Positions 1 to 64,000 of a DNA stretch of 64,000 bases are shown here, piece by piece. The DNA comes from Sphingobacterium thalpophilum (GTDB taxonomy: Bacteria > Bacteroidota > Bacteroidia > Sphingobacteriales > Sphingobacteriaceae). Within the stretch, counting starts at the first letter, position 1; each line of letters starts with the position of its first letter. The DNA lies in assembly GCF_038396785.1 (NCBI RefSeq), contig NZ_CP151087.1:1798001-1862000 (forward strand). Reading direction: 5' to 3'. Below the pieces are notes generated by a model. That model searched no databases, was not told the origin of the DNA, and was given only the letters and a program-made list of their open reading frames with translations. The position numbers were made by a program, and so were the translations under genes.

Positions 1-1411
1 CAATATAATCAAGCGGGCGGTATTTCCAATCTAACAGATTTCCAGCACCAACAGTATCTATATATGAAAGTCGATATTTATAGGGAACAGCGAGATTTTC
101 TCCTCCCTCTTTCAATTTTAAATAAGGAAATGGATATCCATTATCAGAATAGAAATCCGTAGCTAGCGCACTAGTATTTTTCAGTTCATTGTACATCAGT
201 CTACCGGAAAGATTCACAACTTGATTAAGCTTGGCTTCGATACTTAATTGGCTGCTAATCCGATTGGTTTTATCGCTGCGTAAACTTGCTAGAGACCGAT
301 CGTATCCTATTTGTGCCATGCCATTTAGTTTGTCCGCTCCTCCCCTAACTAAATAATTATATTGTTGTAAAGCAGCACCTCTATACATATATTTAAGCAT
401 GTCTTCACGCACATCTGTATGTTGATAAGGCTTAATTCCTGCAGCTAGCGCTTCATCATCTAAAACCCTTTTACGGTTAGCTTCTAATAGTTCAACCACT
501 GGCGATATAACAGGTCGACTATTACTAGTTAGTTTTCCATTAAAATATCCTTTCTCAAACAGAAAACGCTCCACGGAAACCAGATCGCCACTAGAAATAA
601 CCCGATGACTATACAAGTCAGGTTTCGTATCCATTCGTATTGACGCTTTAAATTCTTGTTGCAAAGGCGTTTCAAATCGACCTTTTTTTGTGGTTAATAC
701 AATAACGCCATTACCAGCTCTTGCTCCCCATATCGCAGAAGCCGCACCATCTTTCAGGAGAGTCACACTCTCGATATCATTTGGACTTAAAAGATTGATA
801 TCTCCTTCATAAGGAAAATTGTCGACAATTACCAATGGTTTACTACCTCCAAGGCCGGCCTTCCGCAAGGTACTGACACCATGCATAAATATCTTAGGTT
901 CAATAGGTTTACCATTATCATTAAACGAATATTCTGAACGATCAAAAAAGGTTCCTGTGGTTAGGTATTCTAACTTTGACAGCACATCAAAGCTAGCAGT
1001 CCTATCCAGCAGCACCTTATTAACTGTTTCATAGCTACCTACACTTCTAGTTTTATGAAGTGAATGATAACCAGAAACAAGCACTTCATCTATCAAAGCA
1101 GTATTTGAAGACAAAATCAGTATTTTCTTCACATCTTTGCTAGATAATTCTGTTATAAGACTCTTGTAATTAACATGGGAGATTTCTACCCGTATTTTGT
1201 CGAGATTAGAATTTATCTTGTAATTACCGTTATCATCCGTTTTAATAATCCGCCCGTCTGCAGCTATTTTAATGTTCACATCAGCAATACCATTTCCAGT
1301 TGAATCTCGTATCACCCCTTGATAAAGCCATTCGGCCCCGTGTTGGGCACGTACCTGAAGATTCCATGTTATCAATAATAGTAACATGGGGAAAAACAGC
1401 ATATTTTTCAT
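1..1411 (-). CDS. SusC/RagA family TonB-linked outer membrane protein, 3' end outside window
   Basis: Outer-membrane beta-barrel receptor that would work with a SusD lipoprotein to import oligomers with TonB energy. I translated the minus strand from the ATG at 1411. It begins with a signal peptide ([17 protein letters not shown], then RAQ), a carboxypeptidase-regulatory-like domain ([20 protein letters not shown]), and a plug domain with the SusC hallmarks [47 protein letters not shown]. The reading frame is open to base 1, so the barrel and any SusD partner lie outside. It follows the thioredoxin-like gene at 1485 by 73 bp on the same strand, so the two are probably co-transcribed. The substrate cannot be read from the sequence. 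Confidence 0.93.
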
Positions 1412-1484
1412 GTATAAAATTATTTTCTTATGATTTTAAACAATTGATTATATATTTGATTTGTTTTCTATAAGCCAATCTGTG

Positions 1485-3155
1485 CTATTGCTTTTCAACA
1501 GCAGGTATATACCCATAAGTATCAAGCTCAAGTTTCCCAAGCTTACTTACATCGGGAAAAGCTCCTTTATAGAACATAAGCATTGGAATTCTACAAATTT
1601 GTGCATACACTTTAAGTCCATGCATTTCGCATATCTTTTTTATTTCGTCTAAACTATAAGGACGATCTTCCAAACTAATTTTCGGCAACTTGTACAAGCC
1701 TTTCTCTATGAGTACAGGTGGCAGTTTAAACGATGGATGATTGAGATAACGAAGAAATGTATTTTTATCGACGGGTTCGTCAATATTCGAAGTAAGATTA
1801 GGCTTTCCCGCAATCATATAACACTCCATTGGCATCATCAAAAGTCTTGATTTAACATTAAGAAAATTATCAAGATCCTCAGCCAATTGAATTTTTAGTT
1901 GCTTATCAGAAACATTATGTGCTGCCAAATTTTCATACGTATAATAGTATTTACGTTGTACATCCAACCTAACATCTCTGGAATAAGTTCCCAAGGGTCT
2001 GGGCAATAGTTGAGTTATCAACTCCGGTGTTAGTATGATACGTCTATTAGGAAAGTTTGCCAGCCCAACAAAATCACTTCTTTCCTTATTATAATCAAAA
2101 TAGGCTATTTCAAATAAAGACATCATATCCATATTGGGTATCAACCATCTCGTCATATTCGTATCCCTTTTTAAAAGAACATTACTGATCAATCCATCTT
2201 GAAAACCTAGAATAGTACGATATGCCAATGGTTGATACTGTCGCACATCTTTGAATGAAGACGACAATACAGTAGAACTATTCATAATAGCATCGTCCTT
2301 CTTAATTGGCATGTAGGGGTTATTATGAACAATAAGCATTTCAATTGCCTCCTCAGTGAGATATTCTGGGAGAGTGATTGAAACAACTCTTGTATTTGCT
2401 ATAACAATCACATGAGGAAAGCCCATAGTCGGAAAATAATCTCCGAAAGTACTATCAATCGCCGTTACAAAACCGGTAATATTCTTTATAGGACTTTTAT
2501 TAAGAGTTGTCAATACGCGCGCTCTTGATTGATTGACTACTGGTAAGACCTTAATCTTACCTTGAAATCTATTCTGTAGATGAAATAGATGAGGGAAACT
2601 ATTTATACAATAAGTACACCATGTCCCCCAAAGATCTATTACAATTACCTTTTCTTTAAAATCATCGAGTGTAATATTACTTTCAGCCCCCGTCTTATCA
2701 AATATGCTTAAACTTGCTTTAAGTAAACGATCTGGGACAGTATCTCCTACTTTAAGTGCTTTTATAGCAACAATTTCATTAGGTTTGTTTCGTCCACTTG
2801 GTAACTGTGTCATGGATTGCCCACTTACAGCATAAATAGATAATAAATAAATCGCTATAAATAATATTCTTTTAAGATTAAAACTGCTCGTTGACAGTGA
2901 ATTTACAATACTGTTCAGATGAAAGTCCGAAGAAAAGTTTTGTCCATTTTTTGAGATCAAATAGAGAGAGTTTAAATGGCTTCTTTTTAATATCTTAAGT
3001 ATATGATATCCATACTGAAAGCCTACTACGACCAGGTTAAAAAGATACGATAATTTAATAGACAACCGGTTTTGGATTTCTAATTTATTTTGTTCTTGAT
3101 GGAAAGAATGTTTTACAAGGAACAATTCCCTCCCACTCTTAAAAAATTGTTTCAT
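1485..3155 (-). CDS. TlpA-like thioredoxin-fold protein with unusual N-terminal extension
   Basis: Likely periplasmic or membrane-tethered thiol-disulfide protein. The thioredoxin motif WCTYC sits at residues 179-183 after a beta strand (KVIVIDLWGTWC), preceded by a redoxin-style lead-in (LKVGDTVPD, about 135-142). The C-terminal ~300 residues are of unknown fold. A signal-peptide-like segment (KRILFIAIYLLSIYAVSGQ) lies at residues 95-113, not at the N-terminus. The first ~94 residues include a hydrophobic stretch (35-50) and have no recognisable domain. I saw no ATG, GTG or TTG closer to the signal segment, so the distal ATG is kept. SusC loci often carry a TlpA-like gene, which fits the downstream partial SusC. 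The thioredoxin fold is clear; the start and role are not. Confidence 0.8.
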   Translation of the reverse strand: MKQFFKSGRELFLVKHSFHQEQNKLEIQNRLSIKLSYLFNLVVVGFQYGYHILKILKRSHLNSLYLISKNGQNFSSDFHLNSIVNSLSTSSFNLKRILFIAIYLLSIYAVSGQSMTQLPSGRNKPNEIVAIKALKVGDTVPDRLLKASLSIFDKTGAESNITLDDFKEKVIVIDLWGTWCTYCINSFPHLFHLQNRFQGKIKVLPVVNQSRARVLTTLNKSPIKNITGFVTAIDSTFGDYFPTMGFPHVIVIANTRVVSITLPEYLTEEAIEMLIVHNNPYMPIKKDDAIMNSSTVLSSSFKDVRQYQPLAYRTILGFQDGLISNVLLKRDTNMTRWLIPNMDMMSLFEIAYFDYNKERSDFVGLANFPNRRIILTPELITQLLPRPLGTYSRDVRLDVQRKYYYTYENLAAHNVSDKQLKIQLAEDLDNFLNVKSRLLMMPMECYMIAGKPNLTSNIDEPVDKNTFLRYLNHPSFKLPPVLIEKGLYKLPKISLEDRPYSLDEIKKICEMHGLKVYAQICRIPMLMFYKGAFPDVSKLGKLELDTYGYIPAVEKQ

Positions 3156-3648
3156 TTTAAGGTTATATTTGAGACAGAGGATTGCTGAGAGCCGTATCGT
3201 TAACAGCTATCTCGCTACCCTCTGTGAATTAGTAAAATGGCGTATATACCGCAACATTGCGGCAGTATAATTATTGTAAATAATTGATTAATTCTGTATC
3301 GGAGGTAAAAAAGAGTGTTTAATAATACCTCCTACTCTGGAGGTTTCATTTTCCGCCGGAAAAAGTCTATCCAACCCAAAAAAGATTGGATAGACATAAA
3401 GCGATCTCTAGAAATTAGAGTTGCTTTTAACTCAATTCTGAGCACTGAAAAACTGGCATCAGATTTTATGAATTTCTTACGAAGTTTTAAGGTTTTAATA
3501 TCCATGCTTTCCTCTATTCATTTTGTTTTTCAGGCTTCAGAATGAGGAAGAGTTTAATATTTATAATTGCTGCCACAAATATACAGAATACATTTAAGTA
3601 TTCAAATAACACTACAAAATGTTTTTATATTTTATTGTCTTTTGAGAA
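3156..3648. other. Intergenic region rich in inverted repeats
   Basis: No convincing gene. It holds a run of inverted repeats: ACAGAGG/CCTCTGT (3173-3225), CCGCAA-ca-TTGCGG (3249-3262), ACCTCC-6-GGAGGT (3327-3344, with another GGAGGT at 3301-3306), TTTTCC-gcc-GGAAAA (3349-3363) and GTCTATCCAA-11-TTGGATAGAC (3365-3395). Read on the minus strand the last stem is followed by TTTTT, as in an intrinsic terminator. Confidence 0.6.
3365..3395 (-). terminator. Terminator-like hairpin
   Basis: Perfect 10-bp stem GTCTATCCAA/TTGGATAGAC with an 11-nt loop, followed by TTTTT (3364-3360) on the minus strand. It could stop transcription running leftwards from beyond the XRE gene, or attenuate entry into the thioredoxin-SusC operon. 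Confidence 0.45.
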
Positions 3649-3894
3649 ATGATGTTTGATAAAATACAATTTTCGAAAGATTTTGGCCAGCACCTTAAAG
3701 ACATAAGGGAAGGTAAAAAGATAAGGATTGGCAAAAAAATCAGTCTTCGGAGGCTTGATCAAATCTCAGGTATAGATCATAGTCATATTCATAAAATAGA
3801 AAAAGGAGAATCCTCCCCCTCTTTAATAACATTAAAATCTTTGGCTTTAGCTTTAGAAATTAGTTTGTTTGATCTAGTAAACTTCGAAAATTAA
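3649..3894 (+). CDS. XRE-family helix-turn-helix regulator
   Basis: Small DNA-binding protein of 81 residues, a single Cro/C1-type HTH domain with little else. The HTH reads SLRRLDQISGIDHSHIHKIE (about residues 32-51) and the conserved tail GESSPSLITLKSLALALEISLFDL follows. Such single-domain proteins usually repress their own or a neighbouring promoter. The stop codon directly abuts the stop codon of the convergent nucleotidyltransferase-HEPN gene (3894/3895), so the pair is packed tail to tail. The ATG at 3652 is an equally good start. The target operator is unknown. Confidence 0.85.
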   Translation: MMFDKIQFSKDFGQHLKDIREGKKIRIGKKISLRRLDQISGIDHSHIHKIEKGESSPSLITLKSLALALEISLFDLVNFEN

Positions 3895-4764
3895 TTATTG
3901 AAAGCTCTCAATTCGTTCCATACAAAGACGATCTGTGATTTTAATCATTCTCGCTAATCTTGAGCTGATTTCTTTCAGGTCCTCAAGTGACACCTCAAAA
4001 TCCATTTTATATTTCCCGCTTATATAAGCTCTATTTAATACATCAAAAAGCCTTCTTTCATTACTATCTTTCACTTCGGGGAAAATTGCATTAAGTTCAG
4101 CTGAAATCATATTGACAGACCTCCGATATTTATACAAATTATGAAGCTTGGGTTTAATGCCCATAAAAACCAATAGAAGTGCGCTATAAATAGATTCTAA
4201 AGTCTGGAATAAAAACCAAAGTGTTAATCCAGATCTAGTTTTACCATTAATTGTCTTTTCTAACTTTTCAAGTGCAGTTTCGTAAAACTCATTAGTATTA
4301 CCTATCCAAAAATCGTAATAGCTACTGATATTCTTTTTGATCTGTTCGATGGATAGAGGCTTAGGCTTTTTTAAGATACTATTGCCATTATTATATAATA
4401 TCACTCCTTCGAAATACACAGGAACAAAAAAGAAATTACCCGTTACCAATTCCTTATTCACATAGTCAATATCATACATAAAGAAGTTGATATCAGGTCT
4501 CGCAGAGATTCTATTTTCCAGCTCATTAGCCAATTCGTACTCCTTTATATTGGTTTTATTTGTAACAATAATCAAGTCATAATCGCTAATGTAAAAGTAA
4601 CGTATACCATCTTTCAAGTATACCTGATCTTTATACTCACCACGAGCATAACTTCCGTACAAAATGATCATATCCGGATCCACAAACTCGGCAATAACTT
4701 GTTTGATCGCCTCGATCTCCTTTAATTTATGCTTTGGTAATGATGAAGGTAATTGGGTATTCAT
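3895..4764 (-). CDS. Nucleotidyltransferase-HEPN fusion protein
   Basis: Two-domain protein of 289 residues. The N-terminal half is a Pol-beta-type minimal nucleotidyltransferase: MIILYGSYARGEY carries the GS motif, DYDLIIV carries the DxD metal ligands, and RPDINFFMYDID supplies a candidate third Asp, so the active site looks complete. The spacing between GS and DxD is longer than in classic MNT antitoxins because of an insert. The C-terminal half (about 140-289) is helical and HEPN-like, ending RAYISGKYKMDF followed by LARMIKITDRL. I do not see a clear R-x4-6-H RNase motif, so RNase toxin activity is doubtful. Role unknown; nucleotide transfer to protein or RNA is possible. Confidence 0.75.
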   Translation of the reverse strand: MNTQLPSSLPKHKLKEIEAIKQVIAEFVDPDMIILYGSYARGEYKDQVYLKDGIRYFYISDYDLIIVTNKTNIKEYELANELENRISARPDINFFMYDIDYVNKELVTGNFFFVPVYFEGVILYNNGNSILKKPKPLSIEQIKKNISSYYDFWIGNTNEFYETALEKLEKTINGKTRSGLTLWFLFQTLESIYSALLLVFMGIKPKLHNLYKYRRSVNMISAELNAIFPEVKDSNERRLFDVLNRAYISGKYKMDFEVSLEDLKEISSRLARMIKITDRLCMERIESFQ

Positions 4765-4819
4765 AGGATAAAGGTACAGATTTTAGGGATTTGGGGCAAG
4801 CATATTAAAAGGAAAGCTA

Positions 4820-5332
4820 CTATTTCAGCTTTTCGATTTCTTCAACAGAAAGGTTCAAAATATCTGCTATCATCTTAGCATCAAAGCCACTTTGTAACAT
4901 CTTTATCGCCGACGCTTTTTTCTCAGCATCTCCTTTAGCCCGCTCTTCTCGCATACCTTTTTCAATCCCCTTCCGCTCTGCCTTATCCAATAAATATTCT
5001 TGAGTACCCATGATATCACTCCTTCCTAATTTTTCTTTTAATTCCTGTTCAAATATAACCAAACTATCCTGATTATCAAAGCTTACATAGTAGGCTAAAA
5101 AATCATACAATCCCTGTCGCGTTTCCTTATCCATCTTGCAATGCAGCATTTCCTGATAGAGGTCATGTTTCATATTCCTAAGCTGCTGGTCTGTCAAATC
5201 TTTGTTCAGAATCGCCAATAATGCCGTCAACACAACCACTGAAAACGGATTGTCGTTTGCGCGCAATGCTGACTCATCCTGATCTAATATTTTATAGCTA
5301 TTAAACTCATAACGCAATAATCTCCTTCGCAT
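4820..5332 (-). pseudogene. C-terminal remnant of Rpn/PD-(D/E)XK transposase-like nuclease
   Basis: The 170 residues match only the back end of the Rpn family of recombination-promoting nuclease/transposase proteins: RANDNPFSVVVLTALLAIL, a helical middle, then the charged tail ERKGIEKGMREERAKGDAEKKA and LNLSVEEIEKLK. The catalytic N-terminal nuclease domain is missing. In its place, overlapping by 26 bp in another frame, is the front end of an unrelated YhcG-family gene. The most economical reading is a deletion that joined two neighbouring genes and removed both nuclease cores. Confidence 0.7.
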
Positions 5333-5858
5333 CCGAAGGCAGCTTTTCCTTTTTTGCTACAGCCAATCCACTTTCCTTATCGTTACTAAGAAGCAGGCGT
5401 TCGTATAGATTCGTGTTAATCTGTCGTTCAAGCTGTCGGACTGTCCAATTATTCTTTATTGTCTCGGCAATATAAAACTCCCGTTGTTCCTCGCTATTAA
5501 GACTTAAAAGTAGCTTATATTGACTCCAACTCAATTGCGTCCACAGTGTAGACACAATTGGAAAAGTGCGATAAAACTGGCGGTACCAATTCAGTTGCCT
5601 ATACGAAAAACCACTACCAAACTCAGGCTGTAATTCCGCTGAAAGATATTTTATGATATATTTTCCATAATCAGCTCGATCCTTGCCTTCCTGCTCCTGT
5701 TCGAAAATACGTTGGCCAATATGCCAATACATCAATGTGCGCTGATGATCGACAGCACGAATCGCATTATCTTTGGACTGTGCAATAATTGCCTTTATAT
5801 CGGATACTAAAGTTTGATCGGACAACATAATTGTTTTATCAGGGATATTTTCATCCAA
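5307..5858 (-). pseudogene. N-terminal remnant of YhcG/DUF1016-family nuclease
   Basis: 183 residues matching the DUF1016 N-terminal domain: RTLMYWHIGQRIFEQEQEGKDRADYGKYI, then GFSYRQLNWYRQFYRTFPIV and LSWSQYKLLLSL, and the end WTVRQLERQINTNLYERLLLS. Full-length members run to roughly 340-370 residues with a C-terminal PD-(D/E)XK nuclease. Here the protein ends at LPSDAKEIIAL, just where family members begin the linker to the nuclease. The loss coincides with the start of the Rpn C-terminal remnant. The N-terminal domain could still fold and bind DNA, but nuclease activity should be gone. Confidence 0.75.
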
Positions 5859-5944
5859 TCTGCGCTATATTTAATTCGAAGTTTTTTTTAAATGAAATTA
5901 ATGTATTATTTTTAGATACTATTGGCCATAATATTGAACAGACA

Positions 5945-6490
5945 ATGAGATTAGAATATCCTATCGATAAAAATGATTACCTAATTCATCAACTTTTTTT
6001 GGCTTCGAAATCTGAACGAGTTAAAAAAAAACGTCAACGAAGTAAAACAATTTTTCTTATCCTCTTTCTTTTATTATCCTTTTTATGGGCAATGAAAACA
6101 CAATATGCTGTTGCATCAATTCTTGCCATTACTGGGATATTATGGTTCTTCTTGTATCCCGTATGGGAAAGAAGGCATTACATTAATCATTACAAAGCCT
6201 TCATTAATGAGAATTATATTGGCATAGAAGGGAAAAGAGCTACAATTGAATTAAACAATGAGTATATCGTATTTAAAGATGAAGGCAGTGAGGGTAGAAT
6301 AATGATCAAAAAGATTGAAGAGATATACGAAATACCCTCTCACATATTTATAAGATTAAATAAAGCACAATCTATTATTCTTCCAAAAGAAAGAATAGAG
6401 AACATTCCTGCTCTTATAAAACAATTAAAAGAAGTTACTTCTTCCGCGGAGATCAGGTATATTCGCGATGAAAATTGGCAATGGAAATAA
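5945..6490 (+). CDS. Membrane protein, YcxB-like
   Basis: Small membrane protein of 181 residues. The ATG at 5945 (MRLEYPIDKND) is preferred over the upstream in-frame ATG at 5831, whose extra 38 residues overlap the opposite-strand YhcG remnant and look unlike protein. Two hydrophobic segments follow a basic stretch (ERVKKKRQRSKT): IFLILFLLLSFLW and VASILAITGILWFFLYPVW. The soluble tail (IELNNEYIVFKDEGSEGRIMIKKIEEIYEIPSHIFIRL) resembles the YcxB-like C-terminal domain, a PH-like fold. Function unknown. Confidence 0.7.
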   Translation: MRLEYPIDKNDYLIHQLFLASKSERVKKKRQRSKTIFLILFLLLSFLWAMKTQYAVASILAITGILWFFLYPVWERRHYINHYKAFINENYIGIEGKRATIELNNEYIVFKDEGSEGRIMIKKIEEIYEIPSHIFIRLNKAQSIILPKERIENIPALIKQLKEVTSSAEIRYIRDENWQWK

Positions 6491-6760
6491 ACCGGATCAA
6501 AATACTTCTAATTTTCTGACAAATAGCCTTACTAATATGAAAAACCATTTCATCTGCATATGCACAATTGCCTTATATGTATATTTTGACACACAATGGA
6601 ATAGGAAGCGATATTAGAATATCCCAAATCAGGGAGATAAGCTAAATACATTGGAATAACTATATTATTAGACTAGGTATCTGAGAGCGTGGGATTACAA
6701 GAATTACAGCTATTATGAGTTCTTTTATTAGTGAAGAAAAGAAAAATAAAATAAATACAT

Positions 6761-7321
6761 ATGCTATTACAATTAAAAATACAGATTAAAGGGATAACAA
6801 AACCACCAGTTTGGCGAAAGTTATTGGTTCCTGATTACTTCACATTTGATCGCTTACATCACGTGATACAAGAAGCTTTTGGCTGGCAAAATTATCACCT
6901 TTATCAATTTTCTCCGAAAGGTTTTGGATCATATCCTGAGATTGCCATAATCGACGAAGATTGGGACGAAGGAAATACCGAAGATGCTGAAATGTTAATA
7001 TTGAAAGACATTTTAAATCAGACAGGGCTAAAGTTTACCTACATCTACGATTTTGGTGATAGCTGGACGCACCACATTGTCATTGAAGACATCATAGACA
7101 AGCATGTATTAAAAGCGGAGTTACTGGAGGGAAAAGGTGCTTGTCCACCGGAAGATTGCGGGAGTACCTGGGGGTATCAAAATGTAAAGGATGTCATGAA
7201 GGATATACATCATGAAGAACATAGCGAAATGCGAACCTGGCTTGGTGTAGAAGAGGGTGAAAAATGGGATCCAAACTACTTTGATCTCCAAGCTGCAAAA
7301 AAGAGAGTAGCAGCTGTATAG
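6761..7321 (+). CDS. Plasmid pRiA4b ORF-3 family protein
   Basis: 186 residues matching the pRiA4b ORF-3/IS1096 TnpR-like family: LKIQIKGITKPPVWRKLLVP at the start, FDRLHHVIQEAFGWQNYHLYQF, then the acidic block FTYIYDFGDSWTHHIVIE and CPPEDCGSTWGY. The family is common as a passenger in accessory DNA and has no firm biochemical role. The gene stands alone, with 270 bp of unremarkable sequence before it and a hairpin-bearing gap after it. It sits beside degraded nuclease genes, which suits an accessory patch. Confidence 0.88.
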   Translation: MLLQLKIQIKGITKPPVWRKLLVPDYFTFDRLHHVIQEAFGWQNYHLYQFSPKGFGSYPEIAIIDEDWDEGNTEDAEMLILKDILNQTGLKFTYIYDFGDSWTHHIVIEDIIDKHVLKAELLEGKGACPPEDCGSTWGYQNVKDVMKDIHHEEHSEMRTWLGVEEGEKWDPNYFDLQAAKKRVAAV

Positions 7322-7622
7322 TGACAAAGTTCCGTAGCTCTTTATTTATCAATATAAAATTCACGGTGCTACCCATCAATAACCGATATTGTGTCCACTT
7401 CAATTGCGAACGCCTTGCGTTCGCAATTGAGCATACCTACTAAGCTGACTATATTGACCGAACGTATAACCAATAAAAATTGACAACCAGATTACTAATT
7501 ACCGTCTATGTATTTTAAGTGCTTAAACGTTCTATCTAAAGTATTATCAATTAATTCACTTAATGTTTAAATATAATGAAAGTAGCACAAAAAATCGTAT
7601 ATTAACATTAAATCACAGTCAA
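7322..7622. other. Intergenic region with a perfect hairpin
   Basis: No gene seen. The one clear structure is TCAATTGCGAACGC-ctt-GCGTTCGCAATTGA at 7400-7430, a 14-bp perfect stem with a 3-nt loop and no T-run on either side. Confidence 0.6.
7400..7430. repeat. 14-bp perfect inverted repeat
   Basis: The arms TCAATTGCGAACGC and GCGTTCGCAATTGA are separated by ctt. No T-tract follows, so an intrinsic terminator is unlikely. A protein-binding palindrome, REP-like unit or RNA-stabilising hairpin downstream of the pRiA4b-type gene is possible. Confidence 0.75.
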
Positions 7623-8501
7623 ATGAAACGCATATATTATCTATTCGGTTTTTCACTGCTATTCGTTACGTTAACGTCAGAAGCCAAACTTTCAACAGCC
7701 AAAGAGCATACCCAAATATCGTCCGATCCTCCTTCTGACAATATAAAAAAGTATATGATTAAAATGGCTATTTCAGATGGGTTAGATAAAAACGCTATAA
7801 AAATAGAAACCGATACTTGGGGAGATGTTATTCTTTCAGATACCTGGAGAACCATTAAATTTAAACGAGGTAGTCTGGGCGAATATACAACTGTAAGTAA
7901 GAGTGGTATTAAACTCACCATAAAAGAAGACTTTTCAGGAAATATTGTCGTAAAAGATGGAAATGGAAATGAAACTACTGTCAGAAAAAATAGCAACAGC
8001 GATTTTGATATTCCTGATTTAGACAGAAGTCCATCTACAGTTTTTAGAAATATACATGGTAATTTAGAAATACATGATGAAAAAGGAAACGTCAAAACTG
8101 TCTCCAAAAATATTTTAGGCGGCGTCGATATTCGAGATAATCAAGGCAATAGCTCAACGATATCAAAAGATATTTTAGGCAATCTGGAAATTCGTGATAA
8201 CAAGGGTAATTCAACTAGGGTAACAAAAGATATCCTTGATAATCTCACTATCGATAATAATAATGGTCAACGTACCACAGTGAGAACTGATATTCTAGGT
8301 GGTAAAACGATTGAAGACAATAGCGGAAATCGAGTTTCAGTTAGAAAGGATATTTTAGGAAATTATGATGCGAGTGACAATAAAGGAAATCGAGCTTCCG
8401 TCAAGAAAGATATCCTCGGAAAAATAACTATTGATGATCCAAAAGGCATTCTAAATGAAACGGTGAGATTACAATTGATCGCAGAGCTTTCAAAGAACTA
8501 A
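7623..8501 (+). CDS. Secreted protein built of 20-residue repeats
   Basis: Protein of 292 residues with an N-terminal signal peptide (MKRIYYLFGFSLLFVTLTSEA). The ATG at 7623 is chosen because it places the signal peptide first; the in-frame ATG at 7563 adds 20 polar residues. From about residue 90 the chain is a tandem array of 20-residue units with the pattern K-D-I-L-G-N-x-x-I-x-D-N-x-G-N-x-x-x-V-x. Five units are regular (KNILGG.., KDILGN.., KDILDN.., TDILGG.., KDILGN..), with more degenerate copies before and after. The alternating hydrophobic and Asn/Gly-turn pattern suggests a repetitive beta structure. I do not recognise a named family. Gene stands alone. Confidence 0.75.
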   Translation: MKRIYYLFGFSLLFVTLTSEAKLSTAKEHTQISSDPPSDNIKKYMIKMAISDGLDKNAIKIETDTWGDVILSDTWRTIKFKRGSLGEYTTVSKSGIKLTIKEDFSGNIVVKDGNGNETTVRKNSNSDFDIPDLDRSPSTVFRNIHGNLEIHDEKGNVKTVSKNILGGVDIRDNQGNSSTISKDILGNLEIRDNKGNSTRVTKDILDNLTIDNNNGQRTTVRTDILGGKTIEDNSGNRVSVRKDILGNYDASDNKGNRASVKKDILGKITIDDPKGILNETVRLQLIAELSKN

Positions 8502-8776
8502 AAAATACGCATAGAAACTAGCACTTTCATAGGGAATAATTCCAACTTATAATGTTTCGAAACATAATCGATTTTAAAGACTCACGAACCTATTTATAAG
8601 GGTTTCAACATTCCCATAGTTAAAGATTTTCAAAAGAAAATTAAAATCCCTAAAATTGCAGTCTCATTTGAAGAAAATCGGATCCCGTGTGCAATGCCAG
8701 CCGATCTATTCAAACGATCATAACGCTGCATAAATAGGCCCTAAGAAGGGAAAATAGCGAGTTGAATAACAATAAA

Positions 8777-9307
8777 ATGATGAAAAAGATTATATTTTTT
8801 CTATTACTGATACCTTTTTGGGCTGCTGCTCAAGAGCAAAATATCCAAAACTTTGTCGTAAAGGAAAACCTGTCCAAAAATGGAAAATTGGCTGTAGTTG
8901 CATTGGATTCACTTGGAAACACCAATGAGACCATCAATGGCAATTACCTATTTACAATCAACGGTTTCTCTCAGCCACTGCAATTTCACGATGGGGTTGC
9001 TGTCCCAAATCAGAAAATTGAGTCGTCCACCTTCGTATTTTTCAGTCATAAAAATCAGCAAACTTCCAAAGGACGTTTATTTTATATCTACAAGAGCGAC
9101 AGTGGCCTTTCTCCTTTTGCCATTAGCGGGCTGATGTTTTTAATTATTCCTGCAGTCGTATTAGGAATCGCTTACATGTTTAAAAAAGTGATTATGACGG
9201 CCATCGCCCTGGCTATTGTTTTCTTTCTATTCAACCATTCTCAGGGTTTGGACTTGAGCAAAATTTTTGAATCTATATTTTCAAGCCTCAGAAATCTGAT
9301 CGGTTAA
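8777..9307 (+). CDS. Exported membrane protein of unknown function
   Basis: About 176 residues. The start is ATG at 8777 or 8780 (MMKKIIFFLLLIPFWAAAQ), a typical signal peptide. A TTG at 8762 would add five residues before it and is less likely. A soluble domain of ~100 residues follows (DSLGNTNETINGNYLFTINGF; FFSHKNQQTSKGRLFYIYK). Two transmembrane helices come next (ISGLMFLIIPAVVLGIAYMF and VIMTAIALAIVFFLF) and a short tail ends LRNLIG. No catalytic motif is visible and neighbours give no hint. Confidence 0.7.
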   Translation: MMKKIIFFLLLIPFWAAAQEQNIQNFVVKENLSKNGKLAVVALDSLGNTNETINGNYLFTINGFSQPLQFHDGVAVPNQKIESSTFVFFSHKNQQTSKGRLFYIYKSDSGLSPFAISGLMFLIIPAVVLGIAYMFKKVIMTAIALAIVFFLFNHSQGLDLSKIFESIFSSLRNLIG

Positions 9308-9374
9308 CAAAGTAACAAATCCGGATGACGGGAAAATAATAGAACTGAAGCGATGCGTAATACATCAATTGTCA

Positions 9375-11726
9375 TTAGAACGGCATACCGATTCCAAAAT
9401 TATATTGAATAAAATTGTATCGATCCGGTCTGTGGGTTTCATAATACTGTGCCTTAAACTCTTTGGAATCAAAAAAGTGTTTGATCACCCATTGATCAGC
9501 ACCTGAAAACTGCGGATCCTTTAGTTTAAGTCCGGCATCTAAGCGAATCACAAAGTAATCCGAATCGAAACGAAGTCCGAAACCGGTTCCAATAGCCACT
9601 TGCCCAAGGAATTTATTGAATTTAAACTCCCCTCCTGGATTCAGTTCTTCATCCTTCTTGAGTCGCCAAACATTTCCCATATCCATGAATGTCGCTCCAT
9701 TCATCTTTGCGCCCAGAAAATTATTGAGTAATCTGAATCGGTATTCCGCATTCGCTTCCAGCTTAATTTCGCCCAACTGATCTAAATTGCGCAGGTTTAA
9801 GCGCAAATCTTCACTGAGACTCTGACGGTTATAAGCACCAGGACCCAAGGTACGTGCCTGCCAAGCACGTATGCCATTCATCCCCCCGCTATAGAAACTC
9901 TTCTCGAAAATCAACAGTTTGGAGTTGTTACCATAAGGGATCGCTATCCCTGGATTAAAACGGAAGACAAATTGCCTATTTCCGCCAAGATTTCGATAGA
10001 GCCTATAATCAAGTTCAGTTTTGGCATACTGAAGAAAGGGCACACCGAATATTTTTTTCTCACCATCAGCATTCTTAGGCAATTTTGCCAAGGAGCTAAT
10101 AAGATCTAATACGTTTCCACTCACATCCAATGTTCCTCTGAAATATTGAAAGTCCTCCTTGCTATTCAATTTCTTACCATTCAGGACAAAGGTATATTGT
10201 GTTCCTAAACCAAAATACTGGCGATCGTTGCTACGTACATACAACTGGTAGCCTTCCTGTACAAGCTTGTTCCGGAAATTGGAATCCAGTCGTCCATCCC
10301 GATACTCCAAAACGATAGGCGTAAAACTATGGTACTTATTTTCTGTTTCATACCAAGAGTAATTCAGCGATGTGATAAAATAGCGGTTTGAATAGGTTTT
10401 ATCTTGATCGAACAACTGCAATGTCATCGAGTAGGTCGTTTTGGGCAAACCAAACTTCCCCCCTGGATTAATATGAAAGGGCACCATCAGACGAGGAATA
10501 ACCAAATTTACGCCCGCTTGAAAATCGTTATTGAATATTTTACTGGAAAGCCCTCCTGCTAAACGCGGATCAAACAATACGCCATAACGTAATTTCACTT
10601 CCAATTGCTCCGAACCACCAAAGATATTGCGTTGTGAGAATGTATTTCCAATATTGAATCCGCTCATACCTGATCTAAAAGTATACTCCCCCTCTATCTG
10701 GTTTCCCATACGAGGTCTTGGAACGAAATCATAGTGCACATCGAGTTTATTGGAATCTTTTTTGACAAACTGCATTTTGACAGAACGAAAACCATTCATC
10801 TCGTACAATCGGTCATAGGATTTATTTTCCTCCCGCAAGGAATAGTACTGACCTGAGCGTAAATACATATAACGTTCCAAAGGTTTCCACCTGAAACTAT
10901 TCGTTTCATCAACAAATAAAAGGCGTTTTGCAGAATCTAGGATACGACGTGGCTCCTTCTTCGACATTGTTCCATAATTCCTTATCGTCATATAAACACT
11001 GTCTATTTGATACTTTTTATGTATCGTAGAGTCAGATGGATTTTCGACATTAATTTTCAAGTCGATCAAAGGTCCATCGAGAGTTGAATCGACCCCAGCA
11101 CGCATATATTGCCTTACATAATCGTAATACCCATTGTTTCGCATCGAAACATAAAGTTTCTCCCGCTCATCAAGCAACTTTGCGGCATCGTACTGGGTAT
11201 TGGATTTTACGGAAGTTTTAGGAAGTACCTCCCGTTCAAATATTGCCTTTATATCTTCATCCTCAAATTTTCGATCTATATTTCTAACTTGATAAGGGAC
11301 ACCTTCATCCACTTTAAAATCGATATGTGCTCGCTTTTTGGAAACTGAAATTGCAGGTTCGACCTTAGCTTTAAAGTAACCTTTTGAAAATAGAAAACGC
11401 CGGATTTGATTGGCAGACAAATCCACCATTGCCGAATCCAGCAAGTGAGGTGGTTCGCCGACATTCCGAATTTTCTTGGTTTTATAGCGTCCGTTTTTAG
11501 TATTGAACGTATTGTAAATAAATAGATTTACCCTTGAATTAGGTCTTATTTGATTGGAGATATACGTTTCGGATGATTCTTTCAATGCAGGGGTGACACC
11601 AGAAATCTGTAGTTTTGTAACCAGAGCTTGGTCATCGTCAAGATATTTTGAAGACCGGCATGATGCAAAAAATAACACTAAAAGAGTTATACTTGCAAAT
11701 CCGATAAAACGAGTATACTTAATCAT
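9375..11726 (-). CDS. tamL: TamL-type BamA/TamA-family outer membrane lipoprotein
   Basis: 783-residue outer-membrane assembly factor. In Bacteroidota the TamA-like barrel is a lipoprotein (TamL) working with TamB. The chosen ATG at 11726 gives MIKYTRFIGFASITLLVLFFASC, a lipoprotein signal with lipobox Cys. POTRA-like repeats follow (SGVTPALKESSETYISNQIRPNSR; RFLFSKGYFKAKVEPAISV). The C-terminal half is a 16-strand-type Omp85 barrel with SGGMNGIRAWQARTLGPGAY, the family's xRGF-like loop region, then FMDMGNVW and GTGFGLRFDSDYFVIRLDAGLKL. The next gene starts only 8 bp away on the other strand, so the two promoters must overlap the coding ends. No tamB is seen in the window. Confidence 0.88.
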   Translation of the reverse strand: MIKYTRFIGFASITLLVLFFASCRSSKYLDDDQALVTKLQISGVTPALKESSETYISNQIRPNSRVNLFIYNTFNTKNGRYKTKKIRNVGEPPHLLDSAMVDLSANQIRRFLFSKGYFKAKVEPAISVSKKRAHIDFKVDEGVPYQVRNIDRKFEDEDIKAIFEREVLPKTSVKSNTQYDAAKLLDEREKLYVSMRNNGYYDYVRQYMRAGVDSTLDGPLIDLKINVENPSDSTIHKKYQIDSVYMTIRNYGTMSKKEPRRILDSAKRLLFVDETNSFRWKPLERYMYLRSGQYYSLREENKSYDRLYEMNGFRSVKMQFVKKDSNKLDVHYDFVPRPRMGNQIEGEYTFRSGMSGFNIGNTFSQRNIFGGSEQLEVKLRYGVLFDPRLAGGLSSKIFNNDFQAGVNLVIPRLMVPFHINPGGKFGLPKTTYSMTLQLFDQDKTYSNRYFITSLNYSWYETENKYHSFTPIVLEYRDGRLDSNFRNKLVQEGYQLYVRSNDRQYFGLGTQYTFVLNGKKLNSKEDFQYFRGTLDVSGNVLDLISSLAKLPKNADGEKKIFGVPFLQYAKTELDYRLYRNLGGNRQFVFRFNPGIAIPYGNNSKLLIFEKSFYSGGMNGIRAWQARTLGPGAYNRQSLSEDLRLNLRNLDQLGEIKLEANAEYRFRLLNNFLGAKMNGATFMDMGNVWRLKKDEELNPGGEFKFNKFLGQVAIGTGFGLRFDSDYFVIRLDAGLKLKDPQFSGADQWVIKHFFDSKEFKAQYYETHRPDRYNFIQYNFGIGMPF

Positions 11727-11734
11727 CAATAAAA

Positions 11735-12484
11735 ATGTTGTCAAAAGCGCAAATCAGTCTAATAACGTCTCTACAAAATAAAAAGTATAGAAAACAACAC
11801 GGCCTGTTTATCGTTGAGGGTATAAAATCCGTGATGGAATTTATTTCATCAAGTTATGAGGTTGAGTCTATTTTCTACACGGACGACGCCAACACAAAAG
11901 TGGGTAAAATCTCGCATAATATAAAATCCCATGAACTAACGGAAACTGAATTCCAAAAGATTAGTGCACTGAAATCGCCACAAGGTATACTCGCTTTGGT
12001 CAAACTTCCTTTACAGCAAAAAATTGTACCAAGTAATTTAAAAAATAAGTTTAGCCTTGTACTCGATGATGTGCAGGATCCAGGCAATCTTGGGACAATT
12101 ATCCGCACGGCGGAGTGGTTTGGAATCGAACATATTATCTGTTCCATTGGCACTGTAGACGCTTACAATCCGAAAGTAGTGCAAGCAACTATGGGCTCAT
12201 TGGCAAGACTGCAGATCCACTATACTGATTTAACTGATTTTATTCCGGCTACTGGATTGAAAGTATATGGCGCCCTACTTGATGGTCAATCCATTTATCA
12301 GACTGTATGGGCTGATGAGGGGCTAATTGTTATGGGTAACGAAGGAAATGGCATCAGCGACGAAATAATAGCTTTGATCGATCAAGCTGTCACTATACCT
12401 CGCCTAGGGCAAGCCGAATCATTGAATGTAGCCGTAGCAACAACGATCTTCTGTAGTGAGATTTCCAGACAAAAATTGACCTAA
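11735..12484 (+). CDS. SpoU/TrmH-family RNA 2'-O-methyltransferase
   Basis: 249 residues with the substrate-binding N-terminal domain (ISLITSLQNKKYRKQHGLFIVEGIKSVME) and a SPOUT catalytic domain. The three SpoU motifs are present: LDDVQDPGNLGTIIRTAEWFG (motif 1), IVMGNEGNGISDEI (motif 2) and RLGQAESLNVAVATTIFC (motif 3). It transfers a methyl group from S-adenosylmethionine to a ribose 2'-OH, probably in rRNA; the exact site cannot be told. A candidate promoter, TTG-18-TATACTTA at 11693-11721, lies inside the first codons of tamL. It is a distinct paralogue of the rlmB gene at 60840. Confidence 0.88.
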   Translation: MLSKAQISLITSLQNKKYRKQHGLFIVEGIKSVMEFISSSYEVESIFYTDDANTKVGKISHNIKSHELTETEFQKISALKSPQGILALVKLPLQQKIVPSNLKNKFSLVLDDVQDPGNLGTIIRTAEWFGIEHIICSIGTVDAYNPKVVQATMGSLARLQIHYTDLTDFIPATGLKVYGALLDGQSIYQTVWADEGLIVMGNEGNGISDEIIALIDQAVTIPRLGQAESLNVAVATTIFCSEISRQKLT

Positions 12485-12504
12485 AAACAGATTCTATTTG
12501 ATAC

Positions 12505-12671
12505 TTAGAGCTTTTGATGTAATCCAATCCTATTTCCTTCCAAATCTTCAATCTCTGCGACGGCAAAGCCCAAGTCGGTATGAAAGGTGGCTGGATATAC
12601 CCTTCCATATTTAAACTCTGATCTTCATGAAAAATATCAATTTTAATAGAGAAAAAGCCCCGTAGCGACAT
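12505..12671 (-). pseudogene. VOC (glyoxalase-like) gene remnant with internal deletion
   Basis: Reading the minus strand, the first ~25 codons give MSLRGFFSIKIDIFHEDQ, typical of the start of small VOC proteins. The last ~32 codons, in a different frame, give RVYPATFHTDLGFAVAEI then EDLEGNRIGLHQKL and stop, a typical VOC end. The middle ~70 residues are missing and the two halves are out of frame. This is a clear relic of a protein of about 125 residues. Confidence 0.7.
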
Positions 12672-12744
12672 TTTTCTATTCGTTTAAAAGATTCGATTAA
12701 TTTTTATCAAAAGAAAAAGCTTAATCGCTCCAAAAACTGTACAT

Positions 12745-12757
12745 TTGAACAGTTCAA
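12745..12757. promoter_or_regulatory. Palindrome TTGAAC-a-GTTCAA upstream of MFS gene
   Basis: Perfect 6-1-6 palindrome 68 bp before the MFS transporter start. It could be an operator for a dimeric regulator. The regulator is not adjacent, so this is a guess from symmetry and position. Confidence 0.35.
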
Positions 12758-12824
12758 TTGAAAGACGGATCGATACCGCTATCCATGTTCTTTTTTGAAT
12801 ATTCACACACGATAAAATTACACC

Positions 12825-13997
12825 ATGCCCGCTGAACAGAAATCCATCTATACGTTACAATTTATTTTACTTTGCTTAAGCTCACTCCTATTTTCTTCTA
12901 GTTTCAATATGATTATTCCGGAACTACCCAATTATCTGAGCAGTTTGGGGGGTGCGGAGTACAAAGGGCTAATTATAGCATTGTTTACTTTGACTGCTGG
13001 AATTTCGCGGCCTTTTAGTGGTAAATTGACCGATCGGTGGGGACGTGTACCGGTCATGGCAATTGGATCCATCGTCTGTTTCATCTGTGGTTTTCTTTAT
13101 CCCATTTTAACGTCAGTCGCGGGCTTCCTATTCTTACGATTGATACATGGTTTTTCCACCGGTTTTAAACCTACCTCAACTTCTGCGTATGTCGCCGATC
13201 TGGTTCCTCAAAAAAGATGGGGTGAGGCTCTTGGCATGCATGGACTGGCTTTTAGCGTCGGTACAGCTGTTGGCCCAGCAATTGGAAGTGCCATTTTCGA
13301 GGCCTTTGGTATCAATGTTATGTTTTATTGTTCTTCTTTCATGGCACTTCTCTCCATTCTTATCGTCATTAACATGAAAGAAACACTGGCGAAAAAAGAA
13401 AAATTCAATCTTTCCATGCTCAAAATAAACCGCAAGGATATTATTGAATGGCGTGCCCTTCCAGCTGGAATCGTCACGTTTTTATCTTATACCGCTTATG
13501 GAGTCATTTTAACTTTAATTCCCGATTGGAGTGAATACCTGGGACTTAAAAATAAAGGGCTATTTTTTCTGGCATTTACAATCGCATCGGTGCTGATACG
13601 TTTCGTATCCGGCAAAGTTTCGGACCGTTACGGGAGACCAAAAGTCATTGTTGTCGGAATAGTCATTATTGCTATTGCACTCGTTGCTATCGGTATGGGC
13701 AATAGTTTCATTGGAATGATGATCGGCGCAAGCATCTATGGCGTGGGCACAGGTATACTCTCCCCTGCCGTCAATGCTTGGACGATCGACCTAAGCCTAC
13801 CTGAACATCGGGGCAAGGCAGTAGCAACCATGTATATCTCACTTGAAGCTGGAATAGGGCTTGGCGCACTGCTCGCTGGATTATACTATAGTGATGTTAT
13901 CCTCCGGATTCCAGTCATTATGTATGCCAATGCAGTAGTTTTGCTACTGGCACTGACCTATATGCTGAGCTGGCAGAGAAAGCACAAAGCCCACTAG
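12825..13997 (+). CDS. MFS transporter
   Basis: 390-residue major facilitator superfamily permease with 12 predicted helices. Motif A appears twice as expected, GKLTDRWGRVPVM (about 66-78) after helix 2 and GKVSDRYGRPKVI in the second half, supporting a complete two-bundle protein. RLIHGFSTGFKPTSTSAYVADLVP carries the helix 4-5 region typical of the drug:H+ antiporter and sugar-efflux group. The substrate cannot be assigned. The gene stands alone and ends 157 bp before the target-site duplication of the mobile region, so it is the last host gene on the left. Confidence 0.88.
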   Translation: MPAEQKSIYTLQFILLCLSSLLFSSSFNMIIPELPNYLSSLGGAEYKGLIIALFTLTAGISRPFSGKLTDRWGRVPVMAIGSIVCFICGFLYPILTSVAGFLFLRLIHGFSTGFKPTSTSAYVADLVPQKRWGEALGMHGLAFSVGTAVGPAIGSAIFEAFGINVMFYCSSFMALLSILIVINMKETLAKKEKFNLSMLKINRKDIIEWRALPAGIVTFLSYTAYGVILTLIPDWSEYLGLKNKGLFFLAFTIASVLIRFVSGKVSDRYGRPKVIVVGIVIIAIALVAIGMGNSFIGMMIGASIYGVGTGILSPAVNAWTIDLSLPEHRGKAVATMYISLEAGIGLGALLAGLYYSDVILRIPVIMYANAVVLLLALTYMLSWQRKHKAH

Positions 13998-14154
13998 CCT
14001 TTATTGCTTTTACAAACTCATGCAGGACAAAACCTCATTTCCTCTTTAAATGTATTTCTCAATGGATAGCGGAGAAATCAGTAAACTGCGCAGTAATTCG
14101 AGTACCGAGAAGAACAGATAAGATCGAATACATGTTTTTATATGCCACGCAATT

Positions 14155-14163
14155 ATATTGCAT
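14155..14163. repeat. Left target-site duplication ATATTGCAT
   Basis: Nine bases abutting the left tip of the IS4 element. The same nine bases abut the outer tip of the IS4 right-end remnant at 28005-28013, but do not occur next to the inner right tip at 15512. Confidence 0.85.
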
Positions 14164-14190
14164 CACTTGCGTCCTAAACGTTTAAAAAGT

Positions 14191-14250
14191 GGCGGTGATT
14201 GGATATAGCAAAGTTGCTATATTTAAATTGCAAAATTATAACACACCGCC
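14191..14250 (+). promoter_or_regulatory. Fold-back structure before the IS4 transposase start
   Basis: GGCGGTG (14191-14197) pairs with CACCGCC (14244-14250), which directly precedes the ATG at 14251, and T14190 can pair with the A of the ATG. Between them ATATAGCA/TGCTATAT (14203-14222) forms an inner hairpin. In transcripts entering from outside, this would hide the translation start. IS10 and IS50, also IS4-related, use such structures to block read-through expression. Confidence 0.5.
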
Positions 14251-15426
14251 ATGATAAATTTAAATGTTTTTAGTCAGATTTTATCTCTTATCGACCGCGA
14301 ATTATTCAAAGATTTGGTTTCAAAGCACAAAAGTGACAAACATCAGAAAGGGATCAACAGCTGGACGCATCTAGTCAGTATGCTTTTCTGTCATTTTTCC
14401 TCGGCAGATTCGGTCCGTGATATTAGTAACGGTCTACGCAGTACCACTGGTAATCTGAACCACTTAGGTGTAGTAAGAGCTCCAAGTAAGTCTAATATAT
14501 CCTATATCAACACACACCGTACCCATGAACTTTTCAAAGATCTTTACTATTCTGTTTTGGATAGGCTTTGGCAAAAGGACACCCATTTTCGCAAAGAGCT
14601 TGTTCAGCTAAAGCGTAAAGTATATCTGATGGATGCAAGCATCATCCCCTTATGTCTATCTGTATTTGACTGGGCAAAGTTTCGTAGCACCAAAGGTGCC
14701 GTAAAGCTGCACACTGTCTTGGATTATGATGGCTGCCTACCTGTTTTTATGCAGATTACCGATGGAAAAGTACATGAGAGCCAGCGAGCCGGTAGTTACA
14801 GTTTTTCCAAGGGAAGCGTGGTGGTAGTGGACCGTGGCTACGTGGATTACAGCTGGCTTGGGGATTTGGACAGCAGGGGTTGTTATTTTGTTACCAGGAG
14901 TAAAGTGAACATGAAGTACAACGTTATCAAGTCCTACCAGAACGATGCCCTTAAGGAAAAGGGCATCCTTAAGGATGAGCTCATTGAGCTTTCCGGCGCT
15001 GCCCGCAATAAATACAATTCCACACCGTTACGCCTGATCCACTTTTGGGACAGCACCACTGGCAATGAGTACCACTTTTTGACCAATAATACGAAGTGGA
15101 AGGCTTCTTTGGTGGCAAACATCTATAAACAACGCTGGCATATCGAAGTCTTCTTCAAGCATCTAAAGCAGCGCTTAAAAGTATCGACATTCATAGGGAC
15201 TTCTGAAAATGCAGTGATGATCCAGATCTGGACTTCACTCATTGGCATATTACTGTTAAAATACTTACAAAAAAAGGCCAAATATGACTGGAACCTGTCC
15301 AATCTGGTCGCATTCATCAGAATGAATATCTTCGTGAAAATAAACATCTGGCAATGGATAGATGATCCCTTTCTCAGGCCGCCTATAAAAGGAAAAAAGG
15401 GACAGCTAAAGATCTTCGCAGATTGA
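14251..15426 (+). CDS. IS4-family transposase
   Basis: Intact 391-residue DDE transposase. The catalytic residues are D128 (VYLMDASIIP), D194 (VVVVDRGYVDYSW) and E299 in YKQRWHIEVFFKHLK, which matches the IS4 signature Y-x2-R-x3-E-x6-K (Y292, R295, E299, K306). An N-terminal domain (HLVSMLFCHFSSADSVRDISNGL) is standard for the family. No frameshift or stop, so the element is probably active. The terminal 74 bp of this gene are repeated in the remnant at 27845. Confidence 0.95.
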   Translation: MINLNVFSQILSLIDRELFKDLVSKHKSDKHQKGINSWTHLVSMLFCHFSSADSVRDISNGLRSTTGNLNHLGVVRAPSKSNISYINTHRTHELFKDLYYSVLDRLWQKDTHFRKELVQLKRKVYLMDASIIPLCLSVFDWAKFRSTKGAVKLHTVLDYDGCLPVFMQITDGKVHESQRAGSYSFSKGSVVVVDRGYVDYSWLGDLDSRGCYFVTRSKVNMKYNVIKSYQNDALKEKGILKDELIELSGAARNKYNSTPLRLIHFWDSTTGNEYHFLTNNTKWKASLVANIYKQRWHIEVFFKHLKQRLKVSTFIGTSENAVMIQIWTSLIGILLLKYLQKKAKYDWNLSNLVAFIRMNIFVKINIWQWIDDPFLRPPIKGKKGQLKIFAD

Positions 15427-15659
15427 AAAATAGGGGTCAATATCGAAATGATGAAAAAAGCTATGCTTGTACCACAGAAATCCAATCTTAAAATTTATTT
15501 AGGACACATATGTTAGGGAAATATTTAAAAATAAGCAATCGAAATCTTATTTAAAAAAACAGAACTAATTATTTGTTAGAGAATATTTTTTATAAATATT
15601 CTCCAATATCTCTTCCTAATTTTGTATTAAATCTTTAATATATATTTGCTTATAGAATA

Positions 15660-15700
15660 AAAAAAACAAGAGTGGATAACGATTTATTATTCACTCTTGT
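15660..15700 (-). terminator. Terminator of the YtxH gene
   Basis: Stem ACAAGAGTG/CACTCTTGT (15666-15674 with 15692-15700). On the minus strand it is followed by a T-run. It lies just past the YtxH stop codon. Confidence 0.7.
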
Positions 15701-15727
15701 AAGATATAGTAAATTGGAAATTAAGTA

Positions 15728-16078
15728 CTAAGTTTTAAGATTATTTTTTGTTGAACCTGCCTGTATTTTGACATCTTCTACTCTGGAAGTCACCTGATCT
15801 TTCAGTTTATCAAAACCATCTGTCACCGAATTAGCGACATTACTTGCCGTCTCTTTAACACTCGCAGAAGCATTGTTAAACTGGTCCTTCACGGCGTCAC
15901 TAAGTTCTCCATATTTATTCTTTGCCTGATCCTTTAAATCATCTGACTTTTTCTTAATTTTCTTTCTCGTTTCTTCTCCACTGTCCGGAGCAAACAATAG
16001 TCCTAGTAGTGCTCCAATAGCAGCACCGGCCAGCATTCCCAGAACTAAGCCTGATTTATTGTCTTTGTTGTTGCACAT
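15728..16078 (-). CDS. YtxH domain-containing stress protein
   Basis: 116 residues. A glycine-rich membrane segment (GLVLGMLAGAAIGALLGLLFAPDSGEETRKKI, about residues 9-40) is the YtxH hallmark. A long amphipathic helical tail follows, with repeats of Lys, Asp and Ala (DDLKDQAKNKYGELSDAV, SVTDGFDKLKDQVTSRVEDV), like plant LEA proteins. Such proteins are induced in general stress; the mechanism is not known. First cargo gene of the mobile unit, with its own terminator. Its promoter region faces the MaoC gene. Confidence 0.85.
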   Translation of the reverse strand: MCNNKDNKSGLVLGMLAGAAIGALLGLLFAPDSGEETRKKIKKKSDDLKDQAKNKYGELSDAVKDQFNNASASVKETASNVANSVTDGFDKLKDQVTSRVEDVKIQAGSTKNNLKT

Positions 16079-16395
16079 GGTAATTTTATATTAAGTGGTT
16101 TGTAATTAAATGTATATAAACAAAAAATACAATTAACATACCAACTTAACCAGTCTTCAAAATAAAGACAAAGTTTAGGTAATAATCGGAAATGTTAACC
16201 GTACTTAAACCTATCACATCATTTATTCATTGCTTTTCAAAATAAAATCTCATTAAAGCTTCATTTGCCTTAATTTCTGTCTAATATCCTAAATAGACAA
16301 TATCTCGGAAGCTTAGCAGTTATTAAATTATGATATTAACATCCATTTATTTAAACTTGTTCTATATCAGTTATTACAGACTAACCTAAGCTTAT
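16079..16395. other. Divergent intergenic region
   Basis: Separates the YtxH and MaoC genes, which point away from each other. It should contain both promoters, but I see no full TTTG/TAnnTTTG match, no strong hairpin and no small gene. Confidence 0.5.
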
Positions 16396-16857
16396 ATGGT
16401 AATTATCAACAATTTTGAAGAATATAAATCCTACGAGGGAAAACTTATAGGGGCTTCTCTGTGGCATACGATTAACCAGAAGCAGATCGATCTCTTTGCT
16501 GAGGCAACTCATGACCATCAATGGATACATGTCGACCGACAAAAAGCCGAGAAAGAAGGTCCCTTTTCTTCAACGATTGCACATGGGTACCTGACTTTAT
16601 CCCTGATTCCTTATCTCTGGAAACAGATTGCAGATGTTAGAAACGTGAAAATGGAAATCAATTATGGAATAGAAAATTTTAAATTTGGACAAGCCGTTCC
16701 TGTAAATAGTGAAGTACAACTCCAGGCCACCGCAAAATCCATCTGTAACCTTCGCGGAACAGTAAAAGTGATTATTGAAGCTAAACTTGTAATCAAAAAT
16801 CAAATTAAACCAGCTTACATCGGGAATGTTATATTTTTATATCATTTCAATACCTAA
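16396..16857 (+). CDS. MaoC-like hot-dog dehydratase/hydratase
   Basis: 153 residues, one MaoC hot-dog domain. The catalytic pair fits D40 and H45 in EATHDHQWIHVD, followed by FSSTIAHGYLTLSLIPYL, the conserved second block. Family members are (R)-specific enoyl-CoA hydratases or dehydratases of acyl chains; a single domain acts as a dimer. The substrate is unknown, with lipid remodelling plausible. It is convergent with the DUF6766 gene, 7 bp apart. Confidence 0.88.
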   Translation: MVIINNFEEYKSYEGKLIGASLWHTINQKQIDLFAEATHDHQWIHVDRQKAEKEGPFSSTIAHGYLTLSLIPYLWKQIADVRNVKMEINYGIENFKFGQAVPVNSEVQLQATAKSICNLRGTVKVIIEAKLVIKNQIKPAYIGNVIFLYHFNT

Positions 16858-16864
16858 ACCCGCT

Positions 16865-17533
16865 CTATTTACCTGTTTCAGCATTTGCCGCATCCACGGG
16901 TTTTGATTCTGGTGATCCTTTTTGACGGAGAAAGATTGTAAGGATCACAATGGAGGCAACCGACAGGAATTCGCTTTGCCAATTTTGGAATGTCTCAAAC
17001 CAAAACTGCGGTTCGGCAAGAAAGTCCAATAAACTTTTTTCGGGTTTGCCACGTAAGGTTTCCTGAAGGTTGGCATCTTTAAAACTACCATATAAATGTC
17101 CCGCCCAGCTGAAAATGAATAGGATTACAAATGCGATTGATAGCGAGTTTTGATAAAGAATCAGACGCCATCCTCCTTTCTTTACCGGCCGAGGAGCACC
17201 ATTGCGTGTGGGATCGGGCAACCTATCCACTTCTTCTTGTTTTTCCGGATCTTTTGATTCAGCCGATCCAACCTGCCGCAAGGAGATTGTAAGCATTACG
17301 TAAAGTGCCATCTGTAAAAATTCACTTTGGAAATTTTCAAAAGTTGCCGAGAAAAAATGGCCACTTCCTAAATAAGAATAAAATCTAATTTCATGCGCCC
17401 CTAAATCTTTCAGCTCTTCATTGTGTTCCTTCCATCCAAAAAATGCCTGAGCTCCCAATGCTAAAACAAACAAGGAAATAAAAACAATCGACAGACTATT
17501 TCTATAAAAAAAACTTTGCTTTTTATTATTCAT
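16865..17533 (-). CDS. DUF6766-like four-helix membrane protein
   Basis: 222 residues made of two similar halves. Each half starts with a helix (YRNSLSIVFISLFVLALGAQAFFGW; YQNSLSIAFVILFIFSWAGHLYGSF) and ends with a second helix after a WQSEFL/FQSEFL motif and LRQ(V/K)GS. The halves are joined by a basic Pro-rich linker (DPTRNGAPRPVKKGG). An internal duplication is obvious. It looks like the DUF6766 family, of unknown function. The ATG overlaps the stop of the CinA-like gene by 4 bp (ATGA), so the two are translationally coupled. Confidence 0.72.
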   Translation of the reverse strand: MNNKKQSFFYRNSLSIVFISLFVLALGAQAFFGWKEHNEELKDLGAHEIRFYSYLGSGHFFSATFENFQSEFLQMALYVMLTISLRQVGSAESKDPEKQEEVDRLPDPTRNGAPRPVKKGGWRLILYQNSLSIAFVILFIFSWAGHLYGSFKDANLQETLRGKPEKSLLDFLAEPQFWFETFQNWQSEFLSVASIVILTIFLRQKGSPESKPVDAANAETGK

Positions 17534-18018
17534 GGCTTCTTAAAAGATTTTATAACAGTTTTAATAATGTCTTCAATCGTGCAGTACACAATTTCGCGGG
17601 CTGATCCGCTGAATACTTTCCTATGTTCAATCGTTTTTTCTTTGATCAAAATGCAGTAAAACATCGTTCCTACAGGCTTTCCAGGGCCTTCGCTTCCACC
17701 AGGAGTTGTAAGGCCGGTAACAGCAACAACAACATCGGCATCCATCATCTTTTTAACCCGGAACGCCATCTCTTTAGTTACTTCGGCAGATTCCGGTGTG
17801 TATTTCTCTATAAGTCCTTTAGGCACCCCTAGAATTTTTTCTTTTATATGCGCATCATAACAGACTATACCACCCCGCAAAATCTCCCCAGAATGTTCGC
17901 TTTGTGAAAATTCAAACGCTAACATCCCTGCCGTTGCACTTTCCGCAAAAGCGATCGTGTATTTAGCAGTAGCAAGGAGATTGCTACACTCTTCGATTAA
18001 TTCTTTTAAATCCCTCAT
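17530..18018 (-). CDS. CinA C-terminal domain protein (nicotinamide-nucleotide amidase-like)
   Basis: 162 residues, the stand-alone CinA_C/PncC-type domain. FAESATAGMLA holds the catalytic Ser, VCYDAHIKEKILGV follows, and AVTGLTTPGGSEGPGKPVGTMF is the signature loop. The enzyme class deamidates NMN to nicotinate mononucleotide, recycling nicotinamide nucleotides released for example by NAD-dependent reactions. The ATG at 18018 (MRDLKELIEECSNLL) is chosen; a longer frame from 18099 adds a hydrophobic stretch absent from the family. It is followed directly by the DUF6766 gene. Confidence 0.85.
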   Translation of the reverse strand: MRDLKELIEECSNLLATAKYTIAFAESATAGMLAFEFSQSEHSGEILRGGIVCYDAHIKEKILGVPKGLIEKYTPESAEVTKEMAFRVKKMMDADVVVAVTGLTTPGGSEGPGKPVGTMFYCILIKEKTIEHRKVFSGSAREIVYCTIEDIIKTVIKSFKKP

Positions 18019-18239
18019 ATTTCTGTTTTTAGAATTTAATTTTATTAATACTAATATCTTCACTAAAATACTGCATATAAACAACACCCAAACCGTCAAG
18101 GTTTACCGTATTTTTAAATTCCTGAAGCGCAGGTTTAAACAAAATTGCCTCTTATTTTTTAACAAGTGTTAAATTTCTTTTATTGAACCAAAATGGTATA
18201 GCCTTGGTTATCTATGAAATACACTTAAAAATTTTTATT

Positions 18240-18803
18240 ATGGCAACAACAAAATCTGTACCGGCGAAAAATGCCGCAAAGAAACCTTCCGGAAATACCG
18301 GAAAAATGAAAGACAGTGAATTCCACGAATTTTTCGTTGATGAATTAAAAGACATTTATTGGGCAGAGAAACACCTTGTGAAAGCTTTACCTAAAATGCA
18401 AAAAGCAGCGACCAGTGAAAAACTTGCAGCTGCATTTGAAAAGCATACCAAGGAAACTCAGACACATATAGAAACACTTGAACAGGTATTTGAAAAATTG
18501 GGAGAAAAAGCTGTCGCAAAAAAATGTGACGCTATGCAGGGTTTGCTTGATGAAGCAGATTCCATTATCTCTGACACAGACAAAGGAACCTTTACAAGAG
18601 ATGCAGGTCTTATCCTTGCCGCACAAAAAGTTGAACATTACGAGATCGCAACTTACGGAACACTTCGCACATTTGCAGAAACGATGGGCCATGATGATGT
18701 GGCTGCACTGCTCCAGCAAACACTGGATAATGAAAAAGATACTGACGAAGCATTGACGGGTGTAGCTGAAGGGTTCATCAACGAGCAAGCGGCAGAGGAA
18801 TAG
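18240..18803 (+). CDS. Ferritin-like DUF892 (YciE/YciF) stress protein
   Basis: 187 residues from the ATG at 18240 (MATTKSVPAKNAAKK, a basic Ala/Lys-rich lead). An upstream in-frame ATG is less likely. The body is the DUF892 four-helix bundle: FHEFFVDELKDIYWAEKHLVKALPKM, AAAFEKHTKETQTHIETLEQVF, AAQKVEHYEIATYGTLRTFAE. The Glu and His residues (E-x2-H patterns) are the expected di-iron ligands. YciE/YciF proteins are induced by osmotic and general stress. Two terminators follow. Confidence 0.9.
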   Translation: MATTKSVPAKNAAKKPSGNTGKMKDSEFHEFFVDELKDIYWAEKHLVKALPKMQKAATSEKLAAAFEKHTKETQTHIETLEQVFEKLGEKAVAKKCDAMQGLLDEADSIISDTDKGTFTRDAGLILAAQKVEHYEIATYGTLRTFAETMGHDDVAALLQQTLDNEKDTDEALTGVAEGFINEQAAEE

Positions 18804-18887
18804 TCAAAATTAAGGTAATCCGAACAATAAAAAACCAAAATCATTAAACATTGTTCTATTATTACGTTTTATAAAATAGGTATATAT

Positions 18888-18921
18888 CAAAAGCTTTGGG
18901 CTCCCAGCTCAAGGCTTTTTT
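18888..18921 (+). terminator. Terminator after the DUF892 gene
   Basis: Imperfect stem, AAAAGC-t-TTGgGCT pairing with AGCtCAA-g-GCTTTT around the loop ccc, followed by TTTTT. Confidence 0.7.
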
Positions 18922-18991
18922 ATGAAAACAATAGGCCTCTATATTTGTTATTGGCATTAACTCAACTATATTAAGTACATTTCATGTTTAG

Positions 18992-19025
18992 AGGTCGAAT
19001 TTAGTAATTCGACCTTTTATATTTT
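18992..19025 (+). terminator. Second terminator, perfect stem
   Basis: AGGTCGAATT-tagt-AATTCGACCT, a perfect 10-bp stem, followed by TTTATATTTTT. A double stop after one gene suggests strong insulation, or the tail of a lost gene. Confidence 0.7.
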
Positions 19026-19286
19026 TGTTAGCCATTTTTCCTCAAATTTCCATCTCGGTTATCCAACTATTGAGATCAAGATTATGGCATTTTTTGAAGT
19101 GAAGTGAGTGAAAGCTCATTTAAGACAAAGTAATAGCACGGTGATCTTGATCGAAGAGGTGGATCTGGAAAAAAAATCAGAGTGTCCTCGCCCGCGCAGT
19201 ACCTCGTTAACTATGTTTTGATCTAGAAACAAAAAATTACTCATGATCCTTTGGATCACTTGCGTGTTTCATGCATTTAATTTTGG

Positions 19287-19571
19287 TTATCTATCGATAT
19301 ATTTTTCAGTTACCTTCCAAACATCGGATTTTTCAATATTCTGTAAAACCCATGCTTTGGCTGCTATGGCAGTTCCAGCGACAGTTGTATAGGGAGCAAC
19401 ATACATATTAATTTGATCCGGCTCAATTACCTCGATATCACCCGTGGAAATCGCACCATCTGAAAAATCGATAATTACCTCGATATACACGCAGTCCATT
19501 AACGGTCGAAAATTAAACTTTCCCAGGCTACCTGTATAAATATGTGTATTGTCAAAGTTTATATGTCTCAT
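19287..19571 (-). CDS. Small protein of unknown function
   Basis: 94 residues, MRHINFDNTHIYTGSLGKFNF at the start, a mixed alpha/beta pattern (VYIEVIIDFSDGAISTGDIEVIEPDQINMYV) and an Ala-rich helix (AGTAIAAKAWVLQNIEKS) at the end. No signal peptide, no family I recognise. Codon pattern and acidic, ordered composition suggest a real protein. It lies in the mobile unit between the DUF892 gene and ligD. Confidence 0.5.
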   Translation of the reverse strand: MRHINFDNTHIYTGSLGKFNFRPLMDCVYIEVIIDFSDGAISTGDIEVIEPDQINMYVAPYTTVAGTAIAAKAWVLQNIEKSDVWKVTEKYIDR

Positions 19572-19786
19572 AACGCTTATAGTGAATCACTCTTAAGACT
19601 CATCTTTGGTATTCTTGACAAGACTTATTCCATAAGAGAAGAAAATAAGCGCCTAGATACCGACTACCGCCAAATTTGTATAAGCGGTGCTTTTCATGAT
19701 GAGTTCATAGCCTGTAAATTAATCCTCCTATCCCTAATATTGTCAGAATAGTTCCGAATATCCGTTTTACGTTCATAATTTCTTTA

Positions 19787-22507
19787 TTATTTGTTTAATT
19801 TCTGATTATCCGAAAATTTTTCTATTGCAGCTTTAAGATCGATGCCTTTACCAAGAATAGGTTTAAAAATATCACCTTCAGACTGCATTCGTTCTATCGC
19901 ATTGAAAATATGGAAGTCAGACATTTTTAGGCCTTTCTTGACTTCATCCCAATGCAAAGGCATTGATACAGTTGCGCCCGTTTTTGGTCGAACGGAGTAA
20001 ACCGAGGCAATGGTGGCATGCGGCCTGTTCTGTAGAAAATCAAGGTACATTTTCCCCTTACGATCTTTAATAGCACGTTCAAGAGTGGTATAATCAGGTA
20101 GCTCTCGATGCACCAGCGTTACAATAACACGTGCAAATTCCTTGCACTGTTCATAGGTATATTTATTACCTAATGGGATGTATATATGCAATCCTGTTGA
20201 GCCGCTCGTTTTACAATATGAGGGTACGCCCATGTCATCAAGAATTTGCTTAGTAACCTGTGCTGCTTCAATTACCTGATCAAACGAATTCTTGTCAGGA
20301 TCTAGATCGATGATGCAATAGGTGGGATGTTCCGGCTTTTTAACGGTACTGTTCCAGGGATTCATTTCGATGCATCCCAAATTGGCCATGTACAGTAATG
20401 TCGCCTCGTCTTTTCCGACGAGATAATGCCTGACTTTATCATCAGAATCACTGTGATAAAGGTAAGTATCGGCCCATTCCGGTGCTGTATCAGTGACATT
20501 TTTAAAATAGAAACCTTCGTCCTCTATTCCGTTTGGAAACCTGTTCATGCTCTGTGGCCTTCCTTTTAGATAAGGTAGGATAAAGGGTGCTGCCTGATAA
20601 TAATAGTTGATCAGATCCCTTTTCGTAATTTTTTCTTTCGGCCAGAATATTTTGTCCAGGTTGGTAAATTTTAGTTCGTGCTTATTGATCTTTCTGACCT
20701 GCGTCTTATCATTAGGATTCAGCAAGGTCTTACGGCCATTGTCAGATCGTGAAGGTACAATTGACCTTGTATTATCCTCTTCGATTATTTCTTCAATAGG
20801 TTCTTCATTTTCAAGCACGACTTTCTTAGCACTTTTATCTTCCCGCATACCATCAAATGATGGATGCCGCATTACCCCATCGCTGGTCATTTCCGTAAAA
20901 CTCACCTCACACACAAGTTCGGGTTTAAGCCATGTTACGGTTGCATGGGGTGGATTGGGTCTGAACCGCGAAGGTTTATTGACATCGGGCTCTTCGGCAA
21001 AGGGCACTTTCTTTGTAATCAAAGGCTTGAATTGCGCCATCATTTCTTTCTGCATTTTCTCATTGAATCCAGTACCTACCTTACCCGTATAGACCAGTTT
21101 TTTACCTTCATATACGCCAACGAGGATACTGCTAAAGAGTTTGTTGGAATCGTCGTTTAAGGTAAATCCGCCAATGACTACTTCCTGCCGCTTATTGGCT
21201 TTTATCTTGAGCCAATCGCGTGAACGGTTATGGATATGATATATGCTGTCCTTCCGTTTGGCCATAATCCCTTCAAGACCGAGTTTTTTGGCTTCCTCCA
21301 AGAAAGCAATACCCGAAGTTTCAAAATGTTCACTTACTAATATATTATCGCTCTTAGGCAGGATTTCTTTCAATATGGCTTTACGCTCGCAAAGTGTTAA
21401 TTCAGTAAGATCTTTCTCTTTGTACCATAAGATATCGAATATATAATAAACCAGATCGCCGTCCGCTTCACTCCGCCAGTTCTGTAATGAACCGAAATTC
21501 GCGGTACCATTTTTGGAGAGTACAACAACCTCACCATCAATAATGGCATCAAGATCCATATCTTTTAACGCGTCATATACCGGATAAAACTTTTCATTAA
21601 AGCTTTTATCATTGCGCGATTTAAGCTCTACCTTACTACCTTTCATAAATGCTACGGCTCTATAGCCGTCCCATTTCACTTCATAAATCCAGCCTTCGTC
21701 ATCAAAAGGTTTATCGACAAGGGTAGCAAGCATAGGTTCCACAATGGTATAAAAAGCCTGTTTGGGTGCCTTTTTTAATAATTCGGCAACTTTTTTTGAT
21801 GCTTTTATTCCTTGTGCAGGTACAGCCTCCAACTGATCAGTTATTATTTCCTCCGCCTCCTTTGCAGATGACTTTTTATCCTTTACTGTGGTATCTTTCT
21901 TGATGATGTTTTTCCCATACACCCTGTCCGGTGATTTTTCCATCTGGGCAATGGTCTTTTTTGAAATAACGGATTTATCTTTAAGTGTAACATCATCCGT
22001 TGTGGCATATTTGTCATCAAGCTTAAATAATAGCCACCCATTCTCGCCCCTTCCATGGGCCTTCACAAGAACAAACTCACCTTTGAGCTTACTGCCATTG
22101 AGTTTGAATTTTATTTTTCCTGAATTGAGCTGATGGAGCAGACTTTTTTCCATCTTTTTAAGATCTTCCCCTTCAAAATCAACTGCTTCATAGGTTCCCT
22201 CATCCCACACAATCACTGTTCCGCCACCGTACTGTCCTTTAGGGATGATGCCTTCAAAATTGCGGTAATCATAGGGATGATCTTCGACCATCATGGCCAG
22301 ACGTTGAATTTCAGGGTCCAACGATGGCCCTTTTGGAACCGCCCAGCTTTTTAAAACGCCGTCCATTTCCAGACGAAAATCATAATGCAAATGGGAAGCA
22401 TCATGTTTTTGTACTACAAAGCGCAACTCTTTCCCACTCGGCTTCCCGCCGAAAGGTTCCGGGGTTTTCTCCTCCGAACGCTTTTGGCGATATTTAGATA
22501 ATCCCAT
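19787..22507 (-). CDS. ligD: DNA ligase D (phosphoesterase-ligase-polymerase)
   Basis: 906-residue multifunctional enzyme of bacterial non-homologous end joining. Domain order is 3'-phosphoesterase, ATP-dependent ligase, primase-polymerase. The phosphoesterase (about 10-170) has H35, H41, D43 and H77 in VVQKHDASHLHYDFRLE and MMVEDHPYDY. The ligase (about 250-560) has its nucleophile K278 in YEVKWDGYRAV. The polymerase (about 620-900) has IIDLDPDKNSFDQV with the metal-binding aspartates. All three active sites look intact. End joining normally needs Ku; no ku gene is in the window. It is 45 bp downstream of the DUF3606 gene and is probably in its operon. Carried inside the mobile unit. Confidence 0.95.
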   Translation of the reverse strand: MGLSKYRQKRSEEKTPEPFGGKPSGKELRFVVQKHDASHLHYDFRLEMDGVLKSWAVPKGPSLDPEIQRLAMMVEDHPYDYRNFEGIIPKGQYGGGTVIVWDEGTYEAVDFEGEDLKKMEKSLLHQLNSGKIKFKLNGSKLKGEFVLVKAHGRGENGWLLFKLDDKYATTDDVTLKDKSVISKKTIAQMEKSPDRVYGKNIIKKDTTVKDKKSSAKEAEEIITDQLEAVPAQGIKASKKVAELLKKAPKQAFYTIVEPMLATLVDKPFDDEGWIYEVKWDGYRAVAFMKGSKVELKSRNDKSFNEKFYPVYDALKDMDLDAIIDGEVVVLSKNGTANFGSLQNWRSEADGDLVYYIFDILWYKEKDLTELTLCERKAILKEILPKSDNILVSEHFETSGIAFLEEAKKLGLEGIMAKRKDSIYHIHNRSRDWLKIKANKRQEVVIGGFTLNDDSNKLFSSILVGVYEGKKLVYTGKVGTGFNEKMQKEMMAQFKPLITKKVPFAEEPDVNKPSRFRPNPPHATVTWLKPELVCEVSFTEMTSDGVMRHPSFDGMREDKSAKKVVLENEEPIEEIIEEDNTRSIVPSRSDNGRKTLLNPNDKTQVRKINKHELKFTNLDKIFWPKEKITKRDLINYYYQAAPFILPYLKGRPQSMNRFPNGIEDEGFYFKNVTDTAPEWADTYLYHSDSDDKVRHYLVGKDEATLLYMANLGCIEMNPWNSTVKKPEHPTYCIIDLDPDKNSFDQVIEAAQVTKQILDDMGVPSYCKTSGSTGLHIYIPLGNKYTYEQCKEFARVIVTLVHRELPDYTTLERAIKDRKGKMYLDFLQNRPHATIASVYSVRPKTGATVSMPLHWDEVKKGLKMSDFHIFNAIERMQSEGDIFKPILGKGIDLKAAIEKFSDNQKLNK

Positions 22508-22552
22508 AGCTTTATAATTTAAATGTTATTCGAATTAATGAAAAACAAGGTT

Positions 22553-22744
22553 TTACTTTCCGTGACGCTTCTTCAAATAATCTGTTAGCACTTTTCTATC
22601 GTTTGATCCGGTAGCACGTATAGCTCCTGTAACTGCCTGGGAACTCACACCCATTTTTTCCTTAAAATATTGGATTTCGTAATTCTCTGATCCGCTTACT
22701 TTATTTCTGTCGGATTTTCCTTTTTTTGATTTGTTGTCTGTCAT
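22553..22744 (-). CDS. DUF3606 small protein
   Basis: 63 residues. After a polar lead (DNKSKKGKSDRNKV) comes YEIQYFKEKMGVSSQAVTGAIRATGSNDRKVLTDYL, the compact DUF3606 helix-turn-helix-like fold. Such small proteins recur beside stress and repair genes in Bacteroidota and Proteobacteria; function unknown. It is the probable first gene of the ligD transcription unit. Confidence 0.85.
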   Translation of the reverse strand: MTDNKSKKGKSDRNKVSGSENYEIQYFKEKMGVSSQAVTGAIRATGSNDRKVLTDYLKKRHGK

Positions 22745-22882
22745 AATAATAGTTTAAAAGATTACAATTCAGTATTTCGATTTTTAATTAAACCTTAAGC
22801 TGGCAATCAAATATTTATATAACATCAGGCGATATAAATTCGATTGATTTCTTTTCATTTAACGCACCTTTTTTATCAGGCA

Positions 22883-23479
22883 TTAATAAAAGATCTTTCT
22901 ATCCTTAACAAGTATTAGTCTTTCTTCATTCATTTTTTTAACGGTACGGATTACAGTTTCTACACGCAGTCCCGTCAAATTTGCAATTTGCTGTCTTGTC
23001 AAGGGAAAAGAGTATGAAAACTGTCCTTCCACAGACGCAGATCTTTTATAATAATCCAGAAGAGCCAGTATTTTAGGGATCGGTTCGTTTGCTGAGTTAC
23101 CAAAAAGCATGGTGTATTTATAAAACAATCTATCTGATAGATACCCTAAAAGTCTGAATACAATACTTTTATTTTCATCCAGAAGCTGTAAAAATTGTGT
23201 TTTTGGTAAATACAGTATGGAACATTCATCTTTTGCTACAGCGTTCATTGGATAATGATTCCCTCCAAACAGAAGTGATTCACCGATACTTTGACCTGCT
23301 GATAGAATATTTAAGGTAAATTCCTTTCCATCTTCATGATAGTTATTGAGCTCTACAGTTCCTTTACTGATCTGCAGATATGCCGTGGGGCTAGCATCAC
23401 GGCTAAAAATTGTTTCTTTTGCAGCGTAATGGTGAAAAATAGCACCGTATTTAATTAGTAAATTCTCATCAATTACCAT
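22883..23479 (-). CDS. Crp/Fnr-family transcription regulator
   Basis: 198 residues. The N-terminal cyclic-nucleotide-binding-type beta roll reads IFSRDASPTAYLQISKGTVEL and LSAGQSIGESLLFGGNHYPMNAVAKDECSILYLP. The C-terminal winged helix reads LTRQQIANLTGLRVETVIRTVKKMNEERLI. No Cys cluster for an Fe-S centre is seen, so it is not an Fnr-type oxygen sensor; the ligand is unknown. The ATG at 23479 is preferred over a TTG at 23500. As the only regulator in the mobile unit it may control the other cargo genes; this is inference. Confidence 0.88.
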   Translation of the reverse strand: MVIDENLLIKYGAIFHHYAAKETIFSRDASPTAYLQISKGTVELNNYHEDGKEFTLNILSAGQSIGESLLFGGNHYPMNAVAKDECSILYLPKTQFLQLLDENKSIVFRLLGYLSDRLFYKYTMLFGNSANEPIPKILALLDYYKRSASVEGQFSYSFPLTRQQIANLTGLRVETVIRTVKKMNEERLILVKDRKIFY

Positions 23480-23687
23480 GAATAATAAACTTTTTGACAA
23501 TTAACACTCCATTTCTACCTAAGCCGCCAGCATGAGAATACAAATATTAGACCGATAAAGGGAATGCAAATTCAGCTAGATTTTAAGAAATTCTGATAAG
23601 GTATTATTTATTGTATAATAACAAATTTCAAAAACAAATTCATTGAACAATTGTTTATAAGATGCGCTAATAAAATACGTGGTCTAT

Positions 23688-23714
23688 TGATCTTTCGACT
23701 GATCTGAAAGATCA
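23688..23714. promoter_or_regulatory. 9-bp inverted repeat upstream of the 91-residue gene
   Basis: TGATCTTTC-9-GAAAGATCA, perfect arms, lying between the divergent Crp/Fnr gene and the small gene at 23750. A candidate operator or leader hairpin. Confidence 0.35.
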
Positions 23715-23749
23715 TTCCGAAATTAATCGAACTTATATTTTTTACATTT

Positions 23750-24025
23750 ATGAACGGGCTTATTTTTGACGATGTCACAATTCAGATTGGTGGTACTGCA
23801 CAATTTTTATTCGATCCTGAGATTGGGCAAAAATCCGTACCTGCAATTATTGAATTTCGCGGAGGTGAAAAAGCATATGCTGAAATTTCCGAAGTCCATG
23901 TAAATAGAATAGTAATTAAAGTTGGTGAATACTCCGCGGGACCGCAGGAAAAGCTTCCCGGGGGAAGTTGGTTTTTGCAATATAATAAGAAGAATGACAA
24001 TTGGAGAATAGTCAAAAAACTCTAA
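23750..24025 (+). CDS. Small protein of unknown function
   Basis: 91 residues with a regular beta-strand pattern (IFDDVTIQIGGTAQFLFDPE; SVPAIIEFRGGEKAYAEISEV; NRIVIKVGEYSAG) ending NDNWRIVKKL. Cytoplasmic, no signal. I do not recognise a family. It lies next to, and divergent from, the Crp/Fnr gene, and is followed by the IS110 element. Confidence 0.5.
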   Translation: MNGLIFDDVTIQIGGTAQFLFDPEIGQKSVPAIIEFRGGEKAYAEISEVHVNRIVIKVGEYSAGPQEKLPGGSWFLQYNKKNDNWRIVKKL

Positions 24026-24129
24026 TCGAAATAAACAGTTAGAATGCAGTATCTTGGTCGGTTTAGGGCTTTTCTTGGAAAACTGACTATTAAAATTTGA
24101 GCTAGCTTTATTGACCATGTTATGAGGCG

Positions 24130-24342
24130 TAATTTTTAATATCTTTCCTCTATAAATTAACTATAATACAGTCCCCTTGCGCATTGGGTTTTGCGATTTT
24201 CCTCTTCGAGTTTGGTCAGCCGTAAGGCTGGCATTAACTCATGCTTGTGTACTTATAGCCTTTTCAGGCATTTGCATTGGCCAATTTAAAAACGGGGTCT
24301 TTTAGCCACCATAAAGATACCCGGCCTTTACGCAAAAAATTG
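24130..24342 (-). ncRNA. Candidate structured non-coding end of the IS110 element
   Basis: About 210 bp of non-coding DNA directly downstream of the IS110 transposase. On the minus strand it contains short strong hairpins: GCCT-gaaa-AGGC (24258-24269), CAGCC-ttac-GGCTG (24217-24230) and the palindrome ATTGGCCAAT (24276-24285). IS110-family elements encode a bridge RNA in a non-coding end (5' of the transposase in the IS110 group, 3' in the IS1111 group). The 3' side is the longer end here. The exact ends are not determined. Confidence 0.35.
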
Positions 24343-25539
24343 TTATGGTTTAAGTTTCGCTATGCGTTCCATTTCTTTTTGGTGATACCGTATCCTGGCA
24401 TCTAGTTTGGCTGGTTCGTAGATCACCTGTAGTGCCGGATTATAAGGGGTTAAGTCTTTTAGGATATTCCATACAACAACGGATATTTTTCGTGCGATAG
24501 CGATCAGGGCCTTTTTCGAGGATTTTCTTATACTTAGACGGTTGAATTTGTCTTTAAAATAGGAGCCTTTACAGCGGCTTGCCGCCCAGGCAACCTGTAC
24601 CAGTATTGGCTTGAGATATCTGTTTCCTTTAGTGATTGCTGTACTTTTATATTTCCCTGCGCTTTCATCATTCTTTGGTCGTAATCCGACCCATCCGCTC
24701 AGTTTACCGCTGTTTTCAAAAACTTTCATGTCTGCGCCGGTCTCGGCGATGATCACAGCGGAACTGATACGGCTAACGCAGGGAATCGTCTTTAGCAAGG
24801 CACTCTGCCGTGGAAAATCACGCAGGCAGATAGCTTCAATCTTTTCTATATACTCAGCAGACTGCTTGATCAACAGGTCGTATTCAACTTTTGCCATCTG
24901 CAGGTTGAAGCGGTGGTGCTCCTTCATGCAGCCGGTTAGTGCTGCTGCCAGCTTTCCGTTTTCTTTGTTCTTCTTACTGGCATAGACCAGTTTGCTTAAA
25001 CGTACGGCATCACGCTCCCCGGCTATCAGGGCATCAATGACACTCAGCATACTTTTCCCTCCGATATCACTCACAAGACTACCCAAACGGATTCCGGCCT
25101 GTACGAGGATATTGTCCATTTTGGTAAGCATACGGACTATCCGCTGCTGCAACTTGCTATAGGAACGGGTGTAGCTCCTGAGTTCCTGTATTCGCTCACC
25201 GGGCACAAAACTCCCGCGAAGCATATCTTTGTGAAGTAGCTGGGCAATCCACTGTGCATCCTTTACATCGCTTTTGCGGCCGGGCAGCTGTTTGATTAAA
25301 AAGGGATTCACCAGCATCAGATCAAAGCCCATTTCAGAGAGAATATTCCAGACCGGGATCCAGTAAATACTGGTACTCTCCATCGCTACTCGGAGAACAC
25401 CCGCAGCCTTCAAGTAGGCTCCCAACTGTCGAATGCCCGTACTGAAGGTTTCGAAAACCTCCACATCCGAATAATGCTTCCCATTAAATACCGCACAAAA
25501 AATACTATCTTTATGCACGTCAAGTCCTGCTGTTTTCAT
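24343..25539 (-). CDS. IS110-family transposase (DEDD recombinase)
   Basis: 398 residues from the ATG at 25539 (MKTAGLDVHKDSIFCAVF). The RuvC-like DEDD residues fit D7, the Glu of VAMESTSIYWIPV, and the two Asp of GRKSDVKDAQWIAQLL. The C-terminal transposase_20 domain is seen in LLKTIPCVSRISSAVIIAETG, SGKLSGWVGLRPKNDESAGK and KGNRYLKPILVQVAWAA, which carries the helix-hairpin-helix and serine-containing catalytic region. A longer frame to 25605 is less likely. The frame is intact. It interrupts the cargo of the mobile unit between the 91-residue gene and the Nramp-like gene. Confidence 0.93.
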   Translation of the reverse strand: MKTAGLDVHKDSIFCAVFNGKHYSDVEVFETFSTGIRQLGAYLKAAGVLRVAMESTSIYWIPVWNILSEMGFDLMLVNPFLIKQLPGRKSDVKDAQWIAQLLHKDMLRGSFVPGERIQELRSYTRSYSKLQQRIVRMLTKMDNILVQAGIRLGSLVSDIGGKSMLSVIDALIAGERDAVRLSKLVYASKKNKENGKLAAALTGCMKEHHRFNLQMAKVEYDLLIKQSAEYIEKIEAICLRDFPRQSALLKTIPCVSRISSAVIIAETGADMKVFENSGKLSGWVGLRPKNDESAGKYKSTAITKGNRYLKPILVQVAWAASRCKGSYFKDKFNRLSIRKSSKKALIAIARKISVVVWNILKDLTPYNPALQVIYEPAKLDARIRYHQKEMERIAKLKP

Positions 25540-25689
25540 ATAACTTTTTTTTTCAACATAAAGATAAGCAGCGGGACTTGCTTTGATTGCGATAGCTCTC
25601 GCCAATTTTTATCCGCTTGTGTGTAATCGGAAAATTAAATGTAAATTTAATACAATTGATACTGGGACAAACCAATAAAAAATAAACCT

Positions 25690-26946
25690 ATGTCAAAAGA
25701 AAGGAATGACTCAAAAATTCTGAGATTTTTTAAAAAATTAGGTCCCGGGCTGATCACGGGTGCCAGTGACGACGATCCTTCAGGAATTGAAACCTATTCA
25801 CAGGCAGGTGCACAATTTGGACTTTCTACGTTGTGGACCGCTCTGCTTACTTTCCCGCTAATGGCAGCCATACAGGGTATGTGTGCGAGGATCGGTCTTG
25901 TAACATGCGAAGGGCTTACAGTGACACTAAAAAAACATTACTCAAAACCTATCCTTTATAGCATGCTACTTTTTAGTTTTCCTGCAATTACCCTCAATAT
26001 CGGAGCCGATATACAGGGAATGGGAGCGGTAGCAAATATGATATGTCCTAACATACCGATATCAGTTTTTTGTATTATTATCACCGCTCTGCTTCTTTTT
26101 ATCATCATAAATTATTCGTATCAGAAAATATCAATGATCCTGAAATGGCTATGTCTAAGTTTATTATTATATATAATCGTACCTTTTATGGTCGGTCAGG
26201 ACTGGCTTTTGGTTGCAAAAAAAACCTTTATACCCACGATAAAATTTGATAAAGAATTTCTTTCCATCATAGTAGCAATTCTTGGGACCACAATTTCTCC
26301 TTACTTATTCTTTTGGCAGACTACAATGGAGGCAGAAGACCAGGCCCACAAAGGTGCAATAGTAGTGGACAAGCAAATATTAAGTGAAATGAAAACCGAT
26401 GTAAATTTGGGAATGCTCCTGTCCAATATGGTTATGTTCTTTATGATTCTTACTACGGGAACCGTACTCTTTAATGGAGGAATTCATAAGATCGACACAG
26501 TGGATCAGGCTGCCAAAGCACTTGAACCGTTGGCTGGAAAGCTGACTTATTTCATTTTTGCTACCGGAGTACTGGGAACGGGAATGCTTGCAATTCCGGT
26601 TCTTGCAGGCTCACAATCTTATATGCTCGCTGAAACTTTCGGCTGGAAGGCGGGTTTAGATAAAAAATTCTCTCAGGCAAAACCTTTCTATGGTTCTATT
26701 ATAGTTTCCCTTCTCGTAGGGCTCTCACTTGACTTTTTTGGTGTAAGCCCTATTAAGGCACTGCTTTACACAGCAATTGTATATGGATTGACAGCTCCGG
26801 TCATGATCGCAGTCATCATGCATATCGCAAATAATAAAAAGATAATGGGCAAGCATACAAACACGAGGCTTTCCAATATTCTGGGAACGATGACTTTTAT
26901 ATTGATGACGGCAGCAGCTGTAGGCCTAATATACTTTATGTTTTAA
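25690..26946 (+). CDS. Nramp-related divalent metal transporter
   Basis: 418-residue membrane carrier of the SLC11/Nramp superfamily, about 11 helices. Helix 1 carries LGPGLITGASDDDPSGI where classic Mn/Fe transporters have DPGN, and the helix 6 region reads GTTISPYLFFWQTTMEAED rather than the usual MPH-containing motif. This places it in the Nramp-related branch rather than MntH proper. Some members of that branch move Mg2+. The metal cannot be fixed from sequence. It directly follows the IS110 5' end (about 150 bp), so its promoter may be partly IS-borne. Confidence 0.85.
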   Translation: MSKERNDSKILRFFKKLGPGLITGASDDDPSGIETYSQAGAQFGLSTLWTALLTFPLMAAIQGMCARIGLVTCEGLTVTLKKHYSKPILYSMLLFSFPAITLNIGADIQGMGAVANMICPNIPISVFCIIITALLLFIIINYSYQKISMILKWLCLSLLLYIIVPFMVGQDWLLVAKKTFIPTIKFDKEFLSIIVAILGTTISPYLFFWQTTMEAEDQAHKGAIVVDKQILSEMKTDVNLGMLLSNMVMFFMILTTGTVLFNGGIHKIDTVDQAAKALEPLAGKLTYFIFATGVLGTGMLAIPVLAGSQSYMLAETFGWKAGLDKKFSQAKPFYGSIIVSLLVGLSLDFFGVSPIKALLYTAIVYGLTAPVMIAVIMHIANNKKIMGKHTNTRLSNILGTMTFILMTAAAVGLIYFMF

Positions 26947-26983
26947 ACATTTTTAAAAAGAAAAGCTAGACAATCTTTGTTAA

Positions 26984-27178
26984 ATGGAAAATCAGCTAGA
27001 AATTGAAACGAAAATATTAAAGATACTTACCAATAAATATAAAAAAGATGGTGGCAATAATGGGGTTGAATTTACTGCCTTAGACCACATTCTAAATTTA
27101 AGCATACAGGATAGAAATGAATTTCTTTTTCAAATGGCAAAAGAAAAAAAGTTTTTGACCTATCCTTTTGCTAAATAA
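26984..27178 (+). CDS. Small protein of unknown function
   Basis: 64 residues, mainly helical (QLEIETKILKILTNKYKKDGG; LDHILNLSIQDRNEFLFQMAKEKKFL). It begins 37 bp after the Nramp-like gene, on the same strand, so it may be co-transcribed. Fold resembles a small winged-helix-like arrangement, but I cannot name it. Confidence 0.45.
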   Translation: MENQLEIETKILKILTNKYKKDGGNNGVEFTALDHILNLSIQDRNEFLFQMAKEKKFLTYPFAK

Positions 27179-27214
27179 TTTAGTTTTCTTATCTTTAGGT
27201 GATTAAATTTAGGT

Positions 27215-27853
27215 ATGGTAGGCAATAAAGAAAAAGAGTTGAGTTTGTTCGATTTTCAGTCGCAATTTAGCAGTGATGCTGATTGTTTAGCTTATTTATC
27301 GGCTTTGAAATGGCAAGATGGTTACAAATGTAAGAAATGTGGTTACGGGAGTTTTTGCAAGGGAATAAAAGAGCATGACCGTCAGTGCAATCGCTGCCGT
27401 TATTTGGAATCTCCTACAGCGGGCACCCTATTCCATAAGGTTAAGTTTCCTTTAGTTAAAGCCTTTTACGCAGTATACTTCATAAGTACAAACAAAAAGG
27501 GTATTGCCAGTACCGAGCTTGGCAGGAAGTTAGGGATCAAGCAAAAAGTAGCATGGTTATTCAAACGCAAAGTGATGAAAGCGATGGAGAGCAGCGGTAA
27601 ATTTCCTTTGCGTGGAGTTGTGGAAGTTGACGAAACATTTGTTGGCGGTCAGGATGAAAATTCCAAAGGACGTAAAAAAGGAAAGAAGAAGCTTGTGGTG
27701 GTTGCTATAGAAAAGAAAGGCAACGGAGTTTCGCGCTTTTACGCCAAGGTGATAGACAAAGCCGATGCGATCAACTTAGGTAGCTTCATGAAGCAAAACA
27801 TAGAGCCACAGGCTAAGGTGACCACCGACAAATGGACAGGTTATAATGGATAG
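27215..27853 (+). pseudogene. IS1595-family transposase truncated at its 3' end
   Basis: The start is normal: a zinc-ribbon (YKCKKCGYGSFC; DRQCNRCRY), then the ISXO2-like catalytic domain with its first Asp in VVEVDETFVGG and second in KVTTDKWTGYN. The frame then runs into the right-end remnant of the IS4 element and stops after one codon. The last ~80-100 residues, including the third catalytic residue, are missing, so it should be inactive. The break at about 27845 is the junction of two mobile elements. Confidence 0.9.
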
Positions 27854-28004
27854 ATGATCCCTTTCTCAGGCCGCCTATAAAAGGAAAAAAGGGACAGCTA
27901 AAGATCTTCGCAGATTGAAAAATAGGGGTCAATATCGAAATGATGAAAAAAGCTATGCTTGTACCACAGAAATCCAATCCTAAAATTTATTTAGGACACA
28001 TATG
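27845..28004 (+). mobile_element. Right-end remnant of the IS4-family element
   Basis: 160 bp repeating 15353-15512 (the last transposase codons, 3' non-coding and right tip) with a single difference (C at 27980 against T at 15488). Its outer tip CACATATG abuts the second ATATTGCAT. It shows that a second IS4 copy, now mostly lost, once closed the right side. Confidence 0.95.
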
Positions 28005-28013
28005 ATATTGCAT
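28005..28013. repeat. Right target-site duplication ATATTGCAT
   Basis: Identical to 14155-14163. Together they define the insertion site of the 13.8-kb unit. The ancestral site reads ...caatt-ATATTGCAT-ataaaagg. Confidence 0.85.
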
Positions 28014-28038
28014 ATAAAAGGTAATTTATCTAAGTTTG
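28008..28038 (+). promoter_or_regulatory. Promoter of the ABC exporter operon, -33 box within the target duplication
   Basis: TTG (28008-28010), 20-bp spacer, TAAGTTTG (28031-28038), a good match to the Bacteroidota TTTG/TAnnTTTG promoter. The -7 box is only 7 bp before the ATG, so the mRNA would have almost no leader. Confidence 0.5.
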
Positions 28039-28045
28039 ATTTATC

Positions 28046-28960
28046 ATGTTAAGCAATTATTTAAAGCTTCAGTATACTTTACTGTCTCGGCATATTCGGG
28101 CTACAGGACTGCCTGTTTGGCTCGCCTTTCTCCTGTTGTTTGGATTATGTTATTTTGCTTATTATGCTTTGGTTCAATACCCGCTTTTTGGTTGTTATGC
28201 ACTACTGCTTTGCAATTTTCAAGCACTATTTTTGCTCACAGAAAAAAACAGAAATGATTTTCTCAAAAACACATACAGTAAACGAGATTTTCACAAGATC
28301 AGAATAGTTGAGAATGGGCTATTAACGCTGCCGTCCTTCGTCATTCTTCTCCTCCACAGCCAATGGCACTATGCGTTGTTATTGGATACTTTGGCTGTTG
28401 TTTTTGCATTTTTGACATTTGCGGCTTTCGGAAAATCTATTCCGACACCTTTCGTAAAAAAACCTTTTGAATTTATCATCGGGTTCCGACGGAGCTACTT
28501 GCTTTTGCTTGTATTGTATCTATTGGCTGGAATCGGTTTTTATGTCGCCAATTCCAATCTTGTTTTATTTTGCGTCGTATGCGTTGCGCTCACCTGCGTT
28601 TTCTATTATCAATTGCCGGAGCCTATTTTTTACCTCTGGAATCACCATCATACACCAACAGTCTTTCTGATGCGAAAGTTTAAAAGGGGAATTTTACAGT
28701 GTCTGCTCTTGGTACTGCCCCTTCTTTTTCTGTATGTTGTCATCTTTCCATCGGATTTATTTAATGCCTGTATTGTATTGGGCGGAATATTACTTTTACT
28801 TTCTTTTGCAATCACATTGAAATACGTCGCTTACCCACGGGAGATCAATTTCCCCGAAGGCTTTGCTTTGGCACTTTGTTTTAGCTTTTACCCTTTGATT
28901 CTAGCGCTCTTACCTTTTTATTATATCAAAGCAATCAACAATCTAAAAAATCACTTATGA
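28046..28960 (+). CDS. ABC exporter membrane subunit
   Basis: 304-residue polytopic membrane protein with several hydrophobic helices (VWLAFLLLFGLCYFAYYAL; YLLLLVLYLLAGIGFYV; ILQCLLLVLPLLFLYVVIF; FALALCFSFYPLILALL). No soluble domain. Its last 4 bp overlap the ATP-binding subunit gene (ATGA), which identifies it as the permease of that transporter. The family is a Bacteroidota-type permease without assigned substrate. Only 42 bp separate it from the mobile unit, so the insertion sits on its promoter. Confidence 0.75.
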   Translation: MLSNYLKLQYTLLSRHIRATGLPVWLAFLLLFGLCYFAYYALVQYPLFGCYALLLCNFQALFLLTEKNRNDFLKNTYSKRDFHKIRIVENGLLTLPSFVILLLHSQWHYALLLDTLAVVFAFLTFAAFGKSIPTPFVKKPFEFIIGFRRSYLLLLVLYLLAGIGFYVANSNLVLFCVVCVALTCVFYYQLPEPIFYLWNHHHTPTVFLMRKFKRGILQCLLLVLPLLFLYVVIFPSDLFNACIVLGGILLLLSFAITLKYVAYPREINFPEGFALALCFSFYPLILALLPFYYIKAINNLKNHL

Positions 28961-29634
28961 TCGAGCTTACGAATATCAATAAGTCCTTTGGACAGCATCA
29001 AGTACTCCACGAGGTTACTTACCTCTTTGATAGCGGAAAAGTATATGGTATCGTCGGTGAAAATGGCGCTGGAAAGACAACGCTGTTTCGTTGTATTGCT
29101 GGACTAGAAACCGCCTCGGGAAGTTTAAAATCTGATTTAGAACCGCTGAAAAACAATTTAGGTTACCTCACCTCGGATCCGTATTTTCTTTCAAAGCTCA
29201 CCGGCGAAGAGTATATTTATCTGCTGACCGATGCACGCGGTAAACAGATCAAAAACCTCAGTGAGAGAAATATTTTCGAGTTGCCCTTAAAGGAGTATGC
29301 GAGCGCCTATTCCACGGGAATGAAAAAAAAACTAGCCCTGACAGCTACTTTACTTCAGGACAATAATTATTATATCCTTGACGAACCTTTTAATGGCATC
29401 GATCTACAAAGCAGCATTATTCTTACGGAGATTATTCTTCGTTTAAAAGCGATGGGTAAAACGATCCTGATTTCGTCCCATATCTTTTCCACGCTAAAAG
29501 ATACCTGCGATGAAATCTTGGTACTCGAAAATGGCAGAATTAGTAAATCTGTAAAAAAAGAGCAGTTCGGCGACTTTGAAGAGGAAATGAAAGAAAAAAT
29601 ACTACAAAAAGATATCGAAAAATTGTGGCTTTAG
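28957..29634 (+). CDS. ABC transporter ATP-binding protein
   Basis: 225 residues, one nucleotide-binding domain. Walker A is GENGAGKTT (about 37-45), the signature is the degenerate YSTGMKKKLAL, Walker B is YYILDEPFNGID, and the switch His is in ILISSHIF. The order and spacing are normal. Like the CcmA/DrrA group it would power export or membrane remodelling by the upstream permease, with which it overlaps by 4 bp. Confidence 0.92.
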   Translation: MIELTNINKSFGQHQVLHEVTYLFDSGKVYGIVGENGAGKTTLFRCIAGLETASGSLKSDLEPLKNNLGYLTSDPYFLSKLTGEEYIYLLTDARGKQIKNLSERNIFELPLKEYASAYSTGMKKKLALTATLLQDNNYYILDEPFNGIDLQSSIILTEIILRLKAMGKTILISSHIFSTLKDTCDEILVLENGRISKSVKKEQFGDFEEEMKEKILQKDIEKLWL

Positions 29635-29661
29635 CATGCCGTAACACTTGAGATAAACACT

Positions 29662-30212
29662 ATGGAAAAACACTTACCTATACTGGAAACTGAACGTTTA
29701 ATTATCCGTCCAATACAGATGGATGATGCAGCTTATTTTTTCGCAATGGATTCACAGCCGGAGGTTCATACCTTTCTGAATAACGAACCTGTTCAATCTA
29801 TTGAAGAAATGAAAAAAGCCATCGCGCATATTCAGCAACAATATGAAAAATACGCGGTATAGGCCGTCTAGGGGTCATTGAGAAATCAAGCAATCAATGG
29901 ATTGGCTGGACGGGATTTAAGTATATTGACGAATTGGAGAACGGACGTATTGGATTTTTAGACCTTGGTTATCGTTTCAGAACGGAATCTTGGGGAAAAG
30001 GCTATGCGACAGAAGCCGCACTAGCCTGCATGCAATATTACAGCGAACAGCTGCCCCATTTTGAAGTACATGCCATCACGCATACAGCAAACCTGGGATC
30101 AAGGCATGTCTTGGAAAAAGTAGGATTTCAGGTAACTGAAGAATTTCATTTCGATCTATGGAATATTCCCTGTTATTGGTATAATCTAGCCATTGACCAA
30201 TCAACAAACTAA
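29662..30212 (+). pseudogene. GNAT acetyltransferase gene with a frameshift
   Basis: The first 66 codons give a RimJ/RimL-type N-terminus (LETERLIIRPIQMDDAAYFFAM) and stop at YEKYAV. The second part, in another frame, continues IGRLGVIEKSSNQWIGWTGF and LGYRFRTESWGKGYATEAAL, the acetyl-CoA-binding motif, and NLGSRHVLEKVGFQ. The shift lies at about 29854-29862 (tacgcggtatag). One base lost or two gained explains it. Either a real inactivation or a sequencing error. Confidence 0.85.
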
Positions 30213-30355
30213 TTATATTAGTTTTAAAAACTAATTTTTTTAACTTTTCATAGTTTCACTGGGATAAAACAAAATGGTTTTGTATTTTTACACGTTCGAA
30301 TAAAATATTATTTCGAACATTTCTGTATTGTACAATTTAATCTATTGCTGAGTAA

Positions 30356-33091
30356 ATGAGTGACGAAACGAACTTCCCAACGGAAGATAATCAAGAAGAA
30401 CTGGGATCAGGAAAAACAGAAAACGGAAGTCAGACGATACCTTTATCAGGACTATACGAAAACTGGTTTTTGGACTATGCATCCTATGTTATCTTGGACA
30501 GAGCCGTTCCACATATCAATGACGGTTTGAAACCCGTACAACGTCGTATCCTCCATTCCTTGAAGGAAATGGATGATGGACGATATAATAAAGCTGCCAA
30601 CGTCATTGGTAACACGATGAAATATCACCCACATGGTGATGCTTCTATCGGTGATGCCATGGTACAATTGGGCCAAAAGGATCTCCTGATTGACTGTCAA
30701 GGTAACTGGGGCTTCCCAATTACGGGCGACTCTGCTGCTGCTCCACGGTACATCGAGGGAAGATTATCCAAATTTGCAAATGACGTTGTCTTCAATCCCG
30801 AAACAACTGAGTGGCAATTGAGTTACGATGGACGGAATCGCGAACCTGTCACACTTCCGGTAAAATTCCCATTATTATTGGCTCAAGGTGCCGAAGGTAT
30901 TGCTGTTGGTTTAGCAACCAAGATTATGCCGCACAATTTCATTGAGTTAATTGACGGATCTATTCAGGTATTACACGGTGAACGTCCGAATATCTTCCCA
31001 GATTTCCCTACGGGTGGTATGGCCGACGTTTCAAATTATAATGAGGGTCAACGTGGCGGTAAAATCCGTGTACGTGCGAAAATTGAAGAACGCGACAAAA
31101 AGACGCTCGCAATTACAGAAATTCCATTTGGAACCACGACGGGCGGTCTGATTGAAAGTGTGGTCACAGCAAACGATAAGGGAAAAATTAAGATCAAAAA
31201 AATCGAGGACAATACAGCAGGAAATGTAGAGATCATTGTGCATTTGGCTCCTGGAATTTCTCCTGATGTAACGATTGATGCCTTATATGCCTTTACCGCC
31301 TGTGAAGTCTCTATCTCACCTAATACCTGTGTCATCAAGGATGAGAAACCTCACTTTATGAGCGTCAATGATATTCTCATCGAGAATACCATAAACACTA
31401 AAAACTTATTGAAAAGAGAGTTGGAGATCCGTTTGAACGATCTTCAGGAAAAAATCTTCTTCAGTAGTTTATTAAAAATATTTATCCAGGAAGGGATGTA
31501 CAAACATCCGGATTATGAAAATGCAGGCGACTTTGAGGTCGTGGTGCAGGTTCTAAATCGCTTGTTCGAACCTTTCTTCGATCAATTTTATCGTGAGATA
31601 CGACCAGAAGATTACAAAAAATTGATCGATAAACCAATGAGTAGTATTACACGTTTCGACGTTAAAAAAGCGGACGAAATGATGAAAACACTCGAAAATG
31701 AGATCAAGGAAGTCAAGCGTCATCTACGTCAATTGACAGAATATGCCATTGCATGGTTTGAGAAATTGCGTGAGAAATATAGTAAAGACCGCGAGCGTAA
31801 AACCGAACTGCGTATATTCGATAAAGTAGAAGCGACCCAAGTTGCCCTAGCAAATGCCAAACTATATGTCAATCGTGAGGAAGGATTTATTGGCTCAGGC
31901 ATGAAGAAAGATGAGTTTGTATGCGACTGCTCGGATATCGATGACATTATTGTATTCCGCGAAGATGGCAAATATGTTGTTAGTAAAATCCAGGATAAAG
32001 TATTCGTTGGAAAAGGAATTATCCACGTTGCTGTTTTCAAAAAAGGTGATGAACGTACAATCTATAACGCCATCTATAAAGAAGGTGAAACTGGTACCAG
32101 TTACATCAAACGTTTCTCTGTGGTAGGTGTCACTCGGGATAAGGAATATGATGTATCCAAAGGATCCAAAGGGTCTAAAATCCTATATTTCACAGCCAAT
32201 CCAAACGGTGAAGCAGAGATCGTTAATATACAGCTTAAACCGCACACAAAATTGCGCAAGTTGAATTTTGACATGGACTTTGCCGAGATTGCAATCAAGG
32301 GCCGTGCTTCACAAGGAAACATTGTATCAAAATATCCCGTCAAAAAAATCAGCTTTAAAAGCTCTGGTGTCTCCACACTGGCAGGACGAAAAATATGGTA
32401 CGATACCATCATGAAACGTCTAAATGCAGATGAACGTGGCCAATACCTTGGCGAGTTTGACGGCGACGACAAGATATTAGTGGTTCTTTCGGATGGTAGT
32501 TACGAATTGTCAAACTTTGATCTGAGCAACCACTTCGACGAGAAAATGATCCGGATCGAAAAATACCACCCGGACCATATCTATACAGTTGTGCATCAGG
32601 ACGGCAAGAGCGGAACGTACTTTGTCAAACGTTTTAAATTTGACGATCAACCTATTGGAAAACGCATTTCCTTTATTAATGAAGATGCAGGATCTAAATT
32701 GGTATTGATGAGTAATGCGGCTGAACCGATGGTCAAATTGGAGATTTTAAAAGGTAAATCCCAAACGGAAGAAACTCTTGATCAGCCTTTGACTGAAATT
32801 ATTGACGTAAAAGGAATAAAAGCACAAGGAAACCGCCTGTCTTTCCATACCGTAAAATCGGTTACGCTAACAACGGCGGATGAAGATTTAAGTCAAAAAG
32901 GTAAAGAAAAAGCAGCCGAAACGAGTACTGATACCACAGAAACAACGGTTGATAGTACCATAACGGCGGTGGACAGTTCCGTGAAGGAGAAGGAGGTAGA
33001 GTCAACCGATAAAAATGACGATATCAAATTGGAAATCACTAATCCAAATGACATCCAAATCGACGATAAAGGACAGATGGAAATGTTCTAA
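30356..33091 (+). CDS. parC: DNA topoisomerase IV subunit A
   Basis: 911-residue type IIA topoisomerase A subunit. It breaks and rejoins DNA to decatenate chromosomes. The winged-helix domain contains HPHGDASIGDAMV (quinolone-resistance region) and the catalytic Tyr132 in AAPRYIEGRLS. The C-terminal part carries beta-propeller blades (KGSKGSKILYF and others) with weakly conserved boxes rather than a GyrA box, favouring ParC over GyrA. A Thr/Asp/Glu-rich tail (EKAAETSTDTTETTVDST) ends the protein. An inverted repeat GTTCGAA...TTCGAAC lies in the leader (30294-30318). No parE is adjacent in the window. Confidence 0.88.
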   Translation: MSDETNFPTEDNQEELGSGKTENGSQTIPLSGLYENWFLDYASYVILDRAVPHINDGLKPVQRRILHSLKEMDDGRYNKAANVIGNTMKYHPHGDASIGDAMVQLGQKDLLIDCQGNWGFPITGDSAAAPRYIEGRLSKFANDVVFNPETTEWQLSYDGRNREPVTLPVKFPLLLAQGAEGIAVGLATKIMPHNFIELIDGSIQVLHGERPNIFPDFPTGGMADVSNYNEGQRGGKIRVRAKIEERDKKTLAITEIPFGTTTGGLIESVVTANDKGKIKIKKIEDNTAGNVEIIVHLAPGISPDVTIDALYAFTACEVSISPNTCVIKDEKPHFMSVNDILIENTINTKNLLKRELEIRLNDLQEKIFFSSLLKIFIQEGMYKHPDYENAGDFEVVVQVLNRLFEPFFDQFYREIRPEDYKKLIDKPMSSITRFDVKKADEMMKTLENEIKEVKRHLRQLTEYAIAWFEKLREKYSKDRERKTELRIFDKVEATQVALANAKLYVNREEGFIGSGMKKDEFVCDCSDIDDIIVFREDGKYVVSKIQDKVFVGKGIIHVAVFKKGDERTIYNAIYKEGETGTSYIKRFSVVGVTRDKEYDVSKGSKGSKILYFTANPNGEAEIVNIQLKPHTKLRKLNFDMDFAEIAIKGRASQGNIVSKYPVKKISFKSSGVSTLAGRKIWYDTIMKRLNADERGQYLGEFDGDDKILVVLSDGSYELSNFDLSNHFDEKMIRIEKYHPDHIYTVVHQDGKSGTYFVKRFKFDDQPIGKRISFINEDAGSKLVLMSNAAEPMVKLEILKGKSQTEETLDQPLTEIIDVKGIKAQGNRLSFHTVKSVTLTTADEDLSQKGKEKAAETSTDTTETTVDSTITAVDSSVKEKEVESTDKNDDIKLEITNPNDIQIDDKGQMEMF

Positions 33092-33107
33092 CTCGTATTC
33101 CATACAC

Positions 33108-33141
33108 AAAAAAGGCTCGAATAAATATTCGAGCCTTTTTT
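33108..33141 (+). terminator. Terminator between parC and msrA
   Basis: GGCTCGAAT-aaat-ATTCGAGCC with A6 before and T6 after, so it can serve the convergent parC and msrA genes in both directions. Confidence 0.9.
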
Positions 33142-33172
33142 GTGTAGGATACAACACCTTAAGTATTGTCCT

Positions 33173-33688
33173 TTAAGCTTTAAATTCTTTTAGGAATTTT
33201 TGAAGTTTTGGAGCAATGACTACTGAACAAAATGGATTTTCAGGATGATCATTAAAATAATTATGATGATAATCTTCTGCTAACCAAAATGTCACAGCTG
33301 GTTCTACCGTTGTGACAATAGCGTCCTCATAAACATCCTCATTTTCCAATTCGTCGATAAAATTCTGCGCTAAGATCTCCTGTTCTTCATTATGATAAAA
33401 AACAACTGATCTATACTGCGTCCCCACATCGTTACCTTGACGGTTTAATGTCGTCGGGTTATGTGTCTTAAAAAAGATTTTCAATAGGTCTTCATAGTTC
33501 ACCAGCTCTTCGTCATATTCTAGCTCGACAACCTCAACATGATCAGTTGTACCTGTACAGACCTGCTCATAAGTTGGCTTATCTACATGCCCTCCCATAT
33601 AACCAGGCAATACCGATGTTACCCCTTCAGTGTTTTGGAAAATAACTTCTGTACACCAAAAACATCCTCCTCCAAATGTTGCTTTCAT
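33173..33688 (-). CDS. msrA: Peptide-methionine (S)-S-oxide reductase
   Basis: 171-residue repair enzyme reducing methionine-S-sulfoxide. The catalytic motif GGGCFWCTE (C9) is at the N-terminus, followed by YMGGHVDKPTYEQVCTGTTDHVEVVELEYD and FFKTHNPTTLNRQGNDVGTQYRS, all family-typical. No MsrB domain or signal peptide, so it acts in the cytoplasm. Single gene, convergent with parC. Confidence 0.95.
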   Translation of the reverse strand: MKATFGGGCFWCTEVIFQNTEGVTSVLPGYMGGHVDKPTYEQVCTGTTDHVEVVELEYDEELVNYEDLLKIFFKTHNPTTLNRQGNDVGTQYRSVVFYHNEEQEILAQNFIDELENEDVYEDAIVTTVEPAVTFWLAEDYHHNYFNDHPENPFCSVVIAPKLQKFLKEFKA

Positions 33689-33887
33689 ACTTTTATAATC
33701 TTGCGTATTTTAATCTTACTTTTTCAAACACTATAGCCGATTTAGTAGCCACAGCGAAAAATGTTTAGACAAATATAATTATTAATCGGCAATGAGATAC
33801 ACTACTACCAGTGCGAAAAATGGAAGTTTACGTTTCATTTACCACATGAGAGCGCCCCCCTCATACCCATACACCCCTATTTTAATA

Positions 33888-34916
33888 TTAATAGTAGTGT
33901 TTTCCTTTAATCAATAAATCTTGTTGTTTACTATCACAAACCGCATAGGAAAAACCTTGTTGTAGCGCATAGGCACCATATTCGCCTTTTTTATTTATTG
34001 CTAAGAATCCTACTTGAATTTCCTTCGCAATTGCAGGTTTCTTCTTCACGATACGCATAACAGCTTCCTTACAGGCATCTTCCGGAGAATAACCCTGACG
34101 CATCAATTCGACAACTAAAAAACTACCTACATTCCGTATGACTTCTTCACCAACTCCGGTCGATGTAGCTCCGCCCACTTCATTATCGACATAAAGTCCG
34201 GCTCCAATAATAGGGCTATCTCCTACCCGACCATGCATCTTGAAAGCCATACCACTGGTTGTACAAGCTCCGGAAATATTCCCATTGGCATCCAATGCCA
34301 ACATACCGATCGTATCGTGGTTATATTGGTTTCCCGGCAAACGTTCTGCTGCAAAAGATTGGTTTTCAATATTGGCTACAGGTTTGTATTTTTTCTCCTT
34401 CAACCATTCCTTCCACGCTTTTTCACCTTCTGGGGTCAGTAGATTTTCTTCCTTAAAACCATTTTCCAAGGCAAATTGCAATGCGCCTTCGCCTACCAGC
34501 ATCACGTGGGGTGTTTTTTCCATGACCATCCGCGCTACTGATATTGGATGTCCAATTTTTTCCATTCCAGCAACAGCACCACAGTTACCATCCGCATCCA
34601 TGATACAAGCATCAAGTGTGACGTGACCATCGCGATCTGGATAACCACCTTTACCAACTGTCATATTTTTGAGATCGGCCTCGGGCACACGCACACCTTG
34701 TTCCACCGCGTCCAATGCCTTGCCTCCTTTGGACAATATTTCCCAAGCGGCTTTATTTGCTGAAATCCCAAAGTCCCAAGTTGAAATTACAATAGGATAT
34801 TTTTTAACACTGCCCTTTGCTGCAATCGTCAATCCTTTCGCATCAAATGCTGTCAATGTCCCCATTGCCGTCGCAGCAATCAAACCTTGCCTAATAAAAT
34901 CACGTCTTGAACTCAT
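33888..34916 (-). CDS. Glycosylasparaginase (N4-(beta-N-acetylglucosaminyl)-L-asparaginase)
   Basis: 342-residue Ntn-hydrolase. It matures by self-cleavage before Thr202 in NQYNHDTIGMLALD, which becomes the catalytic N-terminal nucleophile. GNISGACTTSGMAFKMHGRVGDSPIIGAGLYVDNEVGGA is the conserved substrate-binding block. The N-terminus is a twin-arginine type signal (MSSRRDFIRQGLIAATAMGT), so it is exported folded. It hydrolyses the GlcNAc-Asn bond, releasing sugar from glycopeptides. It points away from the murein-peptide salvage genes, and a shared role is possible. Confidence 0.88.
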   Translation of the reverse strand: MSSRRDFIRQGLIAATAMGTLTAFDAKGLTIAAKGSVKKYPIVISTWDFGISANKAAWEILSKGGKALDAVEQGVRVPEADLKNMTVGKGGYPDRDGHVTLDACIMDADGNCGAVAGMEKIGHPISVARMVMEKTPHVMLVGEGALQFALENGFKEENLLTPEGEKAWKEWLKEKKYKPVANIENQSFAAERLPGNQYNHDTIGMLALDANGNISGACTTSGMAFKMHGRVGDSPIIGAGLYVDNEVGGATSTGVGEEVIRNVGSFLVVELMRQGYSPEDACKEAVMRIVKKKPAIAKEIQVGFLAINKKGEYGAYALQQGFSYAVCDSKQQDLLIKGKHYY

Positions 34917-35334
34917 TTCCTTATTAATATTTTATAAAACTATCGCTATTGATTAATTCGGCAAAAAACAATCCTTAAAATTGCCTTCAGTCTACCGAAC
35001 ACAAAAAATTTTCATCATTGACTGCAAAAAGACATCGCTTTCTTTCTAGTGTATTACACGATCTTACGTCACATCTGCCCCAATCTACTTCATCGATATA
35101 CGCCGGAAAATGCTATTCTACATTTTTACAGCTTCGTGTTAAACTGAAGAAGGATATTGACTTTACAATCAATAAGCAATATTACAAAATGGTTTTAGCA
35201 ATTAGATAATTTAATTAAAATTAAACCCAAACATTCGTTTTTTAGCAAAAAAACATCAAAATCACTTAAAAATCGACAATAAAAATTGACTTATATTATG
35301 AATTAATCCTATCTTTAGAAACAAACTAATTCGC
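34917..35334. other. Divergent intergenic region
   Basis: Holds the promoter of the NlpC/P60 gene at its right end. The rest shows no gene-like frame with protein-like composition and no strong hairpin. Confidence 0.5.
35286..35317 (+). promoter_or_regulatory. Promoter of the NlpC/P60-epimerase genes
   Basis: TTG (35286-35288), 21-bp spacer, TATCTTTA (35310-35317), near-consensus Bacteroidota promoter, 17 bp before the ATG. Confidence 0.6.
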
Positions 35335-36561
35335 ATGAAAAACACTCTTAAATTTGCTATTTTAGCTTATGCAAGCCTTATAGGTGTTGAAAGCAGTCAG
35401 GCGCAGCAGCTAGATTCCACGACTTATTTCAAGATCAAAGATTTGCAAGAAAACGTAAAACGTGAATTCGCTCCCGATAAAAGAACCAAGATCGTGGCCA
35501 TCCAGAAAGCGGATATAGCACAGAACCAATATGTGCTTGAAACAACTGAAAAAGATGCTAAGTTCGTTTTGGAGCAAAAGGCAAAAGATATATCAGCCAA
35601 TATTCAAGTACAGCTCTTGCCTGATGCAAGTGTAGGTGAAAAAACTACTGGAGTCATCAGGCTCTCCGTTGCAAATATGCGCACATTTCCAGATAATGCT
35701 GCGGAGCTAACCAGCCAGGTTTTATTGGGAACGCAAGTGGATCTTCTGCAAAAAAAGAGCGGCGACTATCGCGTGCGCACCCCCGATGGTTATATAGCAT
35801 GGGTACCTACTTCGTCCATTGAAGCGATGGACAAAACCATGCTGGCCAATTGGCGACAAGCAGAAAAAGTTATCTATACAGCGGAGTTTGGAAAATCCTA
35901 TTCTGAACCCAATGAAAAAAGCCAACGAGTGTCTGATCTCGTATATGGCGACATCCTTCAGTTAAAAGGACAGAAAGGCAATTTTTATGAAATAGCATAT
36001 CCGGATGGACGTTTAGGTTATATTAAAAAATCAGAAAGTCTAACCTTAAAAAATTGGTTTGAAACGCGCCAGCCTACAGCGGAAAATATTATCGCCAGTG
36101 CAAAAACAATGTTAGGCCTGCCCTATTTATGGGGGGGGACATCGGTGAAAGGTGTAGACTGCAGCGGTTTTACCAAAACAAGTTTTTTCATGAACGGCTT
36201 CGTAATTCCGAGAGATGCATCGCAACAAGTACTCGCAGGTGAAAAAATCGACATTTTAGATCAAGAAGGACATTTCGACCCTGAGAAAGCACTCAAGAAT
36301 CTAAAACCGGCAGACTTACTGTTCTTTGCGGCAGGCAAAAACAGCAATCCTAATGCGCGTGTAACACATGTTGCACTCTATATCGGCAATGGAACTTTTA
36401 TTCACGCTGCCGGATTGGTCCGGATCAACAGTATGCTTAAGGACGCTGCAAACTACGATGATTTCCAAACGCGGACTGTAGTTGCTGCCCGTCGTTACCT
36501 TGGCGCACGGGATAGCGCAATACAGAAGGTCGTTGAAAGCAATTATTACAACAATAAATAA
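35335..36561 (+). CDS. NlpC/P60 (C40) cell-wall peptidase with SH3 domains
   Basis: 408 residues. A signal peptide (MKNTLKFAILAYASLIGVESSQAQQ) is followed by a helical linker, two bacterial SH3-like domains (about 100-165 and 175-235; RLSVANMRTFPDNAAELTSQVLLG and YSEPNEKSQRVSDLVYGD) and a C-terminal NlpC/P60 domain. The catalytic residues are C276 (KGVDCSGFTK), H345 (RVTHVALYIG) and H357 (FIHAAG). Enzymes of this layout cut the gamma-D-Glu-diaminopimelate bond in murein peptides, leaving L-Ala-D-Glu. The next gene is the matching epimerase, 8 bp on. Confidence 0.92.
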   Translation: MKNTLKFAILAYASLIGVESSQAQQLDSTTYFKIKDLQENVKREFAPDKRTKIVAIQKADIAQNQYVLETTEKDAKFVLEQKAKDISANIQVQLLPDASVGEKTTGVIRLSVANMRTFPDNAAELTSQVLLGTQVDLLQKKSGDYRVRTPDGYIAWVPTSSIEAMDKTMLANWRQAEKVIYTAEFGKSYSEPNEKSQRVSDLVYGDILQLKGQKGNFYEIAYPDGRLGYIKKSESLTLKNWFETRQPTAENIIASAKTMLGLPYLWGGTSVKGVDCSGFTKTSFFMNGFVIPRDASQQVLAGEKIDILDQEGHFDPEKALKNLKPADLLFFAAGKNSNPNARVTHVALYIGNGTFIHAAGLVRINSMLKDAANYDDFQTRTVVAARRYLGARDSAIQKVVESNYYNNK

Positions 36562-36569
36562 ACATAGTG

Positions 36570-37625
36570 ATGAGCAATCAATCTGAATGGATTAGTAAAG
36601 ATTTTGGAACCTTTAAATTGAGGTTTAGACCTTACACGCTAACTTTGCGCCATGTCTTCACTGTAGCTTCATTTAGTCGAAGCACAACACCGGTTGTATT
36701 GACCGAACTAGAGTATGACGGCATTGTCGGTTATGGTGAAGCGAGTATGCCACCCTATCTAGGCGAATCGCAGGAAAGTGTCTTATCATTCCTTAATCAG
36801 ATCGATCTGACAGGCTTCAACTCTCCTTTTCAAACTGAGGAGATTCTCCATTATATCGATCAGCTTGCATTGAAAAATACCGCAGCAAAAGCCGCTATTG
36901 ATATTGCATTACATGATATATTAGGGAAGATAATGAATCAACCTTATTATAAAATATGGGGATTAAATCCGGATCTTATCCCTCCGACATCCTATACTAT
37001 TGGGATTGATACGGAAGAAATGATCCGTAAAAAGGTAGCGGAAGCGGATCAATTTAAAATTTTGAAAGTAAAGCTGGGTCTCGATACGGATAAAATGATC
37101 ATCGATACTATCCGTCAGGTTACCGATCGACCATTGTGTGCCGATGTCAATCAAGGTTGGAAAACACGTGAAGAGGCTCTCGAAATGGCACATTGGCTTG
37201 CAGAAAGAAATGTTTCTTTCTTGGAACAGCCAATGCCTAAGGAGCAGATAGACGACAATGCATGGCTTACTGAGCATAGCCCTATCCCAACTATTGCCGA
37301 CGAAGGATGTCAACGTCTTGTGGATGTCCCCGCATTAAAGGGTGTGTATTCGGGTATCAACATCAAATTGATGAAATGTACTGGCATGCGGGAGGCCAAA
37401 CGTATGGCTGAGCTTGCGCGTTCTCTGGAAATGAAAGTTATGATCGGTTGCATGACCGAAACATCCTGTGCAATCAGTGCAGCAGCACAACTCGCTCCCC
37501 TAACAGACTGGGCTGATTTAGATGGTGCTTTATTGATCGGAAATGACATTTATGACGGTATGACCGTTGTCAATGGCAATTGCCTTCTTCCCGACCGTCC
37601 TGGAATTGGAATTTTAAGGAAATAA
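36570..37625 (+). CDS. Dipeptide epimerase (L-Ala-D/L-Glu epimerase type)
   Basis: 351-residue enolase-superfamily enzyme. It interconverts L-Ala-D-Glu and L-Ala-L-Glu so the dipeptide from murein can be used. The acid-base pair of lysines is in FKILKVKLG and NIKLMKCTG; metal ligands fit CADVNQGW, FLEQPMP and IADEGC. The start is the ATG at 36570; a GTG one codon earlier is less likely. It follows the NlpC/P60 peptidase whose product it would use, and precedes a SusC/SusD pair. Confidence 0.9.
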   Translation: MSNQSEWISKDFGTFKLRFRPYTLTLRHVFTVASFSRSTTPVVLTELEYDGIVGYGEASMPPYLGESQESVLSFLNQIDLTGFNSPFQTEEILHYIDQLALKNTAAKAAIDIALHDILGKIMNQPYYKIWGLNPDLIPPTSYTIGIDTEEMIRKKVAEADQFKILKVKLGLDTDKMIIDTIRQVTDRPLCADVNQGWKTREEALEMAHWLAERNVSFLEQPMPKEQIDDNAWLTEHSPIPTIADEGCQRLVDVPALKGVYSGINIKLMKCTGMREAKRMAELARSLEMKVMIGCMTETSCAISAAAQLAPLTDWADLDGALLIGNDIYDGMTVVNGNCLLPDRPGIGILRK

Positions 37626-37748
37626 CCCTATATTCAGTGCAATGTTTTTTTCTTAAAAAAAAGATTGCACTGAATTGCTTTCGCAAGTTTGACCAACATC
37701 CGACAGCACCAAAATATTAACAAACTAAATTAATCAATTCACACTTTT

Positions 37749-40700
37749 ATGAAACAACATGTGCTCACAACGTTGTGTCTCATAGCCTGTAGTTCGATGC
37801 AGTCTTTATATGCGCAACAGATCCAAATTGCTGGTAAAATAACAGACAGCAACGGAAAACCAATTAGCGGAGTTACAATTAATGTAAAAGGCGCTAACCA
37901 AGGAACCTCAACAAACGAAAATGGCCTGTTTACGCTAAACGCAAACACCAACGCGATATTAAGTATCTCTGCAGTAGGTTATAGTCCACAAGAAATTCAG
38001 GTCAATGGCCGAAAAACCATTAGTATTTCACTCAGCAGTGATGAACAGGCATTGGACGAAGTCATTGTCATTGCCTACGGAACGACTAAAAAGAGTACCT
38101 ATACAGGTTCGGCAGCACAAGTAAAATCAGATGCCATTGATAAACAACCTGTCACTTCTTTTGAAAAAGCTCTTACTGGCCGTGTTGCAGGTCTGCAAAT
38201 GTCAAATGGATCTGGTCAGGCAGGTGCAACTTCAGCTATACGCATTCGAGGCATAGGCTCCATGAACGCGTCGAACGAGCCACTCTATGTCATTGACGGT
38301 GTTCCAGTCATTTCGGGTAGTGTCGGACAGATGGGCGACTATATTGTCAATACGAACAACGTCATGAGCACATTAAATCCCAGCGATATCGAATCTATTT
38401 CTGTGCTTAAGGATGCTGCCGCTTCTTCCCTTTATGGTTCCCGCGCGGCAAACGGTGTCATCATCATCACCACAAAAAAGGGGAAAAACGGAGATCCAAA
38501 GATCAATGTCAAGTCCTCTATCGGCATTAGTCCTTCCTGGGCAACCAAAAATAATGAACCTGCTTCGGTACAGGATCAAATCAATATGCTCTATAGTGTT
38601 TTATACGACTCTAGAATAGCAGCTGGTCAAACGGCTGAACAGGCGAATAAAAACACCTTATTCCGCTTAAATTCTTTGGACTGGAATCCAAATTCGGCAA
38701 ATTACGGTAAACCAACTTCTTCTTATGGTTTTGGTATTCATGGCTATCAATTCAGCACGGATGGAACCTCACAATGGGAAAATGTACATATCTCAGGAAA
38801 AACAGATGGTGTAGAGAATCGAGATGGTCAATATTATGACTGGAACAAAGCATTGTTTAGAACCGGGATATTCAACAGCAACGATATCTCGGTAAGCGGA
38901 GCAACAGAAAAAACCAATTACTATGCGTCTTTAGGATACACGCAAGACAAAAGCAGGATTATTGAGAATAACTTCGACAGAATCAATGGTCGGATTAATT
39001 TAACGCAAAAGATTGGGAAATATCTCGAATTTGGTTCAAACGTCAACTACGCTAAAAACAAGCTTATTGGGATGAATGACACCAGGAATACAGGAACAAA
39101 TTACCTGTATCAAGCGAGTAATTTATTATGGCAGATGTATTGGCCAACTGATTATAAAACAGGTAACGAATATACAGCACGTTATGGTAGTCTCGCTTAT
39201 AATCCGTTGTATTACAACAAGGAATGGGAAAACTCTTCGAAAACAAGTAAATTATCAGCTATAGAATCTTTATCATTAAAGCTGTTACCTGAACTTACAT
39301 TGAAGACCATTTTCTCCTATGACAGAACCGAGGTCAAAGATCACATCTATTATAGCGCTAAACATTATAACGGTATGGCAGACAATGGCCGGGTCACAGA
39401 GGTGTCTACGTCCATTGAAAAATTGGTATCATCCACAACCGCCAATTACAACAAAAGCCTTGGCTTGCATAATATTGGGTTATTAGCTGGTTTCGAAGCT
39501 GAAAAAAACACGACTGATTTTATCCGTGCTACAGGTAAAGATTTACCATCCTCATCACTTCATACAGTCGCCACTGCAGGTATATTGGATGCGTCGGCCT
39601 ATTCTTGGGGCAATAATATGATGTCTGTACTATCGCGGGCGGAATATAACTACGATGAACGCTATTTTGCCTCGGCATCATTTAGAAGGGACGGTTCATC
39701 CCGCTTGGCACCAGGTCCTCGTTGGGGCAACTTTTGGTCTTTAGCTGCTTCCTGGAATTTGGCCAAGGAATCTTTTATTAAACAGATCGAGGAAATCAAT
39801 AACCTAAGAATTAGAGGTTCCTATGGGGTAAATGGAACATTACCTACGGATCTTTTTGCTTGGCGCAATTTAACAAGTTATTCCAACAAATATATGACGC
39901 AGCCAGGTGGTGGGCTAAATAATTTAGGCAATCCGGATGTAGCTTGGGAGAAAAATTACTCCACAAACATCGCTTTGGAATTTGGTCTGTTCCACAATAA
40001 ACTATTCGGTACAATTGAATATTTTAACAGAGACTCCAAGGATCTTTTACAGAATGTTCCGATCTCGACAATTACCGGTTTCGGCTCCATATTGCGAAAT
40101 GTTGGCGAAATGAACAATAAAGGTATAGAGATTGAATTAGGTTCAGATATCATTAAAAATGAAAATTGGAAATGGACATTAAGTGCAAATGCCGCAATCA
40201 TCAGATCCAAGATTACAAAATTATATGGTGGACGAGATATCGTCTGGTATGATCCCACTGGTGGAGACGATAGAGCTCGATTTATTTATCGCGAAGGAGA
40301 ATCGTCTTTATCATTCTTTGGTTTAGAATGGGCAGGTACAGATCAAACCAATGGCAGAAACGTCTGGTACACAAACGATGGCACTGATGGCGATTTTATC
40401 TTTAACGGAAAAGCGGCAAGTTATGATTACAAAAAAGCTAAACAAACCATCATCGGAAATGCTAATCCTAAACTATATGGCGGTATAAATTCTGACATCG
40501 ATTATAAAAACTTTTCATTGGGATTGAACTTTGCTTATAAAATTGGCGGCAAACTTTATGATGCTACATCCAAAGATGTTGCCGATGACGGCTATTATTG
40601 GGAACGAATTCATGCCGCTTATTTTACAGAAAATAGCTGGTCACCTTCAAATACGGATGGAACTTACCCAATGGTTACCGGAAGAGATCTGGAAGATGTG

Positions 40701-40955
40701 AACCAGATCAGCAGTAGACCACTGTTTGACGCGTCATATCTTAGATTAAAAAACATTTCGTTGAGCTATAGATTACCAAATGATTTTTTAAAACGAGCTG
40801 GTATCTCCAATGCAAGGGTATTTTTCAATGGAAGCAATTTGTTGACCGTTTCGAAATACAAGTATATGGATCCGGAAGTTAACCAATTTGGTACGCGGGG
40901 CTGGGAAACACCATTGGCAAAAACGTACACTTTCGGTGTTGAATTTAGTTTTTAA
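37749..40955 (+). CDS. SusC/RagA family TonB-linked outer membrane receptor
   Basis: 1068 residues: signal peptide (MKQHVLTTLCLIACSSMQSLYAQ), carboxypeptidase-regulatory-like domain (GKITDSNGKPISGVTINVKG), TonB plug (DEVIVIAYGTTKKSTYTGSA; PLYVIDGVPV; VLKDAAASSLYGSRAANGVIIITTKKG) and a 22-strand barrel ending in TFGVEFSF. With the SusD lipoprotein 17 bp downstream it forms a lid-and-barrel importer. Its place just after the epimerase and before carboxypeptidases suggests peptides or muropeptides as cargo; this is inference from context. Confidence 0.95.
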   Translation: MKQHVLTTLCLIACSSMQSLYAQQIQIAGKITDSNGKPISGVTINVKGANQGTSTNENGLFTLNANTNAILSISAVGYSPQEIQVNGRKTISISLSSDEQALDEVIVIAYGTTKKSTYTGSAAQVKSDAIDKQPVTSFEKALTGRVAGLQMSNGSGQAGATSAIRIRGIGSMNASNEPLYVIDGVPVISGSVGQMGDYIVNTNNVMSTLNPSDIESISVLKDAAASSLYGSRAANGVIIITTKKGKNGDPKINVKSSIGISPSWATKNNEPASVQDQINMLYSVLYDSRIAAGQTAEQANKNTLFRLNSLDWNPNSANYGKPTSSYGFGIHGYQFSTDGTSQWENVHISGKTDGVENRDGQYYDWNKALFRTGIFNSNDISVSGATEKTNYYASLGYTQDKSRIIENNFDRINGRINLTQKIGKYLEFGSNVNYAKNKLIGMNDTRNTGTNYLYQASNLLWQMYWPTDYKTGNEYTARYGSLAYNPLYYNKEWENSSKTSKLSAIESLSLKLLPELTLKTIFSYDRTEVKDHIYYSAKHYNGMADNGRVTEVSTSIEKLVSSTTANYNKSLGLHNIGLLAGFEAEKNTTDFIRATGKDLPSSSLHTVATAGILDASAYSWGNNMMSVLSRAEYNYDERYFASASFRRDGSSRLAPGPRWGNFWSLAASWNLAKESFIKQIEEINNLRIRGSYGVNGTLPTDLFAWRNLTSYSNKYMTQPGGGLNNLGNPDVAWEKNYSTNIALEFGLFHNKLFGTIEYFNRDSKDLLQNVPISTITGFGSILRNVGEMNNKGIEIELGSDIIKNENWKWTLSANAAIIRSKITKLYGGRDIVWYDPTGGDDRARFIYREGESSLSFFGLEWAGTDQTNGRNVWYTNDGTDGDFIFNGKAASYDYKKAKQTIIGNANPKLYGGINSDIDYKNFSLGLNFAYKIGGKLYDATSKDVADDGYYWERIHAAYFTENSWSPSNTDGTYPMVTGRDLEDVNQISSRPLFDASYLRLKNISLSYRLPNDFLKRAGISNARVFFNGSNLLTVSKYKYMDPEVNQFGTRGWETPLAKTYTFGVEFSF

Positions 40956-40972
40956 CGAAAAAAAACAGTATT

Positions 40973-42442
40973 ATGAAAAAGCTTTTTATTGCCTCGTGCA
41001 TAACAATATCATTAGCAATCAGCTCATGTAGCAATTTTTTGGATGTCACACCGACCAATATGGGGGACTCCAATACCTCCATCCAAACTGCTGCTGACGC
41101 AAAGGTTATTATGAATGGATTAATGAGTAAAATGGCAAATGTCGCCTACTATGGACGAAATTTCCCGCTCTATGCTGATGCCAAAGGGGGTGACTTTACG
41201 ATTGCATCCCAGGGCCGCGGTTATGACTATCTTTATGTATTTAATCATTCGGCCTCTTCTAATCCCTATTCAAGCATCTGGACACAAGGGTTTCATACAC
41301 TCGTGCAGATCAATAATCTTTTGACAAATATCGATAAACTAATCGCTGCCGGCTCGACAGAAAATTTTAATACGTATAAAGGACAAGCATTGACCGCAAG
41401 AGCCCTCATCAATTTTGATCTTGTCAGGTTGTACGGAAAACCCTACAACATGGAAAAATCTGCCCTTGGTATCCCTAATGTAACGAAAGTACTCGAATAT
41501 AGCGCGCAGGAAAAACGTATCTCCGTGGAGGAAAACTACAAACAAATAGTACAGGATCTAAAGGATGCAGAGAGCTTATTGCCAAAATCCAAATCGGATG
41601 GATATTTCAATTTTTTCGCCAATAAAGCACTGCAAGCTCGTGTGTATCTCTATATGAATGATTATGATAATTCGTTAAAATCAGCGCAGGAGGTCATAGA
41701 CTCCAAAGTCTACACATTGTATAGCAATGAAAACTGGGTAAAATCCTGGACAGGTATGTTTGGAACTGAATCTATTCTAGAATTGGGTGTCTATCCGAAT
41801 GAAGCTGACGCAGGGACTAGTTCACTGGGTGCGATGTTCCGCAGAAAAGGACATGGCAGTACAGCCATATTGGGAAACTTTATAGCCGCAGATCCATTCT
41901 TGGCCAAACTTAAGAAAGACGAGACAGATGTCAGATGGGGTGTTATGGCGTACGATGAAGTCGGCACCACCCATTTAGGAGCGGTCTATAAATATAGCGG
42001 TAGCACAACGCTTGCTGGCGATAAAAATTCAACAGCAAATAGTACCGCTGTCAATATTAAGGTCATCCGTTTGTCCGAAGTATATCTTATCGCTGCTGAA
42101 GCTGCTCTACTAAAATCATCTCCTGACAAGGCCCTTGCAGCAAATTACCTGAATGCAATACGCCAACGCTCTCCCAAATTAGATGTTGCGACCTCAGGCA
42201 CGATTACTTTAGATATGATTGCCGATGAGAGAAGCAAAGAGCTCCTTGGAGAAGGTCACCGCTTCTTTGATATGATGCGCTGGAACAAATCGATAACTTT
42301 TGATGATGATTTAGGAAATATAAGCACAACAAATAGGCAAAAAACGATCGATAGAACCTTCTTTAAAACCATTCTTCCTATTTCACTGGATGAGATGAAT
42401 GCAAACCCAGCTATAGCAAATCAACAGAATACCGGCTACTAG
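40973..42442 (+). CDS. RagB/SusD family lipoprotein
   Basis: 489 residues. The lipoprotein signal is MKKLFIASCITISLAISSC, with the lipobox Cys followed by SNFLDVTPTN. The all-helical TPR-rich fold is evident (YKGQALTARALINFDLVRLYGKPYN; FANKALQARVYLYMNDYDNSLKSAQEV), and the C-terminal RagB block contains VIRLSEVYLIAAEAAL, YLNAIRQRS and DERSKELLGEGHRFFDMMRW. It captures ligand on the cell surface for the upstream SusC. A terminator follows directly. Confidence 0.95.
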   Translation: MKKLFIASCITISLAISSCSNFLDVTPTNMGDSNTSIQTAADAKVIMNGLMSKMANVAYYGRNFPLYADAKGGDFTIASQGRGYDYLYVFNHSASSNPYSSIWTQGFHTLVQINNLLTNIDKLIAAGSTENFNTYKGQALTARALINFDLVRLYGKPYNMEKSALGIPNVTKVLEYSAQEKRISVEENYKQIVQDLKDAESLLPKSKSDGYFNFFANKALQARVYLYMNDYDNSLKSAQEVIDSKVYTLYSNENWVKSWTGMFGTESILELGVYPNEADAGTSSLGAMFRRKGHGSTAILGNFIAADPFLAKLKKDETDVRWGVMAYDEVGTTHLGAVYKYSGSTTLAGDKNSTANSTAVNIKVIRLSEVYLIAAEAALLKSSPDKALAANYLNAIRQRSPKLDVATSGTITLDMIADERSKELLGEGHRFFDMMRWNKSITFDDDLGNISTTNRQKTIDRTFFKTILPISLDEMNANPAIANQQNTGY

Positions 42443-42454
42443 TAGTTTCAAAAA

Positions 42455-42492
42455 GAAAAAGGTCACAGCACAGGCTGTGACCTTTTTCTTTT
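42455..42492 (+). terminator. Terminator after the SusD gene
   Basis: GGTCACAGC-acag-GCTGTGACC with A-rich lead and TTTTTCTTTTTT tail. It also serves the convergent M14 peptidase gene. Confidence 0.92.
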
Positions 42493-42512
42493 TTGAGCTA
42501 TATTAAGCATTC

Positions 42513-43916
42513 CTAACTTATCTGATTTTTATACTGCTGTTGCATTGTTTTTTTCAAATCGATCGCATAACCATTAACTAAGGCGTAAATGTTCTTGCCT
42601 TCTTTACGAAGAAAAAAATCCGCTTGAGCTCCGAGAGCTAATTGTTGTGAAAATTCTATAGCTTTTTTAGTTAATACACGAATTGGAAGGTTATGCAAAA
42701 ATTCTCCCGGGATCACATTTTCAATAATAACAGCGGCATAGCCTTTTTCAAGTAATCCCATCACGATGGTATCATCTAAATCGGTCAGGGAAGCAAATGG
42801 CTCCATATACATCTTGGCTGGAGCAAACTCCGTTCCTGCAACATCAATATCTACATAACCATAAAAATCCTGCAAATCGCCAATATCTTCAACAATACCC
42901 TCTACGTAGTAGTCAGAGCCTATCGTCTTTTCATTATGCCGAATGGCAACATCGACAAGCAATGGTTTACCACTCCGCTCGATGGTCAAATTTCTCAGCA
43001 ACACATCATGGAGCTTTTCATCATTGAAGGGAATTGTATCATAATCGGTAACCGAATGCTGTTTAAAGGATTGATCAGCAATTTCCTCAAATGCTTTTAA
43101 CAAAGCCACGAAATTACATTTTCGGACCATCATTTTTTCGGTATCACCAACATAAGCTCCTGATTCAATTAAAATCGTCCTGGCGCCCCATTTTTGAAAA
43201 TTATCACCGAAACCGCGCGGTGTATGCTCATCGTCATACCTTGCAACCGCCTTTGGAACAAATTCCTGAAGGACTTTATTTATTCCGACAATCACCCGCA
43301 TCGCATCTCCCCGAGTTTCATTGATACTCCGCGCATAGTCATAGGCAGGTGCCAATAGGGAAATTGTCACTGGCATATTTGTTCCAGGAATGTTGTAGTA
43401 ATTGTTTTGGTTATGCAGGTTAAAAGCAAAATCAGGTTTTAGCAACATGGCTTGCGCCTTCAATAAGGCCCCTTCCACTGTTGCTGTTGCCCTTGCATCT
43501 CTGTTCATATCCACATCCATGGCTGTCCTACGCTGAAACCGTTCGGTTCCATCAGGATTTAGCATCGGAATAAAATACAAGGTCACTTTTGATGCTATGT
43601 GATCTCTAAAGGCATCTAAACCATCATCTTTTCCGTTGAAAAAATTAAATAGATCAAACAAGGCCATTGTCGCCGTAGGTTCATCACCATGCATTTGTGA
43701 CCATAAAAGTATCTTGATTGGCCCTTGTCCGTATTGTAGTCGAAAGATCGAACGATCTTCAGTGGACTTCCCAATTTCCGATACAGCAAAACGTCCAGTG
43801 CTCCTGATATTTTCTAATAATGGTAAAATATCAGCATGTTTAAATCTTCTATGCATCAAAGCCTTTTCTTCATATAAAGAAAAGGCTTTGATGAAATCAA
43901 CTTTTACTAATTTCAT
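42513..43916 (-). CDS. M14-family zinc carboxypeptidase
   Basis: 467 residues by the longest start. Zinc ligands fit H76 and E79 in SQMHGDEPT and H168 in FNLHNQNNYY; NPDGTERFQRR and DMNRD carry the substrate-binding Arg. The C-terminal ~150 residues are a separate beta-rich domain. No signal peptide is seen. M14 enzymes in such loci trim murein peptides or other acyl peptides; specificity unknown. The start is uncertain: the ATG at 43916 leaves 1 bp after the upstream stop, but the ATG at 43856 (MHRRFKHADILPLLE) matches where the domain begins and lies directly after a 14-bp hairpin. It follows the S66 gene in one operon. Confidence 0.85.
   Translation of the reverse strand: MKLVKVDFIKAFSLYEEKALMHRRFKHADILPLLENIRSTGRFAVSEIGKSTEDRSIFRLQYGQGPIKILLWSQMHGDEPTATMALFDLFNFFNGKDDGLDAFRDHIASKVTLYFIPMLNPDGTERFQRRTAMDVDMNRDARATATVEGALLKAQAMLLKPDFAFNLHNQNNYYNIPGTNMPVTISLLAPAYDYARSINETRGDAMRVIVGINKVLQEFVPKAVARYDDEHTPRGFGDNFQKWGARTILIESGAYVGDTEKMMVRKCNFVALLKAFEEIADQSFKQHSVTDYDTIPFNDEKLHDVLLRNLTIERSGKPLLVDVAIRHNEKTIGSDYYVEGIVEDIGDLQDFYGYVDIDVAGTEFAPAKMYMEPFASLTDLDDTIVMGLLEKGYAAVIIENVIPGEFLHNLPIRVLTKKAIEFSQQLALGAQADFFLRKEGKNIYALVNGYAIDLKKTMQQQYKNQIS
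43857..43890 (-). promoter_or_regulatory. 14-bp hairpin at the M14 peptidase start
   Basis: CAAAGCCTTTTCTT (43857-43870) and AAGAAAAGGCTTTG (43877-43890) are perfect complements around a 6-nt loop. In the minus-strand mRNA the 3' arm includes the AAGG ribosome-binding sequence and ends right before the ATG at 43856. Confidence 0.5.
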
Positions 43917-43917
43917 A

Positions 43918-44973
43918 TTAATCTTTTAATGCAGGCTCCATTAAAGCAATCGTTCCTTGCGAAGCATCTACACGGACTTTTGCTCCTACGGGCAAAATAA
44001 ACTGTTCGGCAATATGCCCAACGACAGCCCCTGTATAAGCGGGTATTTTTAACGGTTTGATATAATCATTGAACAATTGGTCAAGTGTTACGGATCCATA
44101 GCCACCAGATGGTTTACAATTGGTGCACTTGCCAAAAATAAAACCCTTAATCGCACCCAGTACACCAGTATTTTTCAATTGACAGAACATACGGTCAACA
44201 CGCTCCATATCTTCGTCGACCTCTTCGAGAAAAAGAATTTTATCTTTAAAATCTGGCAGATAAGGTGAACCACATAAGCCGGTCAACACGGTCATATTTC
44301 CACCAAGCAATACCCCATCTACTATACCCGGATGAATTGTGGCAATTCGGTCTTTGGTCTGTACAATGCTATCACCTTTAGACTTGGGGTTTTCAAATAT
44401 TGCTGGCTGATTGGCTACAAACTGAGCATTGAAAGCCTCTGCAAGTTTCTTAGTCCAGGTACTGATACCCACTGCACCATGAAACGTTATAAGTCCTGTC
44501 TTGGCATATAATGCCAAAATTAATGCTGTTATATCTGAATATCCCAATAAAATTTTGGGGTTATTGGCGATCAGTCTGTAATCTAATCGATCTAAAAGAC
44601 GTGATGTACCCGAACCTCCTCTGATGCAAACAATCGCTTTGACGGTCTTGTCTGCAAACATATCATGAATGTCTGCTATACGCTCCAGATCTGTACCGGC
44701 CAAATTACCGTAGCGGCTGCGTATATGTTTACCTTCTTTTACTTTAAAACCCAGTGTCTCAAATATCTCACGTGCAATGCTAATCGACTCTTCATCATCC
44801 AATACACCAGCAGGCGTTATTAAACCTATGGTATCCCCCAATTTTAACCTCGTTGCAAGCAAAGCAGCCTGACCGTACAATTCGTCTCTATCTCCGGTTG
44901 GCTGCCCCATTCCAAGTACAGGAATAGACAACAAGCTTAAAGCAATCGATTTTAGAAAGGCTCTTTTTTCCAT
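43918..44973 (-). CDS. S66-family LD-carboxypeptidase
   Basis: 351-residue serine peptidase of the LdcA/MccF family, which removes the terminal D-Ala from murein tetrapeptides. The Ser-Glu-His triad fits S146 (LLGYSDITA), E250 (ILFLEEVDE) and H320 (AVVGHIAEQ). IVCIRGGSGTSRLLDRLD is the conserved substrate loop. The N-terminus (MEKRAFLKSIALSLLSIPVLGMG) looks like an export signal, so it may act in the periplasm, unlike cytoplasmic LdcA. It lies in a tight operon between dihydroorotase (9 bp) and the M14 peptidase (1 bp). Confidence 0.9.
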   Translation of the reverse strand: MEKRAFLKSIALSLLSIPVLGMGQPTGDRDELYGQAALLATRLKLGDTIGLITPAGVLDDEESISIAREIFETLGFKVKEGKHIRSRYGNLAGTDLERIADIHDMFADKTVKAIVCIRGGSGTSRLLDRLDYRLIANNPKILLGYSDITALILALYAKTGLITFHGAVGISTWTKKLAEAFNAQFVANQPAIFENPKSKGDSIVQTKDRIATIHPGIVDGVLLGGNMTVLTGLCGSPYLPDFKDKILFLEEVDEDMERVDRMFCQLKNTGVLGAIKGFIFGKCTNCKPSGGYGSVTLDQLFNDYIKPLKIPAYTGAVVGHIAEQFILPVGAKVRVDASQGTIALMEPALKD

Positions 44974-44982
44974 TGCTAAATA

Positions 44983-46320
44983 CTATCGGTTAAACAACAG
45001 ACGTTCACCAGCACCTTTTTCAATAAGTTGTCCATTGGAGAAAGCAAGTTTACCTGATACGAGAGTATGTTCAATCGTTGAACTAAACGTGTGTCCCTCA
45101 AATGGCGACCAGCCGCATTTCGACAGGATATTCGCTTTCGATACCGTATAAGGTTTATTCAGATCGACCAACACAAGATCCGCCCAATATCCCTCACGAA
45201 TGTATCCTCTATCTTCGATTTGAAACAATGTAGCCGTATTGTGCGCAGATTTTTGCACTAATTGTTCTAGGGTCATTTTTCCTGCTTTGACCATATCTAA
45301 CAAGGTTTGCAACGCATGCTGTACAAGTGGTCCTCCGCTTGGTGCTGAAACATAGGGCTGAGATTTTTCCTCAATTGTATGCGGAGCGTGATCTGTCGCT
45401 ATCACATCGATATGTCCATCCAGAACAGCTTTTAAAATCTGATCGCGATCATTGGCAGTTTTTACCGCTGGGTTCCATTTTATAAAATTACCTTTTGAGG
45501 CATAATCCTGATCAGAAAACCAAAGGTGATGAATACAGGCTTCAGCCGTTATTTTTTTATCCTTTAGTGGAATATCATTAGTAAATAATGCAATTTCTTT
45601 GGCGGTTGAGATATGAAGGATATGCAAGCGTGTATTGTGCTTTTTTGCCAGTTCGACAGCTTTTGACGAGGATAAATAGCAAGCTTCCTCAGAACGAATC
45701 AAGGGATGCATCTCAATTTTTAATCCATCCTCACCATATTTTTCCTTAAATAGGGCCAGATTCGCCTTTATCGTTGCCTCATCTTCACAATGCGTAGCCA
45801 CCAAAGTCGGAGCATTCGCAAAGATACCTTCCAACGCTTTTTCATTATCAACCAACATATTGCCAGTAGAGGAGCCCATAAAAACTTTTATCCCACAGAC
45901 ATTTCTTGGATTAGTTTTAAGTACCTCCCCAAGATTATCATTTGCTGCCCCCATAAAGAATGAATAATTGGCTAGCGCATTTTTTGCCGCAATATCATAT
46001 TTATCTTGAAGCAATTGCTGGGTCAACGTATTAGGAACAGTGTTAGGCATTTCCATAAAGGAGGTTGTCCCACCGGCAACTGCGGCACGGCTCTCATGCC
46101 ATATATCCGCTTTATAGGTTAAACCGGGTTCTCTAAAGTGAACCTGGTCATCAATAAGTCCTGGAAGCAAGTGTAGCCCCTCAGCATTTATTTCCTGATC
46201 AGCAGGATGATTAATTTCCTGAGCAATCATTTCGATTCGACCATTGCTGATATATACGTCAGCAACCTCAACTTTACCTTCATTGACAAGTTGCGCAGAT
46301 TTTATAAGAATAGATGACAT
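44983..46320 (-). CDS. pyrC: Dihydroorotase
   Basis: 446-residue cyclic amidohydrolase of pyrimidine synthesis, converting carbamoyl-aspartate to dihydroorotate. The metal motif reads GLIDDQVHFREPG (about 55-66), so the first His of the usual DxHxH is Gln59; I recall this form from Bacteroidota dihydroorotases. Other landmarks: ESRAAVAGGTTSFMEMPNT, LHILHIST, and IATDHAPHTIEEK with the catalytic Asp. The ATG at 46320 (MSSILIKSAQLVNEG) is chosen over 46377. It heads the operon with the two peptidases; the functional link is unclear. Confidence 0.88.
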   Translation of the reverse strand: MSSILIKSAQLVNEGKVEVADVYISNGRIEMIAQEINHPADQEINAEGLHLLPGLIDDQVHFREPGLTYKADIWHESRAAVAGGTTSFMEMPNTVPNTLTQQLLQDKYDIAAKNALANYSFFMGAANDNLGEVLKTNPRNVCGIKVFMGSSTGNMLVDNEKALEGIFANAPTLVATHCEDEATIKANLALFKEKYGEDGLKIEMHPLIRSEEACYLSSSKAVELAKKHNTRLHILHISTAKEIALFTNDIPLKDKKITAEACIHHLWFSDQDYASKGNFIKWNPAVKTANDRDQILKAVLDGHIDVIATDHAPHTIEEKSQPYVSAPSGGPLVQHALQTLLDMVKAGKMTLEQLVQKSAHNTATLFQIEDRGYIREGYWADLVLVDLNKPYTVSKANILSKCGWSPFEGHTFSSTIEHTLVSGKLAFSNGQLIEKGAGERLLFNR

Positions 46321-46531
46321 GTTGAAATTTTTACTTTGCTTTAGGTCAAAAGTAAAGATTTGTTGTGGTGATATCAAGTTATCTCGATAAAGAGTTGCCT
46401 ATATGGAGGACAAATTTTTCCTTAAATCCTCTCCTTCCTCCTATGTCAAATTTGAAATATCCTACTCGTAATTTGTCTAGATTTGGCGCAAGACGAATCG
46501 CATTGAATCTAAACTCCGGAAAGTTAATCGC

Positions 46532-46560
46532 AAAAAAGAGAGGCCAGGGCCTCTCTTTTT
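46532..46560 (-). terminator. Terminator of the response regulator gene
   Basis: AGAGAGGCC-ag-GGCCTCTCT (46537-46556) with T5 on the plus side and A6 (T6 on the minus strand) on the other. It sits right at the end of the response regulator gene. Confidence 0.85.
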
Positions 46561-47254
46561 ATTCTTTATCGAATTTGTATCCTACGCCCTTTACGGTGGT
46601 TACATAGTCGTCACCTATCTTTTCGCGCAGCTTACGGATATGGACGTCAATTGTACGATTGGTTACCACAACAGAATCTTCCCAAATACTCTTTAAGATC
46701 TGTTCGCGTGTAAACACCTTGTTCGGTTTTGATGCCAATAAATACAATAACTCAAACTCTTTCTTTGCAAGAACAATCTTTTGTTCCCCTTTGTAAACTA
46801 AGAAAGAATCTCGATCAATGACCAAGTCGGCAATTTCAATTTTATCCTGAACAGAGGCATCTGACTCTTCGGAAGCATTTCTTCTTAAGATAGCATTGAT
46901 GCGGCTCATTAAAGCACGCGGCTTAATTGGCTTTGCAATATAATCGTCTGCACCGACATGAAATCCTGCGATCTCCGAATACTCTTCGCTTCTAGCAGTC
47001 AAAAATACCATGAACGTACTTTTGAATTCAGGCATTGCGCGCATGATACGACAAGCTTCAATTCCATCCATCTTTGGCATCATCACATCCAAGATGATAA
47101 GATCAGGATTTACTTGTTTAGCAACGTTGATTGCCTCTTCCCCATTTTGCGCTGTAGAGACCTGATAACCTTCACGATTTAAGTTGAATGCAATTAAATC
47201 CAAGATATCCTTTTCGTCATCAACAATTAAAATCTTTTGTTTCGAAGAACTCAT
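46559..47254 (-). CDS. OmpR/PhoB-family response regulator
   Basis: 231 residues. The receiver domain (6-125) has the acidic pair D12/D13, phospho-acceptor D56 (LIILDVMMPKMDG), Thr in FLTARS and Lys in DDYIAKPI. The C-terminal winged helix (about 140-230) contains EFELLYLLASKPNKVFTREQIL and VTNRTIDVHIRKLREKIG. It is a DNA-binding activator or repressor controlled by phosphorylation. No sensor kinase is adjacent, so the partner is elsewhere. Confidence 0.93.
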   Translation of the reverse strand: MSSSKQKILIVDDEKDILDLIAFNLNREGYQVSTAQNGEEAINVAKQVNPDLIILDVMMPKMDGIEACRIMRAMPEFKSTFMVFLTARSEEYSEIAGFHVGADDYIAKPIKPRALMSRINAILRRNASEESDASVQDKIEIADLVIDRDSFLVYKGEQKIVLAKKEFELLYLLASKPNKVFTREQILKSIWEDSVVVTNRTIDVHIRKLREKIGDDYVTTVKGVGYKFDKE

Positions 47255-47356
47255 TTGTCTATTTTTTTTGCTAAATTATAAACAAAATGATAACAATCAG
47301 TTAATCTAGTGTTACCAAATTATTAAGTAATATAATATTTAACAATAACACATTGA

Positions 47357-48457
47357 TTACTTAATTGTTTTCTTCAAAAATGCCTCCAGCTCCTCTCCAC
47401 GCAAGTTCTTTGCTATAATAATGCCGTTCGGATCGAGAACATATGAGGTAGGCAACGCTTTCACACGGAAATCAATGACAACCGGTGAGCTCCAAGCCTT
47501 CAAATCTGACACATGTGTCCAAGTTAACTTGTCATCTTCGATAGCACGCATCCAGGAACCAGGATTATCATCAAATGAAACAGAGAGTATGTCAAAGCCT
47601 TTACCATGATAGGTATTGAACAACCTAACGAGATTAGGGTTTTCCTGGCGACAGGGCATACACCATGAAGCCCAAAAATCCACTAAAGTATATTTACCTT
47701 TAAAACTCGACAATTTTACCTCTTTGTTGGAAGGTGTAAATGAAATCAGTTCGGGAGCAGGTTGCCCAATTGCCATCTTTTTCAGCTTTTGAGTCTCTTC
47801 TTTAAATTGAGTTACATATCTGTTCTCCGTAAATTCATTTTTTATTTTATCCGCATAGGTAATGATTTCATTTTCGGCGACTTCAGGATCTAAGGTCGAG
47901 ATTGCATAAAAACCTGCAAGATCATGGTGCTTATTAGAGAAATCGACGGCTTTTTTTGTATATGTACGCAATTCTTCCGCAAACTTTGCTTTATATTCTG
48001 CACGAATCTTTTCGATCTCAGCTGCTGTCGAATTGGTCGTTAGCTTTGAAAACACCGTCTGCAATGAATCCTGTAGATAATCGCGATAATTTCGCTCTTT
48101 GGCAAAAGGCTGTATAGTCTTTGACAATTCAGAACCATCAACCTGATAATCATTTACATCTTTATGCAAATCTGCCTTAAACGTAATCGTTTCCCCCGGA
48201 GAAGCGATCAAATCGTATCGATTTTTACCAACACGCAAGGACAACAGTCTGGATTGGCTAGCTGGTCGTACGAACTGAAATTTGTTATTATCGCCAAAAA
48301 ACATGGAATCCAGCTTAGTATCGCCTTCATACAATGAAATAACTTTGATATTGCCAGGATTTTCGACATTTCCAGCGATGGTAAACTGTTCTTTATTTTG
48401 GCAACCCATCATCAAACCAACGATCCCTACTACTGCTAAAAAAACTGCCTTTTTCAT
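47357..48457 (-). CDS. TlpA-like thiol-disulfide lipoprotein with DUF4369-type domain
   Basis: 366 residues. The lipoprotein signal ends at C19 (GIVGLMMGCQNKEQ). The N-terminal domain (about 24-110; FTIAGNVENPGNIKVISLYEG) resembles DUF4369, followed by a helical linker and a C-terminal thioredoxin fold (about 228-366) with WCMPC (C266, C269) in DFWASWCMPCRQENPNL. It would keep periplasmic thiols reduced or deliver electrons to outer-envelope proteins. Separate single gene; a hairpin-bearing gap lies between it and alaS. Confidence 0.9.
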   Translation of the reverse strand: MKKAVFLAVVGIVGLMMGCQNKEQFTIAGNVENPGNIKVISLYEGDTKLDSMFFGDNNKFQFVRPASQSRLLSLRVGKNRYDLIASPGETITFKADLHKDVNDYQVDGSELSKTIQPFAKERNYRDYLQDSLQTVFSKLTTNSTAAEIEKIRAEYKAKFAEELRTYTKKAVDFSNKHHDLAGFYAISTLDPEVAENEIITYADKIKNEFTENRYVTQFKEETQKLKKMAIGQPAPELISFTPSNKEVKLSSFKGKYTLVDFWASWCMPCRQENPNLVRLFNTYHGKGFDILSVSFDDNPGSWMRAIEDDKLTWTHVSDLKAWSSPVVIDFRVKALPTSYVLDPNGIIIAKNLRGEELEAFLKKTIK

Positions 48458-48558
48458 CCGTTTATTTTTATTTGTTAAGTACCTATTCCCAATTACGCAA
48501 ATGGCTTTGCTCTGTTTGATTCACGCTACATGTCACAGCTTAAAGAATCGTGAAAACG

Positions 48559-48605
48559 ATCAGATTTATTCGGATCTTCCAAGGAAGAAGTCGAATAAAT
48601 CTGAT
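48559..48605. repeat. Long imperfect hairpin between alaS and the TlpA-like gene
   Basis: ATCAGATTTATTCG (48559-48572) pairs with CGAATAAATCTGAT (48592-48605); inside, TCTTCC-aa-GGAAGA extends the stem. No long T-run follows on either strand (only TTTT on the minus strand). It may stop alaS transcription or be a structured RNA. Confidence 0.55.
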
Positions 48606-48689
48606 GGTTTCGTATTGTATATTTAGGAAATAAAATCATCTATTTACATCCTAGTTCAGCTAAGTAGCCTGTTCAACTACCCCTAAAAT

Positions 48690-51305
48690 TTATTTCAAGA
48701 AATCTATTGCTCGCTCAATGGCACCTTTTAATCCGGCGGGGTTCTTACCTCCAGCTGTTGCGAAGAACGGCTGACCACCGCCGCCACCTTGGATATCCTT
48801 AGCCAAATCACGCACAATATTACTTGCGTTCAACCCTTTTTCTTTGGCCAATTCGTCTGATATGACAACGGTCAAACTTGGCTTACCATCAAATTCAGCA
48901 CCGATCACCAGGAACAAGTTATTAACAGCCCCCTTTACCGCATAAGCCAAGGTTTTCACCGCCTCTGCACTCGGTAGATCGACGATTGTGGACAAGAAAT
49001 TAATCTCGCCGACCTGCTGGATCTTTGCTTCCAGATCTGACTTTAACGCTAAGGATTTTTCTGTAATACTTTTCTCTACCTCTTTTTTCAAAGCACCATT
49101 CTCATCGATGATTTTACCCAGTGCAGAAACAAAATCTTTCGGATTATTCATCAGCTCTTTCAGGTGGTGAACCAATTCGAAATGCTTGCGGATAACAGCT
49201 GCAGAGCGAGTTCCAGTGATCGCTTCTATACGACGTACACCAGCTGCTACAGCAGATTCAGAAACAATTTTGAAAAAACCTATTTGCCCCGTTGCTTTAA
49301 CATGTGTACCACCGCACAATTCTTTAGAATATTGATCTTCGAAGGTGATTACACGAACAAAATCGCCATACTTCTCACCAAATAGTGCTGTTACGCCCGA
49401 ATCCAATGCTTGTTGATAAGGTACATTTCGTTCCTCCTTCAATGGAATATTTTCACGAATTTTGGCATTGACAATATCTTCCACCTGTTTGACCTCTTCT
49501 TCAGTCATTTTTGCAAAATGAGAGAAATCAAAGCGCAAAATATCTGCGTTGACCAATGATCCCTTTTGATTCACGTGACTTCCCAACACCTGCTTAAGGG
49601 CAGCATGCAACAAATGGGTTGCGGAGTGATTGTTTTCAGTATCGATTCTTTTGGTTTTATCGACCTGTGCAACAAATGTTCCTTTTAATTCCAGCGGCAA
49701 TTTGTTTGTAAAATGTACAAATAGACCGTTTTCCTTTTTCGTATCTGTGATATAAATCTTTTCTCCAGTTTCTTCGGAAACCAATTCTCCAGAGTCGCCT
49801 ACTTGGCCACCACCTTCGGCATAAAAAGGACTAACAGAAAGCACCAATTGGAATTGCTCTTTATTTTTCGCAACAACTTTACGGTATTTAATAACTTCAG
49901 TAACGGCAGTTAACGTATCATAGCCTACAAATTCAAATCCATCATCATCATTTACCACAACCCAATCACCGGTATCTATAGCAGTGGCAGCACGAGAACG
50001 ATCTTTCTGAATTTGAAGTGCCTGGTTGAAACCTTCCATATCAACTGTTAAACCTTTTTCGCGCGCTAGCAATTCCGTCAAATCGATCGGGAATCCATAA
50101 GTATCGTATAATTCAAAAGCAAAATCCCCATTAATTACGGTGTGGTCCTCCAGATAATTTTCAAAACGTTGGACGCCCGTAGACAACGTTCTTAAGAATG
50201 AAACCTCCTCTTCCAAGATTACTTTCTGCACAAAATCCTGCTGCTGAATCAATTCGTCAAATACTCCGGCGAACTGAGCTGCCAATACAGGTACAAGTTC
50301 ATTGATAAAAGGAGTCTTAAAGCCTAAAAATGTATACGCATAACGTACTGCACGACGTAAAATACGACGGATCACGTAGCCAGCTTTATTGTTGGATGGC
50401 AGTTGACCATCGGAAATTGCAAAACTAACCGCACGAATATGATCAGACACTACCCGCATGGCAATATCAGACTTTTCATCTATACCGTATTTTATACCTG
50501 ACTTCTCAGCAATAAAATCAATGGTAGGCGTAAATACATCTGTATCATAATTGGAGGTCTTCCCCTGTATACATCGCACCAAACGCTCAAAGCCCATTCC
50601 CGTATCCACATGTTTAGCTGGTAACGACTGAAGTGAACCATCTTTCAACCGATTAAATTGCATGAAGACAAGGTTCCAGATCTCAATTACTTGAGGGTGG
50701 TCTGCGTTGACCAAACTCTGCCCTGAAGTCTGTACGCGCTCTTCCGGACTACGCATATCGAAATGGATTTCGGAACAAGGTCCACAAGGCCCTGTCTCGC
50801 CCATTTCCCAGAAATTATCTTTTTTGATACCCAGGAGAATTCTATCTTCACCAATCCATTCTTTCCAGAAATCGAAAGCTTCCATATCACGTTCTAAGCC
50901 TTCTTTTGCATCCCCCTCAAAAATAGTTACATATAAACGATCTTTGTCTAATTTATATACTTCTGTCAACAGCTCCCAAGCCCAAGCAATAGCTTCTTTC
51001 TTAAAGTAATCACCAAAGCTCCAATTTCCCAACATCTCAAACAACGTATGGTGGTAGGTATCGATCCCTACTTCTTCCAAATCATTGTGCTTTCCGGAAA
51101 CACGCAAACAACGTTGCGTATCGGCAACACGCGGGAATTTGATGGGTGCTTCACCAAGAAACAAATCTTTGAATTGATTCATCCCCGCATTGGTAAACAT
51201 TAATGTCGGGTCATTTTTTACCACTACTGGTGCTGAAGGTACTATCTGATGCCCTTTACTTTTAAAAAAGTCCAGAAAGGCTTGACGAATTTCTCTACTT
51301 GTCAT
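48690..51305 (-). CDS. alaS: Alanyl-tRNA synthetase
   Basis: 871-residue class II synthetase charging tRNA-Ala. It has the catalytic domain (start SREIRQAFLDFFKSKGHQIVPSAPVV; GMNQFKDLFLGE; RCLRVSGKHNDLEEVG), the editing domain with HSATHLLHAAL and the zinc-binding CGGTHV, and the C-terminal dimerisation domain ending GGGGQPFFATAGGKNPAGL. All regions are present at normal length. Its promoter is seen upstream. Confidence 0.97.
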   Translation of the reverse strand: MTSREIRQAFLDFFKSKGHQIVPSAPVVVKNDPTLMFTNAGMNQFKDLFLGEAPIKFPRVADTQRCLRVSGKHNDLEEVGIDTYHHTLFEMLGNWSFGDYFKKEAIAWAWELLTEVYKLDKDRLYVTIFEGDAKEGLERDMEAFDFWKEWIGEDRILLGIKKDNFWEMGETGPCGPCSEIHFDMRSPEERVQTSGQSLVNADHPQVIEIWNLVFMQFNRLKDGSLQSLPAKHVDTGMGFERLVRCIQGKTSNYDTDVFTPTIDFIAEKSGIKYGIDEKSDIAMRVVSDHIRAVSFAISDGQLPSNNKAGYVIRRILRRAVRYAYTFLGFKTPFINELVPVLAAQFAGVFDELIQQQDFVQKVILEEEVSFLRTLSTGVQRFENYLEDHTVINGDFAFELYDTYGFPIDLTELLAREKGLTVDMEGFNQALQIQKDRSRAATAIDTGDWVVVNDDDGFEFVGYDTLTAVTEVIKYRKVVAKNKEQFQLVLSVSPFYAEGGGQVGDSGELVSEETGEKIYITDTKKENGLFVHFTNKLPLELKGTFVAQVDKTKRIDTENNHSATHLLHAALKQVLGSHVNQKGSLVNADILRFDFSHFAKMTEEEVKQVEDIVNAKIRENIPLKEERNVPYQQALDSGVTALFGEKYGDFVRVITFEDQYSKELCGGTHVKATGQIGFFKIVSESAVAAGVRRIEAITGTRSAAVIRKHFELVHHLKELMNNPKDFVSALGKIIDENGALKKEVEKSITEKSLALKSDLEAKIQQVGEINFLSTIVDLPSAEAVKTLAYAVKGAVNNLFLVIGAEFDGKPSLTVVISDELAKEKGLNASNIVRDLAKDIQGGGGGQPFFATAGGKNPAGLKGAIERAIDFLK

Positions 51306-51326
51306 TTAATTATCTAAAAATATGTG

Positions 51327-51357
51327 CAAACTTACTCAAAATTGGTAGGTTATGCAA
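51327..51357 (-). promoter_or_regulatory. alaS promoter
   Basis: On the minus strand: TTG (51357-51355), 20-bp spacer, TAAGTTTG (51334-51327), a near-perfect Bacteroidota promoter 21 bp before the alaS ATG. Confidence 0.65.
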
Positions 51358-51591
51358 TGTAGAATTCCATATATTGACCTTGAAACGACTGTTTTCTCTA
51401 AACGAGCAAAAATCAATATTGACTTTTCAAACAAAAAAATCAGGAGATAACATACAGACAATTAGGGTACACTTATTTTAGATATGACAGAAATCACAAA
51501 CTGATATTAAATACAACATTTTAAAACTGTTATTCGTTATTCATATTTGTCTAAAGCGAGTCAAATTCAATACGTAAAACAACAAAAACTA

Positions 51592-51622
51592 TTTGACTTA
51601 AGGTCATTCACAATTACATTTG
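51592..51622 (+). promoter_or_regulatory. Promoter of the universal stress protein pair
   Basis: TTTG (51592-51595), 19-bp spacer, TACATTTG (51615-51622), an exact match to TTTG-N19-TAnnTTTG. A second TACATTTG lies at 51629-51636. The resulting leader of about 100 nt contains the 51646-51680 hairpin. Confidence 0.65.
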
Positions 51623-51726
51623 TTTTATTACATTTGATAGTAAAATAGGGAATCTAGTGCACTTTCACGCACATTCCCTAAATGCAAAATAAATAAGATT
51701 AGATTTTGTAGATTAAATTCCTTCTA

Positions 51727-52575
51727 ATGAAAAAAAACATTCTACTACCGGTAGATTTTTCGGCTCATTCTAATAATGCTGTAAATTACGCAGTGGACCT
51801 TGCCCTCGAAAAGGGGTATTCTCTCCACCTTTATCACAATTACACTTCAGCTTCAGCAGTGTTTGAGGAAGAAAACAGCCGTAACGAGGCAACTTCCCAA
51901 ACATTCAAAGCTGATATCCTTATCAAAAACCTAGCAGAATCAATAAAATTACAACATCCTGCACTTGAAATAACCACCCAATGTGAGCGTGGTATGATAA
52001 CAGAAACACTACCGGAATTTGCCACTCCTGATCGATTTGATTTTGTTATCATGGGGACTAAAGGCATCACCAACGACGATAGTCAACTTATTGGCAGCAC
52101 GACCTATGTCATTAGCAAAAAAGCCAAAATACCTGTCTTGGCCATCCCAACTGAAGCGTCCTTTACACCTATTGACAAAGTTGGCTTACTGTCTAATTTT
52201 AAAGAAGAAGAGGTACAGACCGTGCAGGATTTTGTCAACATTATCGGCAAAGACTTTGAACTAAAACTTATGCATGTTCACTACGATCATTCATCAGAAA
52301 ACAGAATCGAAGACAAGCTTGAAGTATGGAAATATAAGATCAAAAAATATATTGGTGTGACCAATATTGCTATTGAAGTGGATTCAATACAAGGCGACAT
52401 TGAGGACTTAGATACGGTTCCGGAAGTGATTAATGAGATGATCCATGAGGAAAAGATCAACATATTATTGGTGACACGATCGAGGAAATCGTTCTTTGAA
52501 CGTGTTTTTACGCGTTCCGTTGCAAAAGCATTATTTAGTCACCCCTTAGTTCCAATATTTTTTACTAAAGCATAA
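51727..52575 (+). CDS. Universal stress protein with two USP domains
   Basis: 282 residues. The first UspA domain is complete: KKNILLPVDFSAHSNNAVNYAVDLAL at the start, and the ATP-binding loop FVIMGTKGITNDDSQLIGSTTYVISKKAKIPVLAIP (G-x2-G-x9-GS/T pattern). The second half (about 150-282) is a degenerate UspA domain without the glycine-rich loop, ending LLVTRSRKSFFERVF. Probable cytoplasmic stress protein binding nucleotide. Paralogue of the next gene, 10 bp downstream. Confidence 0.9.
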   Translation: MKKNILLPVDFSAHSNNAVNYAVDLALEKGYSLHLYHNYTSASAVFEEENSRNEATSQTFKADILIKNLAESIKLQHPALEITTQCERGMITETLPEFATPDRFDFVIMGTKGITNDDSQLIGSTTYVISKKAKIPVLAIPTEASFTPIDKVGLLSNFKEEEVQTVQDFVNIIGKDFELKLMHVHYDHSSENRIEDKLEVWKYKIKKYIGVTNIAIEVDSIQGDIEDLDTVPEVINEMIHEEKINILLVTRSRKSFFERVFTRSVAKALFSHPLVPIFFTKA

Positions 52576-52585
52576 CCTTATAGCC

Positions 52586-53428
52586 ATGTCTAAACTATTA
52601 ATACCAGTAGATTATTCCGAAAACGCACGAGTTGCCGCATTTTATGCAGCTCAAATTGCGACGACAACAAATGATGAGATTACACTCTTTCATTCGTTCA
52701 CTTCGCATATCAACAAATTTGCAAATGCGAAGCATTTAGTAGACCCAACCGAGGGAGAAGCTCGTCATCAGATGGAAAAACTTGTAGCCGAACTTCTACA
52801 GGAATATCCTTCGCTTAAAATTTCTACCTTATTTGCCAACGGTATTTTGGCTGAAACACTGGATAAACAAGAGATAAAAGAGGTCTATCAAACGGTGATT
52901 ATGGGTACAAAAGGAGTGACCGGACTTGAATCTGTATTGATTGGAAGCAATACATATGATGTCATTAAAGAGTCAAAGATCCCTGTTCTAGCCATCCCAA
53001 AAAACGCGATTAAATTCAAAAATGACAACATCGCTCTACTGACAAATTTCAAACCCGGTGAACTTGAAGTGCTTAAACAAGCGATACCATTATATGGGAA
53101 AAATTTCCATTTACAGCTCATACATATCAATAAAAACGAACTAGAAATCAATATTTTAGGAGAAAAACTTGAAAACTGGATTGAACAGATTATTGCTGAA
53201 ACTGGTATCGAGGATATTTCCTATATCATCAAGTCGCCAAGTTATTTTGCAGGTTCACGAGAGAATATTGCTAACGGTATCCATACCATTATCAGGGACG
53301 AAGACATTGATGTTATTTTGATTACAAAAAGCAGGAAAACTTTTTTTCAAAACATTTTTACTGAAAATATTGTTAAGCATCTGGCTTTTGAAATTGAAGT
53401 GCCAAACTTCTTTGGGCGTGTAGAGTAA
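52586..53428 (+). CDS. Universal stress protein, paralogue of the preceding gene
   Basis: 280 residues with the same layout: LLIPVDYSENARVAAFYAAQIA, then TVIMGTKGVTGLESVLIGSNTYDVIKESKIPVLAIP, a degenerate second half and the end ILITKSRKTFFQNIFTENIV. Tandem duplication is clear from shared motifs, but the proteins have diverged widely, so it is old. Co-transcribed with its neighbour. Confidence 0.9.
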   Translation: MSKLLIPVDYSENARVAAFYAAQIATTTNDEITLFHSFTSHINKFANAKHLVDPTEGEARHQMEKLVAELLQEYPSLKISTLFANGILAETLDKQEIKEVYQTVIMGTKGVTGLESVLIGSNTYDVIKESKIPVLAIPKNAIKFKNDNIALLTNFKPGELEVLKQAIPLYGKNFHLQLIHINKNELEINILGEKLENWIEQIIAETGIEDISYIIKSPSYFAGSRENIANGIHTIIRDEDIDVILITKSRKTFFQNIFTENIVKHLAFEIEVPNFFGRVE

Positions 53429-53518
53429 CCAAATAATTTTTGGCAAATTTATTGCAAGAGTGTTCAGTGAGTTAATTTAACAACAGTATTATAGTAGATA
53501 ATTTTACAAACACGCATT

Positions 53519-54862
53519 ATGAAAATTAGCCTTAAAAAATCAGGATTACTTGTTGCGGCAGGAATTTTATCCACCGCATCCTTTGCGCAAAGCACAAAAG
53601 ACGCATCAATTGAAGGCACAACACCATTAGGCTCGGCAACACAATATAGAACGTGGTCGATCGGTGTGGGAGCAGGTGTAACGAGCTTGCAAAATATCGC
53701 CAAGTTTAACAATGGTGGTTACGATAAACTGGATTGGAATTTGGGTTATAGTGCTTACATCAAGAAGCAGATCTCCCCATCCTTTGGATTGAAAGCTACT
53801 TATTTTGGTGGAAAAACATCAGGCTATGTTAATAGCGATAAACAGACAGGATTTGAAACCAAAACTCCTTGGTCAGTTGCCTTATCTGGTGAGTTTTTAG
53901 CAGCCAACACGAATTGGAGATTTTTCAACAGTTTTATTAAACCTTATGCATCGATTGGTGTTGGGGTAATGAATGCTGAAACTGCTGCAATCGCTGGTGG
54001 TAACAAAGGTGAATATGGAGATTCCTATTCCAAAATCTTTGTACCGGCAGATTTTGGTTTGAAATTCGCTGTTGCCAAAGGCATCAACTTTGAATTGGGT
54101 TATCAATTGAATTGGGCGAACCAACGATTTGACAATCGTTACAATACAACTCCGCCACAACAATACAAAAATGACTTATTTACTTACGCACATGCCGGCT
54201 TAGAATTCGCATTGGGCAGCAGCAGCAAGCCTGCATTGAATAATTCGAATCCTGTCGCAACCCTTGTGAATGACTATACATTAAAATACGATGATCTGAA
54301 AGCTCAAAATGATGCGTTGAATGCTAAAAATCAAGCGTTACAAGGACAGTTAGATGGTCTCAACAATGATCTAAAAGACGACGACGGCGATGGTGTGGCT
54401 AACAAATACGATAAATGCCCAGGTACACCTTCTGGTGTCCAAGTGGATGGATCGGGTTGTCCAATTGTCGTTAAAAACGAAACCAAAGTCGTAGAGAAAG
54501 TTGTGGTTACAGAAGCAGATAAGAAAGTTGTTGCTGATGCGATCAAAAACTTGGAGTTTGATTTAGGTAAAGCAACTATTCGCTCCAGCTCTTATGCGAC
54601 ATTGAATAGAGTTGCCGCATTATTGATCGAGAAAAATTTTAGTTTAAAACTCGCAGGTCACACCGACAATACAGGTTCACGCGAATTAAATATGCGTTTG
54701 TCTAAAGAACGTGCAGAAGCGGTAAAAGCATATTTAGTATCTCAGGGTGCTAATGCGTCGCGTATCGAAGCAACCGGATATGGTCCAGACCAACCAATTG
54801 CATCCAATAAAAATGCAGCGGGCCGTCAACAGAATCGCCGTGTTGAATTTACACTTTATTAA
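53519..54862 (+). CDS. OmpA-family outer membrane protein (first of tandem pair)
   Basis: 447 residues. A signal peptide (MKISLKKSGLLVAAGILSTASFAQ) precedes an N-terminal 8-strand-type barrel (GYSAYIKKQISPSFGLKATYFGG; PYASIGVGVMN), a coiled linker (YDDLKAQNDALNAKNQALQ), a TSP3 calcium repeat (DDDGDGVANKYDKCPGTPSGV) and a C-terminal OmpA peptidoglycan-binding domain (LKLAGHTDNTGSRELNMRLSKERAEAV, where the conserved Asp and Arg contact diaminopimelate). It anchors the outer membrane to the cell wall. It is followed by its own terminator. Confidence 0.94.
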   Translation: MKISLKKSGLLVAAGILSTASFAQSTKDASIEGTTPLGSATQYRTWSIGVGAGVTSLQNIAKFNNGGYDKLDWNLGYSAYIKKQISPSFGLKATYFGGKTSGYVNSDKQTGFETKTPWSVALSGEFLAANTNWRFFNSFIKPYASIGVGVMNAETAAIAGGNKGEYGDSYSKIFVPADFGLKFAVAKGINFELGYQLNWANQRFDNRYNTTPPQQYKNDLFTYAHAGLEFALGSSSKPALNNSNPVATLVNDYTLKYDDLKAQNDALNAKNQALQGQLDGLNNDLKDDDGDGVANKYDKCPGTPSGVQVDGSGCPIVVKNETKVVEKVVVTEADKKVVADAIKNLEFDLGKATIRSSSYATLNRVAALLIEKNFSLKLAGHTDNTGSRELNMRLSKERAEAVKAYLVSQGANASRIEATGYGPDQPIASNKNAAGRQQNRRVEFTLY

Positions 54863-54883
54863 TAACTAACAAATTACACTAAT

Positions 54884-54915
54884 AAAAAGGTGTTTTTAAA
54901 CAGAAACACCTTTTT
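54884..54915 (+). terminator. Terminator after the first OmpA gene
   Basis: AAAAAGGTGTTT-8-AAACACCTTTTT, a strong stem ending in T5. Confidence 0.9.
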
Positions 54916-54973
54916 ATTTACCAAATGTCATATTTCAACTACAAACCTATAGTGAATTTAATTTTTAACTTAT

Positions 54974-54981
54974 TACTTTTG
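54974..54981 (+). promoter_or_regulatory. -7 box of the second OmpA gene
   Basis: TACTTTTG matches TAnnTTTG and lies 26 bp before the ATG. No clear -33 box. It shows that the second copy has its own promoter. Confidence 0.4.
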
Positions 54982-55007
54982 CATCGGTTTATACAAACAC
55001 AAATTAT

Positions 55008-56333
55008 ATGAAACTAAAATTACAATTCGTACTCGCGCTTGCATCTGCGGGCTTATTTGCGAATACAGCAAATGCTCAAAATGCAAAAGCATCATCCATT
55101 GAAGGAACAACACCATTTGGACCAGCTACACAATATAGAACATGGTCTATCGGTATTGGTGCCGGGGTGACAAATCAAACTAACATTGCTGGCTTTAACC
55201 GTGCAAACTATGAGGATTTAGCATGGAATTTGGGATATAGTGCTTATATTAAAAAGCAAATCTCTCCTTCTTTCGGCATTAAAGCGAGTTACTTTGGCGG
55301 TAAAACAGGTGGCGCATTTAAAGATGGATCACAATCTTTTGAGGCTAAAACACCATGGTCTGCTGCATTGTCAGGAGAATTCCAAGCGGCTAATACGAAC
55401 TGGAGATTCTTCAACAGTTTTATCAAGCCTTATGCATCTATCGGTGTTGGGGTGATGAACAGCAAAACTACGTTGACAACAGGATCAACTTCCCAAGAAG
55501 CGGATGGTATTTCTAAAATTTACGTACCATTGGACATGGGACTTAAATTTGCTGTTGCCAAAGGGATCAACTTCGAGTTGGGTTATCAGTTAAATTGGGT
55601 TAACCAAAACTTTGACGGTATTCAAGGTGGTCAATATAAGAATGACTTGTTTACTTACATCCATGGTGGCTTAGAATTTGCACTGGGTAATGGTAGCAAA
55701 CCTGCTTTGAACAATTCAAATCCTGTCGCGACCTTAGTAAACGACTACACATTGAAATACGATGATCTTAAAGCACAAAATGATGCTTTAAATGCTAAAA
55801 ACCAAGCACTACAAAATCAATTGGACGGGCTAAACAGTGACCTGAAAGATGATGATGGTGATGGTGTAGCTAACAAATATGACAAATGCCCAGGCACACC
55901 TTCAGGTGTTCAGGTAGACGGTGCAGGATGTCCAATTGTTGTTAAAAACGAAACAAGAGTGGTTGAAAAGGTTGTTGTAACAGAGGCTGACCGAAAAGTT
56001 GTTGCTGACGCAATCAAAAACTTGGAGTTCGATTTAGGAAAAGCAACCATACGTCCTACGTCATACGCGACATTAAATAAAGTAGCAGAATTGTTAATCG
56101 AGAAAAACTTCAGCTTAAAACTAGCTGGTCACACCGATAATACAGGTTCCCGTGAATTGAACATGCGTTTATCAAAAGAACGTGCAGAATCGGTAAAAGC
56201 CTATTTAGTATCTCAAGGTGCTAATGCATCGCGTATTGAAGCGACAGGTTATGGTCCTGACCAACCGATCGCATCAAACAAAACCGCTGATGGTCGTCAA
56301 CAAAACCGTCGCGTAGAGTTCACGCTTTATTAA
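55008..56333 (+). CDS. OmpA-family outer membrane protein (second of tandem pair)
   Basis: 441 residues, the same architecture as the gene before it. From the linker to the C-terminus the two proteins are almost identical; the differences gather in the signal peptide and the extracellular loops of the barrel (SGYVNSDKQTGFET in one, GGAFKDGSQSFEA in the other; the NRYNTTPPQQ loop replaced by GIQGGQ). The DNA differs at many silent sites, so the duplication is not recent or selection has kept the protein. Separate promoter and terminator allow separate control. Confidence 0.94.
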   Translation: MKLKLQFVLALASAGLFANTANAQNAKASSIEGTTPFGPATQYRTWSIGIGAGVTNQTNIAGFNRANYEDLAWNLGYSAYIKKQISPSFGIKASYFGGKTGGAFKDGSQSFEAKTPWSAALSGEFQAANTNWRFFNSFIKPYASIGVGVMNSKTTLTTGSTSQEADGISKIYVPLDMGLKFAVAKGINFELGYQLNWVNQNFDGIQGGQYKNDLFTYIHGGLEFALGNGSKPALNNSNPVATLVNDYTLKYDDLKAQNDALNAKNQALQNQLDGLNSDLKDDDGDGVANKYDKCPGTPSGVQVDGAGCPIVVKNETRVVEKVVVTEADRKVVADAIKNLEFDLGKATIRPTSYATLNKVAELLIEKNFSLKLAGHTDNTGSRELNMRLSKERAESVKAYLVSQGANASRIEATGYGPDQPIASNKTADGRQQNRRVEFTLY

Positions 56334-56359
56334 TCGATATTCTTTGATTTATACATGCC

Positions 56360-56390
56360 AAAGGCATCACTTTACAGTGATGCCTTTATT
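56360..56390 (+). terminator. Terminator after the second OmpA gene
   Basis: AAAGGCATCAC-tttaca-GTGATGCCTTT, 11-bp perfect stem, short T-run. Confidence 0.85.
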
Positions 56391-56470
56391 ATTCCCTCTT
56401 CTCTTATCGAAATCTTATTCTTTGATACGGTAAATACAAAAAAATCCCCCTATTTAAAGTAATTATATGC

Positions 56471-56715
56471 CAATTTGATTTCGATGGAGCCTATTCGCTA
56501 TTAGAAGCAATACAAAATCTTAAATCAAAACAAATAGAGGAATTGATCGTCGATTTACGTTATAATCCAGGTGGTCAGGTTGCTTTTGCAGCATTTTATA
56601 CCTAGTTAACAGCAGATTTAAATAGGAATATATTTTTGCACAATATCGGAGAAATAGTCAAATATATGTTTACGCCAGTGCTCCAACAATCTATCTTTGG
56701 CTTTATCGGAATTAA
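56471..56715 (+). pseudogene. S41-family (C-terminal processing) peptidase relic
   Basis: The frame from 56471 to the stop at 56603 reads DFDGAYSLLEAIQNLKSK then IEELIVDLRYNPGGQVAFAA, the S41 core strand with LRYNPGG. Beyond the stop a shifted frame gives QIYVYASAPTIYLWL, recalling the next S41 block (YVLTSxSTASASE). There is no start, no upstream domain and no catalytic Ser-Lys pair, so this is a fragment of a lost lipoprotein peptidase. Confidence 0.6.
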
Positions 56716-56886
56716 AGAAATCTATAATTTTATGTTGAGCATCCCTTTCAAATAAGCTAGGCTGTAAATGGTTTCACATTCAAAATAAAACTTGTTAAAG
56801 CGCGCTAAATCTAAGTAACACGACCCAATTTATTATCACTTAGTACAAAAGAATCAGATTCCCTTAAAAATCAATTATTTAAATTA

Positions 56887-56917
56887 TTTGTTTATTCCAA
56901 TATTATTCTTATCTTTG
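56887..56917 (+). promoter_or_regulatory. Promoter of the DEAD-box helicase gene
   Basis: TTTG (56887-56890), 19-bp spacer, TATCTTTG (56910-56917), exact consensus. The ~35-nt leader contains CAATAG-tgc-CTATTG (56931-56945), a small hairpin just before the start codon. Confidence 0.75.
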
Positions 56918-56957
56918 CATCGCCTTAGGCAATAGTGCCTATTGTATAAAATATTTC

Positions 56958-58835
56958 ATGAACCCATTTTTAGAACTGGGAATCCGTGAGGAAGTTGTTA
57001 ATGCCATCTCAGAATTAGGTTTCGAAAAACCTTCTGAAATTCAGGAAAAAGCCATTCCTGTTTTATTGACTGGTAACGACGATTTTGTCGGATTAGCCCA
57101 AACTGGCACAGGAAAGACCGCGGCATTTGGTCTTCCATTATTAGAGCAATTAGACTTTTCTCAAAAACACCCACAGGCATTAATCCTTTGCCCTACTCGG
57201 GAATTATGTTTACAAATCTCAAAAGATTTAGAAAAATTTGCTAAATACGTTGACAACGTACATGTTGTTGCTGTATATGGAGGTGCAAATATCTCAGACC
57301 AGCTACGTCAAATTAGACGTGGAGTGCAAATTGTAGTAGCGACCCCAGGTCGTATGTTGGATATCATCGGCAGAAATGCGATTGATTTTTCAAATGTAAA
57401 ATATGTTGTATTGGATGAAGCGGATGAGATGCTCAATATGGGCTTCAAAGAAGACATCAACAACATTTTGTCAGAAACTCCTGACGAGAAAAAAACTTGG
57501 TTATTTTCGGCGACAATGCCTTCTGAGGTACGTCGTATCGCAAAGAATTATATGACCGATCCAGTTGAGCTTACTGTAGGTACAAAAAACACCGGTAACG
57601 CCAACATTGAACACCACTATTATTTGATCAAAGCAAAAGATAAATATGCTGCGTTCAAACGTATTGTGGATTCAAACCCTGATATATTTGGTATCGTATT
57701 TTGTCGTACAAAAATCGAAACACAGGATATAGCTGAAGCGTTGATCAAAGATGGTTACAATGCAGATTCACTGCATGGTGATTTGTCCCAACAACAACGT
57801 GATAAAGTTATGAAACGTTACCGTGACCGTAGTTTACAATTGTTGATCGCAACAGACGTAGCCGCTCGTGGTATTGATGTAAGTGATGTAACTCACGTTA
57901 TCAACTTCTCTTTACCTGATGAAACAGAAAACTATACACACCGTTCAGGCCGTACAGCCCGTGCAGGTAAAACTGGTATTTCACTTTCTTTGGTAAACGT
58001 AAAAGAACTAAGCAAAATCCGTCATCTTGAAAAGATCATCGGTAAGCCTTTTGAGAAAAAACAAGTACCTCAAGGTGCTGAAGTTTGCGAAAAACAATTA
58101 TTTTCTATCGTTAAAAAGATTGAAAATGTTGAAGTAAACGACGAACAAATCAGCCCATTCTTGCCTGCAATTATGGAAAATTTGGAGTCACTTTCAAAAG
58201 AAGATATCATCAAAAGATTCGCTTCTCTTGAGTTCAACCGTTTCTTGGATTATTACAAAAATGCACCTGATTTAAATATCGAAGCGCGTGACGGTGGTCG
58301 TGAAGACCGCGGTGATAGACGTGATGGTCGTTCACGTGAAGGTTCAAAAGGCTACACGCGTTTATTTATGAATTTAGGTTCAGTAGATGAATTCTCTCGT
58401 GGAGATATGTTGGGCTTCATCTGTAACAATGCGAATATTTCAGGAAAATCAATCGGTAAAATTGATTTGAAAGGCGTATTCACATTCTTCGAAGTTCAAG
58501 ATGCAGAAGTAGAAAAAGTATTCCAAGGATTCCAAGGTGTAGATTACAACGGTCGTCAAGTACGTATCGAAGTATCTGGTGAAGCAAGAGGTGAAGGTCG
58601 TAGCGACCGTGGCGGAAGAAGCCGTGGTGGTGATCGTGGCGGAAGACGTGAAGGTGGATACCGTGGTGGTGATCGCGGTGGAAGACGTGAAGGTGGATAT
58701 GGTGGCGGCGAACGCAGCGGAAGACGTGAAGGCGGATTCAGTGGTGAGCGTCGTGATCGTGGCGAGCGTAGCAGCAATGGCGGCGGCTTCCGTGATTTCT
58801 CAGGAAAACGTAAAGAATCAAAAAGCAAATACTAA
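56958..58835 (+). CDS. DEAD-box RNA helicase with RNA-binding domain and RGG tail
   Basis: 625 residues, DeaD/CsdA-like. The helicase core (1-370) has the Q motif, AQTGTGKTAAFG (Walker A), VLDEADEML (DEAD), LFSATMPSE (SAT) and HRSGRTARAG (motif VI). A DbpA-type RNA-binding domain (about 470-545; YTRLFMNLGSVDEFSRGD) follows. The last ~75 residues are Arg-Gly-rich repeats (RGGDRGGRREGGYRGG and variants), likely disordered and RNA-binding. Expected roles are ribosome assembly and RNA turnover, especially in the cold. Terminator follows. Confidence 0.94.
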   Translation: MNPFLELGIREEVVNAISELGFEKPSEIQEKAIPVLLTGNDDFVGLAQTGTGKTAAFGLPLLEQLDFSQKHPQALILCPTRELCLQISKDLEKFAKYVDNVHVVAVYGGANISDQLRQIRRGVQIVVATPGRMLDIIGRNAIDFSNVKYVVLDEADEMLNMGFKEDINNILSETPDEKKTWLFSATMPSEVRRIAKNYMTDPVELTVGTKNTGNANIEHHYYLIKAKDKYAAFKRIVDSNPDIFGIVFCRTKIETQDIAEALIKDGYNADSLHGDLSQQQRDKVMKRYRDRSLQLLIATDVAARGIDVSDVTHVINFSLPDETENYTHRSGRTARAGKTGISLSLVNVKELSKIRHLEKIIGKPFEKKQVPQGAEVCEKQLFSIVKKIENVEVNDEQISPFLPAIMENLESLSKEDIIKRFASLEFNRFLDYYKNAPDLNIEARDGGREDRGDRRDGRSREGSKGYTRLFMNLGSVDEFSRGDMLGFICNNANISGKSIGKIDLKGVFTFFEVQDAEVEKVFQGFQGVDYNGRQVRIEVSGEARGEGRSDRGGRSRGGDRGGRREGGYRGGDRGGRREGGYGGGERSGRREGGFSGERRDRGERSSNGGGFRDFSGKRKESKSKY

Positions 58836-58859
58836 TCATTAGTACTTAGCATAAGAGTT

Positions 58860-58911
58860 AAAGACTCTGGTACAAAAGCGATCAGCTTGAGATGCCAGAG
58901 TCTTTTCTTTT
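58860..58911 (+). terminator. Terminator after the helicase gene
   Basis: AAAGACTCTGG (58860-58870) pairs with CCAGAGTCTTT (58895-58905) around a 24-nt loop, followed by TCTTTT. Confidence 0.8.
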
Positions 58912-59012
58912 ATTTCCCCTCCTAACAGTACAGGCACTAATATCTCCTGCCAATATAATAGTCTCTATAAAAAAGCGTAAATTAGCTGTATTATACGAAC
59001 TGGACTTCTAAC

Positions 59013-60779
59013 ATGCCAATAGTAGCAACAAGATTATTTGATTTAGCATACCTGCAATATAGTATTGCCCCGGATTTCCCAATGTTTTCTTTCAGAAAAG
59101 ATAACGAATGGGTACAAGTAAGCAATACTCAATTTATTGAACAGATCAACGAGACATCTAAAGGTTTGATCGCATTAGGCGTTCAGCCTGGAGAGAAAGT
59201 AGCATTAATTAGTGAGAACCGCATCGAGTGGAATATCCTTGATTTTGCCATTCAACAAATTGGAGCTGTAGTAGTCGCCATCTACCCTAATATTTCAACC
59301 TTAGATTACACGTATATCTTCAATCATGCCGAAATCAGGAAGTGTATTGTTAGTTCAAAGACACTATACACAAAGATATTAACGATACAAGATAATTGTC
59401 CGCAACTAAATGCTATTTACAGTCTAGACAAAGAGGATGGTCTAAACCATTGGCATGACTTCGTTTCCAAGGGCGAGATCATTACAGATGAAACGCTAAA
59501 CCAACTACGTGATGGTATAAAAACCGATACATTGGCGTCCATCATTTACACCTCTGGCACAACAGGAAATCCCAAAGGTGTTATGTTGTCTCATAAAAAT
59601 TTATTGGCAGATACGTTGAGTAGTGAATATTCCTTTCCTGTCGAACGGGGTGATCGTGCCCTCTCCTTTCTTCCAGTTTGTCATGCCTATGAACGCGTAT
59701 TCCAATATGTATATATGTACAAAGGTTTGACAATCTTCTTTGCTCAATCGATGGATACGATAGGTGAAGATTTTAAATCCGTTAAACCACATATTTTTTC
59801 CGCAGTACCTCGTGTATTGGAGAAAGTTTATGAGAAGATTATGGCTACAGGAGAGCAATTAACAGGAGTCAAGCGTAAGCTATTCTTCTGGTCCTTGAGC
59901 GTCGGCGAACAATACAAACTGGAGGGACGTACATGGTGGTATGACTTTCAACTGAACATTGCCCGTAAATTAGTTTTTTCAAAATGGCGCGAAGCATTAG
60001 GTGGTGACATCAAAGGGATTGCCTCCGGGAGTGCTGCTTTACAGGAAAGATTAATCCGTCTGTATATGGCAGCAGGGATTCCAATATATGAAGGTTATGG
60101 CCTCACTGAGGCGGGACCCTGTATCGCTGTAAACTGCTATAAACGAGGTATGAAAATTGGTACTGTAGGCTTACCGTTAATTAATATCGAAATAAAGCTT
60201 GCTAACGATGGAGAAATATTGACTAAAGGCGAGAATAATATGATTGGCTATTATAAAAATCCAGAGGCAACAGCAGAAGCGATCAAGGATGGCTGGCTTT
60301 ATACTGGGGACATTGGCCAATGGGTAGACGGTAAATTTCTTAAAATTATAGACCGAAAGAAAGAGATGTTCAAGACTTCTGGAGGAAAATATATCGTTCC
60401 GCAGCAGATCGAATCTAAACTGGTCGAATCTTCATTTATCGAACAGGCTATGGTACTTGGAGAAGGCCGCAAATTTCCTGCGGCGTTGATTGTTCCCAAC
60501 TATAATAATCTTCTAGAATGGTCAAGAAGTGCTTTTCCCGCCCTTGCCAATCTTTCTAGACTAGATTTTCTAAATAGCCTAGAACTGAAACAGAAAATGG
60601 GATCGGAACTCAACCGTATTAATCAAAATTTTGGCAGCTGGGAACAGATCAAGAAGTTCATCATAGTCCCCGACGAAATGACCGTTGAAACCGGTGAATT
60701 GACACCGACGTTAAAAATGAAAAGAAAAGTTATCTTGCAAAGATACGAACAAGAGATTGAAGATATTTATCAAAACTAG
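59013..60779 (+). CDS. Long-chain acyl-CoA synthetase (AMP-binding)
   Basis: 588 residues of the ANL superfamily. The P-loop motif is IIYTSGTTGNPKGVMLSH, followed by YEGYGLTEAGPCIAVN and WLYTGDIGQWVDGKFLKIIDRKKEMFKTSGGKYIVPQ, which carry the adenylation and domain-hinge residues. It activates fatty acids to acyl-AMP and acyl-CoA for lipid synthesis or degradation; it resembles the long-chain AMP-forming ligases (FadD15-like). No signal peptide. Single gene, convergent with rlmB. Confidence 0.92.
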   Translation: MPIVATRLFDLAYLQYSIAPDFPMFSFRKDNEWVQVSNTQFIEQINETSKGLIALGVQPGEKVALISENRIEWNILDFAIQQIGAVVVAIYPNISTLDYTYIFNHAEIRKCIVSSKTLYTKILTIQDNCPQLNAIYSLDKEDGLNHWHDFVSKGEIITDETLNQLRDGIKTDTLASIIYTSGTTGNPKGVMLSHKNLLADTLSSEYSFPVERGDRALSFLPVCHAYERVFQYVYMYKGLTIFFAQSMDTIGEDFKSVKPHIFSAVPRVLEKVYEKIMATGEQLTGVKRKLFFWSLSVGEQYKLEGRTWWYDFQLNIARKLVFSKWREALGGDIKGIASGSAALQERLIRLYMAAGIPIYEGYGLTEAGPCIAVNCYKRGMKIGTVGLPLINIEIKLANDGEILTKGENNMIGYYKNPEATAEAIKDGWLYTGDIGQWVDGKFLKIIDRKKEMFKTSGGKYIVPQQIESKLVESSFIEQAMVLGEGRKFPAALIVPNYNNLLEWSRSAFPALANLSRLDFLNSLELKQKMGSELNRINQNFGSWEQIKKFIIVPDEMTVETGELTPTLKMKRKVILQRYEQEIEDIYQN

Positions 60780-60784
60780 TCTAC

Positions 60785-60817
60785 AAAAAAGCCTTTGTCA
60801 AAAACAAAGGCTTTTTT
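60785..60817 (+). terminator. Bidirectional terminator between acyl-CoA synthetase and rlmB
   Basis: AAAAAAGCCTTTGT-caaaa-ACAAAGGCTTTTTT, a 14-bp stem with A6 and T6 flanks. Confidence 0.92.
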
Positions 60818-60839
60818 GTAATCAACTAAATTATATTCT

Positions 60840-61655
60840 TTATTTTTTAACAATCCGTTGACGAATCGCTTCATAGATCACTACTGCGGCCGACACAGAT
60901 ACATTTAACGAACCTATTTCACCGTACATTGGTATCTTGGCCAGGTGGTCGGCAATACGGATTAGGTCATTGGAAACACCAACGTCCTCTGCACCCATAA
61001 TCACACAGGTTGGAGCTGTATAATCCACATCATAAATGCTCGAGGTTGTTTTTTCTGTACTGGCAACTAATTGCACACCTGAATCAATCAAAAATTTACC
61101 AACTTTGGACAAGCTATCATGGCGACAGACAGGGATTTTATAAAGTGCTCCAGCAGATGTTTTAATCGCATCAGGGTTGACCTCAGCTGAGCCCTTTTTA
61201 GGGACAATGATGGCATGTACTCCAGAACATTCCGCTGTACGTGCAATAGCACCCAAATTGCGCACATCTGTCACTCCATCCAACATCAGAAGTAAAGGAG
61301 TTTCACCTTTTTCATAAATCTGAGGGAGAAGTTCTTCTATATCATGATAGGTAATTGGAGAAATAACCGCAATTACACCTTGATGATTTTTACGTGTTAT
61401 GCGGTTTAATTTTTCAATTGGCACCTGTTGAGAAGCGATATTATGTTCCTTTAACAAGGCTTTCAATTCTAGAATCAAACTGCCGCTCAAACCGCGTTGT
61501 ATAAATAATGACTCGATCTCTTTACCACTATCAATTGCTTCGATGACAGCACGAATACCAAATACCATCTGATTCACTTCACGTCTTTCCCCGTGGTCGC
61601 GATCACGTCTCTGAAAATTTCCTTGCATAATAAAACTAAATATTTCCCTCTTCAT
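60840..61655 (-). CDS. rlmB: 23S rRNA (guanosine-2'-O-)-methyltransferase RlmB
   Basis: 271 residues. The N-terminal substrate domain begins MVFGIRAVIEAIDSGKEIESLFIQ. The SPOUT domain carries the three motifs: MLDGVTDVRNLGAIARTAECSG, VIMGAEDVGVSND and GEIGSLNVSVSAAVVIYEAI. The SAM-dependent enzyme methylates a conserved guanosine in 23S rRNA. The arginine-rich lead (QRRDRDHGERREVNQ) precedes the domain. The ATG at 61628 (MQGNFQRRD) is an alternative start. Confidence 0.9.
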   Translation of the reverse strand: MKREIFSFIMQGNFQRRDRDHGERREVNQMVFGIRAVIEAIDSGKEIESLFIQRGLSGSLILELKALLKEHNIASQQVPIEKLNRITRKNHQGVIAVISPITYHDIEELLPQIYEKGETPLLLMLDGVTDVRNLGAIARTAECSGVHAIIVPKKGSAEVNPDAIKTSAGALYKIPVCRHDSLSKVGKFLIDSGVQLVASTEKTTSSIYDVDYTAPTCVIMGAEDVGVSNDLIRIADHLAKIPMYGEIGSLNVSVSAAVVIYEAIRQRIVKK

Positions 61656-61704
61656 GGAAGAGTTTGCAAATGTACAAAAATAAAAAACAACTAGCGTGCT
61701 TGAA

Positions 61705-63549
61705 TTAGCTTAGTCCCAAGTTAAACTCCTTCCGCAAAGTATCTAAAAGCGGGTTTTTGTTGACCATCGCTTGATACTTCTCCTGGGAAGTATAGGGCTT
61801 GCGTGAAATCGTATGTTCCATCATCACCCCCTGCAGATCCAACGAAAAATTCTGGAGTTTCACACGTAGGTAGTTCAACACATCAACCTTTGCACTTTGC
61901 AATACATCCATCTGAACACCATTTTCGACATCAATTTCAATCAATACCCCATTTAACCGCGGTTGCATAGCCGTCATCATGGTATACAAGTTAATCTTGT
62001 TTTCCGCTTTCAGCTGTTCAGCATAACTATTCCAAACAGCAATAAATTGACCGAATGAAACATCACGTTGTTCGCTTCCACGTATTAATTCAGGCTCATC
62101 ACCTTCTTTGGCAACCGCATTGTTATCGTATATGGTATTCAAATCCGGCAAAGACGGAATAATTGCTGCAGTAGATGCTCCCCACCCGCCTTTTTTTACT
62201 TTAGGAGGCACGTTGGAAATAGGATCTTTTTTCACCTCTTCCTTAGTCTCGGAAGCCTGATAATTTACGGGGTTAGCTTGCGAACGCGGTGTCACAGGGT
62301 TTTCAACGACAGGAGCATTCGCTGGAGAAGTCGCTTGCGGAGTAGGGACTACCGAGGTTTGTTGCGCTTGTCCAACTACTGGCTCAGGAAGTTTTTTTTT
62401 TACGCCCTCGGTTGCCGAAGGAATCTGTACGGATCCAAGCTGGCTCAATTTAATCGCACTTGCGATATGACATGTCTTGAGGAGTGAAAGTTCAACTTGC
62501 AGGCGTTGATTTTTACTTGTCTTATAGTTGATCTCACATTGATTGGAAATATTCAATGCAGATAACAAAAATCCTGGAGAAGCTTTTTGGGACTGCTGCA
62601 GATACTTTTGACGAATACTATCACTGACTTCCAATAATTTTAGCGTAGCCGGCTCTTTAGCAACCAGCAAATTTCTAAAATGTGCAGACAGACCGGCTAT
62701 GAAATGACTGCCATCAAACCCGTGATTTAAAATCTCATTGAAAATCAATAAAGTTTGTGCTGCATCCTCAGTTAAAATAGCATCCGTTAGCTTAAAATAA
62801 TAATCGTAATCCAAGATATTCAAATTATCGATTACAGCTTGATAGGTGACATTTTTATTGGAAAAACTGACGATCTGATCGAACATCGACAAGGCATCCC
62901 GAAGGCCACCATCGGCCTTTTGGGCAATGATATGTAATCCGTCCTGATCATAAGCAATACCTTCCCTGTCAGCGATACGGGCCAAATGACTGGCCATATC
63001 TTCCACTTTGATCCGGTTAAAATCAAAAATCTGACAGCGCGAAAGAATCGTTGGTAAAATCTTATGTTTTTCAGTAGTCGCCAGGATAAAGATAGCATAG
63101 GAAGGAGGTTCCTCCAATGTCTTCAAAAAAGCATTGAAAGCCGCTTGAGAAAGCATATGCACCTCATCTATGATATAGATTTTATATTTTCCAGCCTGTG
63201 GTGGTATGCGTACTTGATCAATCAGGTTGCGGATATCATCTACGGAATTATTGGATGCGGCATCCAGTTCATGAATACTGAAAGAATTTCCATTTTGGAA
63301 AGACTTACAGCTAGCACATGCACCACAAGGTTCAGTGCCTGCTAAGATATTTTCACAATTTATTGTTTTAGCTAAAATACGTGCACAGGTAGTTTTCCCC
63401 ACACCGCGGGGACCACAAAATAAAAATGCCTGCGCCAACTGATTGTTGTGTATCGCATTCTTTAAGGTACCAGTAATGTGTTGCTGACCTACAACCGAAT
63501 CAAAGGTAATCGGGCGGTATTTACGTGCAGAAACAATAAAATTATCCAT
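61705..63549 (-). CDS. dnaX: DNA polymerase III subunit gamma/tau
   Basis: 614 residues, the clamp-loader ATPase. Walker A is FCGPRGVGKTTCARIL (about 44-59), zinc-binding cysteines are C65, C75, C78 and C81, Walker B is YIIDEVHMLS, the sensor-1 region is ILATTEKHKI and sensor 2 is GGLRDALSMFDQ. The collar domain ends near residue 370. A Pro/Gln/Thr-rich linker (about 387-440) leads to the tau-specific C-terminal part. Codons 383-386 (GTA AAA AAA AAA) form a ten-A run exactly at the linker, and both other frames stop within a few codons, so a shorter gamma form of about 388-390 residues may also be made. Confidence 0.96.
   Translation of the reverse strand: MDNFIVSARKYRPITFDSVVGQQHITGTLKNAIHNNQLAQAFLFCGPRGVGKTTCARILAKTINCENILAGTEPCGACASCKSFQNGNSFSIHELDAASNNSVDDIRNLIDQVRIPPQAGKYKIYIIDEVHMLSQAAFNAFLKTLEEPPSYAIFILATTEKHKILPTILSRCQIFDFNRIKVEDMASHLARIADREGIAYDQDGLHIIAQKADGGLRDALSMFDQIVSFSNKNVTYQAVIDNLNILDYDYYFKLTDAILTEDAAQTLLIFNEILNHGFDGSHFIAGLSAHFRNLLVAKEPATLKLLEVSDSIRQKYLQQSQKASPGFLLSALNISNQCEINYKTSKNQRLQVELSLLKTCHIASAIKLSQLGSVQIPSATEGVKKKLPEPVVGQAQQTSVVPTPQATSPANAPVVENPVTPRSQANPVNYQASETKEEVKKDPISNVPPKVKKGGWGASTAAIIPSLPDLNTIYDNNAVAKEGDEPELIRGSEQRDVSFGQFIAVWNSYAEQLKAENKINLYTMMTAMQPRLNGVLIEIDVENGVQMDVLQSAKVDVLNYLRVKLQNFSLDLQGVMMEHTISRKPYTSQEKYQAMVNKNPLLDTLRKEFNLGLS
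62392..62401 (-). promoter_or_regulatory. Ten-A slippage-prone run in dnaX
   Basis: On the coding strand GT-A10-CTT encodes V-K-K-K-L. One extra A gives ...K-T-S-stop (ACT TCC TGA). One fewer gives ...N-F-L-S-Q-stop. See the finding. Confidence 0.6.
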
Positions 63550-63923
63550 TGCACGAAGATACGAATTTTAATATTATTTTTCTACGTAACATTAATTTGT
63601 AGCGGTAGTGGAGTGCGACAATTTCGCGGTATTATCTCATTTTCTGGCATAAAAAAAGACATCCCTGTACAAAGTAATTATGGACAACCCTTGCCTACCT
63701 GCACATTGTATCAAAACAAGTCGTATAGAGATGGTTAGCAATAATACTACACTAAAGTGTTTTAGACTAAGTCATTTTTAAATGTTAATTTCGCCGAACT
63801 AAAGACTATTCGAAAACAACTTTATTAATTATTGATAATAAAAAGCAATATATCCCTGCATTAGGATACTTTTGACTGTAGCAGATAGTTAATAGCTTTC
63901 GTTATCTTACAAAAACCAAATTT
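63550..63923. other. Divergent intergenic region
   Basis: Separates dnaX from the lipoprotein gene. TACTTTTG at 63867-63874 matches the -7 box for the rightward gene but no -33 box is at the right distance. A short frame up to 63738 is not convincing as a gene. Confidence 0.45.
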
Positions 63924-64000
63924 ATGAAGCACTTAACCTACCTATTTTACGCTTTTTTATTTAGTACATTTTTATTTGTAGGCTGTAAAAAAGAAGACAG
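63924..64000 (+). CDS. Lipoprotein, cut by the window end
   Basis: Only the first 25 codons are present: MKHLTYLFYAFLFSTFLFVGCKKED, a clear lipoprotein signal with lipobox F-V-G-C. The mature protein is outside the window, so its function cannot be judged. Confidence 0.7.
   Translation, partial: MKHLTYLFYAFLFSTFLFVGCKKED

What the first reader, a model, noticed from the sequence alone, without database searches (positions are those of the whole stretch)
14155..28013. A 13.8-kb composite transposon carrying DNA-repair and stress genes
Seen: a complete IS4-family element on the left, a 160-bp copy of its right end on the right with one mismatch, and the same 9 bp (ATATTGCAT) outside the two outermost tips but not beside the inner right tip at 15512. 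Known: target duplications flank a unit that moved as a whole, and IS4 family members make duplications of about this size. Inferred: the unit, with ligD, CinA-like, YciE, YtxH, DUF3606, Crp/Fnr and Nramp-like genes, entered here in one step and later lost most of its right IS4 copy. The rival view is a resident IS4 into which cargo was added by recombination within or next to the element. I know of no described transposon with this cargo.
Basis: partly seen in the sequence, partly recalled or inferred. Interest (0 to 1): 0.85.

Follow-up and report, generated by a model that had tools for sequence, protein, structure and literature searches.

The report
IS4 composite transposon carrying stress genes
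A 13.8-kb block of DNA-repair and stress genes in a Sphingobacterium chromosome lies between two copies of one jumping element (one now cut short) and likely jumped in as a single unit; the same genome holds three smaller blocks framed by the same element, two of which can be traced back to the places they came from.

Summary
In detail: a complete 1,349-bp IS4-family copy (14164-15512), a 160-bp right-end copy (27845-28004, one mismatch), ATATTGCAT outside both outer tips. Three relatives carry ATATTGCAT once at the aligned empty site; in 20 of 92 relatives the flanking genes are adjacent without insert. The element makes 9-bp duplications: 26 of 39 full copies have their own.

The genome holds three more composites of this IS. 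For two, a solo IS elsewhere has flanks matching the composite's inner ends, and relatives show the segment in place there. One donor IS favours transposition or copying over circle exchange; the other is ambiguous.

Two corrections. The right IS ends in a two-base join to a truncated IS1595 element, so it was likely lost by deletion. A MAG of another Sphingobacterium shares unit and flanks (10291-30387) at 99.6% or more, 81-92% outside, so the region likely also moved by flanking recombination, unless its contigs are chimeric; direction uncertain. The genus carries related stress genes, including a native LigD here. New member of a known kind.

The parts
14155..14163 (.). left copy of 9-bp target duplication ATATTGCAT
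   Evidence: single in empty sites of three relatives
14164..15512 (+). complete IS4-family element, 1349 bp, subgroup IS4Sa by ends, size and repeat length
   Evidence: subgroup table in PMC2266710 (passages)
14251..15426 (+). transposase, 391 aa (DDE_Tnp_1, NF033592 IS4 family)
15513..15521 (.). TTAGGGAAA, inner flank of the left IS; expected to be the donor-site duplication; none of the 39 full copies has it as left flank
15728..16078 (-). YtxH-domain protein
16396..16857 (+). MaoC-domain protein
16865..17533 (-). DUF6766 protein
17530..18099 (-). CinA C-terminal-domain (PncC-like) protein
18183..18803 (+). YciE-like protein (DUF892)
19787..22507 (-). LigD with phosphoesterase, ligase and primase-polymerase domains, 906 aa
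22553..22744 (-). DUF3606 protein
22883..23500 (-). Crp/Fnr-type regulator
24140..25650 (-). IS110-family element inside the cargo; 15 other near-full copies listed in this genome
25690..26946 (+). Nramp-family transporter; not found in MAG G070
27155..27846 (+). IS1595-family element missing its last ~277 of ~969 bp, joined to the IS4 remnant
27845..28004 (+). right IS4 remnant, element positions 1190-1349 (2-bp overlap with the IS1595 fragment)
28005..28013 (.). right copy of ATATTGCAT
10291..30387 (.). stretch whose two flanking parts are nearly identical to MAG G070 (14 differences in 10291-14163, 2 in 28005-30387), against 81-92% outside in 600-bp bins; the part 24228-27866 is not covered by a placed MAG contig

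Best explanation
The 13.8-kb stretch is a segment of stress and repair genes framed by one complete and one truncated copy of a 1,349-bp IS4-family element and by a 9-bp target repeat, and it most likely came here as a composite transposon. Shown: IS ends at both edges, the 9-bp repeat outside them only, 9-bp duplications by this IS, and relatives with one 9-mer at the empty site. Inferred: in an unknown donor two IS copies had landed on either side of a ligD-YciE stress island; the transposase then acted on the outer left and outer right ends together and pasted the whole segment into ATATTGCAT. Inferred from the join: an IS1595-family element sat beside or in the right IS, and a deletion sealed at a 2-bp AA match removed about 277 bp of it and whatever of the right IS lay before position 1190. 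Inferred from the identity profile: the occupied region was then exchanged between this lineage and another Sphingobacterium by homologous recombination through the flanks; the direction is uncertain, and only the left edge speaks for this lineage as the source.
For: Boundaries and repeats. Empty sites: single ATATTGCAT in G080, G091 and G076; flanking genes adjacent, at most 412 bp between the matched parts, in 20 of 92 relatives, none with an insert. 9-bp duplications: 26 of 39 full copies, plus two apparently interrupted copies with matching outer 9-mers. Same IS forms composites elsewhere: 1302729-1305604 (178 bp inside), 651827-654983 (459 bp), 188120-194329 (3,512 bp, lutABC-like), each with an identical outer 9-mer. 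Donor loci: the 178-bp segment is contiguous with both flanks of the solo IS at 433086 in G037 (100/100/99.8%) and G056 (96-99%), with 9-bp overlaps; the 459-bp segment with both flanks of the solo IS at 162552 in G051. Mechanism: the solo IS at 433086 carries over positions 440-1349 the haplotype of the 178-bp composite's downstream IS (1 difference; next best of the 38 other copies 7), as expected if the composite was transposed or copied and the donor then collapsed; a reciprocal circle exchange predicts no such sharing. IS1595 join. Exchange tract.
Against: No second location and no two-full-IS version of the 13.8-kb unit was seen, so transposition as a unit is not shown for this unit itself. 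Insertion of a cargo-bearing molecule into a resident IS would leave the same outer repeats. For the 459-bp composite the donor IS is identical to three ordinary copies and is not a mix of the composite's two IS copies, which simple composite transposition followed by collapse does not predict; its donor 9-mer also has one mismatch (TAATTTATT against TAATTTATA). In the 178-bp case positions 171-439 of the donor IS fit a third copy (L073, 0 differences) slightly better than the downstream copy (1) or the upstream copy (2). Copying by gene conversion into a resident IS would also explain the 178-bp case. The donor of the 13.8-kb cargo is unknown.
Confidence: 0.58

Rival explanations
1. Resident IS first: a lone IS4 copy inserted at ATATTGCAT, and a cargo molecule carrying the same IS (a circle or an incoming linear fragment) then recombined with it by homology, giving IS-cargo-IS with the resident copy's repeats outside; the right IS later decayed.
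For: Gives the same outer repeats. This genome has 41 IS4 left tips to recombine with, and homologous exchange near the site is evident. For the 459-bp composite the donor IS is not a mix of the composite's copies.
Against: No lone IS was seen at this site: 20 of 20 relatives with both flanks adjacent are empty. For the 178-bp composite the donor IS shares its 3' two-thirds with the composite's downstream copy, which a reciprocal circle exchange does not predict. The two IS copies of the 3.5-kb composite are not clear reciprocal hybrids, though the pattern is not decisive.
Confidence: 0.27
2. The unit did not transpose at this site in this lineage at all: the occupied site was brought in ready-made by homologous recombination of a ~20-kb tract from another Sphingobacterium, where the insertion had happened.
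For: Near-identity with MAG G070 in the shared cargo part and 2.4-3.9 kb of each flank, 81-92% outside. At the right edge the background of G070 (G079-like) continues across the boundary as well as that of this genome (G080-like), so direction is open there.
Against: At the left edge this genome's background continues (own to G079 94-95.5% outside, 91-94% in the first 1.2 kb inside), while G070 is 87-90.5% to G079 outside and 90.5-94% inside. It only shifts the insertion to another genome.
Confidence: 0.12
3. Chance or assembly artefact: unrelated IS4 copies beside unrelated cargo, with a coincidental 9-mer.
For: Only 160 bp of the right IS remains.
Against: Single-contig genome; single 9-mer in empty sites; 7 cross matches against 0.0035 expected; a separate assembly, the MAG, holds most of the pieces.
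Confidence: 0.02

Closest known systems
Composite transposons of the IS4 family (Tn10 with IS10, Tn5 with IS50)
   Same: Same transposase family, about 9-bp target duplication outside the two outermost tips, cargo between two IS copies. That IS10R and IS50R are parts of composite transposons: PMC2266710 (passages).
   Different: The IS copies are in direct orientation (inverted in Tn10 and Tn5, recalled), the IS fits subgroup IS4Sa rather than IS10 or IS50, the right IS is a 160-bp remnant, and the cargo is stress and repair genes rather than drug resistance (their cargo is recalled).
IS26 pseudo-compound transposons and translocatable units
   Same: Segments between direct IS copies move to a place where the same IS is; a donor with a single IS can remain (recalled).
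   Different: IS26 belongs to the IS6 family (search listing), and its units join next to a resident IS26 without new target repeats (recalled). Here the IS is IS4 family and each composite has its own outer 9-mer.
IS-IS recombination with exchanged or missing target repeats (Ngan et al. 2024, PMC11708052; abstract and passages seen)
   Same: Explains IS copies without matching repeats, as at 433086 and 162552.
   Different: In the abstract and passages seen, that work concerns deletions and duplications in laboratory E. coli and Pseudomonas; the word composite does not occur in its main text as held.

Membership tests
IS4 family, subgroup IS4Sa | IS4-family DDE transposase | tested here: met
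   NF033592 254.5 bits against cut-off 115; DDE_Tnp_1
IS4 family, subgroup IS4Sa | YREK motif, Y-(2)-R-(3)-E-(6)-K | tested here: met
   YKQRWHIEVFFKHLK in the translation, read by eye; the spacing is recalled, the YREK motif is named in PMC2266710
IS4 family, subgroup IS4Sa | ends CA------T, 1150-1750 bp, direct repeat 8-10 bp (table in PMC2266710) | tested here: met
   CACTTGCGT and CATATGTGT ends, 1349 bp, 9 bp in 26 of 39 full copies
Composite transposon | two copies of one IS at the two ends | tested here: inconclusive
   left complete, right only 160 of 1349 bp
Composite transposon | one target duplication outside the outermost tips and none of the same sequence at the inner tip | tested here: met
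Composite transposon | empty site with one target copy | tested here: met
   G080, G091, G076
Composite transposon | same unit at a second place, or shown to move | tested here: inconclusive
   no second location among 93 genomes searched, but at most 3 candidates were scored per genome and the list was cut; movement itself cannot be tested with these tools
IS26-type pseudo-compound transposon | IS6-family IS | tested here: not met
   IS4-family transposase
Integrative or conjugative element | integrase, relaxase or transfer genes in the unit | tested here: not met
   no such Pfam hit in the 15 cargo and IS ORFs of the unit scanned; the other short ORFs were not scanned

The most novel reading that the evidence does not exclude
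This IS4Sa-type element works as a general carrier of chromosomal DNA: at about 40 copies per genome it repeatedly brackets arbitrary segments, lifts them to new sites as composites with fresh 9-bp repeats, and leaves a single IS with mismatched flanks behind; the stress-gene unit is the largest such cargo seen here, and flanking recombination then carries the finished product between species.
Probability: 0.43. Interest if true: 0.62.

Novelty: new member of a known kind. Interest (0 to 1): 0.5.

Why it matters
Composite transposons are known mostly from selected drug-resistance cargo, usually without a traceable donor (recalled). Here one genome keeps four composites of one IS with ordinary chromosomal cargo, and for two of them both the place of origin and the new place can be read. 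That makes the question of composite transposition versus IS-IS recombination testable from sequence. It also shows a route by which a genome can gain a second LigD and stress-gene set.

Tried and rejected
Donor of the 13.8-kb cargo inside this genome: rejected, none of 39 full copies has TTAGGGAAA as left flank. Absence of Nramp in MAG G070 as evidence of late arrival in the window genome: not used, because a ~1.8-kb contig between repeats may fall below binning size (inference). The right neighbour of IS110 in G070 stays unknown: contigs C22 and C117 end in its right end, but the parts compared do not continue into window sequence. 'Broken native LigD': the stop reported is not inside the gene, since the frame is open for 948 aa. 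Reciprocal-circle model for the 178-bp composite: disfavoured; for the 459-bp composite neither model fits cleanly. I also softened the claim on the IS copies of the 3.5-kb composite, and the novel case went from 0.45 to 0.43. Literature: (open-access PMC subset; one search showed 15 of 36 papers, 15 of 107) listed, by titles and abstract beginnings, no composite transposon with ligD or this cargo in Sphingobacterium. Beyond listings I saw only passages of PMC2266710 and the abstract and passages of PMC11708052.

Full report
Check of the observation. The transposase scores as IS4 family. Ends, size and repeat length fit subgroup IS4Sa in the table of PMC2266710 (passages).

The element in its genome. 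The window is C1:1798001-1862000 of a single-contig 5.75-Mb genome. There are 41 left tips with at most 3 mismatches in 23 bases: 39 full copies and two apparently interrupted ones. 26 of 39 full copies have identical 9-mers on both sides, and both interrupted copies have matching outer 9-mers. The element therefore makes 9-bp duplications.

The empty site. In 20 of 92 relatives both flanking genes lie side by side on one contig with at most 412 bp between the matched parts, and none has an insert. In the other relatives, apart from G070, the two flanks were not seen together in the matches listed (one search scored 3 candidates per genome and cut its weak end). G080, G091 and G076 align through the joined window flanks with ATATTGCAT once; G061 has a single 9-mer with two differences; G079 keeps the right half (ten loci given, of which the two G070 contigs hold one flank each and L014, L015 and L016 aligned only on the right side away from the 9-mer).

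Other composites, two with their donors. 13 full copies lack their own repeat. Among their flanks and that of the right remnant there are 7 exact matches between different copies, against 0.0035 expected. They resolve into four composites with identical outer 9-mers: the window unit; 188120-194329 (3,512 bp inside, with CCG, LUD/LutB and LUD proteins and a phosphorylase-superfamily protein); 651827-654983 (459 bp); and 1302729-1305604 (178 bp). Two solo IS copies have flanks equal to the inner ends of the last two: 433086 for the 178-bp segment (exact on both sides) and 162552 for the 459-bp segment (exact on one side, one mismatch on the other). The remaining four copies without own repeat (at 1674099, 2267330, 4592267, 5656864) stay unexplained. 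In G037 the 178-bp segment is contiguous with both flanks of the 433086 copy over about 3.2 kb at 99.8-100%, with 9-bp overlaps; G056 shows the same at 96-99%. In G051 the 459-bp segment is contiguous with both flanks of the 162552 copy at 88-97%, the left flank matching over its last 235 bp only; in G080, G037, G091 and G061 it is contiguous with the right flank. In G051 the gene there is an open frame and YetF-like; in the window genome its parts lie at the two places. Matches were found in 7 of 9 relatives for the 459-bp segment and 8 of 9 for the 178-bp segment, several of them short.

Transposition or recombination. If a composite is transposed or copied and the donor then collapses between its two IS copies, the donor IS should be 5' of the upstream copy plus 3' of the downstream copy. 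If a circle leaves the donor and enters a resident IS, donor and composite should share no stretch by descent. At 433086 the donor IS differs from the downstream copy at 1 position over 440-1349 (next best of the other 38 copies: 7); its first 170 positions equal the upstream copy, as they do eight others; positions 171-439 fit a third copy best (0 differences; downstream 1, upstream 2). At 162552 the donor IS is identical to three ordinary copies and fits neither model. The two IS copies of the 3.5-kb composite are of two different sub-types and not clear reciprocal hybrids, but this is not decisive. For the window unit the right IS is too short for the test; its 160 bp are identical to the copy at 324735.

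The right edge. The IS1595-family element has ten other copies listed in this genome. In the window its last ~277 of ~969 bp are missing and it runs straight into IS4 position 1190 with AA shared at the join. A deletion is the simplest cause, so the right IS4 copy was longer before; that it was complete is inferred.

The cargo. Pfam names YtxH, MaoC, DUF6766, CinA, DUF892 (YciE), LigD with all three domains, DUF3606, Crp, IS110, Nramp and IS1595; three short ORFs have no hit. No Ku, integrase or transfer gene was seen among the 15 ORFs scanned. Pieces of the same neighbourhood are chromosomal in the genus: LigD and YciE in this genome (LigD 157553-160264, YciE beside it), YtxH-DUF6766-CinA and part of YciE in G066, YciE and two small genes in G077. 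The cargo LigD is 79% identical to the native one, so the strain has two.

Sharing with another species. MAG G070 (Sphingobacterium sp. feces_ps_bin.10) has the left flank with IS left end, the cargo from the inner IS tip into IS110, and the right flank with IS right end, on three contigs. There are 14 differences in 10291-14163, 2 in 28005-30387, and 13 plus a 48-bp gap in 15413-24227; outside, identity is 88-92% on the left and 81-92% on the right in 600-bp bins. Direction: at the left edge this genome's background continues and that of G070 does so less well; at the right edge both continue, this genome G080-like and G070 G079-like, so it decides nothing. Caveats: MAG contigs can be chimeric, the part right of IS110 is not placed in the MAG, and Nramp was not found there.

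Verdict. A well-supported IS4-bounded unit, most likely a composite transposon with a decayed right end, in a genome where the same IS frames three other segments, two of them traced to their old places. The kind is known; the cargo and the traceable donors are the new part.

Noticed in passing
own genome C1:188120-194329 (L141): Intact composite of two full IS4 copies in direct orientation around a lutABC-like lactate-use operon and a phosphorylase-superfamily gene, outer repeat TTATCAATA.
   Followed up: partly
own genome C1:433086-434434 and C1:1302729-1305604: Solo IS with mismatched flanks and the composite that holds the missing 178 bp, about 0.87 Mb apart.
   Followed up: yes
own genome C1:162552-163900 and C1:651827-654983: Solo IS beside the native ligD region, splitting a YetF-like gene whose first part lies in a composite about 0.49 Mb away.
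   Followed up: yes
own genome C1:1674099-1676805 (L084): Two IS4 copies in tandem exactly 9 bp apart; ATTTATACA follows each copy, so only the second has its own repeat.
   Followed up: no
own genome C1:1172886-1175663 and 4275859-4278511: Two IS4 copies apparently interrupted by inserts of unknown kind, outer 9-bp repeats intact.
   Followed up: no
window 18951-18998: 48 bp present in the window cargo and absent in the MAG cargo.
   Followed up: no
L130 (G091) around the empty site: Left flank 97-100% over 12701-14163 but right flank 75-89% over 28005-31304 to the window, switching at or near the site; the flanks are a recombination mosaic in the genus.
   Followed up: partly
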